Origin: Haloechinothrix halophila YIM 93223
GTDB lineage: Bacteria; Actinomycetota; Actinomycetes; Mycobacteriales; Pseudonocardiaceae
Length of the DNA: 64,000 bases
Reading direction: 5' to 3'
NCBI RefSeq assembly: GCF_000504245.1
Contig: NZ_KI632509.1
Location: 4,925,502 to 4,989,501 of the forward strand
How positions within the stretch are numbered: the first letter of the stretch is position 1; each line of letters opens with the position of its first letter. Made by a program: the position numbers and the translations under genes. Shown in pieces: positions 1 through 64,000 of this stretch. The notes beneath the pieces were generated by a model, which was given only the letters and a program-made list of their open reading frames with translations, searched no databases and was not told the DNA's origin.

Positions 1-1391
1 TCTGCCAGCAGCAGCGCCACGGCGTAGGCGGCCTGCTGGGGCACGACGCCGTTTCCCAGGGCGCGGAGTTGTGCGGTGCGAGGCAGCGGGAGGCTGGTCA
101 CCCAGCCTGGCTCGAGTCCCATTAGGAATTCAACGAAGTCGGGGGCCAGCACGGGGCGGCCGTGCGTACCGGGCTGGGTGGGAAACGGCGCGCCTCGGCC
201 GAGTATTTCTTCCCATCGCCGCACGGCCGCCGCATAGTTGCCCCAGTCCACTCGGGAATGAGCTGTCGCCGGCTTCGCGAGCTCGTGACTGGCTGGGTTC
301 GCGACGGCTACGAGCCGGCCTCGTCCGCCTCCGGGGTGAGCAGGTGCATGATCGCCGAGGGCAACATCAGGTCGCCCTTGGAGCCCCGTTGCGCCGGGCA
401 GCCCTTGGTCCCGTCGCTCGCCCGCGGCGTCGGCAGGAATGCCTCGGGATCGACCAGCGGGAGCACCTGCTGCGACAGCGGCGGCCGGAAACCCGCTCCC
501 GCCCGCCGGCCCGACGTGCCGGTGTCCGAGGCTCTCGGCGTCGGCAACAACCGAATCGAATCGGTCAGCGTCACACACCCCACCGGGGTCGGGCGCCCCG
601 GTTTCACCACGGTTTGGATCGCGGCCGAACGGGAGTCCGCCGCCGTCGGGGTGGGCAGCAGTTTCACCGTGGCGTGCACCGCGTCGTGGAGGTTGACTTG
701 GTGACCGCCGGCTCGGCGCCGCGCCGGGTCCGCCGGGCCCCGGTTGTCGCCGTCGCGGGCTTGCGGGGTCGGCAGCATCCGCGTCGAAACTGGCGCGGGG
801 CCAGGCGAGCAGGAACACCCTCTCTCGTCGGTGGGCCGCGCCGATGTCGGCGGCGCGGACGCTACGCCAGAGCGCGTCATACCCCGCTTCGGCCAGGTCT
901 CCGAGTACACGGTGCAGGCCGCCGTTTCGCCAGCGCAGTGCGGCGACGTTCTCCACGACGACGAGCGGCGGTCGTAGGCAGCGAATTCCTGCCACGATGT
1001 CGGTCCACAGTCCACTGCGTTGGCCTTTCTCGATGCCGAACCTGCGGCCGGCGGCGCTGATGTCCTGGCAGGGGAACCCGGCGGTGAGCACCTCGACCGG
1101 CTCCACGCGGGTCCAGTCGATGGTGCGCACATCGCCGAGGTTGGGGACGCCGGGCATCCGCGCGGCGAGGATCCGGGCGATGTGGGGATCGTTGTCAGCG
1201 CACCAGGCGATGCGGCCCCCACCGAGCGCGGTGAGTACGCCGAGGTCCAATCCGCCGTATCCGGTGCAGACCGATCCAAGGACTGGACCCGGTCTCGCGG
1301 CGACCGACAACGTCTCGGCAGTGGCCGCCGCCGCGGCGAGGGTGGAGTCGTGCCCAGATCCGCGTGTGGTGCGGTCGGGTCGGGTGCTCAT
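1..1391 (-). CDS. DNA (cytosine-5) methyltransferase, cut by window edge, with two apparent frame changes
   Basis: The product would methylate cytosine C5 in DNA. From ATG 1391 the frame shows the SAM-binding GSVCTGYGGLDLG, the catalytic GFPCQDIS, VVVENVAAL and HRRERVFLLAW. At the window edge the same frame shows the C-terminal ALGNGVVPQQA. Between about 310 and 790, however, the family-typical LLPTP-repeat linker (LLPTPTAAD, FLPTPRASDGTKG, GDLMLPSAIMHLL) lies in the +1 frame, where third positions are almost all G or C. The first frame stays open there but has poor codon bias. So an indel near 781-795 and a compensating one near 308-335 appear to have scrambled about 160 linker residues, unless these are sequencing errors. 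The start overlaps the upstream methyltransferase stop (ATGA, 1388-1391). The C-terminus lies beyond base 1. Confidence 0.85.
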   Translation of the reverse strand, partial: MSTRPDRTTRGSGHDSTLAAAAATAETLSVAARPGPVLGSVCTGYGGLDLGVLTALGGGRIAWCADNDPHIARILAARMPGVPNLGDVRTIDWTRVEPVEVLTAGFPCQDISAAGRRFGIEKGQRSGLWTDIVAGIRCLRPPLVVVENVAALRWRNGGLHRVLGDLAEAGYDALWRSVRAADIGAAHRRERVFLLAWPRASFDADAADPASPRRRQPGPGGPGAAPSRRSPSQPPRRGARHGETAAHPDGGGLPFGRDPNRGETGAPDPGGVCDADRFDSVVADAESLGHRHVGPAGGSGFPAAAVAAGAPAGRSRGIPADAAGERRDQGLPGATGLQGRPDVALGDHAPAHPGGGRGRLVAVANPASHELAKPATAHSRVDWGNYAAAVRRWEEILGRGAPFPTQPGTHGRPVLAPDFVEFLMGLEPGWVTSLPLPRTAQLRALGNGVVPQQAAYAVALLLA

Positions 1392-2383
1392 GCCGCCCGG
1401 CTCCCCGACACGCGCGAGCCACCGCTCGGGTTCCCGGTGTGTCGTGCTCGGCCGCCGAGGGAGCCTCGGACATCCTGACCGTCCGTCGTGATGGCTGAAC
1501 CCACGGACTTTCGAGGTGTGGTGAGGATGAGGACGTCTTCGTGGGCGATGACATGGGCGGGGACGCCGCGGGCACGGAGTTTGCGGATGTAGCCGAGCTG
1601 GAAGAAGGACGCGCGGGGTATCAGGCGGCCGTCACGCAGCCCAGCGAGCAGGGCGACGCAGCGCTGCACGGGGGCGAGTCCGGCGGCGACGGCGGCATCG
1701 AGGGTGAGGGCGGGGAAGTCGATGAGCTCGCCGTCGACGCGAAACGGCCGGGTGGTGATCGCGACGATCCCGCCGGGGGCAAGCAGGGGCATGCTGGTGC
1801 GGAGGATGTCGGTGAAGCCGCGCAGCAGTGCGGACAGGCTGCGGTGGGCGAGGTTCGCGCGGTCGTGGCCGTAGCGGTGGTCGCGCTTGCGGACACCGCC
1901 GCGTCGGCCGGGAGTAGCGATGACCTGGCCGTGCAGGCTGCTGCCGTAGGGCGGTGAGGTGAGCAGCAGCCTGACGCGGCCGGCGTGGGTGCCGGCCAGG
2001 GCGGGGAGCTGCTGGCGGGCGTCGCCGGTGCTGACGTGTCCGGTTCCGGGTGCGCCGAGTTGCGCGGCGAGTGCGAGGTTGGCCTGGGCGACGTCGACCC
2101 ACCGTGGCTCGTACTCAACACCGAGGCCGTGGCGGCCAAGGTGGGCCGCCTCGACGAGGGTGGTGCCGATGCCGCACATCGGGTCGAGTACGTACTCGCC
2201 GGGCTGGGTGAAGGTGGCGATGGCGTGGGCAGCGATGGCAGGCAGCATCTTTGCCGGGTGCGCGGTGGAGGCGGGCACATAGCGTGCGCGCCGCTGGGTG
2301 CCGGCGGGGCGCTGCGCGGTGGTCCACACCGATACCGGCGGCCGGGCGGGCTCGGGGGACGAGACGGTGGTGGGCTCGTTCAT
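1388..2383 (-). CDS. DNA N4-cytosine/N6-adenine methyltransferase
   Basis: 331 residues. The SAM-binding motif DPMCGIGTTLVEAA (about residues 66-80) precedes the catalytic TSPPYG (about 148-153), the order of N4/N6 amino-methyltransferases of the TRM11/DNA-MTase fold. A later segment, LLAPGGIVAITTRPF, is a normal core beta strand. The ATG at 2383 is preferred over longer in-frame starts because it overlaps the stop of the upstream gene (2380-2382) and the residues before it are low-complexity Arg/Pro. It is the middle gene of a three-gene methyltransferase operon, a common cargo of actinobacterial conjugative elements for evading host restriction. No specificity domain or restriction endonuclease is visible nearby, so the methylated base and site are unknown. 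Confidence 0.8.
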   Translation of the reverse strand: MNEPTTVSSPEPARPPVSVWTTAQRPAGTQRRARYVPASTAHPAKMLPAIAAHAIATFTQPGEYVLDPMCGIGTTLVEAAHLGRHGLGVEYEPRWVDVAQANLALAAQLGAPGTGHVSTGDARQQLPALAGTHAGRVRLLLTSPPYGSSLHGQVIATPGRRGGVRKRDHRYGHDRANLAHRSLSALLRGFTDILRTSMPLLAPGGIVAITTRPFRVDGELIDFPALTLDAAVAAGLAPVQRCVALLAGLRDGRLIPRASFFQLGYIRKLRARGVPAHVIAHEDVLILTTPRKSVGSAITTDGQDVRGSLGGRARHTGNPSGGSRVSGSRAA

Positions 2384-3135
2384 CGGCGCTCCGTTTCGGT
2401 GGCGGCGCTGACGCGGTTGATGGGGTCGGGTTGTGTGTCTGTCGGTGCTGGTGAACTCGCGGCCGGCCCCGGTGCGGTGAAGATCAACAAGTCGCTGTGG
2501 GCGGGGACGTGGACGGCGCGGTGTGCCTCCGGCGAGGACGTCGGCGGGTCGGCTACCAGTAGCCGGTCGCCGTCGACGTGGGCGAGCACCGCGACGATGT
2601 GTTGGAGGTAGCTCAGCCCGGTGGCCTCGGCGGCGCGAACGACGGCGGCGGTGTGGTGGGCGAAGTCGTCGACCCCGGCCGGGTTGGCGGTGACCACCGC
2701 GAGCACACCGCCAGGCCGCAGCCATCGCGCCCAGGTGAGGTAAGGCTGCCCGTCATCGTCGACGAACGGCACCGGCAGCTCGACAGCCAGGATCAGACCG
2801 ACCGACCCATCCGGCGGGCACCGGCCGCTACCCCGCTCGCGGTGACCGACGGTGACCGGAGCCGCGGTCTGGGTGGGCAGTCGCCGACCAGCGCGGGCGG
2901 CCATGACCGCAGCGACACGAGCGGCGTCGAGCCCGGTGGCCATCACGGTGTCGGCGGGACGGGAGAATTCCTCGGCCACCCTTGCCACGAGGGCGCGGGA
3001 CAGCCCTTGTACCAGTGGTGGTAGCCCAGCCTCGCCCTCGGCGGTCGGGGCGCACAGCCAAATTCCCAACGGGACCGGGAACGAACGAGGACCGGTTTTG
3101 GGTGACGCCACTTTCGGCGTGGTGTCGCATTTCAC
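2380..3135 (-). CDS. degenerate methyltransferase-like protein
   Basis: 251 residues, first gene of the methyltransferase operon. The segment ending WARWLRPGGVLAVVTANP followed by AAVVRAAEATGLSYLQHIVAVLA parallels LLAPGGIVAITTRPF and what follows it in the next gene, so it looks like a diverged paralogue. Where the neighbour has the catalytic TSPPYG, this protein has ILAVELPVPF, and no clear SAM-binding glycine motif is visible. It is probably not an active DNA methyltransferase and may be a partner subunit. Its stop overlaps the next start by four bases. An AAGGGG lies about 12 bases before ATG 3135. The paralogy is my reading by eye. Confidence 0.65.
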   Translation of the reverse strand: MKCDTTPKVASPKTGPRSFPVPLGIWLCAPTAEGEAGLPPLVQGLSRALVARVAEEFSRPADTVMATGLDAARVAAVMAARAGRRLPTQTAAPVTVGHRERGSGRCPPDGSVGLILAVELPVPFVDDDGQPYLTWARWLRPGGVLAVVTANPAGVDDFAHHTAAVVRAAEATGLSYLQHIVAVLAHVDGDRLLVADPPTSSPEAHRAVHVPAHSDLLIFTAPGPAASSPAPTDTQPDPINRVSAATETERR

Positions 3136-4077
3136 TGTGACGACCCCTTTCGCAATTTCGAGGCGCGGATCGATAGGACCCGGACACCCTTCTAAAGCGC
3201 GTCACAGGGACGGGTTTGGGAAATATCCCCAGAGAATTTCTTTGTCACGCCGCGCCATATCCGACAGCGCCCACCACCGTGACGTCGTAACCGAAAGCAA
3301 GACCACCAAGGACATCGCGCTCACTGCGCTACGGGCGCGCGACAAGCACAAGAGAGACACACGAATCGTCGACACCATCCGGGCGGTACCCGACTCGGTG
3401 AGCAGCTCCGCGCGGAAGGCAGCCGCGCGCTGCCTCGCGACGGCCGCCCGGTCAGGCTCGACGTCGCCAGCGTCCGTGAGGCGCTCGCGGACCGCGCACG
3501 CGCCACCTCACGCTGAGACAGCATCTGTGACGGCAAGACCCTATGCGACACACGCGACGGCTCCTTCACGGTCGCCGACGGCGTCGTCTCCGCATGGAGC
3601 TGCGCGCAGCTGTCGCGGTGCTTTCCGTGGTCGGGCGAACCACTGAACGCGACCGGCGCGAGAGCCTACGTCCGACCTGACGCCAGGCGATCTCGCCCGC
3701 TACCCGGGCGAGATCCGCGCGGCCATGTGGCGGGGAGCAGGCTACGAGTGTCGGCGGCGGGATCCGTGAGTAGGGACCGGTGTGCGCTGCGGCCAGCCGG
3801 CCAGTGAGCCTGTGACCTGATCGTGATGTTCGAAGGTTCGGCGGGTGCGGTCGGTGTCGGGCGGACCCTTACGGATTCCTTGCGTCGATGGTCAGCGGCC
3901 GTGTCAGGTCCGACGGCGCTAGGTCTTGCGGGTTCCTGGCGCGCGACCTTACGCACCTGGCGCAGCGGCTTACGCGGCGCGTGAAGATCGACTCGCAAGG
4001 TCTGGGTAAGGCGCTCGTGGCGGCCTGGGTGGGCGAGCACACCGCTCGCATCGCCATCACGAGAGGGGCTGTCCGCG
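3136..4077. other. gene-poor region with decayed coding sequence
   Basis: This 942-base stretch lies between the divergent methyltransferase operon and the conjugation operon. An AT-richer part near 3195-3245 may hold promoters, but no confident -35/-10 pair was found. From about 3242 to 3680 the plus strand has coding-like third-position GC but broken frames (separate entry). From 3680 to 4077 I see nothing I can support. Confidence 0.5.
3242..3516 (+). pseudogene. frameshifted small-gene remnant
   Basis: From TTG 3242 one frame reads SKTTKDIALTALRARDKHKRDTR and IVDTIRA with strong GC at third positions. At about 3385-3400 the coding signal moves to another frame, which reads LGEQLRAEGSRALPRDGRPV and VREALADRARATSR and stops at 3514-3516. 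Beyond that stop the same frame keeps a coding-like composition to about 3680 (DGSFTVADGVVSAWSCAQL). This is best explained as a decayed gene. The helical first part resembles the small DNA-binding proteins that accompany mobile-element recombinases, but I could not assign a family. Confidence 0.35.
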
Positions 4078-4923
4078 ATGACCACCCGAGACCAGCGTTT
4101 CCACCATCTCGACGACTCCGAGCGACACGACCCGCCGAGCCCGGTCGACCCGCGCGGCGGCGCGTGCGATGAGGCGGTGTCTGCGCCGCGGGTGCTGGAT
4201 GCGGCGGAGGCCGCGTTCCGGTTGCTGACCACCGGCCCGGCGCCGCTGGCGGTGGACGGGGCGGTGCTCGGGCACGGTCTGCCGCGCCGGCTGCTGCCGC
4301 TGGACGAGGTGCGCGAGCTGTTGTTGAACGCGGGCACCGGGCACGAGGCGCGGGAAGCGATCTGGCAGGTGCTGGTGCGCAACGCGCGCGAGCGCGGCGC
4401 CGCCTGGGTGGTGGGCGCGGTCGGGGTGGCGATCCCGGGGCTGCGCAACGTGGCCGGCGAGTTGGCCCGCGGCTACACCGGTGACGTCGAGGATCTCGAC
4501 GCCGAGGTCGTCGCGGGCTTCACCGAACGGCTCAAGACGATCGACCCCGACGCGGGGTCGTTGGCCGCGCGCCTGGTGTGGGCGGCGCAGCGCGCGGGAG
4601 CCAGGCTACGGGCGGCCGAGTGGGAGCATGCCGCGCGGAGACTGCCGTTGCTGGACTCGATCGAGCCGCCCGCCCCGTGGGGGCATCCGGACCTGGTGCT
4701 GGCCGACGCGGTCACCGAAGGCATCATCACCGAATTCGAGGCGTCGGTGATCATCGCGACCCGCCTGGAAAACACGCATCTGACCACGCTGGCTCGAACG
4801 CTGGAATTCAGCTACGAGCAATTGCGTTATCTGCGCGATCTCGCCGAATACCGGCTGGTTCGCTATCTCACCGAACAACGGCGAAAAAGAATCTTCAACA
4901 AGATTTCCCAAACCGCGGCCTGA
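4078..4923 (+). CDS. sigma-like helix-turn-helix protein at the head of the conjugation operon
   Basis: 281 residues. The central part (WVVGAVGVAIPGLRNVAGEL, then DVEDLDAEVVAGFTERL) recalls sigma-region-2-like helices. The last 70 residues (VTEGIITEFEASVIIATRLE, then LARTLEFSYEQLRYLRDLAE) look like a region-4-like HTH. Proteins of this type commonly lead the conjugation operons of actinobacterial elements. I infer a regulatory role; none is shown. Purine-rich GAGAGGGG lies about 9 bases before the ATG. The next gene follows after 136 bases on the same strand. Confidence 0.6.
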   Translation: MTTRDQRFHHLDDSERHDPPSPVDPRGGACDEAVSAPRVLDAAEAAFRLLTTGPAPLAVDGAVLGHGLPRRLLPLDEVRELLLNAGTGHEAREAIWQVLVRNARERGAAWVVGAVGVAIPGLRNVAGELARGYTGDVEDLDAEVVAGFTERLKTIDPDAGSLAARLVWAAQRAGARLRAAEWEHAARRLPLLDSIEPPAPWGHPDLVLADAVTEGIITEFEASVIIATRLENTHLTTLARTLEFSYEQLRYLRDLAEYRLVRYLTEQRRKRIFNKISQTAA

Positions 4924-5059
4924 ACCGCGCTTTAGAAGAGTGCGGGGGAATTGGGCCGTATACCGCCCCGCTGGGTGTCGGCGACGGCCCCTCCGCGACA
5001 CACCGTCTCGCCGCACACCCGCCGAGAACCCGACCACCGCAATGACGGGAGGCACGAGC

Positions 5060-5431
5060 ATGATCGTCCGGTCATCGGGCCGCCGCCCGACCCGTTCCCC
5101 TCACGGCGGCCGACTGTGGTCACGGTGCGTGACCGTGATGCTGGTCGTGGCGGTGGTGGTGGTCGTGACGACGCCTCCGGTGGCGTGGGCCCAGACGGGG
5201 CAGCAGCAGCTGGAGCAGGTGATCGCGAATCTGCGGAACTTCCTGGTCGGTCTGCTGGTCGGCTTGTCGACGCTGTTCCTCACGCTCGGGGGCGTTCGGT
5301 ACTTGGCCGCCGACGGTGACCCGGGGGAGGTCGAGCGGGCGAAGAAGAGCCTGCGTAACGCCTTACTGGGGTATGCGCTGGCGGCGCTGGCACCGGTGGC
5401 GGTCTCGATCTTGCGGTCGCTGGTGGGCTGA
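5060..5431 (+). CDS. VirB2/TrbC-like pilin subunit
   Basis: 123 residues with a basic N-terminus, a hydrophobic signal segment (VTVMLVVAVVVVVTTPPVAW, cleavage likely after AWA) and two further hydrophobic helices (NFLVGLLVGLSTLFLTLGGV and LLGYALAALAPVAVSILRSL). This is the layout of TrbC/VirB2 pilins, which form the T4SS pilus or a membrane ring. ATG 5060 is chosen because GGGAGG (5047-5052) sits about 8 bases upstream; a longer in-frame start at 4940 lacks such a site. The next gene starts 3 bases after the stop, so the two are cotranslated. Confidence 0.75.
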   Translation: MIVRSSGRRPTRSPHGGRLWSRCVTVMLVVAVVVVVTTPPVAWAQTGQQQLEQVIANLRNFLVGLLVGLSTLFLTLGGVRYLAADGDPGEVERAKKSLRNALLGYALAALAPVAVSILRSLVG

Positions 5432-5434
5432 GCG

Positions 5435-7276
5435 ATGACCGCAGCGTGCGCGCGCCTGGCTCGTCATCGGCGTCAACGGCGGCTGGCGGTGCTGCTGTGT
5501 GCGATGGCTGTCCTGTTCGCCGCAGGCGCGGTCGTGGGGGTGCCCGACGCGCACGCGCAGCAGGATGATCCGTGCGCCGTGCCGAACCCGCCGGTGCCGT
5601 GCCTGCCGCACGAGCAGCCCGATGCCGGCACCGTGCCGGAGATCGACACCGGTCTCGACACCCCCGGCGGCGAGGACACTGATGTCGGTCGTGGCGAGCG
5701 CGAGGTCGACGTCGACACCGAGGCTGAGGATTGCGGCACGTTCGACGTGGCGTGCAAGGTAGGCCGCGCGATCGACGCGTGGTTCACCGATCTGGTCGTC
5801 GGCGCGATGCGGCCGGTGATGGACCTGATCGGCCAGACCACCCTGGCCACCCCCGATGTGACCGGCAACGCCGAGATCGCCGATCTGCACCGGATCACCC
5901 GGTGGGTGGCGAACTCGCTGTTCGTGCTGTTCGTCATCGCCGGCGGGTTCGTCGTCGCCTCCCACGAGACCCTGCAGACCCGTTACGCGCTGCGCGAGAT
6001 CCTGCCCCGCCTGCTGGTCGCGTTCCTCGCGGTCAACGTCAGCCTGTCGCTCACCGGCACGGCCATCACCGGGATCAACGCCGTCACCGCTGCGGTGTTG
6101 GCCGGTGATGGCGACGTCTCGGCCGGGATGGCGGCCGAGCTGACCCGCCAGCTCGAGCGGGGCGGGATCTTCATGATCCTGGTCGCGCTCGTGGTGCTGG
6201 TGCTCGCGCTGATCCTGCTGGCGATCTACGTGATCCGGGTGGCGCTGACCATCATCGTGGTGGTGGCCGCGCCACTGGCACTGGTCTGCCACGCCTCCCC
6301 CTACAGCGAGGGCATCGCGAAACTCTGGTGGCGCGCGCTGATCGCGGTGCTGTCGATCCAGCTGTTGCAGGCGATCACGCTGCTGGTGTTCATCACCGTG
6401 TTCTTCGACCAGGGCACCTCCGCCCCCACCACCAGCGGCCTGCTCGGCGTCTCGGGCGGGCTGATGAACCTCGTGGTCTCCGCGGTGGTGCTGTTCATCC
6501 TGATCAAGATCCCGGTGTGGGTGTTGCGGCAGGTCGGTCTGTCCGGCCGGTCGGCCATCGCCGGCATCGTCAAGTACGCCCTGATCGCCAAGGGCATGGC
6601 CGCGGTGGGTATCACCCGCCACGGCCACGCCGGCCAAAGCGGGCGCGGCGTGCCAGGACGTGGTGGGGCCGCGGGCAGCCGCCCGTCCGGCGGAGGTCCC
6701 CGGCCCACCCGCGCCGGTGGGGGTGCCCGCCCCACCGGCGGGAGTCGTGGTGGCCAGGGCGGCGGCACGAATCGCTCCGGTGCCCGCGGCGGCGGTTCCG
6801 GTCCGCGCGGCGCGGCACGCACGTCCCGCCCGACCGCAGGCGGCATGACACCGCAGCGGGCGTCGACGGGGCAGGGTTCGCCGGCGCGGCGTGCGCGGGA
6901 GGCCGCGACGCGCGGCTGGTCGCCTCCGCGCGGCACCGGCCACACCTCGTCCGACACCCGAACGCCGCCGCGACGCGGATCCGCGTCGCGGTCTCCCACC
7001 CTGCCGACGTCAACGCCGCGCACCGGGCCAACCAGCCCGGTGCCCACCCGGCCAGCGCCGCCGATCGAGGCGACTCCCGCCGGTCGTGGCCTGCCGGTCA
7101 CGTCCAGTCCGGGAGGACCTGCTCCGCGCGCCCGCCCCTCGCCCGGCGTCCAACCGGCGGCGCGGCAACGGCAGGGCAACCGGGTGATGCCTCGCACGGC
7201 GAGCGAGCAGAGGCCACGGCCAGCAACGAGGTCCCGCGAGAGGAAGCGAGGTGGTAGGGATGTCCAGTCGTCGTGA
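5435..7276 (+). CDS. VirB6/TrbL-like polytopic membrane protein
   Basis: 613 residues. A signal peptide ends near AHAQQ (residue about 43). An acidic, partly Cys-containing extracellular segment follows, then at least six membrane helices between about residues 160 and 390 (for example LFVLFVIAGGFVVAS, IFMILVALVVLVLALILLAI, LMNLVVSAVVLFILIKI). The last 210 residues are low-complexity Gly/Arg/Pro/Ser/Thr and probably cytoplasmic. Position between pilin and VirB4, plus topology, support a VirB6/TrbL channel component. Its end overlaps the next gene by 17 bases. Confidence 0.7.
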   Translation: MTAACARLARHRRQRRLAVLLCAMAVLFAAGAVVGVPDAHAQQDDPCAVPNPPVPCLPHEQPDAGTVPEIDTGLDTPGGEDTDVGRGEREVDVDTEAEDCGTFDVACKVGRAIDAWFTDLVVGAMRPVMDLIGQTTLATPDVTGNAEIADLHRITRWVANSLFVLFVIAGGFVVASHETLQTRYALREILPRLLVAFLAVNVSLSLTGTAITGINAVTAAVLAGDGDVSAGMAAELTRQLERGGIFMILVALVVLVLALILLAIYVIRVALTIIVVVAAPLALVCHASPYSEGIAKLWWRALIAVLSIQLLQAITLLVFITVFFDQGTSAPTTSGLLGVSGGLMNLVVSAVVLFILIKIPVWVLRQVGLSGRSAIAGIVKYALIAKGMAAVGITRHGHAGQSGRGVPGRGGAAGSRPSGGGPRPTRAGGGARPTGGSRGGQGGGTNRSGARGGGSGPRGAARTSRPTAGGMTPQRASTGQGSPARRAREAATRGWSPPRGTGHTSSDTRTPPRRGSASRSPTLPTSTPRTGPTSPVPTRPAPPIEATPAGRGLPVTSSPGGPAPRARPSPGVQPAARQRQGNRVMPRTASEQRPRPATRSRERKRGGRDVQSS

Positions 7277-8267
7277 CGAGCAGGACCCGGTGAGTGTGCG
7301 GGTGCCGGCCGACGTGGAACGCCCCGACGAGGTGGTGTTCGGGCTGACCGCCCGGCAGCTCGGAATCGCCGCGACGGTCGCGCTCACGCTGTGGGGGCTG
7401 TATCAGGCCACCGCGCCAGTGATCGGACCGCTGCTGTTCGTCGCGTTCGCGGTCCCGGTCGCCGGGGCCACGCTGGCGCTGCTGGTGGTGCGCCGCGACG
7501 GGCTGGGCTTGGACGCGTGGCTGGTCGCCGCGCTGCGGCAGCACCGCGCCCCGCGGCGGCTGGTACCCGCCGAGACCGCCGATACCGAACGCGGACTGCC
7601 CGAGGCGCCACGCTGGGTCGCCGCCCAGACCGGCCCGTTGCCCGCCCCCCTCACCCTGCCCGCCACCGCGATCAGCGACACCGGGCAGGTCGATCTCAGC
7701 GACGACGGCGTGGCCGGGTTGGCGGCCTGCTCCACCGTGAACTTCGGACTGCGCACCCCGGCAGAGCAGCACTCGTTGATCGCCGGGTTCGCGCGGTGGC
7801 TGCACAGCCTCACCGGACCCGCGCAGATCGTGGTCCGCGCCGATCGACTCGACCTCGACGACTACCTGGACACGCTGCGGACCGACGCACCCGGGCTGCC
7901 GCACCCCGCGCTGGAGGCCGCGTGCCTGGCGCATGCCGAGCACCTGCACCGGCTGGCGGGCGAGACCGACCTGCTGCGCCGCCACGTCACGGTCGTGCTC
8001 CGCGAACCTCCGAGCAAGGGCGGGCGCGAGGCCGCCGCCGCGACGGTGGCACGCCGTGCCGCCGACACCGGCCGCGCCCTGGGCACGTGCGAGATCACCG
8101 CCCGACCGTTGGACGGCGCCGGCGCACACGCGGTCATCTCGGCCGCCGCCGACCCCCACGGTCGGCATCCCACACCTGCGCGCGCCGCGTCCGGGCCGGT
8201 CACCGCCACCAACGAACTCACCGCCGCGCTCACCGATTCCGCCACCGACCCGACCCCAGGGAGGTAG
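7260..8267 (+). CDS. PrgI-like conjugation membrane protein (VirB3-like role)
   Basis: 335 residues. The N-terminus (VRVPADVERPDEVVFGLTAR) followed by two adjacent membrane helices (about residues 30-75) is typical of PrgI-family proteins, which sit directly before VirB4 ATPases in Gram-positive T4SS operons. The remaining 250 residues are soluble and of unknown role. The ATG at 7260 is used because AGGAAGCGAGG lies upstream and the GTG three codons earlier is closer to that site. It ends 3 bases before the ATPase gene. Confidence 0.7.
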   Translation: MSSRRDEQDPVSVRVPADVERPDEVVFGLTARQLGIAATVALTLWGLYQATAPVIGPLLFVAFAVPVAGATLALLVVRRDGLGLDAWLVAALRQHRAPRRLVPAETADTERGLPEAPRWVAAQTGPLPAPLTLPATAISDTGQVDLSDDGVAGLAACSTVNFGLRTPAEQHSLIAGFARWLHSLTGPAQIVVRADRLDLDDYLDTLRTDAPGLPHPALEAACLAHAEHLHRLAGETDLLRRHVTVVLREPPSKGGREAAAATVARRAADTGRALGTCEITARPLDGAGAHAVISAAADPHGRHPTPARAASGPVTATNELTAALTDSATDPTPGR

Positions 8268-8270
8268 GAC

Positions 8271-10118
8271 ATGCCCCCCGCACCGCTGATCCGCGCGGCC
8301 CGCCGCCTGCTGCGCCGACCCACCACCCACCAAGGCGGAAACCGCCCCGACAACCCCGCGGGGCTCGCGGTGGGTGGGCCGGACGCGGTGGAGGTGCACG
8401 CGCGGCGGCTGCGCCTGGGCGACGGGTGGGCCGCCACCCTGATCGTGACCGGCTACCCGGCCGAAGTCGGACCGGGCTGGCTGGAGCCACTGCTGTGCTA
8501 TCCCGGGCGGCTCGACGTCGCTCTGCACATCGACCCGGTGCCGCCCGCGGTGGCGGCCCGCAAACTGCGCACCCAACAGGGCCGGTTGGAGTCGGCCCGC
8601 CGCGGCCGCGCTGACAAAGGCCGACTGGACGACCCCGAGCTGGACGCCGCCGCCGCCGACGCCGCCGACATGGCCACCGCGCTCGCGCGCGGCGAATCGA
8701 AGCTGTTTCGCCTCGGCCTCTACCTCACCGTGCACGCCGCCACCCGCGACGAACTCGACGACGAGGTCGAGCACGTCACCGCGCTGGCGTCCTCACTGCT
8801 GCTGACCGCGCAGCCGGCGTCGTTTCGGTCGCTGCAGGGCTGGATCTCCACCCTCCCGCTCGGCGTTGACCTGCTGCGGGTGCGGCGCAGCATGGACACC
8901 CCCGCGCTCGCCGCAGCCTTCCCGTTCACCAGCCCGGACCTGCCCGCCGACCCCGCCCCGCACGCCGAACTGTCCGGCCGCCTCTACGGCGTCAACGCCA
9001 CCTCCACCGGTCTGGTGCTGTGGGACCGGTGGGCCTGCGACAACTACAACTCCGTCACCCTGGCCCGCTCCGGCGCCGGCAAGTCGTACTTCACCAAACT
9101 CGAAGCGCTGCGCTCGCTGTACCCGGACGCGACCACCGCGGCCGGAGGCGAAAGCGTGCAGGTGTTCATCATCGACCCCGAACACGAATACGCCCGCCTC
9201 GCCGAGGCCGTCGGCGGCACCTATCTGCGACTCGGCGCGCCCGGCGTGCGACTCAACCCCTTCGACCTGCCCACCGGCGCGGCCGAGATCCCGGACGCGT
9301 TGACCCGCCGCAGCCTGTTCGCCCACACCCTGATCGCGGTGCTGCACGGCGAGGCCCTCACGCCCGGGGAACGTGCCGTGCTCGACCGCGCCGTCACCGC
9401 CACCTACACCAGCGCGGGAATCACCAGCGACCCCCGCACCTGGACCCGACCCGCTCCCCAGCTCGCCGACCTCACCCGAACCCTCCAACAGGATCCCGAT
9501 GGCGCGGAGTTGGCCGCGCGCCTGGCCCCGTATGCCACCGGCTCCTACTCCGGCCTGTTCGACGGCCCCACCACCCACCCCATCGACTCACACCTGGTCG
9601 CGATCAGCCTGCGCGACCTGCCCGACGAGCTCACAAGCGTCGGCACCCTGATCGCGCTGGACGCGGTATGGCGGCGCGTGCTCGACCCCCGAGCGCGGCG
9701 GCGCCGCCTGGTCGTAGTGGACGAGGCTTGGCTGCTCATGCAGCAACCCGAAGGGGCACGGTTCCTCTACCGGATGGCCAAAGCCGCCCGCAAACACTGG
9801 GCCGGGCTGGCGTTCGTGTCCCAGGACCCCGCCGACGTGCTCGCCACCGACCTCGGCCAAGCCATCGCCGCCAACGCCGCCACCCAGGTGCTGCTGCGGC
9901 AAGCGCCGCAGGCCATCGACACCGTCGCCGAGGCATTCGGCCTCTCCGACGGCGAACGCGGCTACCTCTTGGCCGCCAATCCCGGGGACGCGCTGCTGCT
10001 ATCCGGCACCACCCGCGTGGCGTTCCACACCCTCGCCTCACCCAGCGAGGACATCGCGATCACCACCGACCCCGCCCAACTCGCCGCACTCGACACCAAC
10101 AGCGACACCGAACCATGA
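8271..10118 (+). CDS. VirB4/TraC-family conjugation ATPase
   Basis: 615 residues. The cytoplasmic ATPase powering pilus assembly and substrate transfer. Walker A ARSGAGKSYF is at residues 265-274, followed by VFIIDPEHEYARL. The Walker B region RRLVVVDEAWLLM is near residues 478-490, and FVSQDPADVL matches the sensor segment. The N-terminal 240 residues match the VirB4 N-domain layout. A strong GGGAGG lies 6 bases before ATG 8271. The stop overlaps the next ATG (ATGA 10115-10118). No key motif is missing, so it is likely functional. Confidence 0.88.
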   Translation: MPPAPLIRAARRLLRRPTTHQGGNRPDNPAGLAVGGPDAVEVHARRLRLGDGWAATLIVTGYPAEVGPGWLEPLLCYPGRLDVALHIDPVPPAVAARKLRTQQGRLESARRGRADKGRLDDPELDAAAADAADMATALARGESKLFRLGLYLTVHAATRDELDDEVEHVTALASSLLLTAQPASFRSLQGWISTLPLGVDLLRVRRSMDTPALAAAFPFTSPDLPADPAPHAELSGRLYGVNATSTGLVLWDRWACDNYNSVTLARSGAGKSYFTKLEALRSLYPDATTAAGGESVQVFIIDPEHEYARLAEAVGGTYLRLGAPGVRLNPFDLPTGAAEIPDALTRRSLFAHTLIAVLHGEALTPGERAVLDRAVTATYTSAGITSDPRTWTRPAPQLADLTRTLQQDPDGAELAARLAPYATGSYSGLFDGPTTHPIDSHLVAISLRDLPDELTSVGTLIALDAVWRRVLDPRARRRRLVVVDEAWLLMQQPEGARFLYRMAKAARKHWAGLAFVSQDPADVLATDLGQAIAANAATQVLLRQAPQAIDTVAEAFGLSDGERGYLLAANPGDALLLSGTTRVAFHTLASPSEDIAITTDPAQLAALDTNSDTEP

Positions 10119-11386
10119 CAACCACCACGCCCCCGCCCTCGCCTCTGCCGAATCCGCCGGTGCCGTCGGTCCCGGTGTACGAGCCACCCGAACCCTCCGA
10201 CCTGCCCAGCCTTCCCAGGCTGCCTGGATTCGGTGAGCTGGCCGACACCGGCCACGCGTGGGTCGAGACCGTGCTGGCGCACGCGCCCGCGGCGGTCGCG
10301 ATCACCACGGCCATGGGCGCCGTGCTGCTGGTGCGGCCGATGCTGGCGCGACGTGCCCGGGGTGCCCGCCACGCCGGGGCGCGGATGGTGACGGTGCTCG
10401 CCCCGGCCGGTCTCGACCCCGTCGACGCCCTGGCCGGGGGCCTGCGGTTGTGGCGCGACCTCACCGGAACCGCCCCACCCGCATGGCGGCGCGCCCTGTT
10501 CGGCCCGCCCCCGCACCTCGGTGTGGAGTACCGGCTGACGGCAGGCGCCGAGCCGGCGGTGCGGGTGTGGATCCCCGGCGAGATCGACACCCACCGGGTC
10601 GCCAGCGCGATCCGCGCGGCCTGGCCCGGCGCGCAAGCCATCCCGGACCCGCCCGGGCAGCCCGACACCACACTCCCGGCCGGGACCATCACCGGCGGCA
10701 TGGTGCGCCCGGTGCGCGGCGCACTGCTGCCGCTGCGGCTGCCCGACCCCCGGGCCGGGGAGGATCCACTGCGCGCCCTGGAAGCGCTGGCGGGCACGCT
10801 CCGCGCCAGCGAGCACGTGATGGTGCAGATCCTCGCCCGCCCAGTCGTCGGCCGCAGGCTGCGTCGCTACCGCGCCGCGCTGGCCCGCATCCAGGCCGGC
10901 CGTCCCGCTCGCCCCTCGCTGGCCCTCGGGGCGGTGACGGGGTTGGTGCGGGCTGCGCTTGCCCTGCTCACCCCCGCCCGACGCACCACCACGTCCCACC
11001 ACTACGGGCGCAGGCCGGGGCCGGATCCGTTGCGTACCGAGCGGCTCGCCGCGATGCGCCGCAAAGCCGACGAACCGATGTGGGAGGTCGCGCTGCGCTA
11101 CGCGGCAGCCACCACCAACACCGGGCGCGGCGCCCGTGACCGCGTCCGCGGGCTCGCCGACGCCACCTTCGCCTGCTTCGCGCTGCTGTCCGGCCCGCAC
11201 AACGCGCTCGCCCGCCACCGGCTACCGCACCCTTCTCGAGCGCTGTCGGCGCGGGCGATGCGGCGCGGCGCGCTGCTGTCGGCGACCGAACTCGCCGCGC
11301 TTGCCCACCTGCCGTCGCGTACCCCAGGCCTGGGCGAGCCCACTGCCCGTCGTATCCCCGCGCCGCCCGACATCCCCGAACCCTGA
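10115..11386 (+). CDS. conjugation-operon membrane protein of unknown function
   Basis: 423 residues. A Pro-rich N-terminus precedes one strong membrane helix (APAAVAITTAMGAVLLV, about residues 55-72); the rest is soluble and Arg/Ala-rich. Proteins in this position, between VirB4 and the coupling ATPase, are common in actinobacterial T4SS operons and may recruit DNA-processing partners, but I see no catalytic motif. The start is fixed by the ATGA overlap with the VirB4 gene. The coupling-protein gene follows after about 20 bases. Confidence 0.6.
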   Translation: MTTTTPPPSPLPNPPVPSVPVYEPPEPSDLPSLPRLPGFGELADTGHAWVETVLAHAPAAVAITTAMGAVLLVRPMLARRARGARHAGARMVTVLAPAGLDPVDALAGGLRLWRDLTGTAPPAWRRALFGPPPHLGVEYRLTAGAEPAVRVWIPGEIDTHRVASAIRAAWPGAQAIPDPPGQPDTTLPAGTITGGMVRPVRGALLPLRLPDPRAGEDPLRALEALAGTLRASEHVMVQILARPVVGRRLRRYRAALARIQAGRPARPSLALGAVTGLVRAALALLTPARRTTTSHHYGRRPGPDPLRTERLAAMRRKADEPMWEVALRYAAATTNTGRGARDRVRGLADATFACFALLSGPHNALARHRLPHPSRALSARAMRRGALLSATELAALAHLPSRTPGLGEPTARRIPAPPDIPEP

Positions 11387-11408
11387 AACCATGCGGAAGG
11401 GACAGCTC

Positions 11409-12800
11409 GTGACGCCTACCCGCAGCGATCAGCAGACCCCGCGTCGGCTGGCGTTGACCCCCGTCGACGACCCCGCACGCCGCGCGGTCAAACCGCTCGG
11501 CGTCACCGACGCCGGACCGCCCCGCCCCGTGGGGTTACCGGTGGTCGACGCCCGCCACCACCTCCACGTCGCCGGCACCACCGGCAAGGGCAAAACCACC
11601 CTGCTGCTGCGGCTCGCGCTCGCCGACATCGACGCCGGGCGCGGCTGTGCGGTCATCGAACCCCGTGGCGATCTCATCCGCGACCTGCTCGACCGCATCC
11701 CGGCCCACGCCGCCGGACGGATCGTGCTCATCGATCCCGACGAGACCCACGCCCCACCCTCCCTCAACGTGCTCAACCCCAGCGGCACCGGAGCCGACGC
11801 CGAGACCCGCGCGGAGCATCTCGTGTCCACCCTGCACCGCCTGTACTCGGCGTGGTGGGGACCCCGCGTCGAAGACACCCTGCGCGCGGCCACGCTCACC
11901 CTCGCCGCCCAGCCGGACGCGACCCTGGCCGACATCCCGACGCTGCTGACCAACCGCGACCACCGCGCCCGAGCCACCCGCGCCATCCGGCGCGCCGACC
12001 CCGCCGGGATCGGCGCGTTCTGGGACGCCTTCGACACCCTCACCCCGAACCAGGCCGCCGCCGCGGTCGGGCCGGTGCTGTCCAAACTCCGCGCCCTGAC
12101 CACCCGCCGGTTCGTCGCCGACCTCTTCGGCACCGCCACCAGTTCCTTCCACCCCGCCGACATCCTCGACGGCGGCATCCTGCTCGCCCGCCTCCCCAAA
12201 GGCCAACTCGGCGAGGACTGCGCCCAACTCGTCGGCTCCCTGCTCGTCGCCGCGCTCTGGCAAGCCACCACCGCGCGCGCCGCCCGCCCCGAACCCACCC
12301 GGGCCGATGCGACCATCCTCATCGACGAGGCGCAGAACTTCCTGCACCTGCCGACACCGCTAGGTGACGCGCTGGCAGAATCCCGCGGCTACCACGTCGC
12401 CTGGGCACTCGCGCACCAACACCTCGACCAGCTCACCCCCGCGCTGCGCGCCGCGTTGGACGCCAACGCCCGCAACAAGCTGTTCTTCGGCATCAGCCCC
12501 GCCGACGCTCGCCACCTCGCCGGCCACGTCGCGCCCCACCTCGACGCCGACGACCTCACCCACCTCGCCCGCTACCAAGCCGCCACCCGCCTGACCATCG
12601 ACAACCGCGACCGGCCCGCCTTCACCCTGCGCACCCTGCCCGCCCCGCCCCCGATCCGGGGGCGCGGCGAAGCGCTGCGGGCCGCCGCCCACCGCCACGG
12701 CATCCCCGCGGACCAGCGCCGCCAAGCCAGCCAGCGCCGCCGCTTCACCCCACCCACACCCTCGCCGGGCTGGGGCCGCGACGAGGAGATCCAGCCATGA
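11409..12800 (+). CDS. VirD4/TraG-like coupling ATPase
   Basis: 463 residues. Walker A GTTGKGKTTL at 56-65 and Walker B ILIDEAQNFL at about 304-313, with ALAHQHLDQL as the sensor segment, fit FtsK/VirD4-type ATPases that pass DNA to the T4SS channel. No membrane helix is visible at the N-terminus, unlike canonical VirD4, so anchoring may come from the preceding membrane protein. GTG 11409 is chosen because GGAAGGG (11395-11401) stands 7 bases upstream; an ATG at 11391 would bury that site. The stop overlaps the next ATG (12797). Confidence 0.8.
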   Translation: MTPTRSDQQTPRRLALTPVDDPARRAVKPLGVTDAGPPRPVGLPVVDARHHLHVAGTTGKGKTTLLLRLALADIDAGRGCAVIEPRGDLIRDLLDRIPAHAAGRIVLIDPDETHAPPSLNVLNPSGTGADAETRAEHLVSTLHRLYSAWWGPRVEDTLRAATLTLAAQPDATLADIPTLLTNRDHRARATRAIRRADPAGIGAFWDAFDTLTPNQAAAAVGPVLSKLRALTTRRFVADLFGTATSSFHPADILDGGILLARLPKGQLGEDCAQLVGSLLVAALWQATTARAARPEPTRADATILIDEAQNFLHLPTPLGDALAESRGYHVAWALAHQHLDQLTPALRAALDANARNKLFFGISPADARHLAGHVAPHLDADDLTHLARYQAATRLTIDNRDRPAFTLRTLPAPPPIRGRGEALRAAAHRHGIPADQRRQASQRRRFTPPTPSPGWGRDEEIQP

Positions 12801-13696
12801 CCACCCGCAGCGCCCACCGGCGGGGACACCGGCCCGCCACCCCCACCGACGCGCTCGTCCTGCTCGGCCGCCTCACCCGCCGCGACCGGACCCTGCTCGA
12901 ACTGCTCGCCGAACACCAGGTCCTGACCACCGAACAGATCGCCGCGCTGCTGTTCCCCAACCTCGACGCCGCCCGCCACCGCCTCGTCACCCTGTGGCGC
13001 TACCACGCCCTGGAACGGTTCCGCCGCCCCGGCCTCGACGGCCGCATGACCGGCTGGCGCTACACCCTCGGCCCCGCCGGAGCCACCGTGCTCGCCCACA
13101 TGCGCGCCACCGACAGCCCCCGACCCAACCGCGTACGCGCCCGCGCCGCCCGACTGGCCGCCCACCCCCACCTCGACCACCTCCTCGGCACCCACGACGT
13201 CGTCATCGCCCTCGCTCGCCACGCCCACCACCACCCCGACTATCAACTCGCCACATGGCTCGGCGAAGCCTCCGCCACCGCCGCCTGCGGACGGCTCGCC
13301 CGACCCGACGCGCTCGGCGTCTGGACCCACCACACCAGCCGGATCGTGTTCTGCCTCGAACACGACACCGGCACCGAACCCCTCACCCGCGTCGCCGCGA
13401 AACTCACCGGCTACGCCGACCTCGCCGACGCCGGCGGCCCCCACCTCACCAGCAACCCCAACGGTGAGGATCCCGGTCACGTCGGACCGTTCACCGTGCT
13501 CATCCACCTACACTCCCCAGCCCGCGAAGCCGCGCTGCACAGACTGCTCGCCACCAGCCCCCACACGCCCCGGCGCGGCGAGCCCTGGCAACTCGCCACC
13601 AGCCACACCGACCACCCCGACGGGCCTGCCGGACCTGCATGGCTGCCCGCCGCAGGAGGGCCGCGCCGCGACCTCGCTCACCTGGACGCCCGATGA
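12797..13696 (+). CDS. replication-relaxation family protein
   Basis: 299 residues. The N-terminal winged helix (LTRRDRTLLELLAEHQVLTT, then EQIAALLFPNLDAARHRL) followed by a YTLGPAG segment matches the Replic_Relax family of actinobacterial plasmids and integrative elements. The family is linked to plasmid replication and DNA relaxation but is poorly characterised. It overlaps both neighbours by four bases (ATGA), so it belongs to the conjugation operon. The C-terminal half is His/Pro-rich and featureless. Confidence 0.75.
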   Translation: MTTRSAHRRGHRPATPTDALVLLGRLTRRDRTLLELLAEHQVLTTEQIAALLFPNLDAARHRLVTLWRYHALERFRRPGLDGRMTGWRYTLGPAGATVLAHMRATDSPRPNRVRARAARLAAHPHLDHLLGTHDVVIALARHAHHHPDYQLATWLGEASATAACGRLARPDALGVWTHHTSRIVFCLEHDTGTEPLTRVAAKLTGYADLADAGGPHLTSNPNGEDPGHVGPFTVLIHLHSPAREAALHRLLATSPHTPRRGEPWQLATSHTDHPDGPAGPAWLPAAGGPRRDLAHLDAR

Positions 13697-14587
13697 CCCC
13701 CGCCGCAAAACTCGCCGCCGGAGCCACCGCCGCCGTGCTCGTGCTGCCGCTTCTGTTGCTCTCCGCCGCACTCGGCGCGCTCACCGGCGCCACACCCCAC
13801 CGCAGCGCCCCCTCAGACGCCGCGCTGGCCGACATCCCGCCCGACTACCTCGACCACTACACCCACGCCGCCACCGTCTGCCCCGGCCTCGACTGGACCA
13901 TCCTCGCCGCCATCGGCGCCATTGAATCCGACCACGGCCGCAGCACCCTGCCCGGCGTCCACAATGGCCACAACGGCGTCCTCGGGTCGGACGGGGCGCG
14001 CGGTCCCCTCCAGTTCTTACCCGCGACCTTCGCCGACGTGCGACGCGAACACCCCGACGTCGGACCCGACATCTACGATCCAGCAAACGCCGCGCTTGCC
14101 GCAGCTTGGTACCTCTGCGACTCAGGCGCCCGCAGCAGCCGCGACTTACGCGGCGCCATCTTCACCTACAACCGCGCCGACTGGTACGTCAACACAGTCC
14201 TCGCCCAGGCAACCGCCTACCGCTCCTCCTACTCCGGCGGCGGAGACTGCGACGCCATCCAAGCCCCGACACCCGCCACACGGACGGCGATCGCATACGC
14301 CTGCCAGCAGATCGGCCTGCCCTACCTCTGGGGCGGCGACGGCCCCGACGCCGGGGACACCGGATTCGACTGCAGCGGTCTCACCACCGCCGCCTACAAC
14401 ACCGCTGGAGTCTCCCTGCCCCGCACCGCCCACACCCAGTACCACCACGGCCCCCGCGTACCCGCCGGAGAACCACTCCAGCCCGGCGACCTCGTGTTCT
14501 ACGGCAACCCCAACACCAAGGGGACTGCCCCGGGTTCGGTTGACTCCTTAGCTGTGAGGATTCGTCCTCATTGGAAGGATGATCGCT

Positions 14588-14872
14588 ATGCCGAAGCCGT
14601 TCCCTGCCGAGTTCCGTCGTGACGTCGTCGCCGTGGCTCGCAAGCGCGAAGCGCCGATGCGCCAGATCGCCAAGGACTTCGGGATTTCCGAGTCCTGTCT
14701 GAACCGCTGGTTGCAGCAGGCCGATGTCGAGGACGGTGTCCGTCCCGGTGCTACGAAGGAAGAGTCGGCCGAGTTGCGGGAGTTGAAGAAGCGCAACCGG
14801 GTCCTGGAGCAGGAGAATGAGATCCTGCGGCGGGCGGCGGCGTTCTTCGCCAAAGACATCGCCCCAAAATGA
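14588..14872 (+). CDS. IS3-family OrfA (transposase HTH protein)
   Basis: 94 residues. The N-terminal HTH (FPAEFRRDVVAVARK, then IAKDFGISESCLNRWLQQAD) binds the element ends, and a leucine-zipper-like helix follows (ELRELKKRNRVLEQENEILR). ATG 14588 is favoured because GGAAGG (14573-14578) lies 9 bases upstream; an in-frame ATG at 14579 is closer. The stop overlaps the OrfB start in ATGATG, so OrfB may be made by reinitiation or by frameshift on CCAAAATG. Confidence 0.9.
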   Translation: MPKPFPAEFRRDVVAVARKREAPMRQIAKDFGISESCLNRWLQQADVEDGVRPGATKEESAELRELKKRNRVLEQENEILRRAAAFFAKDIAPK

Positions 14873-15738
14873 TGTACCCGCTGGTCCGTGACCTGGCCGC
14901 CGAGGACATCCCCGTGGCGGTGACCTGCCGGGTGCTTGGGTTCTCCAAGCAGGCGTTCTACAAGTGGCGTGCCAACCCCGTCTCGCAGCGGGACTGGGAG
15001 GACGCCCACTTGATCAACACCGCGATCGACGTCCACGAGGATGATCCAGCGTTCGGGTATCGGTTCATCGCCGACGAGCTGGCCGCCCTCGGGCACGTGG
15101 CCGGGGAGAACCGGGTGGCCCGGTTGTGTTCGCTGCAGCGGATCTACTCGGTCTTCAGCAAGAAGCGCGGGCTGAACCGCACGGCCGGACCGCCGGTACA
15201 CGACGACCTGGTCGAGCGTGATTTCACCGCGGCAGCGCCGAACGTCTTGTGGCTGACCGACATCACCGAACACCCCACCGGCGAGGGCAAGCTGTACCTC
15301 TGTGCGATCAAGGACGTGTTCTCCAACCGGATCGTCGGCTACTCCATGGACTCGCGCATGAAGGCCTCCCTCGCGGTAGCCGCGCTGCGCAACGCCGTCG
15401 CCCTCCGCAGCCCGGCCGGGACGATCGTCCACTCCGACAGAGGCAGTCAATTTCGGTCCCGAAAGTTCGTCCGTGCCTTACACGAGTACGGCCTTGTCGG
15501 GTCGATGGGGCGGGTCGGAGCCTGCGGTGACAACGCCGCGATGGAGTCCTTCTTCGCGCTGCTGCAGCGCAACGTCCTGGACCGGCAACGCTGGGCCACC
15601 CGCGACCAGCTGCGCCTGGCCATCGTCACCTGGATTGAACGCACCTACCACCGTCGACGCCGGCAACGCCGACTCGGCAGAATGACCCCCGTAGAGATCG
15701 AGTTGCTGTTCCACGAACCGGTCGCACTCGCGGCTTGA
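14869..15738 (+). CDS. IS3-family OrfB (DDE transposase)
   Basis: 289 residues with an HTH_21-like N-terminus and an rve integrase core. The catalytic triad is visible as LTDITEH (first Asp), HSDRGSQF (second Asp) and NAAMESFFALLQR (Glu). All three acidic residues and the terminal inverted repeats are intact, so the copy is probably active. Its start lies four bases inside the OrfA stop context. It carries no passenger gene. Confidence 0.92.
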   Translation: MMYPLVRDLAAEDIPVAVTCRVLGFSKQAFYKWRANPVSQRDWEDAHLINTAIDVHEDDPAFGYRFIADELAALGHVAGENRVARLCSLQRIYSVFSKKRGLNRTAGPPVHDDLVERDFTAAAPNVLWLTDITEHPTGEGKLYLCAIKDVFSNRIVGYSMDSRMKASLAVAALRNAVALRSPAGTIVHSDRGSQFRSRKFVRALHEYGLVGSMGRVGACGDNAAMESFFALLQRNVLDRQRWATRDQLRLAIVTWIERTYHRRRRQRRLGRMTPVEIELLFHEPVALAA

Positions 15739-16079
15739 ACCACCCAACCCGCGAGTCAACCGAAGTCAGGGCAGTCCCAAGATCCACCACGTCGGCCTCT
15801 ACATCGGCGACGGCAAGATGATCCACGCACCAACCTTCAACGACGTCGTCAGAATCGCCCCATACCGATGGTCGGGAGACCAATACGCCGGAGCAACGCG
15901 ACCGGCTAACAATTGATCTTTAGAGTATGGACTTCCCAATCCAGCCGTTGATCAAGCCTCCTGTGCAGGCGGCCAGGGTACCGCCCCGGTAGAGCGGCGC
16001 ATCGCGGCCAGCTGTCGCGGCGCCGTGAAGGTCGCGGATAGACATCGGATGGCCTTGTGTGTGCGGGCCGTGGGGCGGA

Positions 16080-16817
16080 TCATGCAGTTTCGGTGGCGCG
16101 CTCGCGTAGCACGTTCAGAATGTCGGTCCCGTAGCGCGCCTTGATGCGATGCTGGGTGCCCCTCTGCATCTCCCTGATGAACTTCGCCACCTTTGTGGCT
16201 TCGTCGAACTCACCGCCTGCCGCGAAAAAGGCGCGCAGCCAGGTGCCCGCATCGAGCGGATAGCCAGCTGCGGTAAACACGCGCAGAAGCTGCACGACGG
16301 CACTCTTGCCGTTGCCGCTCGACAGCCCGTTGTACTGCTCACCTACCCAGCACTTCGCGGCCTCAAGTTGCACGACGTCTGGTGCTTCGAATGCAGACCC
16401 TGTGTGCAGGTTCATGGCGCCGATCCCGTCAAGCCAGGTGCGGACCATATCGTGCGGCGACCAAACGATGACGAACAGTCGAGCGACGGACTCCGTCGCA
16501 ACGATCTCGCGCAGCAGGTCGCAATCCCGTTCCCTATAGGGATGCAGGACGATGAGCGGGCGGGTGACCGCCTTTTCGGCGCGTCGGAGCTCATTGAGGT
16601 CTGACAGGTCGATGACGTGCCGTTCATCGGCATCGTGGGCGATGTACGTCACGAACTCGCGGTCAGCGCTGTGGTCCGACTCGTACGTCTTCCGATCGGC
16701 CGTGGCGAAAACGTATGGCGGACTTCCGAGCCAGTCTCGGATCACGGCGCTCTGCTGTCGCATCGCGGTGCCGTGCTGTCCCCAATCGTCTCGGACCATG
16801 TACGCGAGTTCGGTCAT
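16080..16817 (-). CDS. hypothetical protein
   Basis: 245 residues from ATG 16817; a TTG six codons earlier (16835) is possible. The mixed alpha/beta sequence includes RPLIVLHPYRERDCDLLREI and ARLFVIVWSPHDMVRTWL, with NGLSSGNGKSAVVQLLRVF later. The GNGKS resembles a P-loop fragment but lacks the full Walker context, so I do not call it an ATPase. It is divergent from the winged-helix gene at 17086 and separated from it by a region with an inverted repeat. Function unknown; cargo of the mobile region by position. Confidence 0.5.
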   Translation of the reverse strand: MTELAYMVRDDWGQHGTAMRQQSAVIRDWLGSPPYVFATADRKTYESDHSADREFVTYIAHDADERHVIDLSDLNELRRAEKAVTRPLIVLHPYRERDCDLLREIVATESVARLFVIVWSPHDMVRTWLDGIGAMNLHTGSAFEAPDVVQLEAAKCWVGEQYNGLSSGNGKSAVVQLLRVFTAAGYPLDAGTWLRAFFAAGGEFDEATKVAKFIREMQRGTQHRIKARYGTDILNVLRERATETA

Positions 16818-16929
16818 GGGACGAGTCTGCCGCAAACCTCAAACGTGGTGTCCGCGGCTGGCCGTACACCGACCGCATCACCGCCACCATCAATCGCCAC
16901 TCCGAGGCGAGCGGCAGTCCCAGGGCTTG

Positions 16930-16952
16930 CAACAAGACACCTGTCTTTGTTG
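16930..16952. promoter_or_regulatory. inverted repeat between divergent genes
   Basis: CAACAAGACA (16930-16939) and TGTCTTTGTTG (16942-16952) are inverted copies, one base apart in length, around a 2-base centre. The site lies in the 268-base gap between the divergent genes 16080-16817 and 17086-17688, so it may be an operator for the winged-helix protein. No other support. Confidence 0.35.
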
Positions 16953-17085
16953 TCGGGGGACTTGCTTTCAGCGGCGTATCGAGCGTCCATGGACGTGGTA
17001 GCCCGATCGACCCGGCAACGCGCCGGAGGGCTACTGCCCCCGGGGGCATGACCATCCATATCGGACACGAATGGAGTGCGTAGTC

Positions 17086-17688
17086 ATGTCCAGCAAAAAC
17101 AACTCGAAGAAGCGGCACTTGACCGCTGTGCCCGCGACCAGCGCTGGGAACCTGGCCAATCCCGGGCGGACTGCAGCCGAGATTCGGCTGTGGGAAGCGC
17201 TGATCACCCACCCGGGCAGCGGCGTGGCCGAACTCGCCGCCCATGCGGCGGTGGGCAGGTCCACGGCGGGCAAGATCCTGCCTCGGTGGCACGCCCAGGG
17301 GCTGATCAGCCGCAACGCCGGTCAACCCACGGGTGCCCGGCGCGGCCCCGACCTGTGGGCCGTCCTCGCCCCAGCGTCGGATGCCGCCACACCACGGGAG
17401 GACTCGGTCGGCGACGTGCCGAAGTCCGACGGGACCGCACCCGGCGCTACGGCCAACCGCAAGCGGCGCCTGCCCAAGGGCGCGCTGCGCGGCATGGTGG
17501 AGGACTTCCTCCGCGAGGACGACCGCGTCAGCCACGACTACACCCCGGGGGACATTGCCCGCAAGCTCGCCCGCAGTTCCGGAGCAGTCAGCAATGCCCT
17601 CGATCGTCTCGTACAGGACGGCACCGTCGTGCAGACCAGCAGCAAGCCCCGCCGGTTCCGGCTGGCCGACGAGACCAACGACACCTGA
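17086..17688 (+). CDS. two-domain winged-helix regulator
   Basis: 200 residues with two MarR/GntR-like winged helices: about residues 25-75 (EIRLWEALITHPGSGVAELA, then HAAVGRSTAGKILPRWHAQG) and 135-195 (YTPGDIARKLARSSGAVSNA, then LDRLVQDGTVV). A basic linker (NRKRRLPKG) joins them. GGAG at 17073-17076 stands 9 bases before ATG 17086. It probably binds DNA and may control this mobile region; targets are unknown. A hairpin follows the stop. Confidence 0.65.
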   Translation: MSSKNNSKKRHLTAVPATSAGNLANPGRTAAEIRLWEALITHPGSGVAELAAHAAVGRSTAGKILPRWHAQGLISRNAGQPTGARRGPDLWAVLAPASDAATPREDSVGDVPKSDGTAPGATANRKRRLPKGALRGMVEDFLREDDRVSHDYTPGDIARKLARSSGAVSNALDRLVQDGTVVQTSSKPRRFRLADETNDT

Positions 17689-17720
17689 CGGGGGTTCCCC
17701 ACGGGACACCGTGGGAGGGG

Positions 17721-17756
17721 CCGCGCGGCGACCGAGCAGCCTCGTTCGCCGCGCGG
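17721..17756 (+). terminator. GC-rich hairpin after the winged-helix gene
   Basis: CCGCGCGGCGA (17721-17731) pairs perfectly with TCGCCGCGCGG (17746-17756) around a 14-base loop, 32 bases after the stop at 17688. No T-run follows, as is common for actinobacterial terminators. Confidence 0.5.
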
Positions 17757-17921
17757 CGACCACGTCCACCGGCATGGCCCCAGAAGTAGCGGGAATGCGA
17801 GACGTAGTAGCCGTATCCGGCCTCGCTGGCCAGATCAGAACGCTTGGCCGTCGAAGCCCGCCAGCGATGTTCCCCAGCGGAACCAGATCTCCTTCCGCCG
17901 CCGCGCTATCGCGAGTTGTCG

Positions 17922-18350
17922 TCAGCTCGGCTGAACGTAGATCTGGCGGGGACCGCTGGGTTGGCTCGAGACAAAACTGGTGAGGTACGACGGCTGGACA
18001 TTCATCGTGGCGAGTTCGTCCTCGCTGAACAGACCATACGACTTCACTGGGCCGCCCGTGTCTTGCCAAGCTTCGAAACGCTCCGGGGAATCGACCAACT
18101 CCGCTCGGAAATAGCACTCGACCTTGTGCTCAGCCTTGGCGTGTTCCACGTACTCGGAGACGGCAACCACGTCCCCGACCGACACGGTCAGGCCGGTTTC
18201 CTCACGCACCTCGCGCGCGACGCAATCCGGCAGCGTCTCTCCAGGTTCGAGACGGCCACCCGGCGTGTACCAGTAGTCCGCACCATGGGTGACGAGCAGC
18301 AACTTGTCCTCGTGCGAGACGATCGCTCGGACCGCGACCGTGGCCCGCAT
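17922..18350 (-). CDS. NUDIX hydrolase
   Basis: 142 residues from ATG 18350, with GGAATGGAAG upstream (a GTG at 18359 is an alternative). The Nudix box is complete: GGRLEPGETLPDCVAREVRE followed by ETG, so the metal-binding glutamates are present and hydrolysis of a nucleoside-diphosphate-linked substrate is likely. The substrate cannot be told from sequence. It is a single gene between the regulator and the small-gene cluster. Confidence 0.8.
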   Translation of the reverse strand: MRATVAVRAIVSHEDKLLLVTHGADYWYTPGGRLEPGETLPDCVAREVREETGLTVSVGDVVAVSEYVEHAKAEHKVECYFRAELVDSPERFEAWQDTGGPVKSYGLFSEDELATMNVQPSYLTSFVSSQPSGPRQIYVQPS

Positions 18351-18488
18351 AGCTGTCACCGGCTTCCATTCCTTCCGTAGTGTCAGCACATCGGCACACC
18401 AGTACGGATGATCTCATCGGTCAGGTCCGGGAAGCCGTCGAGGGCTTCCCGGACGAGCGTGACAGTCGCTGCACCAGCCTGTGCGCGG

Positions 18489-18578
18489 CTACGCTGTACA
18501 GCTTCCCGACGTGGTAAGGACGGCGTCGGGTTGGCGTGGGGCCTCGCAGATCGAGTGCAGCAGGGTGTCGGTGTTCAT
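18489..18578 (-). CDS. 29-residue ORF coupled to the gene upstream
   Basis: ATG 18578 overlaps the stop of the upstream gene as ATGA (18575-18578). The product begins MNTDTLLHSICEAPRQP. The overlap suggests translation, but the reading is short and coding-like signal continues in other frames to about 18405 (TLVREALDGFPDLTDEIIRT), so it may be the head of a frameshifted gene. Confidence 0.3.
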   Translation of the reverse strand: MNTDTLLHSICEAPRQPDAVLTTSGSCTA

Positions 18579-19195
18579 GGCGTCACCATGCGTGTGTTGT
18601 GCCCAGCTGGTTCGGCGAGCTCGGGCTGGTCGGCGAGGGTGGCGGTGTAGCGGTGTGCGCCGTCGCCGATGTGCCCGATGGCGGCGATCGCGGTGACGGT
18701 GCGTCCGGTGTGACGGTGCACGGTGTCGGCGATGGCGTCGCGGTAGGTGCGGTCGTGGGCGGGCAGGGTGTACTCGGTGTAGCGGCCGGGATGGTGCACG
18801 ATCGACACCTGGAACCGCTGGTCGATGATCTCGGCGATGACGTGCACCCGCTCCGGCTCGGCGGGTGTGGTTCCGGGTGGGTCGTCTCCGTGCCAGTGGG
18901 TGTAGTTCCCGGCGGTGATCTCCACGCGCCCGTGGTGGAAGCGGATGATCCAGTCGCTCGCGGTGGAGTCGGGCCAGGGCCACGGCCATCCGTCGCGGGG
19001 GTGATGGGCGGTGCCGCGTTGTTCGTCGTCCCAGACGTCGAGGAGGTCGGTCACGGCGTCGGCGAAGGTGAAGGGGTCGGTGGCGGTCAGCGCGAGCCGC
19101 CCGGGTGGCACGGTGGGCAGGTGGCGCGGGTCGGCGTCGGTGGCCAGGGAGCCGAGCCAGCGGTCGTGGTTGTAGAAGTCGGTGCGGGTACTCAT
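18575..19195 (-). CDS. hypothetical protein of the small-gene cluster
   Basis: 206 residues from ATG 19195, chosen for the strong GAGGAGGGACC just upstream. It is soluble, with Trp-rich patches (DGWPWPWPDSTASDWIIRFH) and no recognised motif. It is part of a minus-strand run of eight or nine small genes (18489-21625), probably one transcript, of the kind carried by actinobacterial plasmids and conjugative elements. Confidence 0.6.
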   Translation of the reverse strand: MSTRTDFYNHDRWLGSLATDADPRHLPTVPPGRLALTATDPFTFADAVTDLLDVWDDEQRGTAHHPRDGWPWPWPDSTASDWIIRFHHGRVEITAGNYTHWHGDDPPGTTPAEPERVHVIAEIIDQRFQVSIVHHPGRYTEYTLPAHDRTYRDAIADTVHRHTGRTVTAIAAIGHIGDGAHRYTATLADQPELAEPAGHNTRMVTP

Positions 19196-19233
19196 GGTCG
19201 GTCCCTCCTCCTCGGTGTGTCGGGTGTGGACGG

Positions 19234-19764
19234 TCAGGCCGTGTGTCCTCGGCGGTGCCGGGTGGCCGGGCAGCGGGCGGCGTGGGCGGGATCGTGGTTG
19301 AACTCGGCCGGGTGCGGGGGTTCGGTGTCGTCGGCGATGGCGTCGAGGTAGCGGCCGAGCGCGGGCGGGTCGGACGCGTCGGCCAGCGGGACGGGGCGAT
19401 CGCATCCCGGGCAGGGCCCGAGGATCAGGTAGTAGCCGTCGGTGCCGGGCAGGGGCAGGAAGGTGAAGTACTGGCCGTTGTCGGTGATGGTGATCAGGAA
19501 GCCGCGCCAGGTTCCATAGCAGCGGTCGGGGTCGTCGGTCACGATGACGTCGATGGCGTCGAGGCCGTGGGCGTCGGCGAAGTCGTGCGCGAGGGCGCGG
19601 CGGTGTGCGGTGCGGCGGTGGTCGGCGGCGCGTGTGTCGAATTCGGGGTCGACGTGGCGGGCGATGTGGGCGGCGCGCACGGCGCGGCCGACCAGGCTTG
19701 TGTCGCGTCGCGCACCGGTCGGCGGGCTCACGGTGGGGTCTGCGGTCGGTTCGGTGGTGGTCAT
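19234..19764 (-). CDS. hypothetical protein with CxxC motif
   Basis: 176 residues from ATG 19764. The N-terminal third is helical and Arg/His-rich (AVRAAHIARHVDPEFDTRAA). The middle has GTWRGFLITITDNGQYFTFL and then LILGPCPGCDRPVPL, where CPGC could bind metal with a later Cys near the end (HAARCPATRHRRGH). Start overlaps the stop of the next upstream gene (19761-19763). Function unknown. Confidence 0.55.
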   Translation of the reverse strand: MTTTEPTADPTVSPPTGARRDTSLVGRAVRAAHIARHVDPEFDTRAADHRRTAHRRALAHDFADAHGLDAIDVIVTDDPDRCYGTWRGFLITITDNGQYFTFLPLPGTDGYYLILGPCPGCDRPVPLADASDPPALGRYLDAIADDTEPPHPAEFNHDPAHAARCPATRHRRGHTA

Positions 19765-19997
19765 CGCGACCACCCCAGGGCTTCGGAGATCTCGCCGGGC
19801 AGGTACCGGACCTGGTCGCCCTGGGTGAGCCACACCGTGGCCGGTTGGTCGGGATCGAGGTCGGTGTCGGGTGCGAGCAGCACCGCGCCGAAGGTGTATT
19901 CGAACGGCCAGCTCGGCTGGTGTGCGTAGCGGACGGGGGTGTCTGGGTCGTAGCCTTCCAGCAGCTCGGCGAGTTGGCCGACGGTTTCGATGGTCAC
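19761..19997 (-). CDS. small hypothetical protein, copy 1 of a paralogous pair
   Basis: 78 residues from GTG 19997, preceded by AAGGAGCGACAAGAC. It closely resembles the product of 20253-20513: both share a TVG-L-E-L-E-YDPDTPVR-like start, PSWPFEYT, and an ending with G-QV-YLPG followed by ALGW. Helix then beta strands; no known family recognised. The pair flanks one other small gene, so a local duplication is likely. Confidence 0.6.
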   Translation of the reverse strand: MTIETVGQLAELLEGYDPDTPVRYAHQPSWPFEYTFGAVLLAPDTDLDPDQPATVWLTQGDQVRYLPGEISEALGWSR

Positions 19998-20035
19998 GTC
20001 TTGTCGCTCCTTGCGAGATGTCGGGCGCGGCGTGA

Positions 20036-20227
20036 TCAGGTGGGCGGCGGTCCTATTGGGCAGTCGCTCCGGTGGCGGGCGTGCGCGGCGCGGCGTGTCC
20101 ACTCTGGCCAGTCTGTGTGGCGGTCGGCGAAGCCATCGGGGTCGCGGTGGTGATCGAGGGCCCGTAGGGCGCGGTCGGCCAGCGGCAGCGCGACCCCGGC
20201 GGCGGTGGTGACGGGTGGGGTGGTCAT
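20036..20227 (-). CDS. small hypothetical protein
   Basis: 63 residues from ATG 20227. The leader GAACGGAGCTGATCACC before the start is identical to that of the gene at 20972-21334, which supports translation. The product is rich in His and Arg (WTRRAAHARHRSDCPIG) and has no recognised motif. It lies between the two paralogous small genes. Confidence 0.5.
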   Translation of the reverse strand: MTTPPVTTAAGVALPLADRALRALDHHRDPDGFADRHTDWPEWTRRAAHARHRSDCPIGPPPT

Positions 20228-20244
20228 GGTGATCAGCTCCGTTC
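20225..20244. repeat. shared translation leader, copy at 21332-21351
   Basis: The 20 bases covering the start codon and ribosome site of the gene at 20036-20227 recur exactly at 21332-21351 before the gene at 20972-21334. Read on the minus strand the repeat is GAACGGAGCTGATCACCATG. The coding parts that follow are unrelated. Confidence 0.7.
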
Positions 20245-20252
20245 GTTGGGGT

Positions 20253-20513
20253 CTAGCGCCAGCCGAGGGCGCGGGAGGCGATGCCGGGCAGGTAGCCGAC
20301 CTGGTGGCCTTCGGCCAGCCACACGACCGGGTCGGGAGGTGGGGTGTCGTCGTCGACGTCGTCGGGGTCGAAGTCGAAGATGTCGGGCGTGCGCGTGACC
20401 GTGCCGACGGTGTACTCGAACGGCCAGCTGGGCTGCTGCGCGATCCGGACCGGGGTGTCGGGCTCGTAGGCCTCCAGCGCCTCGATCAGTTCGCCGACGG
20501 TGTCGATATTCAT
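20253..20513 (-). CDS. small hypothetical protein, copy 2 of a paralogous pair
   Basis: 86 residues from ATG 20513 (AGGAGAACCTGATC upstream). Paralogue of 19761-19997, sharing PSWPFEYT and the G-QVGYLPG and ALGW ending. It has an added acidic insert (DFDPDDVDDDTPPPDP) in the middle. Function unknown. Retention of both copies with good ribosome sites suggests both are made. Confidence 0.6.
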   Translation of the reverse strand: MNIDTVGELIEALEAYEPDTPVRIAQQPSWPFEYTVGTVTRTPDIFDFDPDDVDDDTPPPDPVVWLAEGHQVGYLPGIASRALGWR

Positions 20514-20556
20514 GATCAGGTTCTCCTTCGGGTAGTGGTTTGGTTGGCGAGTCGTG

Positions 20557-20871
20557 CTAGGCGGTCAGGATCGCTGTGGCGCGTCCGATCAGGAGGTCGG
20601 TGATGCTGCCGAGTTCCGCGCGAGCATCAACCGCCGTGCCGGGTAAGGCGGTTTCGTAGAACCAGGCAGCGGTCGGCTCGGTGGCCAGGTGGGTCCAGGT
20701 CATGCTGTCGGCGAGTACCTCGGCGACCGCGACGCTTTGCTGCGGGTAAAAGTCGCGCCGGACACGGATGCGCACGCGGCGCTCGCCGATCTTGACGATG
20801 CGGTCGTAGCTGTAGCGGTGCCGGTCGGCGTCGGCGCATTCGTCCAGTTCGCGGTGGGTGGTGGTCATCAT
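20557..20871 (-). CDS. hypothetical protein
   Basis: 104 residues from ATG 20871 (or the adjacent ATG 20868), with GGAAGGACC about 8 bases upstream. Beta-rich: RYSYDRIVKIGERRVRIRVR, then TWTHLATEPTAAWFYETALP and a C-terminal helix. No family recognised. Part of the same small-gene run. Confidence 0.5.
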   Translation of the reverse strand: MMTTTHRELDECADADRHRYSYDRIVKIGERRVRIRVRRDFYPQQSVAVAEVLADSMTWTHLATEPTAAWFYETALPGTAVDARAELGSITDLLIGRATAILTA

Positions 20872-20971
20872 CGGTTCCGGTCCTTCCCTTCGGGTTCGGC
20901 TGGTCTTCGGCCCGCCGGGGGTGGCGTGGGCTTGCGTGTCGCGTCCCGGGGATTAGGGCGCTGAGGTCGAG

Positions 20972-21334
20972 TCACGAGGTGGGCTGGAGGTCGCGTCGCA
21001 ACGCGGCGTCGAAGGCGTGCCACACCGGAGCGGGCAGGTCGGGCAGCGTGCCGTCGCGCCGCAGCGCGCGGTAGGCGTCGGCGACCCAGCGGCGTGGGCA
21101 GGCGGTCAACGGCTGCGCCGTTTCGACCTCACGCGCCAGGATCGGCTGCACGGCACGGCCCGGCTCGTCTGGCCCGCCGCGCCCCGGGAACCACACCAGC
21201 ACGTCGCCGGAGTCGCCGTTCCACGTCTCGAACACCACACCCCGACAGGCGCGGGCCAGGGGTTGGCCGCCGGACCAAGGGCGAGCGGTGATCGCGCTGC
21301 CGGGACGTGCGGTGGTCGTGGTGTGGGTGGTCAT
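20972..21334 (-). CDS. hypothetical protein
   Basis: 120 residues from ATG 21334, with the leader GAACGGAGCTGATCACC shared with the gene at 20036-20227. The product contains CRGVVFETWNGDSGDVLVWF and a C-terminal helical part ending FDAALRRDLQPTS. No recognised domain. Position suggests a shared transcript with its neighbours. Confidence 0.5.
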   Translation of the reverse strand: MTTHTTTTARPGSAITARPWSGGQPLARACRGVVFETWNGDSGDVLVWFPGRGGPDEPGRAVQPILAREVETAQPLTACPRRWVADAYRALRRDGTLPDLPAPVWHAFDAALRRDLQPTS

Positions 21335-21376
21335 GGTGATCAGCTCCGTTCATAGGGTTGCTAGCCGCGCTTTCTC

Positions 21377-21625
21377 TCACGGCATGGCTGGGACCGGGCG
21401 GAGAGCTAGGTGGGCGGTGGGGGCTGCGGCCCGGCAGAAGTCGTGAAGCAGCTGGGGCAGCGCGACGCGGTGGTCGATGGCCCAGGTCTGGTAGCACTGC
21501 GGGCACATCGTTTCGCAGTGGTCGCATTCGGCTGGGTTGTAGTGGAAATCCACGGGTTCCCATGGGTCGTCGCTCGGGAATTCTTTGAGCTGCACGTGAG
21601 CGGTGGTCGTGGCGTTCGTGATCAT
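21377..21625 (-). CDS. small zinc-ribbon-like protein, first gene of the cluster
   Basis: 82 residues from ATG 21625, with GGGAGA 9-10 bases upstream. AECDHCETMCPQCYQTWAID contains CxxC and CxxC separated by three residues, a compact zinc-ribbon or rubredoxin-knuckle pattern. It may bind nucleic acid or protein. It is the promoter-proximal gene of the minus-strand run. Confidence 0.5.
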   Translation of the reverse strand: MITNATTTAHVQLKEFPSDDPWEPVDFHYNPAECDHCETMCPQCYQTWAIDHRVALPQLLHDFCRAAAPTAHLALRPVPAMP

Positions 21626-22325
21626 CGTGTGGTTCTCCCATTCGTTCGGTAGGGCATAGCTCACGCCGGGCACGGAATTGCGGGGGGTTCGTTTCCGGCG
21701 TTTCCGGTGACATTTCCAAGGTAGCTCGACGGGGGGTGAAGTCAACCCGCTGCGCGACTTTTCCCGCACCTTTTTTCGCGATCGCGCGACCGTCCCGAAA
21801 GGCGGGTAGTAGCGCGGATTTCCGTGCGAACCTCGGAGGGAGCGGGGCGCACGCCCGAGGCCTCGGCGCGGCCCGCCGGTGCGTCCTGCCCCGAGGCCCC
21901 GGACGCAGCCGACAGTCCCAATCGGCCTATCCCCACCCCTTTCCACCCGGACGGCCAGGCTGCCTGTCGTGGCAGTCTGGCTCGGCCGACGGCCTCATAG
22001 GACAACCTGTGACCTGGTGATTTGGCCGCTTCCTGCGAGTGGTCGGTTCCCCGGGCTTAGCCGGGGGGTCGTCGGGGGGCTTCTCGGTGGGGTGCTCGGG
22101 GGCCTGTTTGACGCGAAGTGACGCGGCCGGTGAGCGGGTTCCTGCGGCCTGGTTCCCGGTTGGTGATGTGTGCCGAACGGAGATCGGGTAAATCAATCAC
22201 CAACACGGTATGCCCACCGACGGCCAGGGGTGTGTCGCCGCTAGGGATAGGTGGGTCACGGGCTAAAGGGCACCGAACGCGCCTTTGCATTTTCTGGGTG
22301 GGGTTTCCGCTTTTCGGTTCTAGGT
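21626..22325. other. 700-base intergenic region
   Basis: No convincing gene. It probably carries the promoter of the small-gene cluster near 21640-21760, where an AT-richer stretch with a T6 run is followed by the palindrome CGCGATCGCG. It also holds the palindrome CCGAGGCCTCGG, with CCGAGGCC recurring downstream, and a G-rich stretch near 22055-22105. An origin or transfer site is conceivable; nothing in the sequence proves it. Confidence 0.4.
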
Positions 22326-25300
22326 TCATCGAACCATTCCTTTGAATAATTGGGAAGCCGATCCATTGGTGTTGTTTCCGGCTGAGATGAGTCGTTCGGT
22401 TTCCGGGCTGGGTTCGAGGTCGATGTCGGCGAGGCGGGCGCGCAGTTGCCGGTAGGTGGCGCGGGCGGCGTCGTGGTGGCTCAGGCGCAGTCGTAGGGCG
22501 ATGACACGGCGGTGGAGGTCTTCGGCGTAGGGGTCCCACGCGGTGATGGCGTCCAGCGCGGTGAGCGCGGTGTCGGGGTCGTCGTCGGTGATGGTGTCGA
22601 CCAGCGTCGTGAGCGTGGTGATGGTGCGGGTCCGCCAGGTGTCGGCGACGCGCTCGGCCCAGTCATAGGTTTCGCCGTCCAGGGGCGGGCCGTCCCGGCA
22701 GAACTCGGCGGCCCGCAGCAGCGCCTCCCGGACCGCGCCGGTGGACTCGGTGTCCTCGCCAGATCGGTGGGCGGAGCGCAGGACGGCCTCGAGCTCCACA
22801 ATGTCGGAGCCGACCTGCTCGGGGTCGAGGTGGTAGCGGCCGTCGGTGGTGATCACGAAGGCGGTGTTCAGGCCGGTGGCGGCGCGCAGCGCCCGGCGAG
22901 CGTGGGAGATCGCCGAGTACAGGTGGTTGCGTTGCTTGTCGGGATCGGCACCGGGCAACAGGTCCTCGGCCATGGTCTCGGCGCGGACTCCGCGCTGGTG
23001 GCAGGCGAGGTAGGCCAGGGCTTCGCGGGCGGCGGAGCGCAATCCCGAGATCGGGGCGGGCTTGTGACTGGCGTGGCTGTCCACGGTGACGCCGCCGAGC
23101 ATCCGCACCACGATCACCGGCTCCACATCGGACACCGCGCAGGGCGGGCGCGCGGGATAGGTGGTATCGGTGGCCGGTTCGTCCGACGCGACCGGGGCGC
23201 TCCCGATCACTTCGGGTGTGGGGTCGCGGCGTGTCGCGTCAAGCAGCCGGGCGATCTCGGCCGTTTCGTCGGTGGTCAGGGTGTCGAGTCGGGTTCCGGT
23301 GAGCGGATCGGTGGCGTTGTCGTGGCCGGTGGCGGCGCCTTGGGCGTCGACGGTGAGGTGGACGTCGGTGTCGCCGGTGAGCAGCAGCGCGTGGATGCCC
23401 AGGCTGCGGCCAAGTTCGCAGAGCGCGCTCCAACGAGGCAGCGTGGCGGGATCGGGTGTCGCGCAGGCGATGATCTGGGGCAGGTCCTCGCTGGGGTCGG
23501 CGTCGCGGTAGGCAGCGATCTCCACTTGCCGCTCGCCGCCAAGCATGTCTTCGGGCGGGTCATCGACGGTGGTGTCGCGCTCGGCGAGGAGCCGGAGTCG
23601 GCGGGCGATCTCGGCTTCCAACCACCGCAGCACCATGGATTCTTCACTGGCGATTGCGCCGGGCAGCTGGGTGGCGGCTTCCTCGAGCGGAATGGCGGCT
23701 TCGGTGAGGGCGTGCAGGGTGTCGGTGCCGGCGATCCGCACGAGGGCGGGGTGCAGTGTGTCGGCGGTCGCGACCGTGGCCAAGATCGCGCGTGCGGCGG
23801 CGGGCGCTCCGGCACCGGTGAGGCCGAGCCCGGCCACGTCGGCCAGCCGAACCCTGACCGTGCCTCGCGGGGCGTGTCCGGTGACGACGACGTCCGGGGG
23901 CGGCCACACCCGCCGACGTTCCCCTACACCGATCGGTCCTGCGGCCGGGGTGCTGGTGTCGTCCGCGCCGTCGATCTCATCCGGGTCGTCTCCGTCATCG
24001 CCGCGGTCGTCCTCGTGGTTGTGAGCGTGGTGGGCGGCGCGGACCAGGGCTGCGACGGTGGGGCCGGCCGGTTGCGCCACCTGCGGGCTGATCGCGGAGG
24101 TGCGGGCGCGGGTGCGGCGGCGTGACAGGAGCAGCAGGGTGGCGATGGCGGCGGCCAGTGACAGGCTCACGATCGCGCCGGAGGGCAGCGTCACCGTCTC
24201 TGGACCGCTGTCGGGTGGTGTGTCGTCACCGTTGGGTGACGCGGACGTCTGTTCGGGAGGAGAGGTCGGGGCGCGGTCGAGCTGGCTGGTGGGTGTGGGG
24301 TTCGGGTCGGGCGGTGTCGGCAACGCTTCGGGCTTCTGTGTCCGTCGGTCCAACTCGGGTGGAGCTTGGGGGTCGGGCGGCTCGGGCGTGTCTGCGGTCC
24401 GATCGTCGCTGGCCTCGGTGCCTGTTGGGATGCGGAGCGTCCAGCCGGGCAGGATCGTGTCGGGATCGACGAGAGCCCGGCCGTCGGGCTGCGGCACCCG
24501 GTGGTTGGCGTCGAAGATCGCGCGCCACTGCTCGGGGTCGCCGAGTTCGCGGGCGGCGATGGCGCTGAGGGTGTCACCGGCTCGGACGGTGACGGTGCCC
24601 TCGTCGGCACAGGACGTGGAGCGGGCAGGGTCGGGAAGGTTGGTGGCGTCCGGCGGCAGCAGCAGAGACCAGCCGACCTGGAGGCGGTCCGGGCCGCCGG
24701 CGGTGAGGCGGTCGCGGTTGAGGGTGACGATGTCGGTGTAGCGGCGACCGTCGCCGAGGTGTCGTTCGGCCAGGCCCCACAAGGTGTCGCCGCCGACGAC
24801 CCACACCGTCGGACAGTCCGCCGTGTCGCTGGCCGGTTCAGCGATCGGGATTCCACCGGGAGTCGCCTGCGGTACGGCGACGGTTACCCCGCTGTCGGGG
24901 AGGGTGCCGACGTCGGGGCGCGGGGGCTTGTGCGGCGCGGTCGCCACCACCTGCTCACCCGGTGTGTGCGCGGCGGCGGGGCTGGTGGCGCCGAGCAGGA
25001 TGATCGCGGTGACGAGTCCGGCGATCCATCGCCTCGGCGGTACGGCGGCGCAGCGCTCGCGGGCCGCGGCGGCACCGTTGCGGACCTGATAGGTGAACTC
25101 GGAGATGGTCATCCACACGAACCCGAGCCACGCGACCCAGCCGAACAGGATCAGCGCGAGGATGACGAAATCGCCGGTGTCGATGGCCCACCGCAGGCGA
25201 TGCCAGAGGAACTCAGGCACCTCGGCCACGGGTGGCCAGGGATCCGCTGGCAGCAAGCGGCGCGGGTCTGCGTCCAGCACGGTCAGCATCGCCGCGGGCA

Positions 25301-25370
25301 CTCCCACGACGATCACACCCAGCGCGGTGAGCGCGCCGAGGCCGCGGGCAATCCGGTTCAGAGTTGTCAT
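22326..25370 (-). CDS. LysM-BTAD transmembrane regulator of the Tad locus
   Basis: 1014 residues from ATG 25370 (ATGA overlap with the TadE-like gene). Three N-terminal membrane helices lie within about residues 10-130. Two LysM-like repeats follow (WVVGGDTLWGLAERHLGDG and VTVRAGDTLSAIAARELGD), then a Pro-rich linker and a fourth helix (GAIVSLSLAAAIATLLLLS). The C-terminus has a winged helix and BTAD domain as in SARP-type activators (LRSAAREALAYLACHQRGVR, then KQRNHLYSAISHARRALRAA). The order implies peptidoglycan binding outside and transcriptional or partner binding inside. Such genes often sit beside actinobacterial Tad loci. Last gene of the operon. Confidence 0.75.
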   Translation of the reverse strand: MTTLNRIARGLGALTALGVIVVGVPAAMLTVLDADPRRLLPADPWPPVAEVPEFLWHRLRWAIDTGDFVILALILFGWVAWLGFVWMTISEFTYQVRNGAAAARERCAAVPPRRWIAGLVTAIILLGATSPAAAHTPGEQVVATAPHKPPRPDVGTLPDSGVTVAVPQATPGGIPIAEPASDTADCPTVWVVGGDTLWGLAERHLGDGRRYTDIVTLNRDRLTAGGPDRLQVGWSLLLPPDATNLPDPARSTSCADEGTVTVRAGDTLSAIAARELGDPEQWRAIFDANHRVPQPDGRALVDPDTILPGWTLRIPTGTEASDDRTADTPEPPDPQAPPELDRRTQKPEALPTPPDPNPTPTSQLDRAPTSPPEQTSASPNGDDTPPDSGPETVTLPSGAIVSLSLAAAIATLLLLSRRRTRARTSAISPQVAQPAGPTVAALVRAAHHAHNHEDDRGDDGDDPDEIDGADDTSTPAAGPIGVGERRRVWPPPDVVVTGHAPRGTVRVRLADVAGLGLTGAGAPAAARAILATVATADTLHPALVRIAGTDTLHALTEAAIPLEEAATQLPGAIASEESMVLRWLEAEIARRLRLLAERDTTVDDPPEDMLGGERQVEIAAYRDADPSEDLPQIIACATPDPATLPRWSALCELGRSLGIHALLLTGDTDVHLTVDAQGAATGHDNATDPLTGTRLDTLTTDETAEIARLLDATRRDPTPEVIGSAPVASDEPATDTTYPARPPCAVSDVEPVIVVRMLGGVTVDSHASHKPAPISGLRSAAREALAYLACHQRGVRAETMAEDLLPGADPDKQRNHLYSAISHARRALRAATGLNTAFVITTDGRYHLDPEQVGSDIVELEAVLRSAHRSGEDTESTGAVREALLRAAEFCRDGPPLDGETYDWAERVADTWRTRTITTLTTLVDTITDDDPDTALTALDAITAWDPYAEDLHRRVIALRLRLSHHDAARATYRQLRARLADIDLEPSPETERLISAGNNTNGSASQLFKGMVR

Positions 25371-25792
25371 CGGCCGGCTCCAGGCGGTTGGGCGACACCG
25401 AGCCGAGCAGTCGCGGTGCCGGTGGCGTGGTGCGTGGGACCGCCGAGGCCGATCGCGGCCGGCACGGTGACGCTCACCGACACGGTGACGGTGTCCGGAC
25501 CGGTAACGCTGACTCGTCCGGTGTGTCCGGCCTGGGCAAGGTAAGAGCGGGCGGCGGCGACCGCGGCGTTGGTGTCGATGGTGACGGTGGCGCCGCGGGT
25601 GTCCAGCGCGGTCTGCGCGGCACGGGCGGCCTCGGCGGCGACGGCGTCGGCACGGCTGATCGCCCTCAGCTGTCCCGCACCGTCCACGACGAGCGCGATC
25701 ATCAGCAGCAACGCGGGCACCAGGACCGCGACCATCACCGACACCGAGCCGTCGTCGCCGCCCGCGTAGCGGGGTGTGTGGGTGCGTGTCAT
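25367..25792 (-). CDS. TadE/TadG-like pseudopilin (Rv3654c-like)
   Basis: 141 residues. A short N-terminus ends in GDDGSVSVMVAVLVPALLLM, a class of type IVb pseudopilin leader followed by one hydrophobic helix. The rest is a small exported beta domain (TVTVSVSVTVPAAIG). Likely a minor pilin of the Tad/Flp apparatus. It overlaps its neighbours by four bases at both ends, one of three successive TadE-like genes. Confidence 0.65.
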   Translation of the reverse strand: MTRTHTPRYAGGDDGSVSVMVAVLVPALLLMIALVVDGAGQLRAISRADAVAAEAARAAQTALDTRGATVTIDTNAAVAAARSYLAQAGHTGRVSVTGPDTVTVSVSVTVPAAIGLGGPTHHATGTATARLGVAQPPGAGR

Positions 25793-26220
25793 GAGCCACC
25801 CGTCCTAAATGGATCGAGCGGGCTGGCGAAGGTGGCCGCCAGTTGCTTACCGCCTCCGAAAGGCAGGGCGAGATCGGCCAGGGGCACAGTGCATCGCACC
25901 GTCACCCTGACGAGTCCAAGCGTGCCGGGACGGGCACCGAACTCGCTGGCATCGACGGTGACGCTGCTGGTCGCGCAGCGGATGTTTCGTTGGGCCAGCA
26001 TCCGGTTCGCGGTGGACGTCGCGGCGACGGTAGCGGCAGAGGCGGTCCGCGCGAGAGAGGCGTCCCGCGCGGCGGCAGCAGCGGCGTGGTCGAGTGCTTG
26101 CTGGGCGGCGTGCAGGCGCCCAGCGGCGACGACGAGCAGCCCGACCAGCAGCACGACGGGCACCAGGATCGCCAGCTGGACGCTGACCGACCCGCCCTCG
26201 CGGCACTCCCGACAGCTCAT
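25789..26220 (-). CDS. TadE-like pseudopilin
   Basis: 143 residues from ATG 26220 (ATGA overlap with the upstream gene). Leader CREGGSVSVQLAILVPVVLL plus one membrane helix, then an Ala-rich helix (AAAAAARDASLARTASAATV) and a beta segment, the TadE layout. Two cysteines (IRCATS and VRCTVP) could form a disulfide outside the cell. Confidence 0.7.
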   Translation of the reverse strand: MSCRECREGGSVSVQLAILVPVVLLVGLLVVAAGRLHAAQQALDHAAAAAARDASLARTASAATVAATSTANRMLAQRNIRCATSSVTVDASEFGARPGTLGLVRVTVRCTVPLADLALPFGGGKQLAATFASPLDPFRTGGS

Positions 26221-26639
26221 GGCGCGCCCCCGGCATCGCTGGTCCAGCGCTCGACCGGGGCTGCGGCCCCAGCGGTGAGGCGCAAGGTGACGCCCGGGAG
26301 GGGCAGTACGCGCGGCGCGGTACCGGTGACCGTCACCAACACCCGCTCGGCACCTCGGTTGACGCGAACCGCCGGCGCGGTGATGACGTTGCGGCCTGCG
26401 CGGTTGAGGAAGGAGCTGGCGGCGGCGTGCGCGTCGGCTGGGGTGGCGTACAGCACCCGCCCGGCGTTCACCCCAGCTTGGGCGGACTCGGCGAGCACGT
26501 TGTGGGCATGCCACAGCATCCCGGCCTGCACGATCGCCAGGATCAGCAGCAGAGCGAGAGGGAACAGGATCGCCATCGAGACCGTCTCGGCACCGGTGTC
26601 GCCGAGATGACGCGACCGACCGCCACGTGTTCGGGGCAT
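26217..26639 (-). CDS. TadE-like pseudopilin
   Basis: 140 residues. Leader GDTGAETVSMAILFPLALLL, with the Glu at +5 typical of type IVb prepilins, then a hydrophobic helix and the TadE-type sequence MLWHAHNVLAESAQAGVNAG. The third member of the pseudopilin set. It follows the Flp-like pilin gene by 21 bases and overlaps the next gene. Confidence 0.75.
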   Translation of the reverse strand: MPRTRGGRSRHLGDTGAETVSMAILFPLALLLILAIVQAGMLWHAHNVLAESAQAGVNAGRVLYATPADAHAAASSFLNRAGRNVITAPAVRVNRGAERVLVTVTGTAPRVLPLPGVTLRLTAGAAAPVERWTSDAGGAP

Positions 26640-26660
26640 CGCCGCACCTGTGACGCCGGG

Positions 26661-26912
26661 CTACGGGGTGATCTGGGTTTGGTAGGAATTGACGACAGCG
26701 GTGATCGCGGCGGCCAGCCCGACCGCGAGGCCGAGGGCGACGGCGACGATGACCGCTTTCTCCACCGTCTCGGAGCCGCGGTCGCCGCTGGCGCGGGCCT
26801 GCCGCCAGCGGCCCTCCAGCCGACCGGGCAGGCTCACGCAGGCCAGAGCGAGCAGCGCCAGAGCGTGCCGGGTCCGCGCCGCGACGGTGTCACTACGGTG
26901 TGGTGTCCACAT
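26661..26912 (-). CDS. Flp-type pilin candidate
   Basis: 83 residues from ATG 26912, with GGGAGA about 7 bases upstream. A long basic N-terminus leads to GDRGSETVEKAVIVAVALGL and a single hydrophobic helix ending NSYQTQITP. The G/S junction with Glu at +5 fits prepilin peptidase processing and the mature part is about Flp size. Probably the major pilin of this Tad locus. Confidence 0.6.
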   Translation of the reverse strand: MWTPHRSDTVAARTRHALALLALACVSLPGRLEGRWRQARASGDRGSETVEKAVIVAVALGLAVGLAAAITAVVNSYQTQITP

Positions 26913-26951
26913 TGGTGTTCTCCCAACATTCGGTGTTCTTCTTCTCTTGCG

Positions 26952-27854
26952 TCAGGTGGCGTCGAGCAGCCGGATCACCGCCGGGTACAGCACGAGCAGC
27001 AACAGCCCGACCAGCAGCAGGGTCACGGGCACGGTGAGACGTTGGCTGGCGGCGTTGGCGGCGGCCTTGTCGGCGGACAGCGTGGCGCGACGCAGCCCGG
27101 CCGCCTTCGCGGTCAGGGAGGTGTAGACGGCGGCGCCGTCGGCGGCGGTGGCGGCGATATCGGCCACGTCGGCCAGCTCCGGCACCCGCATCCGGTTCGC
27201 GAGCTCGATGAGCGCGTCCCACGGGGGCTGTCCAGCGTGCTGGGCGCGGATCAGCGTGGCCCGTAGGCGACGAAACGGCCACGCCTCGGATATCGACGCG
27301 GCATCAACGAGCGCGGGACCCGCAGCGGCACCGGCGGCGCGTTCCTGCGCGACGAGGTCGAGGTAGGCGGCGATGGCCTGGCGAAACTGCGCACGGCGGG
27401 TGCGGGCGGTCTCGGTGACGTCGAGTACCGGCACCGCCGAACCGACCGCGGCCCCCGCCACAACCGCCACCGGGGCCAGCAGAACGGGCGGACCGAGGCC
27501 GCCCGCCGTGGCCACCACGAGAAGCACCGCGGCCGTCGCGGCGCCAGCGGCGGCCCACGCCAGGCGCCGCGCCACATACCCGGTCGGGGTGATCTCGCAG
27601 GCATCGAGGTCGGTGGTGGGGATGCCCCACCACCGGTTGGTCGTGCGCGTGGCACGCGCCGCGAGCGGGACGAGGAGCTTCTCCCATCGCCCCGGCACCT
27701 CGGTGTCAGGGTCGGCGAGCGGGCGGGTGTGGGCGTCGAGGCGGGCGAGCGCGGCGGGCAGGTGCAGCGGCGCCGGGCGCGCCACCGCAACGATCGCCAG
27801 CGTGAGCGCGAGCCCGAACGCCACGCCCGGCAGAGTCGCGACCAGCGGTATCAC
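26952..27854 (-). CDS. tadC: TadC-like inner-membrane pilus assembly protein
   Basis: 300 residues from GTG 27854, which overlaps the tadB stop (GTGA) and has GGAGGGAGGGG upstream. Membrane helices lie near the N-terminus, at about 120-165 and at the C-terminus (VPVTLLLVGLLLLVLYPAVI). The T2SSF core is visible in FRQAIAAYLDLVAQERAAGA and PFRRLRATLIRAQHAGQPPW. It forms the assembly platform with TadB. The pilin gene follows downstream. Confidence 0.75.
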   Translation of the reverse strand: MIPLVATLPGVAFGLALTLAIVAVARPAPLHLPAALARLDAHTRPLADPDTEVPGRWEKLLVPLAARATRTTNRWWGIPTTDLDACEITPTGYVARRLAWAAAGAATAAVLLVVATAGGLGPPVLLAPVAVVAGAAVGSAVPVLDVTETARTRRAQFRQAIAAYLDLVAQERAAGAAAGPALVDAASISEAWPFRRLRATLIRAQHAGQPPWDALIELANRMRVPELADVADIAATAADGAAVYTSLTAKAAGLRRATLSADKAAANAASQRLTVPVTLLLVGLLLLVLYPAVIRLLDAT

Positions 27855-28726
27855 CGTGATCCCCTCCCTCCGGCGCCCAAGAGCCGCAACCGTGGGCGCG
27901 GGGTGGAGAGCAGGTGCATCCACCAGCACGCCAGTCCCATCAGCACCACGATCGCGGCCATCACCAGCTGGCCCAACAGGCCGCTGAACGGTGCCAGGAA
28001 GTCGCGCGCGAACAGCAGCAGGCCCGCCAGTACGACGCCGGTGATGGTGACGACGAGGCGGGTGTCGGTGCGGGGCTTAGCGCGGTCGGCCTCCACGTCG
28101 CGGCGGGCGGCGACCTCCGCCGCCAGAGCGTCGGCCTTGGCGTCGAGGACGTCGAGCAGTCCGCGTCCGCCAGCGCGGGCGCGCAGGATCAGCGCGGCGA
28201 CGACCTCGTCTGCCGCGGGGTCGCCCACCTCGTCGGCGAACACCCGCAGCGCTGGATCCAGTCCGCGGGTGCGGACCCGCACCGCCAGGGCGCTCACCTC
28301 GGTCGCGATCGCCTCCGGCGGAGTCCGCGCCGTCGAGGTGATCGCGGACTCCAGGCCGCCAGCGCCGGAGGCGAGCACGTCGGCCACCCTGCGCACCCAC
28401 GACGACAATCCCTCAAGCCGGGCGATCGCCGTCTGGGTGTCGCGTTGCGCCAGCAGTGGCGGAAGCGCCACGACACCCGCGGCCACCGCAACGGCCATCA
28501 CGGGCCACCCGGTCACGGCCAAAACCACAATCCCCGCTCCCGCGGCGGCACCGGCCCGCGCGAGCCTGGCGCGGTCGCGGAGCGTCCGCCACAGCACCGG
28601 CAGCCGGGGCCAGTAGGAGACAGCATGGGGTCGTGGTGGACGCACGGCGAGCACGGCGCAGCCGATCCCGGCCGCGATCAGCACGCCGGGCAGCGCCCGC
28701 ACCATCACGTCGGTCACGGCGCTCAT
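27851..28726 (-). CDS. tadB: TadB-like inner-membrane pilus assembly protein
   Basis: 291 residues from ATG 28726 (ATGA overlap with tadA). Two N-terminal helices, a T2SSF domain (LEGLSSWVRRVADVLASGAG, then VRVRTRGLDPALRVFADEVG and ILRARAGGRGLLDVLDAKAD) and C-terminal helices (LVVTITGVVLAGLLLFARDF). Platform partner of TadC and the TadA ATPase. Gene order TadA-TadB-TadC is the usual one. Confidence 0.8.
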   Translation of the reverse strand: MSAVTDVMVRALPGVLIAAGIGCAVLAVRPPRPHAVSYWPRLPVLWRTLRDRARLARAGAAAGAGIVVLAVTGWPVMAVAVAAGVVALPPLLAQRDTQTAIARLEGLSSWVRRVADVLASGAGGLESAITSTARTPPEAIATEVSALAVRVRTRGLDPALRVFADEVGDPAADEVVAALILRARAGGRGLLDVLDAKADALAAEVAARRDVEADRAKPRTDTRLVVTITGVVLAGLLLFARDFLAPFSGLLGQLVMAAIVVLMGLACWWMHLLSTPRPRLRLLGAGGRGSR

Positions 28727-30183
28727 GGCCCCGCCTCCCCACCTGCGGTCGTCAGGCGGGCGGCGTCGAACCCGTGCGCGGCCAGCCGAGCCGCCAGCTC
28801 GGCGCCCGGGGTGAACACCGGCTTCGCGGGAAGCCCGGGTGCTGCCCTGCTGTACAGGCGGGTGGTGTCGGGTGTGCCGGCATCGCCGACCGGGCCGACG
28901 GAGAGAACCTCGCTGACGTAGCGGCGGCGCCGGCGACGACCATGTGGATCGGTGTCGTCGATCTTCACGACGTGCACGATCAGGTCGATCGCCGAGGCGG
29001 TCCATGCAGAGGCGGCCTCAACGGACAGCGGCGGGTGGGCGAGCATGCCGAGGCTGGCGATGCGGTCGAACACCACGTCGGCGGAGCGGGCGTGCAGGGT
29101 GCACATCCCGCCCGCGGCACCGTTGCCCAACGCCCGTAGCATCGCGGTGATCTCGCCGCCACGCACCTCGCCGACGATCACGCGTTTCGGGGAGTGCCGC
29201 AGCGCCTGCTTCAGCTGGTCGTCCAGAGTGATCTCGCCGACTCCCTCGGCGTTGGCCAGCCGCGACTCCATCGCGGTCACCGGCTCCAACCCGGTGTTGA
29301 GGTGCAGGCCGAGTTCATACTCGTCTTCCACTGTGATCACATGTTCCCCGGCGGGGATCTCCAGGCACAGCACCCGCAGTAGGGTCGTCTTGCCCGCTCC
29401 CGGGCCACCGGTGACGAGGATGTTGCAGCCCGCCCGCACGGCGGCCGACAACAACTCGGCCAGCGTCTCATCGACCGTGTCCATCGCCACCAGATCGGCC
29501 AGCCGGATACCGCCAAGGCGGTGGCGGCGGATCGCGACCGTCGGCCACGGCACGATCTCGCACAACGCGGCCAGCCGCGACCCCAACGGGCCACCAGCCG
29601 GGAGCCGTAGGTTCCCGATCGGATGTGCCGGGGAGAACTCGCGAGCAGTCTGGCCCATCCGTGCGAAGATCCCCGCCAGCATCTCCACCAGAACGGCATC
29701 GGAGTCGGCGACCGGATATGGCCAGCGCTGCATGCTGCCATCAGCCAACTCGAGGAACACCCGGTCATGCCCGTGGACGTGGATGTTCTCCACGTCGTCG
29801 CGCTCCAACAGCTCCTCCAGGGCGCCCAGCCCTGCCAGCGACGCGGCCACCGCCCGCACCAGCGCCTGCTCCGCCTCGACTGACGGGGGCGGAACACCCG
29901 CCTCAGCCTGCCGACGGACCCAGTCGGCGACTTCCTGCGCGACGTAATGCTCGGTGCGGCGGCGTTCCTCCGTGGCGGACAGCGACGTACCCGCCTGTTC
30001 GTCGGCACGGGTCGCGCGCTCCACCCGCACCGCCACCGCACCTCGAATCTCGGCCACCACGCGCGGGTCCGGCATCCCCGCATCGGACCCGTTCTGACCG
30101 TTGCTGTTGCCGTTGCGGTGTGCGCCGTTGCCACCCGCAGGCTGGGTGGGCGCGAAGGCGCGGTCGCTCCATGGACGCGTCAT
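28723..30183 (-). CDS. tadA: TadA/CpaF-family secretion ATPase
   Basis: 486 residues. Hexameric ATPase for Tad/Flp pilus assembly. Walker A TGGPGAGKTTLLR lies near residue 255, the Asp box ITVEDEYELGLH follows, and IVGEVRGGEITAML is the Walker B/GEVRG region with CTLHARSADVVF after it. The N-terminus is low-complexity Gly/Asn. All ATPase motifs are intact. It overlaps tadB and the CpaE-like gene by four bases each. Confidence 0.88.
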   Translation of the reverse strand: MTRPWSDRAFAPTQPAGGNGAHRNGNSNGQNGSDAGMPDPRVVAEIRGAVAVRVERATRADEQAGTSLSATEERRRTEHYVAQEVADWVRRQAEAGVPPPSVEAEQALVRAVAASLAGLGALEELLERDDVENIHVHGHDRVFLELADGSMQRWPYPVADSDAVLVEMLAGIFARMGQTAREFSPAHPIGNLRLPAGGPLGSRLAALCEIVPWPTVAIRRHRLGGIRLADLVAMDTVDETLAELLSAAVRAGCNILVTGGPGAGKTTLLRVLCLEIPAGEHVITVEDEYELGLHLNTGLEPVTAMESRLANAEGVGEITLDDQLKQALRHSPKRVIVGEVRGGEITAMLRALGNGAAGGMCTLHARSADVVFDRIASLGMLAHPPLSVEAASAWTASAIDLIVHVVKIDDTDPHGRRRRRRYVSEVLSVGPVGDAGTPDTTRLYSRAAPGLPAKPVFTPGAELAARLAAHGFDAARLTTAGGEAGP

Positions 30184-31010
30184 CGAAGCATCTCCTTCGG
30201 CGTGGGCACGTCCGCGCGTGCGGGCGCCGCGTCCAGCGGCGCTGGTGGGGGCCGCAGATTCAGCGTGGTCTGTAGATGCGCAGCGGCGCTACGCGCCGCC
30301 ACCACCAGCGGTGCGCGCGACAGCGGTTCACCGGCGCGGTCCCCGTCGGCGAACACCGCCGCGGTGCGCGCATCGTGCGGCAGCTCCACTGCCACGGGGA
30401 GACCCAGGGCGCGGCGGACGTCACGGGCACCCACCGTGCTGCTCGCCACCGCCGCCATGGCCAGCGTGCCCGGCTCGACACGACTCGACAGGACCGGCAG
30501 CAGCGGGCGGGTCGCCACTACCTGCCGCGGTACGGGCCGCACACCCACCAGCACCCGGTCAGCGATCGCGAACAAGGGTCGCGGTGTAGCCGGACTGTGC
30601 CTTCCGACATCGATCAGCACGTCCCACCCGCCAGTGGCCGAGGCGTCGCCCAACGCTTGGGCCACGCGCCGCCAGCCGCCGTCGCCGACCGAGGTGTGCT
30701 GGGCGGGTCCGGACAGCCCCGCGAGTAGGCGCGCGTGAGGCGCGACGGGAACCTGCTGCACATGCGGCGCAAGCAGCGCGGCCTCCCCGACCGAGGCGTG
30801 GCGGGTGTCGGTCGCGAAGCTCAGCACACCGCGGCCGGTGTCGAGGCGGTTGTCGAACAGCCAATGCCCCAACCAGCCCGCGGCGAGATCCCCACCGGCG
30901 GGGTCGCAGTCGGCCAGCAGCACGCGGCGCGGCCACGCGTACGCCAACGCCGCCAGCGACGCCGACACCCCGGGCGAGCATTTCGCCGACACCATCACGA
31001 TCACCGCCAC
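30180..31010 (-). CDS. CpaE/TadZ-like ParA-family protein
   Basis: 276 residues. MVSAKCSPGVSASLAALAYA followed by VLLADCDPAGGDLAAGWLGH is the KGSPGV-type variant P-loop seen in actinobacterial CpaE-like proteins. The canonical GK[TS] lysine is missing and the first Gly is Cys, so ATP hydrolysis is doubtful. WDVLIDVGRHSP corresponds to the switch II region. It likely positions the Tad machine at the cell pole. It overlaps tadA. Confidence 0.65.
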   Translation of the reverse strand: MAVIVMVSAKCSPGVSASLAALAYAWPRRVLLADCDPAGGDLAAGWLGHWLFDNRLDTGRGVLSFATDTRHASVGEAALLAPHVQQVPVAPHARLLAGLSGPAQHTSVGDGGWRRVAQALGDASATGGWDVLIDVGRHSPATPRPLFAIADRVLVGVRPVPRQVVATRPLLPVLSSRVEPGTLAMAAVASSTVGARDVRRALGLPVAVELPHDARTAAVFADGDRAGEPLSRAPLVVAARSAAAHLQTTLNLRPPPAPLDAAPARADVPTPKEMLR

Positions 31011-31028
31011 CGGTCTCGCACCTCCTGT

Positions 31029-31700
31029 TCAGCGGTCCGGACCACGCAGAACCAGCAGCACCCTGCCCGCCGCCGCCGAGGTGGCCCGCTGCCCCAACTC
31101 GCTCGGCACCACGACATCCACCACGACCACGCCCTGGGCATCCGGTGCTCCCGTGGCCAGCACCCGGGCGTCGAACCCCGCCCCCACGTCGGCTCCTTCC
31201 CCGGCACCAGCGGTGTGGCCGTCGGCCACGGGCACGACACGCACCACCTCGCCCGGTCGCACGCCCCGCGCCGGGACCCCGCCCGGCTCGACCCGCAGCC
31301 CGACCAGCAACTCCCCAGGTCCGGGAACACCCTGCTCGCGAACATGACCAGGAGCCAGCAGCCCACCCGCCGGGATCGGCTCGGCCGCCGTCCGTCCCAC
31401 CACCGCGGCGTGCTCGCTCGCCGGGATGACATGCCCCGTGTTCTCGGTCGCGACCAGCGCGCGCCCCAAGTCGGCGTCGGTGATCACCGCGCCCCACGCG
31501 ATGTCGCGAGCGGCGAGCAGCACTTCGACCCGCTCATCGGCCGCCGACACCAGTGCGTAGCTGCCCAGCCCGCCCCCGGCTACCAACACGACGGCGAGCA
31601 GGACCAGCCACCACCGGCGGTGCCGCGGCACCCGCGGGGCACGGACCCGACTGGCAGCTTCGTCACGCTCGGTCGGCGAAAAGGGCACAGCACTACCCAC
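31029..31700 (-). CDS. SAF-domain protein, CpaB/RcpC-like
   Basis: 223 residues from GTG 31700. A cytoplasmic basic N-terminus, one membrane helix (WWLVLLAVVLVAGGGLGSYA), then a SAF domain (VLLAARDIAWGAVITDADLG, later GRTAAEPIPAGGLLAPGHV). Known CpaB/RcpC proteins stabilise the pilus secretion path at the cell wall. First gene of the main Tad operon; the CpaE-like gene follows after 18 bases. Confidence 0.7.
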   Translation of the reverse strand: MGSAVPFSPTERDEAASRVRAPRVPRHRRWWLVLLAVVLVAGGGLGSYALVSAADERVEVLLAARDIAWGAVITDADLGRALVATENTGHVIPASEHAAVVGRTAAEPIPAGGLLAPGHVREQGVPGPGELLVGLRVEPGGVPARGVRPGEVVRVVPVADGHTAGAGEGADVGAGFDARVLATGAPDAQGVVVVDVVVPSELGQRATSAAAGRVLLVLRGPDR

Positions 31701-31786
31701 GAAAGACCACCGTCCTCATTGGTCTCACGACACAGAAGCCGTTACTGAAGCCCTCGTCAGGGGCGGTTATCCGGGAATCGAAAGGG

Positions 31787-32788
31787 TCAGCTCGAGCGCA
31801 GCGACTGCGCCTCGGCCACCACGAACGACTCGCTGGCGCGGGAGATCATGTCCGGCAGCTCACCCCCCTCACCGCTCGCGCCGGTCGAGCCTCGCCAGCT
31901 CACCGACCACCTGATCGCGTACTCGGCCGTGGTCTCACCGTCCGGCATCGACTCGCTGGAGCGCGTGAACCGGAGCCCGCAGTCCGGGCTGGCCGCGTGC
32001 ATCCCGTACGAGCGGTCATACGGCGTTCCCGGACCGGCACAGGTCACCGATTGACCCATGCCCGAGGTGAACCGCATCGACGTCGGGCGGGCGGTCACCT
32101 CAGCCCACACCGGCCCCACCTGGACACGCTCAGTGCGTTCCTCCCACACGCCAGGATCGGTCCAGACCCACGTGTTCTCATTCACCAAGGTCGCATCGCG
32201 GCCGTCAGCCAGTTCGACCTTCGGCGACATCCCGGGCGACGGCAACGGCAGCACGAGCTGCCGACGCGCCCGCTCAGCCAGCTCCACAGGACTCGGCAGC
32301 GCCACCGCACTCGTGCCACCCGTGCCGCTGCCCGCGCCATCGCCCACGATCCAGCCAGTACTGCCATCCGAGCAGCGCATGATGAAGACCTCGGACTCGT
32401 CTCCGCCACGGCTGCCCATGAACAGGTCCGGGAAGTACTGACGCATCTCCTCCGGACTCGACGACACCTGCGCGAACCCCGCGCCACTCGCACGCTCCAC
32501 CCGACACGTCGGACCAGAACCGCTCCCCGACCCGTTTCCCACTCGGGCGGCACCCGAACTCGGGCCACCCGTCACCACGTCGCCGACGCCGGTCGAGTGC
32601 TTGCCGTACTCCGCATCCAGATGGACTCGCGGTGGCTCGATCTCGCCGCTGTACGGGTCGCCAGGCATGACAGTGACTTGGCCGGATTCGTCCGGGTCAT
32701 GCGGATCGGCTGAAACGGGCATCACGTTCCACGTCGTCGCCAAGACGAGGAACAGTCCGGTGATTCCTACTCGCGCGTCGTTCCGCAT
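31787..32788 (-). CDS. exported hypothetical protein
   Basis: 333 residues. A signal peptide (VGITGLFLVLATTWNVMPVS, cleavage near SADPH) is followed by Gly/Ser-rich and beta-rich sequence. Start ATG 32788 shares its first base with the last base of the upstream stop (TGATG), indicating translational coupling, so it is preferred over GTG 32794. Two conserved-looking Cys (VTCAGPG and DCGLRF) may pair. No family recognised. It probably works with the lipoprotein encoded upstream, perhaps as surface accessories of the Tad locus, which begins 86 bases downstream. Confidence 0.55.
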   Translation of the reverse strand: MRNDARVGITGLFLVLATTWNVMPVSADPHDPDESGQVTVMPGDPYSGEIEPPRVHLDAEYGKHSTGVGDVVTGGPSSGAARVGNGSGSGSGPTCRVERASGAGFAQVSSSPEEMRQYFPDLFMGSRGGDESEVFIMRCSDGSTGWIVGDGAGSGTGGTSAVALPSPVELAERARRQLVLPLPSPGMSPKVELADGRDATLVNENTWVWTDPGVWEERTERVQVGPVWAEVTARPTSMRFTSGMGQSVTCAGPGTPYDRSYGMHAASPDCGLRFTRSSESMPDGETTAEYAIRWSVSWRGSTGASGEGGELPDMISRASESFVVAEAQSLRSS

Positions 32789-33330
32789 CAGCACTCACCA
32801 CCTGGGTACGTGATCTCGGCGACCTTCCACTTACCGTCATCCGGATCGCGCTTCATCCGCGCCCGTGTGGGATTTCGCTCGATCCCTGCGGTTTCCTTCT
32901 CGCCGGTCTTCGCGTCCGCCAGACCGGTGTCGGACGTGTCTTGGCAGTCAATGATCGTGGCCTTGTCGCCATTGATGTCCACATCGGAAACCCGAGTGGT
33001 GACCTCGCCGTAGGTCGTCTTGCCGTCCGCGCGGTTGAACCGAGCGCCCTGCAGTGTTCTCGACAGCTGCGGGTCGACCGCCACTGCTGCCATCACGTCG
33101 TCCCACGTCGATTCCGGGCGTTCCCGCAGTGACGAGTGGTGCTGCCAGAACCGCTCGTACGCCTGTATAACCACGCCGCGTTCATCGTTCAGTGATGCGG
33201 TGGTACGCGGCGCGGTCGTGGCAGGGTTGCCTTGCCCATCGCTGTTGGCCACAGACTCACATGCAGCAGTCGTGACGGCCACACCGAACATCACGACCGT
33301 GAGCAACCCAGCCCTTGTGCCAACCCGCAT
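32788..33330 (-). CDS. putative lipoprotein
   Basis: 180 residues from ATG 33330, with GGGAGG 8 bases upstream. The N-terminus RVGTRAGLLTVVMFGVAVTT followed by AACES is a lipobox-type signal with Cys near residue 24. The mature part (VIQAYERFWQHHSSLRERPE, then SDVDINGDKATIIDCQDTSD) looks like an NTF2-like fold and ends in WKVAEITYPGGEC. Coupled to the exported protein downstream by TGATG. Function unknown. Confidence 0.6.
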   Translation of the reverse strand: MRVGTRAGLLTVVMFGVAVTTAACESVANSDGQGNPATTAPRTTASLNDERGVVIQAYERFWQHHSSLRERPESTWDDVMAAVAVDPQLSRTLQGARFNRADGKTTYGEVTTRVSDVDINGDKATIIDCQDTSDTGLADAKTGEKETAGIERNPTRARMKRDPDDGKWKVAEITYPGGEC

Positions 33331-33902
33331 AGGTCCGCCTCCCAACGCATGACCGCGCCCGTCGCGCCGAGCACTATGACGCTCCGACGCTGGTGTCACG
33401 GTCGCTGACCTGGCGTCTTCCCGCCGGTGGCGGTTGGACGATGTCCACACCAAGCCAACTAGTGACTGTGATCACATCTACTCCGGGTGGCCTACGGACT
33501 TCAAAGTGCGTACGAGCCAGCGATCGAGGAGTTCACCCGAACGGATGTCCCGACGGCACTGCCGCACACTTTGAGGTCTTGGCGACAAACTGCTGGCTAC
33601 CAGGTCCCGCTTCGCACGACAGCGTCTCGTTCTTCAGGCTTTGCAAACTCGATCCGCCGCAGGAAGAGTTGGAGGCTCCGCTTCGGGAAGCTGCAGACGA
33701 GCTTGCTGGCCTCGAACCGACCTGCTGGCTCTGCGGGAGGAGTTGCGCGTATTCGCCAGACCCCACGACGCTCGTCTCGCTCCACTGCGACCTGTAGTGC
33801 ACGGCAATCGCGTGGCATGGTCGCTCGTTGCCCTGCCCACGATGCGTAGACTGTGAACGGATGCTCGGGCGCTGACCATGATTAGCTGTATGGTGGCCAG
33901 TC
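33331..33902. other. 572-base region without a supported gene
   Basis: Separates the Tad-associated genes from the dioxygenase gene. GC falls and no reading frame keeps a consistent codon bias. One plus-strand frame near 33710-33790 reads LLALREELRVFARPHDARL, faintly like a MazG-type pyrophosphohydrolase, which would be a decayed fragment. Confidence 0.4.
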
Positions 33903-34463
33903 TCACCCCGCGCGATAGAAGTTCGTGACGATGGTCGTTCTCCGCCCCGCGGTGAGTGGTTCGACAGAGTGGACTTGCCTGCCGCCGATCACGACGAGCT
34001 TGTCGCTCGCGGGCTGTATCCGTGCGCGGACGGTTCCCGAATCATCGTGAAGCACGAGTGCGCCGCCTACTGCGTTCTCGACCTGGGCGTAGTAGAGCGT
34101 TGTCACGATCGGGCTTGGTCCGCCTTCGCCGTCGCGGTGCGGCATCTGCGTGGGCGGCTCGTCGGGGTTGCCGTCCATGCGTACCGGGAACACCTGCGGG
34201 ACGAGGTCCTCGGGCGGCGGGAGCGTGGCGGGCAGTGCGGCGGTGACCTCGTCGTAGACGACGCTCGCGACAAGTACCGAGAGCTGCCTCATGGCGGGTT
34301 GCCGATGCATGTCGGACTTGGCCAGCTGCCACATCCTGCCAGATGTCGTGCGGCCGAGCGCATCCGAGCGCTGCCATGCGAGGTCAGGCGATCCGAGCAG
34401 TTGCAGGACATCTCCTCGACGCTTCGCGCCCAGGAAGTCCGCAACTTGGTGCAGTGCCTTCAT
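33903..34463 (-). CDS. 2-oxoglutarate/Fe(II) oxygenase
   Basis: 186 residues. The HxD motif MPHRDGEGG (His109, Asp111) and distal HSVEPLTAGRRTTIVTNFY (His165, Arg174) give the full metal and 2-oxoglutarate set of PKHD/prolyl-4-hydroxylase-type enzymes, and ALVLHD and VIGGRQVH fit core strands. It is short for the family but complete. Divergent from 34526-35299 and close to the RiPP operon, so it could hydroxylate a peptide there, although it is not in the same transcript. Confidence 0.7.
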   Translation of the reverse strand: MKALHQVADFLGAKRRGDVLQLLGSPDLAWQRSDALGRTTSGRMWQLAKSDMHRQPAMRQLSVLVASVVYDEVTAALPATLPPPEDLVPQVFPVRMDGNPDEPPTQMPHRDGEGGPSPIVTTLYYAQVENAVGGALVLHDDSGTVRARIQPASDKLVVIGGRQVHSVEPLTAGRRTTIVTNFYRAG

Positions 34464-34525
34464 CAGTACTTCCGGTGGTCGAGGTGTGGCGCGATGTGAT
34501 CGTGCGGTGCTCTAGGGTCGCGGCT

Positions 34526-35299
34526 GTGGGTCGTTACTTTCTGGTCGCCGACAGCCATGGCTGGCATCACCCGGTACACCGGACCGACATGAAGTTCGAC
34601 TGTGAGCGGGCAGCCGCCGACGGTCAGCTCATGCGGTGGACCTCCTCGATGCGCACTGACCAGCATGCAGTCCTTGTGAGGCAATGGATGCTTTCCGAGG
34701 ATGATCGTCCACGGTCTGACGAATGGGTTCCGGCCGAATGGCTCCTGCGGGTGTGGCAGAGCCCCGCGATGGCTGCAGTGGAGGCCAGCCGTGTCGGGTT
34801 GGGCATCCGCTTGTTCGAGCTGGACGCGAAGCCGGTGCTGTTGGCGCGGTCGATACCGGTCGTCATCCCGGAGCTGGGTCTCGCTGGCGTTGACGAGTTC
34901 CGCGTCGCCCGGGAGGTGCCTCAGTGGTGGCTGCTGGGTCCGTGTGGACGCGAGGTGCGTGCGCTGCTGAAGCAGTTTCAAGCTCTGGCCGCCGAGCACG
35001 GGCAAGAACCGGTGACCGTCGATGACGGCACTGACAGTCTGCGCAAGCAGGTGCTGGACGTTGTCGACGCGACCGCGCGCGTCGGTGCGTACGGCATCGT
35101 GAGAGCCGTCATCGGGGAGCTTGACGGCGCTGACGAGTCGTATCGCCAACTCGCGCTTGGTGCGGCGCTGGGATTCGTCGTAAAAGACGTGTGGCCGGAG
35201 GCGTCCCGGCTGTACCGGGCTTGGGTTGAGCAATTCGGCTTGCCCGACATCGCGGCCGTTGTTGACGAAGGTGGCCTTCCGTATCAGAGCGGGCCGTGA
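34526..35299 (+). CDS. hypothetical protein at the edge of the RiPP locus
   Basis: 257 residues from GTG 34526, with AGGG upstream; the longer in-frame reading lies opposite the divergent oxygenase gene and is rejected. Mixed alpha/beta (YFLVADSHGWHHPVHRTDMK, later WWLLGPCGREVRALLKQFQA). No family recognised. It is divergent from the oxygenase and convergent with the RiPP operon end at 35331, so its link to the pathway is only positional. Confidence 0.5.
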   Translation: MGRYFLVADSHGWHHPVHRTDMKFDCERAAADGQLMRWTSSMRTDQHAVLVRQWMLSEDDRPRSDEWVPAEWLLRVWQSPAMAAVEASRVGLGIRLFELDAKPVLLARSIPVVIPELGLAGVDEFRVAREVPQWWLLGPCGREVRALLKQFQALAAEHGQEPVTVDDGTDSLRKQVLDVVDATARVGAYGIVRAVIGELDGADESYRQLALGAALGFVVKDVWPEASRLYRAWVEQFGLPDIAAVVDEGGLPYQSGP

Positions 35300-35330
35300 G
35301 CACTCGGCTGGCGAGCGCGCGAGATGCGGG

Positions 35331-36014
35331 TCAGCCATCGACTATGAGCCGCCCATCGCGGTGAGTGACGGTTACTCCGGAAAGCGCCGCAAGCAGTGCC
35401 GCATGTTCTTCGCGTAGTTCGGGTGCGCTGCGCCCGGATGTGCGTCGGAGCGCCGACACGAGCACCTCGGCGCCGAACATGCCGAGGCCCACCCGGAACG
35501 GCTTCGCCTGGTGATGGGCGACCCTGGCGACGCAGTCGAGAATCCGCTCGTGCTGCTCGCCGAGGAGGTTGGCCCGGATGGTGTTGTGCAAGGTATCCGC
35601 GCCGGTTCGTGCCTGACGTCCGTCGTCGGCCGGTAGGTGCGCGACCATCTCGGGTAGCGCCTCTCGCGCATCGGCCAGCACGTCCGACCAGATTGAAATG
35701 CCACTGTTCCAGAGCGTTTCGCTGGCGAGGGTGAGCGAGCGTAGCGCCGTAAAGGCCGCCATGAGGCTGGTCATCGCGGTGAGCCGCGCCATCGCGTCCC
35801 CCGGCTCGTTCTGCAGGACCGCGTGGATGACCGCGTGCGCCTGGGTCAGTCTGGACCGGGTCTGGTCATCGGCGGTGATGATGTTGCTGTCTGTCCAGGT
35901 GACCGTGATCGGCTGGCCACCAGGGTTCCAGAGCGCGTACAGGGCGTCGCGGATGCTAAGTGTCCGTTCGAAGTCGGCGTCGTCGGACAGCGGAGAGCCA
36001 TGTCCGTCAGTCAT
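35331..36014 (-). CDS. helical protein, last gene of the RiPP operon
   Basis: 227 residues, almost entirely helical (FERTLSIRDALYALWNPGGQ, LTAMTSLMAAFTALRSLTLA, FRVGLGMFGAEVLVSALRR). No catalytic motif or membrane segment is clear. It overlaps the methyltransferase gene by 8 bases, so it is cotranslated with the pathway. Possible roles are binding partner or immunity; neither is shown. Confidence 0.55.
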   Translation of the reverse strand: MTDGHGSPLSDDADFERTLSIRDALYALWNPGGQPITVTWTDSNIITADDQTRSRLTQAHAVIHAVLQNEPGDAMARLTAMTSLMAAFTALRSLTLASETLWNSGISIWSDVLADAREALPEMVAHLPADDGRQARTGADTLHNTIRANLLGEQHERILDCVARVAHHQAKPFRVGLGMFGAEVLVSALRRTSGRSAPELREEHAALLAALSGVTVTHRDGRLIVDG

Positions 36015-37440
36015 CGGTTTCTGTCCTCCTGACGAGGAGCCCGAGTTCGTAGAGCCGTTTGGCCATCGTTGTCAGCACCTCCGCGCCCACCGCCGAAGAC
36101 GGCGGCGGCACCTGGTTGGCGACGAGGTCCAGCAGGCGTGGGCCGACCTCCACCTCGAATTGAATGCCACGCGTCGAGCGCAAGACCTGTTCGCGAGTGA
36201 CGACGCCATGTTCGCGAACCGCGCTGATGGACGCGATTTCATGGTCAGAATGAAGGCGGAGATCTTCAGCAGCCGGTTGTCCATGTCGGTCGGCGTCCAG
36301 CGCGCGCATTAGGTCGCGCAGCTGCCCCCGGTCGAGTTGCTGCCCAGCGAGGGACACGCGCTCAGACCGGAACACCGCCTGCGGCGCGTAGGCCGGAGTG
36401 AGCACCACGATGCCGTAGGCGAGTTCGCGCACGTCGTGGCGACGATAGAAGTCGAGCCATGTCCGTACCGTCCGCTCAAGCGCCGCTTCGTCGGCATAGT
36501 GGGCATTCCAACGCACGGCATTGTCCAGCGGCGTTCGCCGCGCGTAGATCAACGCCAGCCCGTCGCATCGCGCTCGGTGTGCGATGGCGCGCGGTTCCCG
36601 TGCAGGATCGGTCGGATCGCTAACTGCCCAGCTGGTCAGGCACACGAGGAGCCCACCTGTCGCCAGGAGTCTTGGGGCTTCAGCCAGGACGCGGGTGCCG
36701 ACGTGATCCGATCCCGGTGGCCCGTCGCGGTAGAGTACCGACGTCTCGGGGGAGACCAGGTATGGCGGGTTGCTGACGATGAGGTCGAACGGCTTCTCCT
36801 CGTCGAGCCCGCTGGTGACGTCGGCGACGGTGAATTCGACGTTCGTCACGCCGTTGAGAGCGGCGTTGAACTCGGCGAACGTTACGGCACGGGGAGAGAC
36901 GTCCACGCCGAGCGCGGTATCGGAGTGGGCAGCGAGTTGGAGAGCGTGTGCTCCCGCGCCGGTACCGATGTCGAGGCTCCTGCTCACAGCCGTTCGGGGG
37001 ATGGCGCGTGCGAGCACATGGGTCGGGCCGTGCGGGCTCTCGACGACATCGCTGGTCACATGTTGGGAGTCTTCGTTGTGCAGGTCGCTTGCAAGAAACA
37101 GATCGTCGAAGGGCGTCAGTCTGACCAGTGGTGAGAGCCGGTCCGTCGACTGCGTGGCGAGGCTCGCGTCTACTAGCAAGCTCACCAGCTCTTCAGGGAA
37201 GGAACCATCGATGTCCGTCGGCTGGCCAAGTAGTAGCAGCTGAGCGAGGGACCGCAGCGAGCCGGGCGCGTTCGCTGAAATCCGCGCCGCACTCGGTGCA
37301 TGACCAACGGGAGGCCATGCCGACGAGTCTGGAACCGCGAGGAGGTCACGCAGGTCGGCTTCTTTGTAGCCAGACTTCCGCAGTACGGCGGGCAGGCGCC
37401 CGATGTCCGTGGTTATCCGAGGCGTAGGGCGCGTCGTCAT
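36007..37440 (-). CDS. class I SAM methyltransferase of the RiPP operon
   Basis: 477 residues from ATG 37440 (ATGA overlap upstream). The N-terminal helical domain (LRKSGYKEADLRDLL) precedes a Rossmann core with SLDIGTGAGAHALQLAAH and the NPPY motif VSNPPYLVSPETSVLY. A C-terminal winged-helix-like domain follows. The architecture resembles the roughly 500-residue PrmC/RsmC-like methyltransferases found as housekeeping genes in actinobacteria. Here it is inside a RiPP operon and probably modifies the peptide, for example at a side-chain amide or the terminus. The N-methylated atom cannot be predicted. Confidence 0.75.
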   Translation of the reverse strand: MTTRPTPRITTDIGRLPAVLRKSGYKEADLRDLLAVPDSSAWPPVGHAPSAARISANAPGSLRSLAQLLLLGQPTDIDGSFPEELVSLLVDASLATQSTDRLSPLVRLTPFDDLFLASDLHNEDSQHVTSDVVESPHGPTHVLARAIPRTAVSRSLDIGTGAGAHALQLAAHSDTALGVDVSPRAVTFAEFNAALNGVTNVEFTVADVTSGLDEEKPFDLIVSNPPYLVSPETSVLYRDGPPGSDHVGTRVLAEAPRLLATGGLLVCLTSWAVSDPTDPAREPRAIAHRARCDGLALIYARRTPLDNAVRWNAHYADEAALERTVRTWLDFYRRHDVRELAYGIVVLTPAYAPQAVFRSERVSLAGQQLDRGQLRDLMRALDADRHGQPAAEDLRLHSDHEIASISAVREHGVVTREQVLRSTRGIQFEVEVGPRLLDLVANQVPPPSSAVGAEVLTTMAKRLYELGLLVRRTETDD

Positions 37441-38141
37441 GCTGACTCGTCGCCCTCGCGCGGCAGGACGTCGAGGCTTTGGCTCTGTTGCGGGGAAACC
37501 AGATGGAACCAGCCAAGAATTTGACCTTTGTGGACCTCGACGGTGGACCCGTTGCGGGGTGCGCGTGCGATTACATTCAGCGCTGCCACGCCGTAGGTGG
37601 TTCCGTCGATATCCTTGCTCCGGGCGGGAACGAAGTACTCCAACCCGGACATGATGTCCAAGTCTGCAGGCGCCACGCCCGCGTCGTCCACGAGTTGCCG
37701 ATTCGGGAGCGGCCCCTGGTAGAGGAAGTGCCCGCGCGGGAAGAACACAACGATGCCTGTGCTGATCTTCACGTATTCCGAGCCCGCGATCCAGCTCGCG
37801 ACGAAACCGGATTCGGTGCCGTGCCAACTATCGCCTCCCACGCGGACCGCGCCGTAGGCGCTGGTGTCGTCGCGGAAGTCCCGCCACTTGCGGGCAGGGT
37901 CCTCGCGTTGCAGCGTGACTCGGCCGGGTGCCCTGACGACATGCCCGAATCGGGAGATCACCTGCACCGGGCCGCAGTCGGACGGGCGGACTTCACGACC
38001 GGAGACGGTGAATGCGCGTTGTAGTTCGGTGCCGGCCAGCCTCTGTTCGCCGGAAGCGCGTCGCCCGTATGCGACGTCGAGGGGTTCCGGTGGGTATGCA
38101 CCGGCTTCCTTGGACTTGACGTTGTCGAAGGCCCAGTACAT
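37437..38141 (-). CDS. DUF6065-like protein of the RiPP operon
   Basis: 234 residues, beta-rich. The order GFVASWIAGSEYVKISTGIV, FFPRGHFLYQGPLPNRQLVD, then LNVIARAP and VHKGQILGWFHLVSP recalls DUF6065 proteins, cupin-like and linked to RiPP loci. This is pattern memory, not a search. No catalytic metal triad is obvious. It starts 5 bases after the YcaO stop and overlaps the methyltransferase gene by four bases. Confidence 0.45.
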   Translation of the reverse strand: MYWAFDNVKSKEAGAYPPEPLDVAYGRRASGEQRLAGTELQRAFTVSGREVRPSDCGPVQVISRFGHVVRAPGRVTLQREDPARKWRDFRDDTSAYGAVRVGGDSWHGTESGFVASWIAGSEYVKISTGIVVFFPRGHFLYQGPLPNRQLVDDAGVAPADLDIMSGLEYFVPARSKDIDGTTYGVAALNVIARAPRNGSTVEVHKGQILGWFHLVSPQQSQSLDVLPREGDESA

Positions 38142-38146
38142 GAATG

Positions 38147-39397
38147 TCAGCCCCTCCCCACCTGTTCACGCAGGCGTGGCCCGAGGCTCGACCAGCCGCC
38201 GGTGACATGCCAGGTTTCTGCATCCGGGACAACGACCCGCACGACGGAGATGCCTGGCCAGGCGGGGAAGGCCACGTAAGCGACATCAGGTAGTCCTGCT
38301 TGCTCGCAGCGTGCGAGCAAGCCGTCCAAACCAGGCTCGACGTCCTGTTCGGAGTATGAGACTGCGCGGGCGCCCGGTGTGGCAAGCCAGTGGCCGGTTG
38401 GTGCCTCGTCCAGTCGTTGTTTCTCCACTTCGTGCCGGTCTTCACGCGCGCCCTGGAGGTCCGTGGCGCGAGTCTGCGCGAGTTCCAGGAGGGCGCTGTC
38501 GAGAGCGCTCGCGCTGCTCGTTCGGACGGCGTACCCGGCGCAGCCGAGATGCCGGGTCAGGTCGGCCTGTTGCACGGCGGCCACGCCGAAGGCAGGTAGC
38601 TCAAAGTCGTTGGGCAGCAGCTTCACGACCAGATCCAGCCCAGCTGCCTCGTACCGCTTCGCGATCTCCTGTGCCGAACCGGGCAGGCTGTCGTGCTGGA
38701 TGGTCAGCGCGAGGTCGACGTTGTCCTCGTAGCCGCCGAGCACCGAGGTCGAGAGTCCGAACCGCTTCGCTATCGCGGTCAGGTAGCGGTAACCGAGGTG
38801 AGAGGCGCGGACCTCGGCGCATGAGACGACGTCGCGTTCGATGACTTCGGCCAGTCCGTGGATGAGGGCATCGTCGAGGTCGAAGGACGCGGCAAGGCCG
38901 TTCGATGTGGACAGCATGAAGGGGCTCGCCGGTGCCTCGGCAGGACGGCGTCCGTTGAAGCACAGATCCGCCGGCACCATGACTCTGCCCGGCGTGCCCG
39001 TGAGTTTCGTGGCCTCGACCCACGCCTGCGGATCGTCGGTGCGAACGCTGTCGCGGCGTCGATACGTGAACCGGTCCGGACTCCAGACCTCGTGGGTGCG
39101 TTCCAGCGACACGAGCGTGTCGGTTACCCACGGTGTGCCAGATGACCAGAGCGCTCCGCTGCGTTCCAGGCATTCCATGATCGCAGTGACACGAGCCTGT
39201 TCCTGGCTGCGGCCTTTACCGCTGTAGACCCAAATGACATCCGTGGTCGCGGGCTTGACTGCGCTGGCGGTCGGCACGCCTGGGGTGTCCAGGCCGGTGG
39301 TGTCTGCCAGACGGCTGATGCCGAAGTCGTCGAGCCTCGCCACGAGATCCTGCTCCCAGACGTGCCACTGCTCCTCGGTCGGTTGGGCGCCTGTCAT
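38147..39397 (-). CDS. YcaO-domain enzyme (predicted backbone thioamidation)
   Basis: 416 residues. ATP-dependent amide-backbone activation. ATP/Mg motifs are visible: SGKGRSQEQARVTAIMECLE, SNGLAASFDLDDALIHGLAE followed by VIERD, and TRATDLQGARED. The C-terminus has no Pro-rich tail of the azoline-forming type. Pairing with TfuA (ATGA overlap, 39394-39397) and absence of any E1-like or ocin-ThiF partner point to thioamide formation rather than azole formation. Substrate is presumably the peptide at 41594-41875. Confidence 0.85.
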   Translation of the reverse strand: MTGAQPTEEQWHVWEQDLVARLDDFGISRLADTTGLDTPGVPTASAVKPATTDVIWVYSGKGRSQEQARVTAIMECLERSGALWSSGTPWVTDTLVSLERTHEVWSPDRFTYRRRDSVRTDDPQAWVEATKLTGTPGRVMVPADLCFNGRRPAEAPASPFMLSTSNGLAASFDLDDALIHGLAEVIERDVVSCAEVRASHLGYRYLTAIAKRFGLSTSVLGGYEDNVDLALTIQHDSLPGSAQEIAKRYEAAGLDLVVKLLPNDFELPAFGVAAVQQADLTRHLGCAGYAVRTSSASALDSALLELAQTRATDLQGAREDRHEVEKQRLDEAPTGHWLATPGARAVSYSEQDVEPGLDGLLARCEQAGLPDVAYVAFPAWPGISVVRVVVPDAETWHVTGGWSSLGPRLREQVGRG

Positions 39398-40041
39398 CGC
39401 GCCCCCGGGGATGCGGTCAAGCGGCCAATGAGCGTTTCGGCATCGTGGCGCTTGACGTCGGTGGCCAGCAGCTGCTCCACGGCTACCGGCTTCAAGCCGA
39501 CATCGATGGCCAGCTCGTGGCAGCGACGGCGTGTCCGTTGGGCGAAATGCAGGTCACGCAGCCGGGCCAGAAGCATCTTGGCCTGATGGTCAGTCGTGTA
39601 GCCCGAAACAACGAGTTGGTCGAGTCCGAATCGGATGTTGGCCATGAACAGCGCTGTGGCCTCGCCGGTGCGCGGGTCGAGTGGCGCGACCAGTTCGTCG
39701 TCGTAGGTGATCGTGCCGTCGACGATCCGTTCGTAGACCCAACCGTGGCCGCACATGCCGTGGTGACGCAGCTCGGCGGCGCGCAGCGCGCCGAGGCTGG
39801 AGCAGCCCCACACTTCGTATCCACGCTCGATCAGGTCGAACACCTCGGTTGGCGAGGGTGGATGCCGTTGGATCATGTAGCCGTCGACGAGCACGATCCG
39901 GGTGCCGGGCGGTTGGTCGAGCTCAGCCAGGTCACCGCGCCCGGCGGGTGGGCACCAGATGACATCGCCCTGAACCTGACGTCGCACCGACGCGGATAGC
40001 GACGGGCCGACGAAAATGACGGCCCGAGATTCCAAAGTCAC
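39394..40041 (-). CDS. TfuA-like protein, YcaO partner
   Basis: 215 residues from GTG 40041. Core features are AVIFVGPSLSASVRRQVQGD near the start, IVLVDGYMIQRHPPSPTEVF, YEVWGCSSLGALRAAELRHH and GMCGHGWVYERIVDGTI, all typical of the TfuA family. In thioamide RiPPs and in methyl-coenzyme M reductase modification TfuA assists YcaO, probably in sulfur delivery. It overlaps the ycaO gene by four bases and follows the dioxygenase gene after 15 bases. Confidence 0.85.
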   Translation of the reverse strand: MTLESRAVIFVGPSLSASVRRQVQGDVIWCPPAGRGDLAELDQPPGTRIVLVDGYMIQRHPPSPTEVFDLIERGYEVWGCSSLGALRAAELRHHGMCGHGWVYERIVDGTITYDDELVAPLDPRTGEATALFMANIRFGLDQLVVSGYTTDHQAKMLLARLRDLHFAQRTRRRCHELAIDVGLKPVAVEQLLATDVKRHDAETLIGRLTASPGAR

Positions 40042-40056
40042 TAGCTCGCGTCCGTT

Positions 40057-40794
40057 CTACAGCTCAAGCGGGTCGATCTTCTGCCGGTAGGGCGAGCGCC
40101 GGAAGTTCAGTGCGAACGCCGCGCGTGGTTTCGCGCTTTCCATCGGACCGGAGCGGTGCACGGCATACGAGTGGTGCACGACCGCTCCGCCAGCGGGGAC
40201 CGGCGCGGAGACGAACGACAAGGCGGAGGCGTCCACCAGCTCAGCGCCGAAGTTCTGCACCTCGGAGGCACGGTGCTTAAGCAGGTCACCCGGTTCGGGC
40301 TGCGAGGTGGCGTATTGCAGGACCCCATCCTCCTCGGTGACGTCGGTCAGAGCGATCCAGAAGGTCACCGCGAGTTCGTCCCCGAAGTGGTCGCGGTAGA
40401 AGATCTGGTCCTGGTGCGGTGGCGTGGCCTCCGACCGCGCCTCGGGTTTGGCGAAGTACTCGGTCAGGAACGGGACGCACCGCGACTCCAGCAGGACCTC
40501 CGCCGCTCGCACCAGGCTGGGAACGCGGGTCAGATCGAAGAGTAGGTCGCTGTGGCGGTCCAGGTAGTGCATACTCAGCACCCGGCCATCTGTGTCTCGC
40601 GAGATCACCGTGCCCTCGGCGTGCTCGGACAAGTCCGCCGACAGGCGGTCAGCCTCGCCCCGCAGGGCCGTGAGGAGGGCGGGCTCGGCGAATCGGTCGA
40701 GCACTCTGTGGCCCGCCGCGAACACGGACTTGCGGATATCGCCAAGCTCGGCCGCGTTGGGCAGGTAGAGGTCGTCAGTCTTTGGCTGGAACAT
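40057..40794 (-). CDS. phytanoyl-CoA dioxygenase-family oxygenase
   Basis: 245 residues. PPHQDQIFY supplies His127 and Asp129 of the Fe(II) site, and VVHHSYAVHRSG with KPRAAFALNF supplies the distal His and Arg for 2-oxoglutarate. Length and motif order fit the PhyH family. In this operon it would hydroxylate the modified peptide. Its first 20 bases overlap the end of the methylase gene, implying coupled translation. Confidence 0.8.
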   Translation of the reverse strand: MFQPKTDDLYLPNAAELGDIRKSVFAAGHRVLDRFAEPALLTALRGEADRLSADLSEHAEGTVISRDTDGRVLSMHYLDRHSDLLFDLTRVPSLVRAAEVLLESRCVPFLTEYFAKPEARSEATPPHQDQIFYRDHFGDELAVTFWIALTDVTEEDGVLQYATSQPEPGDLLKHRASEVQNFGAELVDASALSFVSAPVPAGGAVVHHSYAVHRSGPMESAKPRAAFALNFRRSPYRQKIDPLEL

Positions 40795-41506
40795 AGAGCG
40801 TCGGCCTCCTCCAGAGTTCCAGATCCGCCGTTGCCAGCTCGCTCAGCGCCACCTCGGTGATTGAACTTGCCTCCAAGACGTGGGCGGACGACCACACGAC
40901 TTGTACCCGATGGTCGGCGCCGTACAGCGGAGCGAGCAGGTCAATCAGCGGGCGCAGGGCCTGACGGTCGGGATCGCGGTCGATGACCGCGCGATTCAAT
41001 GTGGAGGCGAGCTGGAACAACAGCAGCGGTACCTGCGGGTTGGGCGACCATCCTGCCTTGAGCAGCGTCGTCGTGTCGAAGATCTGCACCCCGTAGCCGT
41101 AGTCGATCTGGAGATCGCACAGCAGCGTGTCGAACGAGCTTACGGCCGGTAGCACCGACACCCGCAGGCCGTGCTGCTCCGCCAGTTCCAGCGTGTACTC
41201 GGTCGCGCTGACCAGGAACAACGGGTGGCCGTGAACCAGGAACGCGACAGGCGCGTCTTCCAACGCGGCGTCTACCAGACGCTGAGAGATTTGACGATAC
41301 ACATCGTCGCGCACGCTCTGACCGTCGTAGAGCGGCGCGAGATCTTCGACCTCGGGGCAGTGCTCGCGAACGGCGTCCAGCACGCCGTCGTCCGCGTGGA
41401 GCACAAACACCCGCCGACACGCGCGTAGTGCCTGCGCTGTCTCGACCGTGAGGTGAAGCGCCCCTTTGATCCCGCTTCCCAGCAAGTAGATGGAGGTCGT
41501 ACGCAA
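40775..41506 (-). CDS. TP-methylase-fold enzyme, borosin-type backbone N-methyltransferase candidate
   Basis: 243 residues. YLLGSGIKGALHLTVETAQA opens a tetrapyrrole-methylase fold, and LVHGHPLFLVSATEYTLELA and LPAVSSFDTLLCDLQIDYGY match the motif order of borosin alpha-N-methyltransferases rather than cobalamin enzymes. Tyr60, Arg66 and Tyr70 have the same spacing as the catalytic Tyr66, Arg72 and Tyr76 that I recall for OphMA. The residue at the Tyr98 position is His92. There is no fused core peptide, so it would be a split-type enzyme acting on the separate 93-residue peptide encoded just upstream. SAM methylation of peptide backbone amides is inferred. Confidence 0.75.
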   Translation of the reverse strand: MRTTSIYLLGSGIKGALHLTVETAQALRACRRVFVLHADDGVLDAVREHCPEVEDLAPLYDGQSVRDDVYRQISQRLVDAALEDAPVAFLVHGHPLFLVSATEYTLELAEQHGLRVSVLPAVSSFDTLLCDLQIDYGYGVQIFDTTTLLKAGWSPNPQVPLLLFQLASTLNRAVIDRDPDRQALRPLIDLLAPLYGADHRVQVVWSSAHVLEASSITEVALSELATADLELWRRPTLYVPAKD

Positions 41507-41593
41507 ACCCGGTGGCCCCTAGTTCCAGAAGTTTGGACATGACGACCCGGTAGAGCGCGAACGGGTCGCACCCCACCGGGCCATAAGAGCAGG

Positions 41594-41875
41594 TCAGACG
41601 GCGGGCTCGACGTCCTCGCCAGTCCAGAACTTGTTGCCGTTGTCCATCAGGAAAGCCCGGAAACGACGAACGTCGACCCCCCACTCTTCCAACGCGACGC
41701 GCCGCATGGTGCTCAACGCCGTCTTCTCGTCGTCGGTCAAGTCCGAGTCCTCGAGCGCGGCCTCAGGGTCCGCGAGCAGCTGCTCACGGAACGCGATGTC
41801 ATCAGCGGCGCGCGCCAGGATTGCCTCCACGCGCTGTTTGGCGTTGTCGTCGAGCTGTGGAACAGACGAAGTCAC
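41594..41875 (-). CDS. candidate RiPP precursor peptide
   Basis: 93 residues from GTG 41875, with a GGAGGT core 5 bases upstream. Residues about 12-60 are helical (RVEAILARAADDIAFREQLL, then ADPEAALEDSDLTDDEKTAL), like Nif11/NHLP leaders or the helical binding domain of split borosin precursors. The last 25 or so residues (FRAFLMDNGNKFWTGEDVEP plus AV) are the likely core. There are no Cys and few Ser/Thr, so lanthionine or azole chemistry is unlikely, while backbone thioamides and N-methyl groups remain possible. First gene of the operon, 87 bases before the methylase. Confidence 0.7.
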   Translation of the reverse strand: MTSSVPQLDDNAKQRVEAILARAADDIAFREQLLADPEAALEDSDLTDDEKTALSTMRRVALEEWGVDVRRFRAFLMDNGNKFWTGEDVEPAV

Positions 41876-42128
41876 GGCATACCTCCGAGTGTGCGGGGTC
41901 TTCCCAGTACCAAGATCACCGTATCGAGGGCATCGCGACCGCTATAGGTGCAGATGGGTGGCATCGGCACTACAAACAGTGAGGTTAGCGACGGGTGACT
42001 CGCGACGAGCCTGGCCCGGCTGCATGGGCTCACGACGCGCGTCGGGCACCACGGTACCCTCAGGAAGCCCCTATAACGGTTCTGGCCGTCGCTGACGGCT
42101 GCGCTCAACCCAACGATCTGGATGGACG
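41876..42128. promoter_or_regulatory. divergent promoter region between precursor and AspRS genes
   Basis: 253 bases holding the starts of two opposite transcripts, so it must contain both promoters. A TATAGC hexamer (minus strand, 41940-41945) is a possible -10 for the precursor operon, but no well-spaced -35 was found. GGGTGGCATCGGC near 41955 only partly resembles a T-box sequence. Shared control of the synthetase and peptide genes is plausible. Confidence 0.4.
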
Positions 42129-43904
42129 ATGCACCGGTACCGGTCTCACACCTGCGGCGAGCTACGCGCAACGGACGTCAACACAGACGTCCGCCTGTCG
42201 GGATGGCTGCACAATCGGCGAGATCTCGGTGGCGTTCTGTTCATCGACCTACGCGACAACTCCGGCGTCGTGCAGCTCGTCGTGCGGTCCGACTCGCCGG
42301 CCTACGAGGCCCTGGGCAGTCTGCCGAAGGAGACAGTGCTGCGCGCCGACGGGCGAGTCCTGCGCCGTCTCGCGGAAAACGTCAATCCGGAGATTCCCAC
42401 GGGCGAGATCGAGGTCCAGGTCGGCGAGATCGAGGTCCTGGGCAGCGCGGATCCGCTCCCGTTCAGCGTCTTCCCGGAGGAACACGTCGGTGAGGAGACC
42501 CGGCTCACCTACCGCTTCCTCGACCTGCGTCGTCAGCGGATGCACAACAACATCCTGTTGCGCTCTGCGGTAATCCGGAGTATTCGCGACAAGATGAACG
42601 CTCGGGGGTTCCTGGAGCTTCAGACGCCGATCCTGTCCGCGACCAGCCCCGAAGGCGCACGTGACTTCCTCGTGCCCTCCCGGTTGCACCCGGGCAAGTT
42701 CTACGCGCTGCCGCAGGCGCCACAGCAGTTCAAGCAACTGCTCATGGTCTCGGGCTTCGACCGCTACTTCCAGATCGCCCCGTGCTTCCGCGACGAAGAC
42801 AGCCGCGCTGACCGCTCGCCCGGCGAGTTCTACCAGCTCGATGTCGAGATGAGCTTCGCCGAGCAGGAAGACGTCTTCCAGACCATCGAACAGGTCTTCG
42901 CCGAGCTGTTCGCCGAGTTCGCACCCAACAGCGAGACCACCTCGCCGTTCCCGCGCATCAGCTACCGCGACGCCATGCTGCGCTACGGCACGGACAAGCC
43001 GGACCTGCGAGCCAAGCTCGAACTCGTCGATGTCTCCGGCATCTTTGCCGACAGCGAATTCCGTGCATTCGCGGGCAAGCACGTCCGCGCGTTGCCCATA
43101 CCGAACTGTGGCGACCAGCCGCGATCCTTCTTCGACCAGATGGGCGACTTCGCCGTCGAACACGGCGCCAAGGGCTTGGCATGGGTACGGATCGATGAAC
43201 AGGGCAAGTTCACCGGCCCTATCGCGAAGTTCCTGACCGAGAACGACACTCAGCAGCTCGTCGCCGAGGTCAAGGGCGAGCCCGGGACCGCGATCTTCTT
43301 CGGCGCAGGGGACGAAGACGACGTCGCCAAGATCATGAGCGAAGTGCGCGTCGAAGCAGCCAAGCGCGCTGGCCTGTTCGAGGACAACGCCTTCCGCTTC
43401 TGCTGGATCGTCGACTTCCCCATGTACGAGAAGGCTGACGACGGCACCGTCGACTTCAGCCACAATCCCTTCTCGATGCCGCAAGGCGGACTCGACGCAC
43501 TCCGCACCCAAACACCTCTCGACATCCTCGCCTGGCAGTACGACATCGTCTGCAACGGTATCGAGCTGTCGTCAGGTGCCGTCCGGAACCACAGTCCCGA
43601 GATCATGTACGAAGCGTTCAGGATCGCCGGGTACAACAAGGAACAGGTCGACGCACAGTTCGGCGGCATGATCCGGGCATTCCACTACGGCGCGCCGCCG
43701 CACGCAGGTATCGCACCCGGCGTCGACCGCATCGTCATGCTCCTCGCCGACGAGCCGAACATCCGCGAGACGATCGCGTTCCCGCTCAACGGCAACGCCC
43801 AGGATCTCCTCATGGGCGCTCCATCAGTCGTCGAAGAAGCGCGGTTGAAGGAGCTGAACCTCAGCCTTCGCAAGCCACCAGCCAAGGACGGCCCCGCAAG
43901 CTGA
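42129..43904 (+). CDS. aspS: aspartyl-tRNA synthetase, proteobacterial-like, beside the RiPP operon
   Basis: 591 residues. Charges tRNA(Asp) with aspartate. It has an OB-fold anticodon domain (VRLSGWLHNRRDLGGVLFID), class II motif 2 (FRDEDSRADRSPGEFYQLD), a GAD-type insert (about 285-420) and motif 3 (GVDRIVMLLADEP). NILLRSAVI, HPGKFYALPQAPQQFKQLLM and NHSPEIMY follow the alphaproteobacterial type as I remember it. Actinobacterial enzymes usually read RRDHGGVIF, ALPQSPQLF and IHRRD at these places. This suggests a transferred second copy, possibly resistant to the RiPP product. The promoter is shared divergently with the precursor gene. A hairpin terminator follows. Confidence 0.88.
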   Translation: MHRYRSHTCGELRATDVNTDVRLSGWLHNRRDLGGVLFIDLRDNSGVVQLVVRSDSPAYEALGSLPKETVLRADGRVLRRLAENVNPEIPTGEIEVQVGEIEVLGSADPLPFSVFPEEHVGEETRLTYRFLDLRRQRMHNNILLRSAVIRSIRDKMNARGFLELQTPILSATSPEGARDFLVPSRLHPGKFYALPQAPQQFKQLLMVSGFDRYFQIAPCFRDEDSRADRSPGEFYQLDVEMSFAEQEDVFQTIEQVFAELFAEFAPNSETTSPFPRISYRDAMLRYGTDKPDLRAKLELVDVSGIFADSEFRAFAGKHVRALPIPNCGDQPRSFFDQMGDFAVEHGAKGLAWVRIDEQGKFTGPIAKFLTENDTQQLVAEVKGEPGTAIFFGAGDEDDVAKIMSEVRVEAAKRAGLFEDNAFRFCWIVDFPMYEKADDGTVDFSHNPFSMPQGGLDALRTQTPLDILAWQYDIVCNGIELSSGAVRNHSPEIMYEAFRIAGYNKEQVDAQFGGMIRAFHYGAPPHAGIAPGVDRIVMLLADEPNIRETIAFPLNGNAQDLLMGAPSVVEEARLKELNLSLRKPPAKDGPAS

Positions 43905-43911
43905 CCGGAAG

Positions 43912-43949
43912 CGGTTGGTGGTGTGGCACTACTGCTCCACCACCAACCG
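43912..43949. terminator. bidirectional hairpin terminator after aspS
   Basis: CGGTTGGTGGTG (43912-43923) pairs perfectly with CACCACCAACCG (43938-43949) around a 14-base loop. It starts 8 bases after the aspS stop and sits between convergent genes, so it can serve both strands. No T-run. Confidence 0.7.
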
Positions 43950-43987
43950 ATCGTCCACCGGATCACGCGCTCGATCTCACCGGCTTC

Positions 43988-44644
43988 TCAGCCGGACAGC
44001 AGAATGCCCGCCAGAGCTCCCGCGATCAGAGTGGGACCAGCCGGGTAGCTCGCTGCAACGCTCTTTCGTGCGATCAGCACCGCGAGACCTGCCAGCGCGG
44101 TCAGCCCCGTTGCCAATGCGAGCCCGAGTACCAGGCTTGTCCAGCCGAACCAGCCGAGGTGCATGGCGAGCGCGCCGTACAGGGCGGTGTCGCCGCCACC
44201 GGTGTGTGACGGGGCAAGGAGCTGCACAACGAGCATCACCAGGAAGACCGCAGCACCGGCCAGCAGTGCGTGCCCGAGGCTTGCCCAGCTGCCCTCGACC
44301 GCCGCGACCGTCGCGAACACGAGTGCGCCGCCCATGGTCGTCAGCGCCGTGATGCGGTGCGGCAGTCGTCGGCATCGCAGGTCCACGACGGCGAGCACGA
44401 TGCACGTCGCCGACAGCCAACACCACGCCGCCAGCGTCGGGCTTTCACCGAACCGGTAGGCGAACGTTCCGAACAACCCGCCGGTCACGAGTGACACGAC
44501 GGCGGCTTGGCTGGCTGAGGACTCGCCGCCGTGCCACCACCCCGCTGCCAGCACGGGTGCCTCACGCACTGTGCGTTCGGCCCACGCGGCGAGTGCCGGT
44601 CCGAGTGCTACGCCGATCGCTGCGGCCAGCAACGTCACGGCCAC
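43988..44644 (-). CDS. prepilin peptidase (TadV/CpaA-like, A24 family)
   Basis: 218 residues from GTG 44644 (GGAGCAGAG upstream). Six or so membrane helices. The two catalytic aspartates are visible in VVDLRCRRLPHRIT and the GxGD-type GGGDTALYGALAMHLGW. It would cleave and possibly methylate the Flp-like pilin and TadE-like proteins encoded at 25367-26912, whose locus lacks its own peptidase. The 10-kb RiPP/AspRS region lies between them. Confidence 0.7.
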   Translation of the reverse strand: MAVTLLAAAIGVALGPALAAWAERTVREAPVLAAGWWHGGESSASQAAVVSLVTGGLFGTFAYRFGESPTLAAWCWLSATCIVLAVVDLRCRRLPHRITALTTMGGALVFATVAAVEGSWASLGHALLAGAAVFLVMLVVQLLAPSHTGGGDTALYGALAMHLGWFGWTSLVLGLALATGLTALAGLAVLIARKSVAASYPAGPTLIAGALAGILLSG

Positions 44645-44746
44645 GGCTCTGCTCCGGACGCCAAGGTCGGTCCCGACCGGGACGTTTCGATCGAGTTCGC
44701 CTTCCTGGCTCTCGGAGCGCGCACGGCGACTGCCTACGTCAACGGA

Positions 44747-45295
44747 TCAGGCAGCGGTGCCACCGTGGTGGCGCCGGTGGGCCTTGGCTCGTGCGATGAG
44801 GTCGGAGTTCCTTCGTGCCCAGTCGACGAGCGGGAGCCCGACTTCGTAGGACTCGGCGAAGCTGGGATTGAGCGCGTACCACACGGACGGTGGTACGCCG
44901 CCGGACGACTCTGATCGCGTGATCAGGCCTTCGCCGACCATTCGCTTGAGGGTGCGGGTGAGGATGCTCTCGTGAAGCACTGGCGTCTTGTCGGTCCAGC
45001 CTGCCGCGATCGAATAGGAACGGACCTTCTCCAGGATGTCGTTGTACCGCAGCGGGCCGTCCCAGAGCGCGGCGACGATGGCCGGTCCCCACTTGTCGCT
45101 CCACAGGTACTTGATGTCGTACAGCTCGCGTAGGCAGTCCTCCATCGTGCCGAGCGTCGTCGTGGCTGGCCCACTGCCGGCCGCACGGTCGGCGTCGGTG
45201 TCGAGATCTGCGTTGCTCTGCCTCTGCCCGTGGTGGGAGTTGTTCGACGTCATGGAGCCCCCCAAGCAGGTCGTGGCCGCGGCGGTGTCACCCAT
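44747..45295 (-). CDS. HxlR-type winged-helix regulator
   Basis: 182 residues from ATG 45295, with GAAGGACGG upstream; ATG 45253 is an alternative. The core (LYDIKYLWSDKWGPAIVAAL, WDGPLRYNDILEKVRSYSIA, then ILTRTLKRMVGEGLITRSES) is an HxlR/MarR-like wing. The 60-residue N-terminal extension is acidic and disordered-looking. HxlR proteins often sense small molecules. Divergent from the XRE gene at 45485, with a palindrome in the gap. Confidence 0.7.
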   Translation of the reverse strand: MGDTAAATTCLGGSMTSNNSHHGQRQSNADLDTDADRAAGSGPATTTLGTMEDCLRELYDIKYLWSDKWGPAIVAALWDGPLRYNDILEKVRSYSIAAGWTDKTPVLHESILTRTLKRMVGEGLITRSESSGGVPPSVWYALNPSFAESYEVGLPLVDWARRNSDLIARAKAHRRHHGGTAA

Positions 45296-45362
45296 TCGCG
45301 GACCGTCCTTCACGTCGTCGTTCGCGTCGATGTGGACCGACCGGGTAGCGGCGGATTCACAC

Positions 45363-45417
45363 CAGTTGATATCTGATCCGTCCGAGTTTAAACTCACACG
45401 TAGTCGATTTTCAACTG
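45363..45417. promoter_or_regulatory. candidate operator between HxlR and XRE genes
   Basis: GAGTTTAAACTC (45384-45395) is a perfect 12-base palindrome. It is framed by inverted CAGTTGA (45363-45369) and TCAACTG (45411-45417). This is the AT-richest part of the 189-base divergent gap, so HxlR or XRE binding and promoter overlap are likely. Confidence 0.5.
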
Positions 45418-45484
45418 ACGAGAAGCTCCTCATTCAACTTGGCGTTCCCATGGGTAACAGAGCCTGGGGCTGCGGGAGGTCGTG

Positions 45485-45952
45485 ATGGCGCAACAGGCGC
45501 CGGATGGCCGGAGCTTGGCCGACAAGCTCAACCACTTGTTCGCGACAAGGCTGCGCGCGGACGGCAAGGAACACAGCAACGAGCAGGTAGCAGCGGCCAT
45601 CCGGGACAGCGGGGTGGTGAAGACGATCTCGCAGAGCTACATCTGGCAGCTGCGCAAGGGCACCAAGGACAACCCGACCTATCGGCATCTGAAGGGTCTG
45701 GCCGACTTCTTCGACGTGCCCGTCAGCTACTTCTTCGATGACGAGGTCACCGATCGCATCGACGAGAAGCTTGCCGCGATGCAGGAGGAGCGTCGCCGCA
45801 TGGTCGGCCTCGCCGACAGCGGCGAGGCCCAGGTGATGGCGATGCGCGCAGGCGAGTTGTCACCGCAGGGCAGGCGGCAGGTGATGGATCTGCTCGACGT
45901 GGTCTACCGGCTCGAGCAGGCCGAACGTGGTGCGGGATCGGACGAGTCGTGA
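45485..45952 (+). CDS. XRE-family regulator (EspR-like)
   Basis: 155 residues from ATG 45485, with GGGAGG upstream. An N-terminal HTH (NEQVAAAIRDSGVVKTISQS, then YIWQLRKGTKDNPTYRHLKG) and LADFFDVPVSYFFDDE are typical of EspR-type proteins, and a C-terminal helix may dimerise. It is followed by an ImmA/IrrE protease gene, the usual repressor-protease pairing in which the protease relieves repression. First gene of the operon to 48876. Confidence 0.75.
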   Translation: MAQQAPDGRSLADKLNHLFATRLRADGKEHSNEQVAAAIRDSGVVKTISQSYIWQLRKGTKDNPTYRHLKGLADFFDVPVSYFFDDEVTDRIDEKLAAMQEERRRMVGLADSGEAQVMAMRAGELSPQGRRQVMDLLDVVYRLEQAERGAGSDES

Positions 45953-46001
45953 TTACTCTAGAGGGTCACTGCGATCGCATTCCGTAAGGAGGGCGAGTGA
46001 G

Positions 46002-46541
46002 TTGGAGGAACGGCAGCTCAGGCGACGATGCCGGCGCTTGCTCAACGACCTCGGCATCCAACCACCGCTTGATGTCACCGAACTGTGCCGCAGGGTGGGT
46101 GAGCTTCGGAGGCGACCGATCCGGTTGGTTCCGCACCCGATCCCGGTGCCAGGACCGTTCGGCGCCTGGATCGCCACCAAGACCGCCGACTACGTCCTCT
46201 ACCAGCAGGAAACCACCAAATCCCACCAGGACCACATCATCCTGCACGAGCTGGGACACATCCTCGCGGGCCATCACGGCGACGACACCGACGACGGCCT
46301 GATGGACGCCCTCTACCCCGGCACCGAGCCGGCAGCTCTGCGCGAGCAGTACCCAGACGCCATCCGCAGGGCGTTGCGGCGTACGTCCTACGACACCGAG
46401 CAAGAGCGCGAAGCCGAGACCGTGGCCACCATCATCCTCGAATGGGCCTCCGTGCTCGACCGAGTGACCCCACCACGCTCACCCGACATCGCCGCCGACC
46501 GCATCGGTGTGGCACTCAACGATCGGCTCGGCTGGCTGTGA
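46002..46541 (+). CDS. ImmA/IrrE-family metallopeptidase
   Basis: 179 residues from TTG 46002, chosen because AAGGAGGG (45986-45993) lies 8 bases upstream. The zinc motif HELGHILAGHH is complete, and a later EREAETVATIILEW supplies the third-ligand region. ImmA/IrrE proteases cleave partner XRE repressors; the partner here is probably the product of 45485-45952. The stop overlaps the next GTG start (GTGA, 46538-46541). Confidence 0.8.
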   Translation: MEERQLRRRCRRLLNDLGIQPPLDVTELCRRVGELRRRPIRLVPHPIPVPGPFGAWIATKTADYVLYQQETTKSHQDHIILHELGHILAGHHGDDTDDGLMDALYPGTEPAALREQYPDAIRRALRRTSYDTEQEREAETVATIILEWASVLDRVTPPRSPDIAADRIGVALNDRLGWL

Positions 46542-47689
46542 CCACGCTTCAGATCGTGCAGGGCATCGCGGCGATCGCCGTGCTGGCGTGGCTGCTCCAC
46601 CGCGTCCTGCGTAGACCCCGAGACGTGCGGCTACGCGCCATCAGCGTGCTCATCGCGGCGCTGGCGGGCGCCTACCCGTTCGGCGTCGCCGCCACCGAAG
46701 GCACCGACTTACTGGGGCTGGACCCGATGACCTCCCGTCTGATCCAGCACACCCTGCTGCTCATCGGGTCATACAGCCTGATTTGTTTCCTGCTGTACTC
46801 CGCGCACGAGAAACCGCACGCACGGACCCGCGCTTACCAGCACGCCCTGCCGCTCGTCTCCGCCCTGACGATCATGGTGACAGCAACCGTGATCATGCCC
46901 GACAGCCTGCGGACGGTGGCCGCGATACTGCCGGCGGGCAACCACCCCGAACCCACCGGCGAGCTGAGCATCGGACTGTTCTACACCACGGCCAACACCT
47001 ACATGCTGTTCGCGTTCGGATCAGCCCTGGTCGTCTGCCACCGCTACGCACGCCGAGCCGAACCGCGACTGCGGCGCGCGCTCCACATCGCCTCAGTGGG
47101 CTTGGCCATGATCGTGCTCGCCACCGCGAGTTTCGTCGCCGCCAACGTCGCCCGCTGGGCGGGCGGCGTCATGCCACGCCCGATCCTGCTCGCCGGGATC
47201 ACGCTGCTACTGCCGGGTGTGCTGCTCTTCCTCATCGGCGTGCTCTACCCCGCCGCAGCCACCAGACTCGCCACGCTGCGCGTGTGGTGGCAACACCGCA
47301 ACGCATACCGGGACCTCGAACCATTGTGGACGGCCCTGCACCGGGAGTTCCCCGAAGACGAACTCCCCCGCGTCCCCACCAAATCCTGGAAAGACGCGCT
47401 GAGCCTGCGCGGCGTCCACCGCCGCTACTACCGACGCAGCATCGAATGCCGCGACGGGCTGGTCCGCATCAGCCCGTACATCGCCCAGCTTCGCCAGAAC
47501 GGGCACCAGAACGCCCCACTGGCCGCACTACTGCGAGAGGCGCTGCGCTCCCACGCCGGCGGCGACACGGCACCGGACCACGCGACACCGGTCGCCATTC
47601 CCACCGCGCCTGGATTGGACGCCGACGTCGACGAGCTGATCGCGCTGTCACGTGAGCTTCGCGAGACCGACAACCAGGGAGGATCATGA
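46538..47689 (+). CDS. MAB_1171c-like polytopic membrane protein
   Basis: 383 residues from GTG 46538. Seven or so membrane helices in the first 250 residues (IVQGIAAIAVLAWLLHRVLR to LLLPGVLLFLIGVLYPAAAT) and a cytoplasmic tail containing LEPLWTALHREFPEDEL. This matches MAB_1171c-type putative transporters that follow XRE-ImmA genes in actinobacteria. Substrate unknown. It overlaps both neighbours by four bases. Confidence 0.65.
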   Translation: MTTLQIVQGIAAIAVLAWLLHRVLRRPRDVRLRAISVLIAALAGAYPFGVAATEGTDLLGLDPMTSRLIQHTLLLIGSYSLICFLLYSAHEKPHARTRAYQHALPLVSALTIMVTATVIMPDSLRTVAAILPAGNHPEPTGELSIGLFYTTANTYMLFAFGSALVVCHRYARRAEPRLRRALHIASVGLAMIVLATASFVAANVARWAGGVMPRPILLAGITLLLPGVLLFLIGVLYPAAATRLATLRVWWQHRNAYRDLEPLWTALHREFPEDELPRVPTKSWKDALSLRGVHRRYYRRSIECRDGLVRISPYIAQLRQNGHQNAPLAALLREALRSHAGGDTAPDHATPVAIPTAPGLDADVDELIALSRELRETDNQGGS

Positions 47690-48876
47690 CGCACGCGCTG
47701 ATCATCGGCGGCGGAATCGCAGGACCGGCCACAGCGATGGCGCTACACAAGGCCGGAATCGACGCCACCATCTACGAGACGTACCCGACCGGCGCCGACG
47801 ACGTAGGCGCGTTCCTCAACATCATGCCCAACGGCATCAACGCGCTACGCGCCATCGACGCCGACAAGCCGGTCATGGACAACTCATTCCCCGCCGACCG
47901 CGTCGAATTCGTCTCCGGCACCGGCAAACAACTCGGCACCGCCCCCATCACCGGCGACGCACGCACCATCAAACGCGCCGAGCTGTACCGGGTCCTGCAC
48001 GACGAAGCCCAACGACGCGGCATCCGCATCGAGCACGGCAAACAACTCACCGACGCGACCAGCACCAGCGATGACGTCACCGCGACCTTCGCCGACAGCA
48101 GCCAGGCCACGGGCGACCTCCTGGTCGGCGCCGACGGCATCCACTCCACCACCCGACGCGTCATCAACCCGGCCGCACCCGCGCCCCGCTACCTCGGGAT
48201 GGTCACCGTCTGCGGCTACACCCACGACAGCCCGGACACCACCCCGAGTGGCACCTACCGCATGGTCTACGGCCGGAAAGCCTTCTTCGGATACACCACC
48301 GCACCCGACGGAGAGACCTGGTGGTTCGCCACCATCCCCAGCGCCGAACCAACCCGCGCGGAACTCTCCGCCACGACCTCCGACCAGTGGCGCGAGCATG
48401 TCCTCAGCCTGCTCACCCGCGACCGCGCACCGGTTGTCGACGTCATCGACTCCACCAAAGACGGCATCATCGGCAGCGGGGCCTACGACATCCCCCACCT
48501 ACCGACCTGGCATACCCAACGAGCGATCGTCATCGGCGATGCCGCCCACGCCGCCTCACCCAGCGCCGGTCACGGCGCCTCACTCGCCATCGAAGACAGC
48601 GTCATCCTCGCCCGATGCCTGCGCGACCTCCCCGACCCCAGCGAGGCGTTCCACACCTTCCAGCAGCTCCGCCGCGAACGAGTCGAACGACTCGTCACCA
48701 CCAGCGCGAAAATGACCGGGCGCGCCATCCCCGGACCAGTACAACGCCGGATCCGAGACCTCATCCTCCCCATCCTGCTCCGCAAAGGACCCCGCAATAC
48801 CTCCGCCTGGCTCACCCAGCACCACATCGACTGGAACTCGCGCATCACGTCGGGCGTGTCTGGGTCGGCGGGTTAG
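47686..48876 (+). CDS. FAD-dependent monooxygenase
   Basis: 396 residues. The N-terminal FAD-binding motif ALIIGGGIAGPATAMALHKA, the DG-type motif LVGADGIHSTTRR and GDAAHAASPSAGHGASLAIE identify a group A aromatic/polyketide-type flavin monooxygenase. Last gene of the XRE-ImmA operon, overlapping the membrane-protein stop (ATGA). The substrate is probably a small molecule; antibiotic modification is possible but not shown. Confidence 0.82.
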   Translation: MTHALIIGGGIAGPATAMALHKAGIDATIYETYPTGADDVGAFLNIMPNGINALRAIDADKPVMDNSFPADRVEFVSGTGKQLGTAPITGDARTIKRAELYRVLHDEAQRRGIRIEHGKQLTDATSTSDDVTATFADSSQATGDLLVGADGIHSTTRRVINPAAPAPRYLGMVTVCGYTHDSPDTTPSGTYRMVYGRKAFFGYTTAPDGETWWFATIPSAEPTRAELSATTSDQWREHVLSLLTRDRAPVVDVIDSTKDGIIGSGAYDIPHLPTWHTQRAIVIGDAAHAASPSAGHGASLAIEDSVILARCLRDLPDPSEAFHTFQQLRRERVERLVTTSAKMTGRAIPGPVQRRIRDLILPILLRKGPRNTSAWLTQHHIDWNSRITSGVSGSAG

Positions 48877-48898
48877 CGCGGTGCCGCCGCCGCGCTCA

Positions 48899-49303
48899 CT
48901 ATGGGGGACACACGGTAGTGCGGACACGTTCCGCGTCAGTGACCGTCAACGGCTGAGGTGAGCCGCCGGCCCGCGGCGGCTCGTACCAGCGATGTGGCGC
49001 GGACTCGGCGTGCGGAGGCGGGAGCTGCCGGAGCGCTTCGAGTGCCGGGATCACGTGCCCGAAGTAGTGCCACACCACCGATCGTGGCCACCAGATTGAG
49101 GCGCTTTCGTCGTAGGGTATCCGGGCAGCTTCGGTGCGATCGGCACCGCGCACATGGGCTACATCGATGTAGCGGCCGAGCCGGCGCGACAACACAATGA
49201 CGTGCGGGTTGTCCGTCCCTCCGAGCACGAACGCGGTGAACCCGTCCTTCCTGGCCCACAGCAATAGCTCCGCCGCTTGGGGCGGGTCGAGGAGCGTTCT
49301 CAC
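48899..49303 (-). CDS. hypothetical protein coupled to a NUDIX-like gene
   Basis: 134 residues from GTG 49303, with CTGGAGGAGCC just upstream; the start overlaps the upstream stop (GTGA). The sequence RTLLDPPQAAELLLWARKDG, then TAFVLGGTDNPHVIVLSRRL and GRYIDVAHV, shows an alpha/beta fold of unknown function. Convergent with the monooxygenase gene. Confidence 0.55.
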   Translation of the reverse strand: MRTLLDPPQAAELLLWARKDGFTAFVLGGTDNPHVIVLSRRLGRYIDVAHVRGADRTEAARIPYDESASIWWPRSVVWHYFGHVIPALEALRQLPPPHAESAPHRWYEPPRAGGSPQPLTVTDAERVRTTVCPP

Positions 49304-49740
49304 GGCTCCTCCAGCTGGGGCCACCATGGATTCTGGGGAGACAACCCACCCGTAGCCATGCCTCGTCTGAGGATGTTCGGCCGTAAGTCGAGCGTCGCGA
49401 GCGAGTTCTCCTCGACCCACCGGATCGCGCCTTGGCGTGGATGTATGGCGCTTGGGTCGGCGATAGTGACATCGAAAAGGAACGCGAGTTCGAGACCGTG
49501 CTCCCCGTTGACATCGGGCGTGGCGTACTCGATGACGGAGCAGAAGTCGGCGGCGGCCACCGTCGTATCGAGTTGGTCATAGACCGCCTGGCGCAGCGCG
49601 TGCTCGACGGGGTCGTGGACAACTCCGCCCGGCAGCGTGTAACCACTCATCCGGGAGTCCTCGACCACGAGGAGCTTGTTGTCGTGACTGATGATGGCGT
49701 ACACATTCACCACATGGCGTGATCGTTCCAGTGTGGGCAT
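49300..49740 (-). CDS. NUDIX-fold protein with degenerate catalytic box
   Basis: 146 residues. The fold is recognisable (VVNVYAIISHDNKLLVVEDS, then GYTLPGGVVHDPVEHALRQA), but the Nudix box GVVHDPVEHALRQAVYDQLD lacks the REUXEE glutamates that bind metal. Hydrolysis is therefore unlikely and a ligand-binding or regulatory role is more probable. Coupled to the hypothetical gene downstream. Confidence 0.7.
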   Translation of the reverse strand: MPTLERSRHVVNVYAIISHDNKLLVVEDSRMSGYTLPGGVVHDPVEHALRQAVYDQLDTTVAAADFCSVIEYATPDVNGEHGLELAFLFDVTIADPSAIHPRQGAIRWVEENSLATLDLRPNILRRGMATGGLSPQNPWWPQLEEP

Positions 49741-49861
49741 CTACAGCCTCCGGTAGGCGGGTGGAAGGAAACTCGATGCGGCGTCCCATGACCCCGGGTC
49801 GTAGTCCGCCCGCCGACGTTGAGCGGTTTCTCGGATGCGCATGGAACGACAACCCCGCGGA

Positions 49862-50332
49862 TCAGTCCGAAGTAGCTTGGTGTGTGCGCGTGTCTGCATC
49901 GAGTGCTACGGCTGCACGGCGGGCGAGCGAGATCACTACCGAGTGATCCGGTAACGACGGACGAGGACCGCCGGGCGCAAAGAGCCAACGCACCTGCGCA
50001 TGTGGTCGACCCGGGATCGGCAACGCGACCGGAGTCCCGTGCGACAGCAGGCGCACGCGCGCTCGCTCCAGATTGGCGGGCAGGACCGCCGTAGCTGGGC
50101 GCGGCAAGGTGAGGATCGTCAGCCCCCTGGATGCGCCGGAAACGAGGACTGCGGCGGGTTGCATGATCGCTACCAGGCCATGTGCGACCGCGTTGCCGAG
50201 GTGCTCGGGCATGACAATCGCGTCCAGCACCTCGCCCGTGGTCACGACAACACGCTCGGCGCGGGTGTCGATGTGTGTTGGCCAGCCGAAGCGTTCCTCG
50301 TAGGCGGTGCGCGCGTTCGCCAACGCCTGCAT
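49862..50332 (-). CDS. hypothetical protein
   Basis: 156 residues from ATG 50332, which follows the upstream stop by one base (TGACATG). A longer in-frame start at 50443 is rejected because it would overlap that gene by 110 bases with poor codon bias. Sequence: MQALANARTAYEERFGWPTH, RGLTILTLPRP, then LLSHGTPVALPIP. The layout is like the short primase-polymerase-like proteins found near actinobacterial XRE regulators, but catalytic residues are not evident. Confidence 0.55.
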   Translation of the reverse strand: MQALANARTAYEERFGWPTHIDTRAERVVVTTGEVLDAIVMPEHLGNAVAHGLVAIMQPAAVLVSGASRGLTILTLPRPATAVLPANLERARVRLLSHGTPVALPIPGRPHAQVRWLFAPGGPRPSLPDHSVVISLARRAAVALDADTRTHQATSD

Positions 50333-50333
50333 G

Positions 50334-50864
50334 TCACGCCGCGAGTCTTGGTGCCGTGCGTTGAGATGCGGAGTCGTGGTCGTATGACGGCCAGATCGGA
50401 CCTGCGCCGCAGGGCTGATCGCGGCAGTCGTGTGCTGTGTCATCGGGGGGCTCCAACCGAAAGATGGTCGCTGGATCAATGGGGCGGAATGTGGGCTTTG
50501 TCGACTCGGTCGATTCATCGAGGACAACACGTTCCCGTCGAGCCGGGACTCGTGGATGCGGTGACGGGCGTGGTCGTTCCGGGACTTGCAGATCGTCGGG
50601 CGCGGTGTCGTGGTCTTGCCGGTCGAGTCGCACCACAGCGTCCCGCAACGCCGCACGGAGTTGGCCCACCCGCAGCGGCGATAGCCACACGCCAGTCTGG
50701 CCGGGAACGCCCAGAAAGACAGCATCCTCATCCAGCTCGACACGAACGTCGACGCGACGCCCGTCGTCGCTCCGGCCACGGACCGACCGTCGCCACCTGC
50801 CAGCTCGGCGATTCCGGGTACCGAGCCACACCGCCCAGCTGGCGCGGCGGTTGTGCTTACCCAC
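50334..50864 (-). CDS. hypothetical protein
   Basis: 176 residues from GTG 50864, with GAGGTGGG just upstream. The first half contains RVDVRVELDEDAVFLGVPGQ and VWLSPLRVGQLRAALRDAVV, a beta-then-helix pattern common to small actinobacterial proteins. The second half is Pro/Arg-rich and probably disordered. First gene of a two-gene transcript, divergent from the XRE-DUF5753 gene. Confidence 0.5.
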   Translation of the reverse strand: MGKHNRRASWAVWLGTRNRRAGRWRRSVRGRSDDGRRVDVRVELDEDAVFLGVPGQTGVWLSPLRVGQLRAALRDAVVRLDRQDHDTAPDDLQVPERPRPSPHPRVPARRERVVLDESTESTKPTFRPIDPATIFRLEPPDDTAHDCRDQPCGAGPIWPSYDHDSASQRTAPRLAA

Positions 50865-51127
50865 GGCGCCCACCTCGGGCGGGCCTGTGGACACCTGGTG
50901 GGCAGGGAATGGTCGGGGCAGCCCCCTGCCCACCAGGCAGATCATGTGTGACGACCGCTTGGCCGGATGTCGTCGGCGGCGAGCTTGTCAAGCGCGATCG
51001 ATCGCCAGCGCTGCCGTCATGTCTCGCATCGTGGAAATGTTCTGCTTCGATGCGCATGAAGCCTCCCTAACGGCCGACGCAGGACGCGGTTTGCCGACCA
51101 GATGTTCGTGGTCTAGCGTCTTCATTC

Positions 51128-51180
51128 GTCACTATGTGACGCATCACTGTGACACGTTACATTGTGATATGTCACTTCAC
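51128..51180. promoter_or_regulatory. cluster of GTCAC/GTGAC half-sites upstream of the XRE-DUF5753 gene
   Basis: GTCACTATGTGAC (51128-51140) is a perfect inverted repeat around TAT, and TCACTGTGA (51144-51152) is a second one. Further half-sites (GTGAT, GTCAC, TTCAC) follow to 51180. The cluster lies 80-130 bases before the regulator in a 395-base divergent gap. An autoregulatory operator is likely. Confidence 0.55.
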
Positions 51181-51259
51181 AAGTTCGCGCAGGAATTACC
51201 CCTGGCTTGGTGCGTGCTCGGCACGCAGGGCCGACGACAGGAACGGGAGGCACAAGATC

Positions 51260-52120
51260 GTGACGACGTCCAGCCCCACTGTGCTGAGGTGGTGGATCGC
51301 GCTCGAGCTGCGCAAGTTGCGCGAGCAAGCTGGGATCAGCAGGCAACAAGTCGCCGAACGGCTGGTCTGCGCGGTCAGCAAGGTGACCCACATCGAGATC
51401 GCGCGAAACCTGCCGAAGGCGTCGGAGCTGCGTGAGATGCTCGGCCTTTATGGCGCATCGGACCGCGAAGAGCGGTTCGTCGACCTACTCAAAGCCGCAC
51501 GCAGTGGCTCGGACTGGTGGACGCCGTTCGCCGGGGCCGCGCCCAAGTGGTTCGACCTCTTCCTCGGGCTGGAATCGAGCGCGACCCAGATCGAGAGTTA
51601 CGAAGCCCTCGTCGTACCGGGCCTGTTCCAAACAGCCGACTACGCCGAAGCGGTGATCCGCCAAGGCAGACCTGAGATCGCCGAGCACGAGATCAGCAGG
51701 CGTGTCGAGCTACGACTCGCTCGGCAAGAGCTGTTTCAACGCGAGACCGAGCCGCCGACGGTGTGGTCGGTCATCGACGAGTCAGTGCTGTATCGCACCG
51801 CCAAGAACAAGAAGGTCATGCGTGAACAGCTCGAGCACCTTGCCAAGCTTGCCGACCAGCCCACCGTAACGATCCAGGTTCTTCCGATGAACGTTGGCCC
51901 TCACGCCGGCATCAACGGTCCGTTCATCATGCTGCACTTCTCCGACCTGCTCGGCGACCCGACGGTCGCCTACACCGACGGCCTTATCCAGGGGACCTAC
52001 TACGAGGAGGCTGACGACGTCCGCGAGTATCGCAACGCCCTCACCCATCTCCAGATCGCAGCCTGCAAGCCGGTAGAATCCAAACAGATGATCCTCCAGC
52101 GTGCCCAGGAGCTTACGTGA
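51260..52120 (+). CDS. XRE-family regulator with DUF5753 domain
   Basis: 286 residues from GTG 51260, with GGGAGG (51245-51250) 9 bases upstream. An HTH occupies residues about 12-65 (LRKLREQAGISRQQVAERLV, then SKVTHIEIARNLPK). The DUF5753 domain follows (WFDLFLGLESSATQIESYEA, then GLFQTADYAEAVIRQ and VLPMNVGPHAGINGPFIML). It is the usual actinobacterial partner of the DUF397 protein encoded next (GTGA overlap). Confidence 0.88.
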   Translation: MTTSSPTVLRWWIALELRKLREQAGISRQQVAERLVCAVSKVTHIEIARNLPKASELREMLGLYGASDREERFVDLLKAARSGSDWWTPFAGAAPKWFDLFLGLESSATQIESYEALVVPGLFQTADYAEAVIRQGRPEIAEHEISRRVELRLARQELFQRETEPPTVWSVIDESVLYRTAKNKKVMREQLEHLAKLADQPTVTIQVLPMNVGPHAGINGPFIMLHFSDLLGDPTVAYTDGLIQGTYYEEADDVREYRNALTHLQIAACKPVESKQMILQRAQELT

Positions 52121-52350
52121 CCGAACAGACTCCCTCTGCGGCCCTTCGCCAAGCGACAACGTGGCAGAAGTCGTCGTACTCGCAGGGAGCGAGCGACTGC
52201 GTCGAGATCACGACTGATGTGCCCGGTTGGGTGGGCGTGCGCGACTCCAAGCTCGGCGGCTCGAGCCCCGTGCTGGCCTTCTCCCAGGGCGAGTGGAATG
52301 CGTTCATCGCTGGCGCGAAGGCCGGAGAGTTCGACGGTCAGCATTCGTGA
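52117..52350 (+). CDS. DUF397-domain protein
   Basis: 77 residues from GTG 52117. WQKSSYSQGASDCVEITTDV followed by VGVRDSKLG and LAFSQGEWNAFIAGAKAGEF is the complete DUF397 pattern. These proteins pair with XRE-DUF5753 regulators and influence development and antibiotic production in Streptomyces. Cotranslated with the regulator. Confidence 0.9.
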   Translation: MTEQTPSAALRQATTWQKSSYSQGASDCVEITTDVPGWVGVRDSKLGGSSPVLAFSQGEWNAFIAGAKAGEFDGQHS

Positions 52351-52652
52351 GAGCGGCTGGAGCCGCTGCTGACGCAACTCGTCGAAGAGTCGGACATCCC
52401 CGGTCTCGTCGGTGAGGCTCCGGACGGGCCGATCAACCTACTTGTGCCGCTGGTCGTGAGGTTGTGGATGACTACTGCGCCGCACATTCCGGCGTGGGGA
52501 TGTTCTGGATGCCGATGGGCGGGCCATCGTCAGAGGTTGAAGTGCTTTCGGTGTTCGCACCGACGTCGCGCTGTCGTGTGACGATCAATGCTTGGTTGTA
52601 CCCCGGGCCCCTGACCTTCGATCCCTGTGCTGGCGTTGATGGTGGTGTGTGA
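52351..52652. other. 302-base region with a short coding-like fragment
   Basis: Directly after the DUF397 stop one plus-strand frame reads ERLEPLLTQLVEESDIPGLV and LLVPLVVRLW to about 52468 with good codon bias but no start signal. It then decays. It may be the remnant of a gene once next to the DUF397 gene. Nothing else is supported. Confidence 0.35.
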
Positions 52653-53087
52653 TCACTGTGGCCTCCAAGGCACCCACACCGGTCCGGTTGCCGTGGGTGT
52701 TCGAATGACATGCCGCAAGTCCGCGGGGAGGAGCTTGGCGTCTTCGAGATCGGCGAGGGGGATCCAGGCGATTTCAATGTGGGTTTCGCGGCTGGCGAGA
52801 GTAGCGTCGGCGACGGTGACGTCGAAGACGAGGTTGACCTCGTGGCGGGCGACGGCGTCATCGTCGGTATAGGTGTGTTCGACGATGCCGAGCAGGGGGC
52901 CGAGCTCGGCGTCGACGCCGAGCTCTTCGCCGAGTTCGCGACGCAGAGCCTGTTCTACGGGCTCGCCGGGTTCGACGTGGCCGCCAGGCAGGAAGACCGA
53001 GTTGGTGCCGTGAGCATGTGCCACCAGCAGCATCTCGTCGACCCGGATGACGGCGCGGGCGATCACCTCGGTCAGGGCGGGTGCCAT
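52653..53087 (-). CDS. NUDIX hydrolase
   Basis: 144 residues from ATG 53087; an in-frame ATG at 53195 is possible, since no clear ribosome site precedes 53087. The Nudix box is complete: GGHVEPGEPVEQALRRELGE followed by ELG, within an otherwise normal fold (VIRVDEMLLVAHAHGTNSVF, later EIAWIPLADLEDAKLLP). It is likely active on a nucleotide derivative. It is flanked by decayed sequence. Confidence 0.8.
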   Translation of the reverse strand: MAPALTEVIARAVIRVDEMLLVAHAHGTNSVFLPGGHVEPGEPVEQALRRELGEELGVDAELGPLLGIVEHTYTDDDAVARHEVNLVFDVTVADATLASRETHIEIAWIPLADLEDAKLLPADLRHVIRTPTATGPVWVPWRPQ

Positions 53088-53166
53088 GATCGATCGGCTG
53101 GCCTGCCCGCCTGGTGGGATAGAAGGTGCCTGATCGCGAGAAGGGTGAGTTGGGCGATTGGACTCG

Positions 53167-53433
53167 CTATGGTCGCCGGGATTCAGGTAGCGCATCGCAC
53201 CGTGGTAACCAGGTACGGGCGGCTTCAATGGTGGCGTCCTGGGCCATTCGCAGCAGCACTGTGGCTCTTTGCGTATGCGTGGACTGCTCGCTGTCGAGCC
53301 GGGGTGCGTTCTTGTTGAGGTCGTCTTCGATACTGGCAACTTCGGCCAAGACGCGCCCGAGGACCGCGATGACCTTGTCGAGACGGGTCGCCGAGTTGCT
53401 GCCCAGGGTGATCGTAGGCGGCAGCTCAGCCAC
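53167..53433 (-). CDS. small hypothetical protein or remnant
   Basis: 88 residues. Helical segment RLDKVIAVLGRVLAEVASIE, then RATVLLRMAQDATIEAARTW. The codon bias is acceptable, but the N-terminal part (MAELPPTITLGSNSATR) overlaps a region resembling a decayed IS66-type transposase N-terminus, so this may be a fragment rather than a gene. Confidence 0.35.
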   Translation of the reverse strand: MAELPPTITLGSNSATRLDKVIAVLGRVLAEVASIEDDLNKNAPRLDSEQSTHTQRATVLLRMAQDATIEAARTWLPRCDALPESRRP

Positions 53434-53794
53434 CTCGGCTCCAACTTCCCAATCCGCTCAGCCTGGTCCCACGACGAGGGCAGCGAGCTCCTCATAGGAC
53501 GGACCACGATCGGCAGGCACCACACCATGATCAACGACCAGAAGAGAAGATCAACTAGCCACGTCGACCGAGACCTGACCAGTTACCAAGCGGCGCCGTA
53601 GCAGCTGCCGATCCAGCCATATGGGGAGGTGCCGGTCGTGCGCCTTGTTCGCACCGCTCACACCCATAATCAAGGGCTTCTTCTGCGGTGACCTCGTGGG
53701 CATTGCCTCCTCCCGAGCATGTTCAAGGCGACTTTACGACACCTTCGGCGAATCTGGGTGGCAAGTCGCGTTAGGACTCGCCACCCAGCCGCTA
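53434..53794 (-). pseudogene. possible IS66-like transposase remnant
   Basis: On the minus strand, frames near 53430-53510 read DRGPSYEELAALVV, then after a frame shift DQAERIGKLE, and then AEVAEL after another. In order these resemble the N-terminal helix of IS66-family transposases (YEELAALV..QAERI..LEAEVAEL). No catalytic core or terminal repeats are present. Farther on (53560-53715) a 50-codon frame with GGGAGGAGG before its ATG is of unknown meaning. I see no intact gene. Confidence 0.35.
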
Positions 53795-55522
53795 TCACAC
53801 GACGTCCTTGACCTTGTTCATGAGGGAGTCCAGGAACATGCCCCAGAAGTCACGCAACTCGCCGTACTGGTCAGCGGGATGTTCGTGCATGGACTCGGCC
53901 TTACCATAGGCGATGAGCAACAGGGTCAACGTCTCGACGGTACGCCGGGCTGTCCGGACCGTCTGCTCGTTGTGTCGAGTTCCGGGTTCGCTCTCAGCGA
54001 TCTCCTTGAGCGGCTCCCAAGTCTCACGGTAGAAGCGGTGTCGGGTGTTGAGACGGATGATCACCTTACCGTCGACATGTTGGATGTCAACGAATTGTTT
54101 TCCGGGGAAATTCACAGACTCGATGGCAAATGGAAGCTCCTTAAGTCGCGTCAAGTACTCGTCGCGTTCATCCTTTGGTGCGTCGTCACCAAGCACATCG
54201 TCGGCGAGGTCTGCGAAAGCACGCTCGGGCTCGACATCTGACCTGGCGCGGGACTTGGGCATGGTTCGATTCGCCTCGGCCGCGGCTTGCGTAACAGCAC
54301 CGTGCTCACCAGTCTTCTGATTGGACTTCCGCCGGGCCTCTGCCCAGTTTGCCTCCAGCTTCGCGCGAGCTTCCGGAACCGCCTTGCCCAGAAGATTGCG
54401 GATCTTGTCGCGCAGCTGATCGTGTGGCTCCGCGCCGCGTTTCACGTTCCGTACACCGAAGTAGTCATCGAGCTCGGGGGTAAACGATACCTCAACTCCG
54501 ATGAAGCGGTCGGGATCTTGAACTCCACGCGGAAAAATGCGCGGCACGTTGGTATAGCTAATCTCTCGGTCACGGCGTAGGAAGCTGATCGCACCCTGGT
54601 TTTCTGGGACGCGAAGCTTCTTTGCGAGCGCATCGCCGCCGATACCGCGCTTGCGTGTCACAGATGAGGGGTACAGCGTAACGGTTAGCCAGGCGGTGTG
54701 GCCTTCGACGTCGACAGCTTCGCGCATGATCGTTTCTGCCCTGAACTCCAGCGGCTGCGGCTTCCAAGGCGCTTCCTTCCCCTCACCGGAGGTGTAATAT
54801 TCTCTCAGCGCTTCCTCCGACCAGGTGCCGCTCATCTGCATGAGTGGGTCGTGCGGAAGCAACGTACGGCCGTTGACTTCGATCACGATGCCGTCGTTGA
54901 GAAACACTCGGAAGGTGCGGGACAACTCCTTCTCGACCTCTAGTCGGAGCGTGTCAAAGTCTTTCGCCCGTCGACCGTGCTCAAGGCGATCGACCTTGGA
55001 CCACACAACCAAGGTGCCCGATCCGTCCGGAAGCAGGTCACTTATGTCTCGCGGCACAGCCACTTCGCTGGGAGGAAAGATTTGAACCAACTCGCCGGCG
55101 GACTCGGCTTGAATCGCTTCGTCGAGGTCGAAATAGACGTGCAACCACGGATCGGCCCCATCCTGACGGGACCAAACGTCGACACGCCTGCCGTAGTTGA
55201 GCGCGGCCAGCTTCGCGCCGACCCCAAACTTGCCGATGGTGTCGGTGCGGCCATAACGTGTGGAAAACCCGATCTGAGGGTAGTGATGGAGGACATCCGG
55301 CGTCATACCTTCACCGTCGTCTGCGAAGGCAATCTGATGAACGTGTCGCTTCTTGCGCCGGTCCGTGCCCTCGTCCATGCGGATGCGGATAGAATTGCTC
55401 GCGGCTTCCAATGAATTGTCGATCACCTCCCCAAAAGCGGCAGGCACGCTGTAGCCGGACTCTCGAAGCGACTGGAGGGCCTGGCCGGTGAGAATGATAG
55501 GCACGTCAGAGGCGGTAGTCAT
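53795..55522 (-). CDS. GHKL-type ATPase (MORC/Hsp90-like)
   Basis: 575 residues from ATG 55522 (AAAGGAA upstream). The Bergerat ATP site is complete: FGEVIDNSLEAA (Glu32, Asn36), FADDGEGM, and GKFGVGAKLAALNYG. A second domain follows, with RGIGGDALAKKLRVPENQGA and YTNVPRIFPRGVQDPDRFIG like an S5-type transducer, then a helical C-terminus. The size and domain order are MORC-like rather than histidine-kinase-like. It is probably a nucleic-acid clamp in defence. Next to the small HTH gene and divergent from the SMC/helicase operon. Confidence 0.75.
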   Translation of the reverse strand: MTTASDVPIILTGQALQSLRESGYSVPAAFGEVIDNSLEAASNSIRIRMDEGTDRRKKRHVHQIAFADDGEGMTPDVLHHYPQIGFSTRYGRTDTIGKFGVGAKLAALNYGRRVDVWSRQDGADPWLHVYFDLDEAIQAESAGELVQIFPPSEVAVPRDISDLLPDGSGTLVVWSKVDRLEHGRRAKDFDTLRLEVEKELSRTFRVFLNDGIVIEVNGRTLLPHDPLMQMSGTWSEEALREYYTSGEGKEAPWKPQPLEFRAETIMREAVDVEGHTAWLTVTLYPSSVTRKRGIGGDALAKKLRVPENQGAISFLRRDREISYTNVPRIFPRGVQDPDRFIGVEVSFTPELDDYFGVRNVKRGAEPHDQLRDKIRNLLGKAVPEARAKLEANWAEARRKSNQKTGEHGAVTQAAAEANRTMPKSRARSDVEPERAFADLADDVLGDDAPKDERDEYLTRLKELPFAIESVNFPGKQFVDIQHVDGKVIIRLNTRHRFYRETWEPLKEIAESEPGTRHNEQTVRTARRTVETLTLLLIAYGKAESMHEHPADQYGELRDFWGMFLDSLMNKVKDVV

Positions 55523-55604
55523 GATCGGAGTTCCTTTCACTTTTGGATGCTTTGAAGGGGAATTGACCGTGTGATGGAGGAGATGGTCTCGGAGAGATAC
55601 ACCC

Positions 55605-56129
55605 TCACCCTGCGTCCGCAAGATTGCGGACATCGCAGAGTAGTGCGCGCAAGCGCCGAATTGCGCGGTAGCCCGACGCCCGTGAGATATTGACTGCTTT
55701 GCTCGCTTCGGCGACCGTGTCGCCGGCGAGGAGGCGTTGCACGAATCGCGGGCCAAATGGACCGAGAGTGCTTGCGCGCTGGATGGCCAGCGTGCAAAAG
55801 TCATTGCCGTCAATGGACGACGGTTCGCCGCTCAACTTCAGGTCAATCGCGTCCTGACCATCCGACGTTCCGACTACGCGCAGGTGGGTAGATGCGTAAC
55901 GGCGCAAAGCGTTCCGTTCACGAACCCTACCGCGTGCAAGGACGTGTGCGCCGTTGCGCAAGGCGTTCCGCACAAGGTGCTGAGGTTCGGCGTCATCACG
56001 TGTCTCACTGAGGCAAAGGCTGATCGCGTGCTCGGTGGTCTTCTCCTCGTCTGAGCCGGGCTTACATCGCGTGATCCGCCGCTGCAAATCCTCGATCGCC
56101 GCCCAGCGGACAGACATTGTGGTGCCCAT
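55605..56129 (-). CDS. small sigma-region-4-like HTH protein
   Basis: 174 residues from ATG 56129, with GGAAAGG upstream. The C-terminus FVQRLLAGDTVAEASKAVNI followed by SRASGYRAIRRLRALL is a helix-turn-helix, and the first half contains RRITRCKPGSDEEKTTEHAI. It probably regulates the GHKL ATPase gene, which starts 82 bases downstream, or the divergent operon. Inverted repeats lie in the gap upstream. Confidence 0.55.
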   Translation of the reverse strand: MGTTMSVRWAAIEDLQRRITRCKPGSDEEKTTEHAISLCLSETRDDAEPQHLVRNALRNGAHVLARGRVRERNALRRYASTHLRVVGTSDGQDAIDLKLSGEPSSIDGNDFCTLAIQRASTLGPFGPRFVQRLLAGDTVAEASKAVNISRASGYRAIRRLRALLCDVRNLADAG

Positions 56130-56268
56130 GGTGGCCTTTCCGGTGCCCGGCAACCCCTTTAGCTGCCAGACCCTTGTTGGTGTTGTTCACCAGGTCTCGT
56201 TTTCGCCGCACTAGCCCGAGGGTCCGGTGCGGCATGACCGCAGTGATCTGCTCGAAGGCTACCACCTA

Positions 56269-56294
56269 GTCGAGACAGAGTGACCTGTCTCGAC
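56269..56294. promoter_or_regulatory. inverted repeat upstream of the HTH gene
   Basis: GTCGAGACA (56269-56277) and TGTCTCGAC (56286-56294) are perfect 9-base inverted copies around 8 bases, 140 bases before the HTH start. A candidate operator or hairpin in the 766-base gap between the two halves of the defence island. The rest of that gap shows decayed plus-strand coding signal near 56295-56450 (RAAFNLYGTAGYEAVSASRS). Confidence 0.4.
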
Positions 56295-56517
56295 CGGTCC
56301 GCGCCGCCTTCAACCTCTATGGCACCGCCGGCTACGAAGCCGTCTCAGCTAGCCGAAGCCGGGCAATGCGTCGTCCCCGCGGCCCTCTCGGATCTCGAGC
56401 ACCCGACGGCGCCACCTCGGCAAAGGACGTAGACAACCTGGCGAGCTTGCACTAGGAATCCGCCAGGGCCCGAACGCTGTCAAACCCTACGGGCATCGAT
56501 CTCAGCACGGCAGTGCC

Positions 56518-56534
56518 AGTTACGACTGGTAACT
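56518..56534. promoter_or_regulatory. inverted repeat upstream of the defence operon
   Basis: AGTTAC (56518-56523) and GTAACT (56529-56534) form a 17-base interrupted palindrome, the size of a typical dimeric repressor site. It lies about 380 bases before the first large gene of the operon and 125 before the possible small leader gene. Confidence 0.4.
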
Positions 56535-56656
56535 AACGCAGCGCACTCCGGATATGCCACCGGGTCCGCCGCTGCAACTTCGTGCGCATTGCTCTGCGGT
56601 ATCGAACTGGTCGCTTTCCGTAACGGCCTGTCGGTGTCGGTCGATACCGTGAACGT

Positions 56657-56899
56657 ATGGAAGGACTCGGAGCGCCGACTGCGGGCACCTTGGATGCCTG
56701 GCGGACATATCATCCTGCGGGATATCGGAAGCCCCGGCGTGCGGATGGTGGACAGATGCGCGTCGGCTGGTTCAAGTCGGTCGCCGTCCCTGTCGCGACG
56801 TTCGGCTGGGTCAACAGCCTGAGGACCGATACGAGGGACTTGTCGGAGGTCACTGCTAAAGGTGTTGCACCGTTGTCGAGTGAGGGGCCGCCCGCATGA
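56657..56899 (+). CDS. possible small leader gene of the defence operon
   Basis: 80 codons from ATG 56657; a shorter start at about 56756 is possible. Its stop overlaps the next ATG as ATGA (56896-56899), as do most junctions of this operon. The codon bias improves over the second half (MRVGWFKSVAVPVATFGWVN). No motif recognised. The overlap is the only real support. Confidence 0.3.
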   Translation: MEGLGAPTAGTLDAWRTYHPAGYRKPRRADGGQMRVGWFKSVAVPVATFGWVNSLRTDTRDLSEVTAKGVAPLSSEGPPA

Positions 56900-59106
56900 C
56901 TGACGATCTTGAATCCAACGACCAGCCTCCGCGCAGGTGGCTTGATGCCTTCCCGTGGCTGCGGGGTGCTTCGTCCAAGCAGGCTGAAACGCCGTGGTGG
57001 GAGGGCGCCATCGACGACGCCGGGCCCGACGAACGGAAGCGGCGGCTCGCACAGATCTCAGAGTTGGCAATGCGCCGGCTCACACGGTGGACGGTTGGGC
57101 AGATCTATCCTGGCTTACCAGCTGATCTCATACTCGCCACCCTCGATCTACCAACGCGTGCGTTGAACGCCCTAGAGAGAGGTGGCTACCTTACCGCAGG
57201 ACAGCTGACCGGCCTCACCCTTGACGAGATCATCGACTGGCGGCAGGTCGGGGTCGGCACCGTCGACGCTATTCTGCGTGCACTGGCGGACGTCTCAACG
57301 ACCCTCCCCATACCGGCTATCGCGCATGCGACTGTGCCTGAACGAGCCCACGCCGGGTTCTCAAGCGAGGAATCCCACCAGCCGGAGTGGCTGGTTTCCC
57401 TGATTGACGACCTCTCCCAGGTCGCCGCGTGGCAGACCGCTATTGGACGTCCTGAAGAGCCTCTCCTGGGCTCATCGTTGCCGCCCGGAACCCCCGACGA
57501 CGTGCTGAAGGCGCGCATTCGCCTCGGGGACCTGGCCGCAAACGACATTCTCGACGAGCGTGAGATCGAGATGGATGCCGCAGGACTGCTCGATAACGCC
57601 CTTCAAGCGTTGGATGAGCGTGCACTGCAGGTCATGGAGCAGCGCCTGTTCGCCGACGAGCCCGCCACCCTCGACCAGCTCGGCAAGCAGTTCGACGTGT
57701 CCCGTGAGCGGATCCGACAGATTGAGGGCAAGGCGCGGGCGGCCATGCTGGATGCAATCTCTGACGGTTTGCTCAACAAGGTGGCGTCAACTGCTCGCAA
57801 CCTAATCGGTACCGTTCGCGCTCTCTCGGATTTGCTGCATCTCATGCCGGCGCTATCCCAAACCGTGAAAACCGTGGGTCAGCCAGCCTGGCGGGTGATC
57901 GATCGTCTGGATGACGCGTACGAGATCGAGGAAGGTTGGGGAGTCGTACCTACACTCAGCGCCGCTCAGGACTGGACATCGACGCAGCTGCGCGAGCGCG
58001 CTGATCGCTACGGCGTGGTGCGCCTCGATGAGCTCAATCTGGTCGAGACGAGTTCGGTCGAGCAGGCGGCGGAACTAACCAAGAAGTGGTTGTTGACGTG
58101 TGGCTACATCGTCGACGGAGCCTACGTTCTTACCCGGACGCAGTCCGTCGGAGACTATGCAGCATCCATCCTGTCTATCACAGGGTCGCCGATGAGCTCG
58201 CAGGAAATCGTCGACCGCTTCGCCTTCGAGCGCAGCACTGGCTCGTTGAAGAACGCTATGGGGAATGACGACCGCTTCGAGCGCGTGGATCGCGACCGTT
58301 GGGCCCTCACCGAATGGGGCATGGACGCGTACGCAGGCGTACGCTCAGTAATCCGGCGGGAAGTGGCAACGGCCGGCGGCAGGATTACACTGGACGCCCT
58401 GGTAGAGCGGGTCACTGGCAAGTACAGCGTTTCCGCCAGCAGCGTCATCACCTACGCCAGCGCACCGCCGTTCGACACTAGAGAAGGCATCGTACGGGTC
58501 GCTGAAGGCTCGGGCGAGGTTCGGAAGGCTCCTGAACGCACCAGCCGCCTCTTCAGCTGGGCCGACGCGTGGGCATACCGTGTCCGCGTCACGCATGATC
58601 ACCTCCGCGGCAGCGGCTCAATGGCTCCAATGGCCATCGCGAGCATCCTTGACCTTCAGTACGGCGACAAGCGTCAGCTCGATTCCGACCTCGGTCCACA
58701 GTCAGTCAACTGGAGCGGCACTCAGCCTGCGTTCGGGACGATCCGCCGCTTCCTGCTGAAGGATGACGTAGCTGCGGACACCGACGTGTTCTTGGTGATC
58801 AGAGACGACAACACCTTCTCTGTCGAGATCGCCGACGAGCCGAGCGGGGACCCACTGGCGGACGCTCTGGCCCTGATTGGGGCGCCACGAGAGCTGGGTG
58901 CTGAGCGCGCCCGTCTGGCTTTCGCTGCTGCCATTAAGATGCCGACCGACTCGCCAGCAATCAGCATCATCGGCAAGTACCGTGAACGTGGCGACAGCGA
59001 CATCGCAGACCTCTTGGTCAGCGTCCGCCACCATCTGGAGACCAGTGAACCGACGGAACTGACCACTCCGACCGCCAACGTTGACGACATCCTGGACCTG
59101 TTGTGA
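56896..59106 (+). CDS. sigma-region-4/alpha-CTD-like DNA-binding protein of the defence operon
   Basis: 736 residues. An HhH segment resembling RNA polymerase alpha-CTD lies at about 80-135 (LPTRALNALERGGYLTAGQL, then VGVGTVDAILRAL). A sigma-70 region 4 HTH is at about 255-295 (TLDQLGKQFDVSRERIRQIE). Winged-helix-like repeats follow (YAASILSITGSPMSSQEIVD). Full-length sigma regions 2 and 3 are missing, so it is not a normal sigma factor. It may recognise DNA or RNA polymerase for the effector genes downstream. The stop overlaps the helicase start (59103). Confidence 0.65.
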   Translation: MTDDLESNDQPPRRWLDAFPWLRGASSKQAETPWWEGAIDDAGPDERKRRLAQISELAMRRLTRWTVGQIYPGLPADLILATLDLPTRALNALERGGYLTAGQLTGLTLDEIIDWRQVGVGTVDAILRALADVSTTLPIPAIAHATVPERAHAGFSSEESHQPEWLVSLIDDLSQVAAWQTAIGRPEEPLLGSSLPPGTPDDVLKARIRLGDLAANDILDEREIEMDAAGLLDNALQALDERALQVMEQRLFADEPATLDQLGKQFDVSRERIRQIEGKARAAMLDAISDGLLNKVASTARNLIGTVRALSDLLHLMPALSQTVKTVGQPAWRVIDRLDDAYEIEEGWGVVPTLSAAQDWTSTQLRERADRYGVVRLDELNLVETSSVEQAAELTKKWLLTCGYIVDGAYVLTRTQSVGDYAASILSITGSPMSSQEIVDRFAFERSTGSLKNAMGNDDRFERVDRDRWALTEWGMDAYAGVRSVIRREVATAGGRITLDALVERVTGKYSVSASSVITYASAPPFDTREGIVRVAEGSGEVRKAPERTSRLFSWADAWAYRVRVTHDHLRGSGSMAPMAIASILDLQYGDKRQLDSDLGPQSVNWSGTQPAFGTIRRFLLKDDVAADTDVFLVIRDDNTFSVEIADEPSGDPLADALALIGAPRELGAERARLAFAAAIKMPTDSPAISIIGKYRERGDSDIADLLVSVRHHLETSEPTELTTPTANVDDILDLL

Positions 59107-61235
59107 CATCAGAACCTAGCGGACTTCGCCACCTACCCTTCGCGGATCGCTACCGCAGCGACCGCGAGGATGTTGTGCAGAGCTTCTACATGCAGGCATT
59201 CTCGGTCGCGACAAGTTATAGCCGCGCGGTCGGCTACTTCACGTCAACCAGTTTGGCTCTGTTCGCCCGGGGCATTGAATCGTTCGCCGAGCGAGGCGGC
59301 ACGATGCGCTTGATCGCCTCCCCGTACCTCAACGAAGACGACATCATTGACATCGAACGCGGTTACGACGTCCGAGCCGTTATCGCGCGGGCGACCGAGC
59401 GAGTTCTCGAAGCCGAAGAGCGCGAACCGGTGTTGGATGGGCTTGGCGTCGTGGGGCGCCTCATCGCCAAAGGGCGGCTGGACATCAAGCTCGCGTTTGT
59501 CGAACAAGGAGGTCGAGTCGGCGTCTATCACGAAAAGCTCGGGATCTTCCGAGATTCCTTAGGTGATCTCGTCGGGTTCACCGGCAGCAGTAACGAAACT
59601 CTAGGTGGGTTAGCTGCCAACTTCGAGTCAGTTGAGGTGTACCGCGGGTGGGTACCTGGAGACGGTGTGCGCGCACTTCGTTTGGAGCAGGACTTCGAGG
59701 AACTCTGGGCTAACCAAACCCCGAAGCTGAGTGTTGAGGAGTTCCCCGATGTTGCTCACGAGCGCCTCATCAAACTCGGAGAGGAACGCGAGGCTCCGTT
59801 GCCGCGTCAAGACGACGCCCTCGAACCGGCGCCGATAGTTACGAGTGAACCCACCCAACTTGTCATCCCGAGATGGCTGACTGTGCGCCGTTACCAGCGC
59901 GAAGCGGTGGAAGAGTGGCTACGCCAGCGAGGTCGCGGCATCCTTAAGATGGCCACAGGAACTGGCAAGACCAAGACCGCCATGATTGCCGCCGCACAGC
60001 TCGCGCGGGTGCTTCGGCAGCGAGAAGAGCCCCTCGTCCTCCTCATCCTTGCTCCGCTACAACACCTCGTGGACCAGTGGATAGTCGAGGTGGAAGACTT
60101 CGGCGTTCGCCCGATCCCTGTCTACGAGTCGAGCCAGAAATGGCTGCCGCTGGTTGAAGAGCAGCTCCACGAGGCGCGGCTCGGCCAACGCGCCATCGTC
60201 GCGATCGTCGCGACGAATGCATCCTTCGCCGGAGAAAAATTCCAGTCCATACTCTCGCGGATCTCGCAGCCGCTGATGGTGATCGCTGACGAGGCACACA
60301 ACCTAGGGTCGTCTACGTTCCGATCCGCCCTGCCGTCAAACGCCACCTACCGACTGGCACTGTCAGCTACCCCGGAACGCTGGTTCGACGACGAGGGCAC
60401 TGATGCCCTGGTCAGCTACTTCGGACCTACCGTCTTCGAACTCGCGCTCAGCGATGCCATCCAGCGGGGCGCGCTGTGCCGGTACACCTACACGCCACGG
60501 CTGGTCGAACTGAACGCCGCCGAGACGAGCTTCTACGTCGAGCTCTCAACACAGATCGCAGCCCGCATGGCCGCAGGCGACGACCTCACAAATGCCGATC
60601 CCACGTCGCCGCTCGGCTTCCTGCTCCGGCAACGCGCAGGCGTTCTTGGCCACGCCGACGGCAAACTGGCGATACTGCGTGACGACCTGGAAACACGCTC
60701 AGACTCGTGGTTCCAGCTTGTTTACTGCGCCGAAGGAACCCGTCCGTCGCCGCCCGGCGAACCGCGTGGACCGAACCAGCTCCGCGACGTCATGCACGTC
60801 GTCGGAAACGAACTGCACCTCGCCGCACACTCCTACGTCTCCGAGACTCCTCGTTCTCAGCGCAAGATGCTCCTACGCCGTTTCGGAACCGGCGATGATC
60901 TCCGCGTGCTCGTGGCGATGCGATGCCTCGATGAGGGCGTCGACATTCCCGATGCTCGCACTGGCTATCTCCTCGCAAGCAGCAGCAATCCACGCCAGTT
61001 CATCCAGCGCCGTGGACGACTACTGAGACAGGCTGAGGGCAAGGAGCGCGCAGAGATCCTCGACTACCTTGCCGTACCGCCTGCGGGGACCCCGATCAAC
61101 TTTGAGATCGAGCGCAACCTACTGGCGCGGGAACTCGAAAGGGCAAACGAGTTTGGCAAGTTGTCAGAGAACTATGAGGCGACCCTTGAGGTATTGCGGC
61201 CGCTCAAGCAGAGGTTCCAACTGACCCACCTGTAG
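59103..61235 (+). CDS. HKD-nuclease/SF2-helicase fusion
   Basis: 710 residues. The N-terminal phospholipase D-like domain has HEKLGIFRD (His143, Lys145, Asp151; HxKx5D spacing) and FTGSSNET. The helicase core follows: RRYQREAVEEWL (Q-like motif), Walker A ATGTGKTKTA (284-293), IADEAHNLG (DEAH, 396-399), LALSATPE, and ASSSNPRQFIQRRGRLLR (motif VI). The fusion can bind or cut DNA while translocating. Similar fusions occur in phage-defence loci. The gene overlaps the one upstream by four bases. Confidence 0.85.
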   Translation: MTSEPSGLRHLPFADRYRSDREDVVQSFYMQAFSVATSYSRAVGYFTSTSLALFARGIESFAERGGTMRLIASPYLNEDDIIDIERGYDVRAVIARATERVLEAEEREPVLDGLGVVGRLIAKGRLDIKLAFVEQGGRVGVYHEKLGIFRDSLGDLVGFTGSSNETLGGLAANFESVEVYRGWVPGDGVRALRLEQDFEELWANQTPKLSVEEFPDVAHERLIKLGEEREAPLPRQDDALEPAPIVTSEPTQLVIPRWLTVRRYQREAVEEWLRQRGRGILKMATGTGKTKTAMIAAAQLARVLRQREEPLVLLILAPLQHLVDQWIVEVEDFGVRPIPVYESSQKWLPLVEEQLHEARLGQRAIVAIVATNASFAGEKFQSILSRISQPLMVIADEAHNLGSSTFRSALPSNATYRLALSATPERWFDDEGTDALVSYFGPTVFELALSDAIQRGALCRYTYTPRLVELNAAETSFYVELSTQIAARMAAGDDLTNADPTSPLGFLLRQRAGVLGHADGKLAILRDDLETRSDSWFQLVYCAEGTRPSPPGEPRGPNQLRDVMHVVGNELHLAAHSYVSETPRSQRKMLLRRFGTGDDLRVLVAMRCLDEGVDIPDARTGYLLASSSNPRQFIQRRGRLLRQAEGKERAEILDYLAVPPAGTPINFEIERNLLARELERANEFGKLSENYEATLEVLRPLKQRFQLTHL

Positions 61236-61277
61236 TGATAGCGGTGGAGATACGAACGCGATGGAAGGAAGCAGCAA

Positions 61278-61442
61278 GTGACTAGCACAGACCGCACCGA
61301 GGAGCAGGTGGTACAGGAGCTGAACGAGGCGGAACGCGCACTCCTCAAACGCGTGCTAGAGCTCGAACGCGCCAAACTCCACGTCAGCGCATACGACGCG
61401 ACTGATGATCTGCTTGCAGCGGTGAAGGAGATTATCCCATGA
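61278..61442 (+). CDS. 54-residue helical protein of the defence operon
   Basis: From GTG 61278, with GGAAGGAAG 7-8 bases upstream. The sequence MTSTDRTEEQVVQELNEAER followed by ALLKRVLELERAKLHVSAYD is a charged helix, likely a coiled coil. The stop overlaps the next ATG as ATGA (61439-61442). Easily missed because of its size. A small partner of the SMC-type ATPase is likely by position. Confidence 0.65.
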   Translation: MTSTDRTEEQVVQELNEAERALLKRVLELERAKLHVSAYDATDDLLAAVKEIIP

Positions 61443-63496
61443 AGCTGCACTCGATTACCCTGAACAACTTCCGCCAGTTTAAAGGCGAGCAACGGTTCAA
61501 CCTGCGCTCGGACACGTTAAGGCCGGTCACTCTGCTCTTCGGCGCCAACGGTTCCGGCAAGACCACGTTTCTGAACGCCTTCACCTGGGCGCTATACGGA
61601 ACGCTCTCCGACGACGTTGAGGAGCAGCAACGGCTAGTGACCGATAGCGTCTGGCGTTCAACACCCATCGGAGGTTCAGTCGAGGTCAGCGTCGAGGTGG
61701 TCTTCGACCACGACGGTCAGGACTACCGCGCCCTCCGACGGGCCAGCATGCACAAGGAGTCCGACCAGCAATCACCGGTCTCCCCCGACCTCCAACTGTG
61801 GACGACGAAGCCGGATGGGGAGTCAGAGACCGTGCATGCGCCCCAAGAGAAGATCCACACGATACTACCTCGGAGCATCAGTCGCCTGTTCTTCTTCAAC
61901 GGTGAACGCATCGAAAACCTCGTCAAGAAAGGTGCCTATAGCGAGGTTCAGCAAGACATTAAGGTACTGCTCGACCTGGAGCAGGTCGAACGGGCGCTCG
62001 CCCATCTCCCCAAGGTGGACCGCAAGCTGACCGCGGACATACGCAAGCATGGCGGCCAGAAAGCGAGCGAGATCCAACACACCATCGACGAACTGCACGA
62101 GCGCGAAACCACGCTCAGGGACGAACTGAAAGTCTTGGAAGGTGACCTCGCAACGCTGCACGAAGAGCGCGAAATGGTAACCGAGGAGCTCCGCCAGCAT
62201 GCGGCCGCGGCTCCGATACAGCGGCAACGGGACGACGTTGCCGAGCAGCTTGCCGAGACCCGTCGTTCGTTGGAGACCGACCTCAAGGAACGTGCCAACC
62301 TCATCGCTACACGGGGCTTCCTCGCGTTCACCGAGGAGCTTGGCGAATCCGCCGGCACCATGGCGGAGTCCTTGTATCAGAAGGGTGCGCTACCGGCACC
62401 ACTCAAGCGCGAGTTCGTCGACCAACTTCTTGAAGATGGTGCTTGCATCTGCGGCACGCCACTCGTTGAACGCTCCGCTCAGTGGGACAACGTCACAAAT
62501 TGGCGCCAGCGCGCAGGTCTGCAGGCAGTCGAGACCGCGTGGCAGAAACTGAACGGACAGATCGCTCCGATGGCCGCAGCGCGGACGGACCTACGAGACT
62601 CGCTAGGTCAGGTCATGAAACGCATCGGCGATCGGCGCAATCTTGTCGCGCACCTCGAAGAGACAATGTCCGAGCTTGACGGCAGGTTACGCGACAGCCG
62701 TCAGGGGGACGTCCAAGCGCTTGAATCCAAGCGCATCGACCTCGAAAATCGCCACGGCGAGAAGCAGCGCCGTATCGGAGTGGTGAGCACTGACCTGCAA
62801 CAAATCACCAGGGACATCGAGCAGAAGAACAGGGAGCGCAAGAACGCAGAAGTTACCGACAGCCTAGCCGCTAAGGCACGCGAACGCTCCGACATGGTGC
62901 AAAACGTCCGGCGAGCGCTGGGAGAGATTCTGGATATTCGATCCGAGCGAATGCGACAGCGTCTCGACACCGAACTAAAGTCGATCTACAAAAGCATTAC
63001 TTACAAGAACTACGTCCCGACGCTCAGCGAAGGATTTGAGCTCTCCCTCCACACTGAAATCGATGACGTGCAGCTCCCGGTAGGCAAGTCGACAGGCGAG
63101 AACCAGATACTCAGCCTCAGTTTCGTCGCCGCGGTTTCGAAACTCGCCCGCGAGATTCGAAAGGAGCGTCGGGCCGAGGGTGAAGCGTCCGAGGAGGCAG
63201 GCACGTACCCCATCGTGATGGACGCGGCGTTTGGCTCACTCGATCACAACTATCAAGAGGCAGTATCCCGGGCGCTAGCCCAGATGGCACCTCAACTCGT
63301 CGTGCTTGTCAGCAAGAGCCAGGGACTCGGCAGGGTCGTAACCGAACTCAACCCGTACGTCAGCCACCTCGGCGCGATCGAAGCCCACACAAGCCTGCCC
63401 AACACACCGAACGAAGACATCGAGCTGCGTGGTCAGGCATATCCCTACATCCGCCATTCCGAGACCGACTACTCCCTGCTAAAGGAGATTAAGTGA
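61439..63496 (+). CDS. DndD-like SMC/Rad50-type ATPase
   Basis: 685 residues. Walker A FGANGSGKTTFLNAF (34-48), long coiled coils with a central hook-like ACICGTPL (Cys336, Cys338), the signature KSTGENQILSLSFVAA and Walker B YPIVMDAAFGSLDHNY. The order matches DndD, the ATPase of phosphorothioate modification and related restriction systems. The N-terminus and length (about 660-700) also fit. It overlaps both neighbours by four bases. Neither dndB, dndC nor a cysteine desulfurase is in the window. Confidence 0.85.
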   Translation: MKLHSITLNNFRQFKGEQRFNLRSDTLRPVTLLFGANGSGKTTFLNAFTWALYGTLSDDVEEQQRLVTDSVWRSTPIGGSVEVSVEVVFDHDGQDYRALRRASMHKESDQQSPVSPDLQLWTTKPDGESETVHAPQEKIHTILPRSISRLFFFNGERIENLVKKGAYSEVQQDIKVLLDLEQVERALAHLPKVDRKLTADIRKHGGQKASEIQHTIDELHERETTLRDELKVLEGDLATLHEEREMVTEELRQHAAAAPIQRQRDDVAEQLAETRRSLETDLKERANLIATRGFLAFTEELGESAGTMAESLYQKGALPAPLKREFVDQLLEDGACICGTPLVERSAQWDNVTNWRQRAGLQAVETAWQKLNGQIAPMAAARTDLRDSLGQVMKRIGDRRNLVAHLEETMSELDGRLRDSRQGDVQALESKRIDLENRHGEKQRRIGVVSTDLQQITRDIEQKNRERKNAEVTDSLAAKARERSDMVQNVRRALGEILDIRSERMRQRLDTELKSIYKSITYKNYVPTLSEGFELSLHTEIDDVQLPVGKSTGENQILSLSFVAAVSKLAREIRKERRAEGEASEEAGTYPIVMDAAFGSLDHNYQEAVSRALAQMAPQLVVLVSKSQGLGRVVTELNPYVSHLGAIEAHTSLPNTPNEDIELRGQAYPYIRHSETDYSLLKEIK

Positions 63497-63963
63497 CGAC
63501 CGCGACAGCAGACGTTCGCATTCGCCGTCCACGACACCACGAGCAGCTCACGCTCGAGCTGCAAGAAGCCGGCTTCCCCTATTTCCGCGACATCCTGACC
63601 TTCGCCGCAGCAGTCGGGTTCCGGTTCTCTCGCCGCACCGGCTTCACTGAAGCGGCGGGCGACCCAATCCGCTACGAGACACTGACCGTTCCGCCGTTCA
63701 GCGAGACACTGATCAACGCAATCGCCGTCAACGTGATCAGCGACGATCCGGAAATCATGGACGCCGGGCGCATCGAAGAACGCGTGAAGATCTTCGAGGA
63801 ATATGCAAATGGCGGGCTAGAGTACATCCAGGAGCAGGTCAACGTCCGACATCAACCAGCGGCACTCGTAGTGGTCGATATGGTCTCAGAGGCGCTCAGC
63901 GATTCCGGGGGCGCGCGTGCGGCATCCGTCGATGAACTGCTCGGCGGCGCAAGCTGGGCCTGA
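63493..63963 (+). CDS. Dnd-system-associated protein 4-like
   Basis: 156 residues. RIRRPRHHEQLTLELQEAGF followed by PYFRDILTFAAAVGFRFSRR recalls DNA phosphorothioation-associated protein 4, a small partner of DndD-type ATPases; PPFSETLINAIAVNVISDDP and EEYANGGLEYIQEQV follow. Function unknown. Last gene visible; the window ends 37 bases after its stop, so the operon may continue. Confidence 0.65.
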   Translation: MTTATADVRIRRPRHHEQLTLELQEAGFPYFRDILTFAAAVGFRFSRRTGFTEAAGDPIRYETLTVPPFSETLINAIAVNVISDDPEIMDAGRIEERVKIFEEYANGGLEYIQEQVNVRHQPAALVVVDMVSEALSDSGGARAASVDELLGGASWA

Positions 63964-64000
63964 GCCTCAACACGCGTCAAACCCCTGAAAACCTCGACGC

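Follow-up and report, generated by a model that had tools for sequence, protein, structure and literature searches.

Can a single operon place two backbone modifications, thioamides and N-methyl groups, on one RiPP, and what would such a peptide act upon? This question is raised by a locus in a 64,000-nucleotide stretch of Haloechinothrix halophila YIM 93223 DNA (the window: the whole stretch that was analysed), where genes for a 93-aa precursor, a split-borosin methyltransferase, a PhyH dioxygenase, TfuA, YcaO, P0006, a second methyltransferase and P0008 follow one another. An earlier note on this DNA had described a single tightly coupled operon, and this description holds. All the genes it named lie on the minus strand; the gaps between them, from the borosin-type methyltransferase through P0008, are −20, +15, −4, +5, −4 and −8 bases, and 87 bases separate the precursor and methyltransferase genes.

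We recognised the gene set in four actinobacteria: the source organism of the window, Prauserella endophytica, Amycolatopsis orientalis and Nocardia wallacei. The species collection was scanned with two eight-residue patterns only, so the count of at least four loci is a lower bound. The unit is found again in Prauserella and Amycolatopsis, while the Nocardia version has eight genes, with no second methyltransferase, P0008 or P0010 found at that locus. Its presence in three further genera indicates that the association of these genes is not due to chance. As can be seen from the table below, the conserved unit (33903-43904) extends beyond the named operon to a second 2OG-Fe(II) oxygenase, P0009, the opposite-strand P0010 and a divergent aspS. 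The boundaries given earlier (35331-41875) were thus too narrow, as aspS and P0009 recur at all three other loci and P0010 at two of them; the second oxygenase and the extra aspartyl-tRNA synthetase (AspRS), the latter hinting at a target, had been overlooked. When ten flanking genes of the window, P0009 and P0010 aside, were compared with the other three loci, aspS alone recurred (1 of 10, within the stretches compared). Two checks had been set out beforehand, the first as a refutation test. A conserved small gene beside the methyltransferase is present at all three close homologous loci, and the search for the same gene set with a conserved C-terminal core yielded four loci in which precursor residues 58-81 are identical. 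Inspection by eye of the upstream regions of the four loci revealed short stretches near the precursor start that are common to three. Homology of P0010 begins near residue 61, so its true start is probably later. No published account of the cluster was found among the literature matches listed, which did not extend to the survey of borosins by Lee et al. 2024.

Features of the cluster, with positions in the window
Feature	Coordinates	Strand	Basis
P0009, second 2OG-Fe(II) oxygenase, in all four clusters	33903..34463	-	PF13640
P0010, opposite strand, not at Nocardia locus	34343..35299	+	Locus comparison
P0008, no assigned function, not at Nocardia locus	35331..36014	-	Family search and locus comparison
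P0007, second methyltransferase, Rossmann type, NPPY motif, not at Nocardia locus	36007..37440	-	MTS match
P0006, conserved protein, 234 aa, in all four clusters	37437..38141	-	64-73% identity
YcaO	38147..39397	-	PF02624 and TIGR00702, both above cut-off
TfuA	39394..40041	-	PF07812
PhyH-family 2OG-Fe(II) dioxygenase	40057..40794	-	PF05721
Split borosin-type alpha-N-methyltransferase, 243 aa, starting at TTG	40775..41506	-	PDB relatives; invariant Y60, R66, Y70
Precursor, 93 aa, Os1348/NHLP-type helical leader	41594..41875	-	NF038399
Precursor codons 58-81, proposed core or its heart	41633..41704	-	Protein identical in four genomes
Divergent intergenic region, aspS/precursor gene	41876..42128	.	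Coordinates
aspS, P0011, 591 aa, second, foreign-type AspRS, proposed self-resistance gene	42129..43904	+	tRNA-synt_2, GAD and anticodon domains

We analysed the likely chemistry of the first methyltransferase, which matches TP_methylase PF00590 at 6e-21. The best 25 of its 26 PDB matches are borosin alpha-N-methyltransferases (MroMA, OphM and SonM among them), with a precorrin methylase in final place (E=0.0076). The enzyme is thus closer to the borosin enzymes than to other TP-methylases. Residues Y60, R66 and Y70 are invariant across seven aligned rows and align with Tyr, Arg and Tyr of MroMA, which, rather than SonM, served for the residue-level comparison. SonM mutants at Y58, R67 and Y71 lost most activity (PMC8429565). 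At E<=1e-3, 37 of 396 genomes of the phylum (source genome counted) contain a match to the methyltransferase, the best in another genome being 3e-12. Among more distant relatives, 17 plasmid records matched at only 22-29% identity, and TfuA, YcaO, P0006, PhyH and P0009 had no match in six loci taken from those records. Given this low identity and the lack of partner genes, we rejected the distant relatives as a guide to the cluster.

The thioamide side of the proposal rests on YcaO (PF02624, 2e-49) and TfuA (PF07812, 6e-25), which are adjacent in the window and at all three other loci. TfuA scored 120 bits against NF033432, below 235, the one NCBIfam cut-off met with in its case. Among solved structures, YcaO comes closest to MJ1094 and to a further chain that bears the name YcaO; the protein has no PxPxP, and no ThiF/E1 domain (the adenylating cyclodehydratase partner) matched in P0001-P0011. 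It is possible that only one backbone modification takes place on the peptide; the cluster would then be an ordinary TfuA-YcaO thioamidated RiPP or an ordinary split borosin, and the remaining enzyme would be inactive or act on something else. Each class has indeed been described by itself (PMC6511847, PMC8429565), TfuA falls below its curated cut-off, and the six plasmid loci carry distant borosin-type methyltransferases without YcaO or TfuA. We nevertheless consider this explanation unlikely, as neither enzyme has lost its motifs in any of the four genomes and their genes share an operon with one precursor.

Two oxygenases may act on the same peptide. The PhyH protein matches its family at 3e-22, with HQD and VVHHSYAVHR stretches invariant in all four, and P0009 reaches 33.3 bits against PF13640 (cut-off 27) and retains HxD...H...R in all four. 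The second methyltransferase (MTS, 2e-15), whose closest kin of known structure is a gentamicin N-methyltransferase, is present in the window as had been noted, though not found at the Nocardia locus. In a PADLOC scan it matched mads_2, a MADS system methyltransferase model, over residues 146-281 only (E=4e-24, 83 bits). Since P0007 sits in a peptide-modifying operon and is absent from the Nocardia locus, we read this match as a shared methyltransferase domain and set aside a defence-system reading, though P0007 could have another role. In the same scan, which left out P0002-P0005 and P0009, P0008 gave a faint match to a Cas7 model (E=0.004), and P0001, P0006 and P0010 gave no match. P0006 is 64-73% identical among clusters. 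It had been called 'DUF6065-like'; this identity was dropped, because the DUF6065 model PF19541 has no match anywhere at the locus, and P0006 and its three homologues have no match to Pfam families up to E=10. Its AlphaFold model (pLDDT 48) was not usable, and the best Foldseek match, a dUTPase at E 0.4, was given no weight.

The precursor had been predicted to have a helical leader and a core lacking Cys and poor in Ser and Thr; the composition was borne out, and the family match and structure model point to a helical leader. It scores 48.9 bits against NF038399 (Os1348 family NHLP clan; cut-off 40), and residues 58-93 contain one Thr, no Ser and no Cys. The Nocardia homologue, at 37.5 bits, is under the cut-off, and of four small genes that adjoin other borosin-type methyltransferases, one gave 36 bits, one 15.8 bits and two no match. 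The structure model has five helices (pLDDT 74); a Foldseek search with it returned Os1348 (6lk7) and SonA chains, none significant, with SonA E above 7. Overall identity of the precursor to those of the three other loci is 90, 90 and 75%, and codons 58-81 show no non-synonymous and 4-9 synonymous differences per pair (six pairwise comparisons). We propose that residues 58-81 are the core or its heart. A C-terminal half almost frozen between genera is unusual for toxin cores, and domain-family matching recognised no dedicated protease or exporter among P0001-P0011. Both observations would suit a modified 93-aa protein that serves inside the cell in a regulatory or cofactor-like role instead of being secreted as an antibiotic. 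A weapon-like product is suggested by the patchy distribution (four loci found), by occurrence in more than one family and by the spare AspRS, so that an internal role seems improbable.

The divergent aspS suggests a target. It is adjacent and divergent at all three other loci, and each of the four cluster genomes contains a further full-length AspRS, 45-47% identical to the cluster copy; in the source genome both genes lie on the same single contig, the other one at 2448938-2450698. In each genome an essential gene is thus present a second time, within the conserved cluster. For comparison we used 98 genomes of the same family without the cluster, defined by absence of the marker P0006 alone: 97 have the ordinary AspRS only, the extra copy being missing, and one (G814) has the foreign type as its sole AspRS. 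The foreign type is, therefore, not exclusive to the cluster. Phylogenetically, the cluster AspRS form a clade apart from the family's own (support 100/100 for the split) and group, at 72-74% identity, with the sole AspRS of an actinobacterial genus, g88, which is probably Streptomyces. This type is the only AspRS in all four g88 genomes tested, indicating that it is by ancestry a working housekeeping enzyme and not a specialised resistant form. The g88 identity also led us to abandon an alphaproteobacterial donor, which had been suggested by plasmid matches (Azospirillum, 58%) and a first tree. An apparent active-site resistance signature of seven positions was likewise rejected, as S170 and T172, presumably near the aspartate-binding loop, dropped out once g88 was added. 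Fourteen positions, including P66 and T387 from the original seven, are then unique to the four cluster copies, and no resistance-linked residue could be shown in this alignment.

The same ancestry allows aspS to be a passenger, the housekeeping gene that happened to adjoin the cluster in a g88-type organism and was accidentally kept; such a donor would carry this type. However, none of the ten cluster proteins was found in the 15-16 kb around aspS in three g88 genomes, and all four genera, each keeping another AspRS, have an undamaged second copy next to the cluster, where an unneeded gene would be expected to decay. A passenger thus seems rather doubtful. It is also possible that the pathway is a hybrid RiPP pathway in which the extra AspRS helps biosynthesis, providing Asp-tRNA for a tRNA-dependent enzyme by which a residue is added or activated. 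All four clusters have the extra AspRS, and all have P0006, which has no assigned function and could be such an enzyme. Yet Asp-tRNA is already made by the host, no known tRNA-dependent enzyme family matched among P0001-P0010, and a foreign type suits insensitivity better than supply, so that we regard a helper role as quite unlikely. A spare foreign AspRS beside the cluster in each genome instead suggests a peptide antibiotic aimed at AspRS.

The chemical steps, peptide release, target and resistance we infer as follows. The helical leader of the precursor (residues about 10-66) would dock the methyltransferase, which would N-methylate backbone amides in the C-terminal part, and YcaO-TfuA would convert one or more C-terminal backbone amides to thioamides. 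Side chains may be hydroxylated or desaturated by PhyH and P0009, and where the second methyltransferase is present (Amycolatopsis, Prauserella and the window) it may add another methyl group. The released peptide would block AspRS, with the divergent aspS providing an insensitive, foreign-type enzyme. The earlier hybrid reading, its DUF6065 label apart, agrees with the gene content, the retained catalytic motifs and the conservation in four genomes, and a split-borosin and TfuA-YcaO hybrid is thereby partly supported. That the RiPP joins both chemistries, that its product inhibits AspRS and that the cluster aspS confers self-resistance is, taken together, a proposal to which we give an even chance. 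More tentatively, the cluster may define a new RiPP class with thioamides, backbone N-methyls and hydroxylations on one peptide that kills via AspRS, in which the Asp/Asn-rich residues 78-81 might become an aspartyl-adenylate mimic and the foreign AspRS would be the resistance gene. If true, a single genetically encoded scaffold would combine two rare backbone changes. With a proposed self-resistance gene in the cluster, target and mechanism are open to direct test by comparing housekeeping and cluster AspRS, and a spare foreign tRNA synthetase adjoining a borosin or YcaO gene could serve as a search rule.

Several known systems share parts of this arrangement. The Os1348 cluster of Pseudomonas sp. 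Os17 has the same precursor leader family, NF038399; Os1348 is an antibiotic-related small protein, and, as far as the main text of its report goes, YcaO, TfuA and a methyltransferase are all unmentioned (PMC7726476). Pythonamide is a proteusin-pathway RiPP with backbone N-methylation and 2OG-Fe(II) hydroxylation, but its methyltransferase belongs to the FkbM family rather than the TP-methylases, and its report makes no mention of a thioamide (PMC9505594). Microcin C is a peptide antibiotic that yields an AspRS inhibitor (PMC7136475). It releases an aspartyl-adenylate analogue, whereas the cluster has no matched adenylating (ThiF-type) enzyme. To our knowledge, microcin C immunity is not based on a spare AspRS. 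The literature searched gave no other AspRS-targeting RiPPs beyond microcin C and its relatives, to which the product, if real, would add a further RiPP route to AspRS. Thioamitides, thiovarsolins and the McrA thioglycine enzymes are alike in having adjacent tfuA and ycaO with no ThiF/E1 partner matched; a further likeness is the closeness of the cluster's YcaO to MJ1094. The cluster differs from TfuA-YcaO RiPPs in its borosin methyltransferase, its Os1348-type leader and the composition of residues 58-93; two mining papers, as far as consulted, gave no sign of this gene set. Split borosins (SonM-SonA, Shewanella) likewise pair a stand-alone borosin methyltransferase with an adjoining small precursor (PMC8429565), whose leader is helical, as the leader here is modelled to be. 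Their active-site Tyr, Arg and Tyr are kept here, although SonM and the cluster methyltransferase are distant (E=8e-11). We know of no thioamide in SonA, and, compared with SonM-SonA, the cluster also links YcaO-TfuA, two 2OG oxygenases, P0006 and an AspRS.

The operon described in the earlier note on this DNA is present on the minus strand, running from the precursor gene through P0008, with successive intergenic gaps of 87, -20, 15, -4, 5, -4 and -8 bases. Family scans of the window operon recovered the TP_methylase, PhyH, TfuA, YcaO and additional methyltransferase (small domain) families, and placed the precursor in the Os1348 family of the NHLP clan (48.9 bits against a cut-off of 40). 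The scans gave no family of note for the conserved proteins P0006, P0008 and P0010. The label 'DUF6065-like' formerly attached to P0006 has to be dropped: the DUF6065 family model had no match at the locus, and the four P0006 members had no Pfam match up to E=10.

Two eight-residue patterns, run against the species collection, matched 28 stretches, three of which encode relatives of the operon's borosin-type methyltransferase (see table). The Amycolatopsis and Prauserella loci hold all ten cluster proteins, P0001-P0010, in identical order. The Nocardia locus holds seven (precursor, methyltransferase, PhyH, TfuA, YcaO, P0006 and P0009), with P0009 directly behind P0006; P0007, P0008 and P0010 were not found at this locus, whose contig ends 1.7 kb further on. 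An aspS gene, encoding aspartyl-tRNA synthetase (AspRS; P0011 in the window), adjoins the cluster divergently at all loci. Since it alone of ten flanking window genes tested recurs in the compared stretches of the other loci, we delimit the conserved unit so as to include it. Of 100 family genomes, two contain P0006: the window strain and G822, which is taken as the same genome as the Prauserella endophytica record. Across 397 genomes of the order, the methyltransferase search gave matches in 4, the others no better than 2e-14, and the precursor search returned the window strain and one weak match (E=4e-6).

Features and their coordinates (window positions unless a locus is named)
Feature	Position	Remark
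Conserved unit	33903-43904	
P0008	35331-36014	minus strand
P0007	36007-37440	
Precursor gene	41594-41875	minus strand
aspS	42129-43904	divergent from precursor gene, 253 bases between
Regulator-like gene and HELGH gene	45482-46541	
Amycolatopsis orientalis DSM 43388		methyltransferase relative, 86%
Prauserella endophytica		methyltransferase relative, 84%
Nocardia wallacei		methyltransferase relative, 77%
L034 (Bradyrhizobium sp. 155 plasmid)	5751-10763	borosin-type set
L036 (Haloarcula sp. CBA1115 plasmid)	7728-10879	archaeal split borosin-like set
L047 (other family of the order)	G044:C38:49170-49352	weak precursor relative
L097 (G814:C25:41500-61400)	about 7448-10631	AspRS (79%) and neighbours

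The TP_methylase of the operon (METHYLTRANSFERASE) matched 26 PDB sequences at E<=0.01; the best 25 of these are borosin enzymes (MroMA, dbOphM, OphA, SonM) and the last is a precorrin methylase (E=0.0076). The window enzyme has no fused core at its end and so belongs to the split type. Its Y60, R66 and Y70 are invariant in an alignment of seven relatives; opposite them, the PDB-match alignment places Tyr, Arg and Tyr in MroMA. Their presumed counterparts in SonM are Y58, R67 and Y71, where Y58F, R67K and Y71F lower catalytic efficiency roughly 14- to 98-fold and R67A removes nearly all activity (excerpt of PMC8429565). Other borosin-type sets were seen on two plasmids. In the Haloarcula set, a borosin-type methyltransferase and a prolyl oligopeptidase accompany a small gene whose leader is of the Os1348 type (36 bits, short of the cut-off of 40); the one in Bradyrhizobium, a candidate for another oxidised borosin, has a borosin-type and a second methyltransferase, a small gene, a TauD-like dioxygenase and a prolyl oligopeptidase.

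The precursor is 90, 90 and 75% identical to its homologues at the other three loci. In six pairwise comparisons among the four genomes, codons 58-81 show zero amino-acid changes and 4 to 9 synonymous codon changes per pair; in codons 1-57 the non-synonymous changes number 3 to 17; for codons 82-92 there are none among the window, Amycolatopsis and Prauserella, and six against Nocardia. The frozen block begins within the Os1348 domain match (residues 14-66) and extends to Asn81; judged from sequence, it may serve as the core, as a docking surface or as both. At 37.5 bits the precursor of Nocardia stays below the family cut-off of 40, and four small genes adjoining other borosin-type methyltransferases gave 36 bits, 15.8 bits and, for two, no match. 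The AlphaFold model of the precursor has five helices (pLDDT 74), and the SonA leader is a five-helix bundle (PMC8429565, in part). Foldseek with this model returned gallate dioxygenase, Os1348, NHLP peptides and SonA chains, with no E below 0.29. The weak relative at L047 (38% over about 60 residues) lies within a 373-aa open frame, possibly a fused precursor.

Among solved structures, the window YcaO is closest to MJ1094 and to a further chain named YcaO, with TruD, MusD and LynD ranking behind. No ThiF/E1 domain was matched among P0001-P0011 in the family scans, PxPxP is absent from the protein, and the stretches SGKGRSQ.QARVTAIMECLER, NGLAA, HGLAEVIERD and ELAQTRATDLQGAREDR are kept in the four genomes. 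Taken together, these features favour thioamidation as its predicted activity. TfuA scored 120 bits where the McrA-type equivalog model requires 235, and thus counts as a relative rather than as that equivalog itself. Separate surfaces of a single folded NHLP leader have been proposed to bind separate enzymes (PMC12455567, in part), which would allow the methyltransferase and YcaO to share the window leader.

The iron-binding patterns of PhyH (HQD, distal HH.Y..HR) and of the second oxygenase, P0009 (HxD, H, R), are retained in the four genomes, the ligands being those we presume from the general fold. A phytanoyl-CoA dioxygenase gene already appears in a figure of thioamidated clusters in PMC8120280 (section 13). 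The second methyltransferase, P0007, has an NPPY motif, and its nearest PDB relative is a gentamicin N-methyltransferase. Although it lies in a peptide-modification operon, its residues 146-281 match the MADS defence-system methyltransferase model mads_2 (E=4e-24), which we read as a shared domain. Overall, we consider it probable that the pathway combines backbone N-methylation with thioamidation.

The extra AspRS is the main addition to what the earlier note found. All four cluster genomes have a second full-length AspRS, 45-47% identical to P0011; in the window genome both copies lie on one contig. Among 100 family genomes, 97 have only an AspRS 44-48% identical to P0011, both types occur in the two that carry P0006, and one, G814, has only a copy of 79% identity. 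At the cut-off used, the P0011 type occurred in 1 of 298 genomes of the order (the window strain) and 9 of 296 of the phylum (the window strain and eight of one genus, g88, presumably Streptomyces, judging from the AspRS of that genus). The AspRS of these eight (L109-L116) resembles the alphaproteobacterial type more closely than the type found in the window's family. The four g88 genomes tested have no other AspRS, and none of the ten cluster proteins was found in the 15-16 kb aspS neighbourhoods of three g88 genomes. A tree of 54 rows groups the four cluster copies with that of G814 in a single clade (100/99), whose nearest neighbour is g88 (97/88). The next to join are one clostridial row on a long branch and alphaproteobacterial AspRS; the family's own AspRS lies apart (100/100). 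The tree program flags several long branches, Vescimonas, E. coli and Lachnospira among them, and no conclusion rests on where these fall.

In all four genera the peptide cluster is accompanied by an intact AspRS of foreign type, in addition to another that the host keeps; such an arrangement usually marks target-duplication self-resistance, and we lean slightly towards AspRS as the target. Against this, the foreign type also occurs without the cluster in g88 and in G814, one of the 98 family genomes classed as lacking the cluster by the absence of P0006, and no resistance-linked residue was demonstrable in the cluster AspRS by sequence comparison including g88. It is also possible that the extra AspRS supplies Asp-tRNA. 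The G814 gene lies in what we take, from mycobacterial gene order (relA, apt and peptidyl-prolyl isomerase by eye), to be the housekeeping aspS neighbourhood, and has therefore apparently displaced the native copy there. Genes next to it read by eye as a carrier of the MoaD/ThiS kind and an adenylating enzyme resembling ThiF/MoeB, whose frame is broken in two, possibly a trace of another AspRS-directed system. In the window, beyond aspS, a small regulator-like gene precedes one whose HELGH motif resembles that of metallopeptidases (by eye of the ImmA type, and unmatched in Pfam at E<=0.001). Since hybrid chemistry and AspRS target draw on shared evidence for a peptide product, we hold the chances of the whole reading to be about even.

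We found no natural borosin/thioamide hybrid in the open literature searched; most subscription papers lie outside that scope, and novelty is therefore provisional. In the portions available, PMC12710340 mentions a borosin binding domain in passing and neither TfuA nor thioamide, and PMC12951456, on engineered thioamidated biarylitides and nearest in wording, leaves borosins unmentioned and has backbone N-methylation twice, in its reference list only. Backbone N-methylation of the proteusin pythonamide is reported to proceed through a different enzyme family (PMC9505594, in part). For AspRS, self-resistance and RiPPs together, the papers followed up from the 15 of 116 matches listed pointed only to microcin C and its relatives, microcin C being a RiPP able to act on AspRS (PMC7136475, in part).
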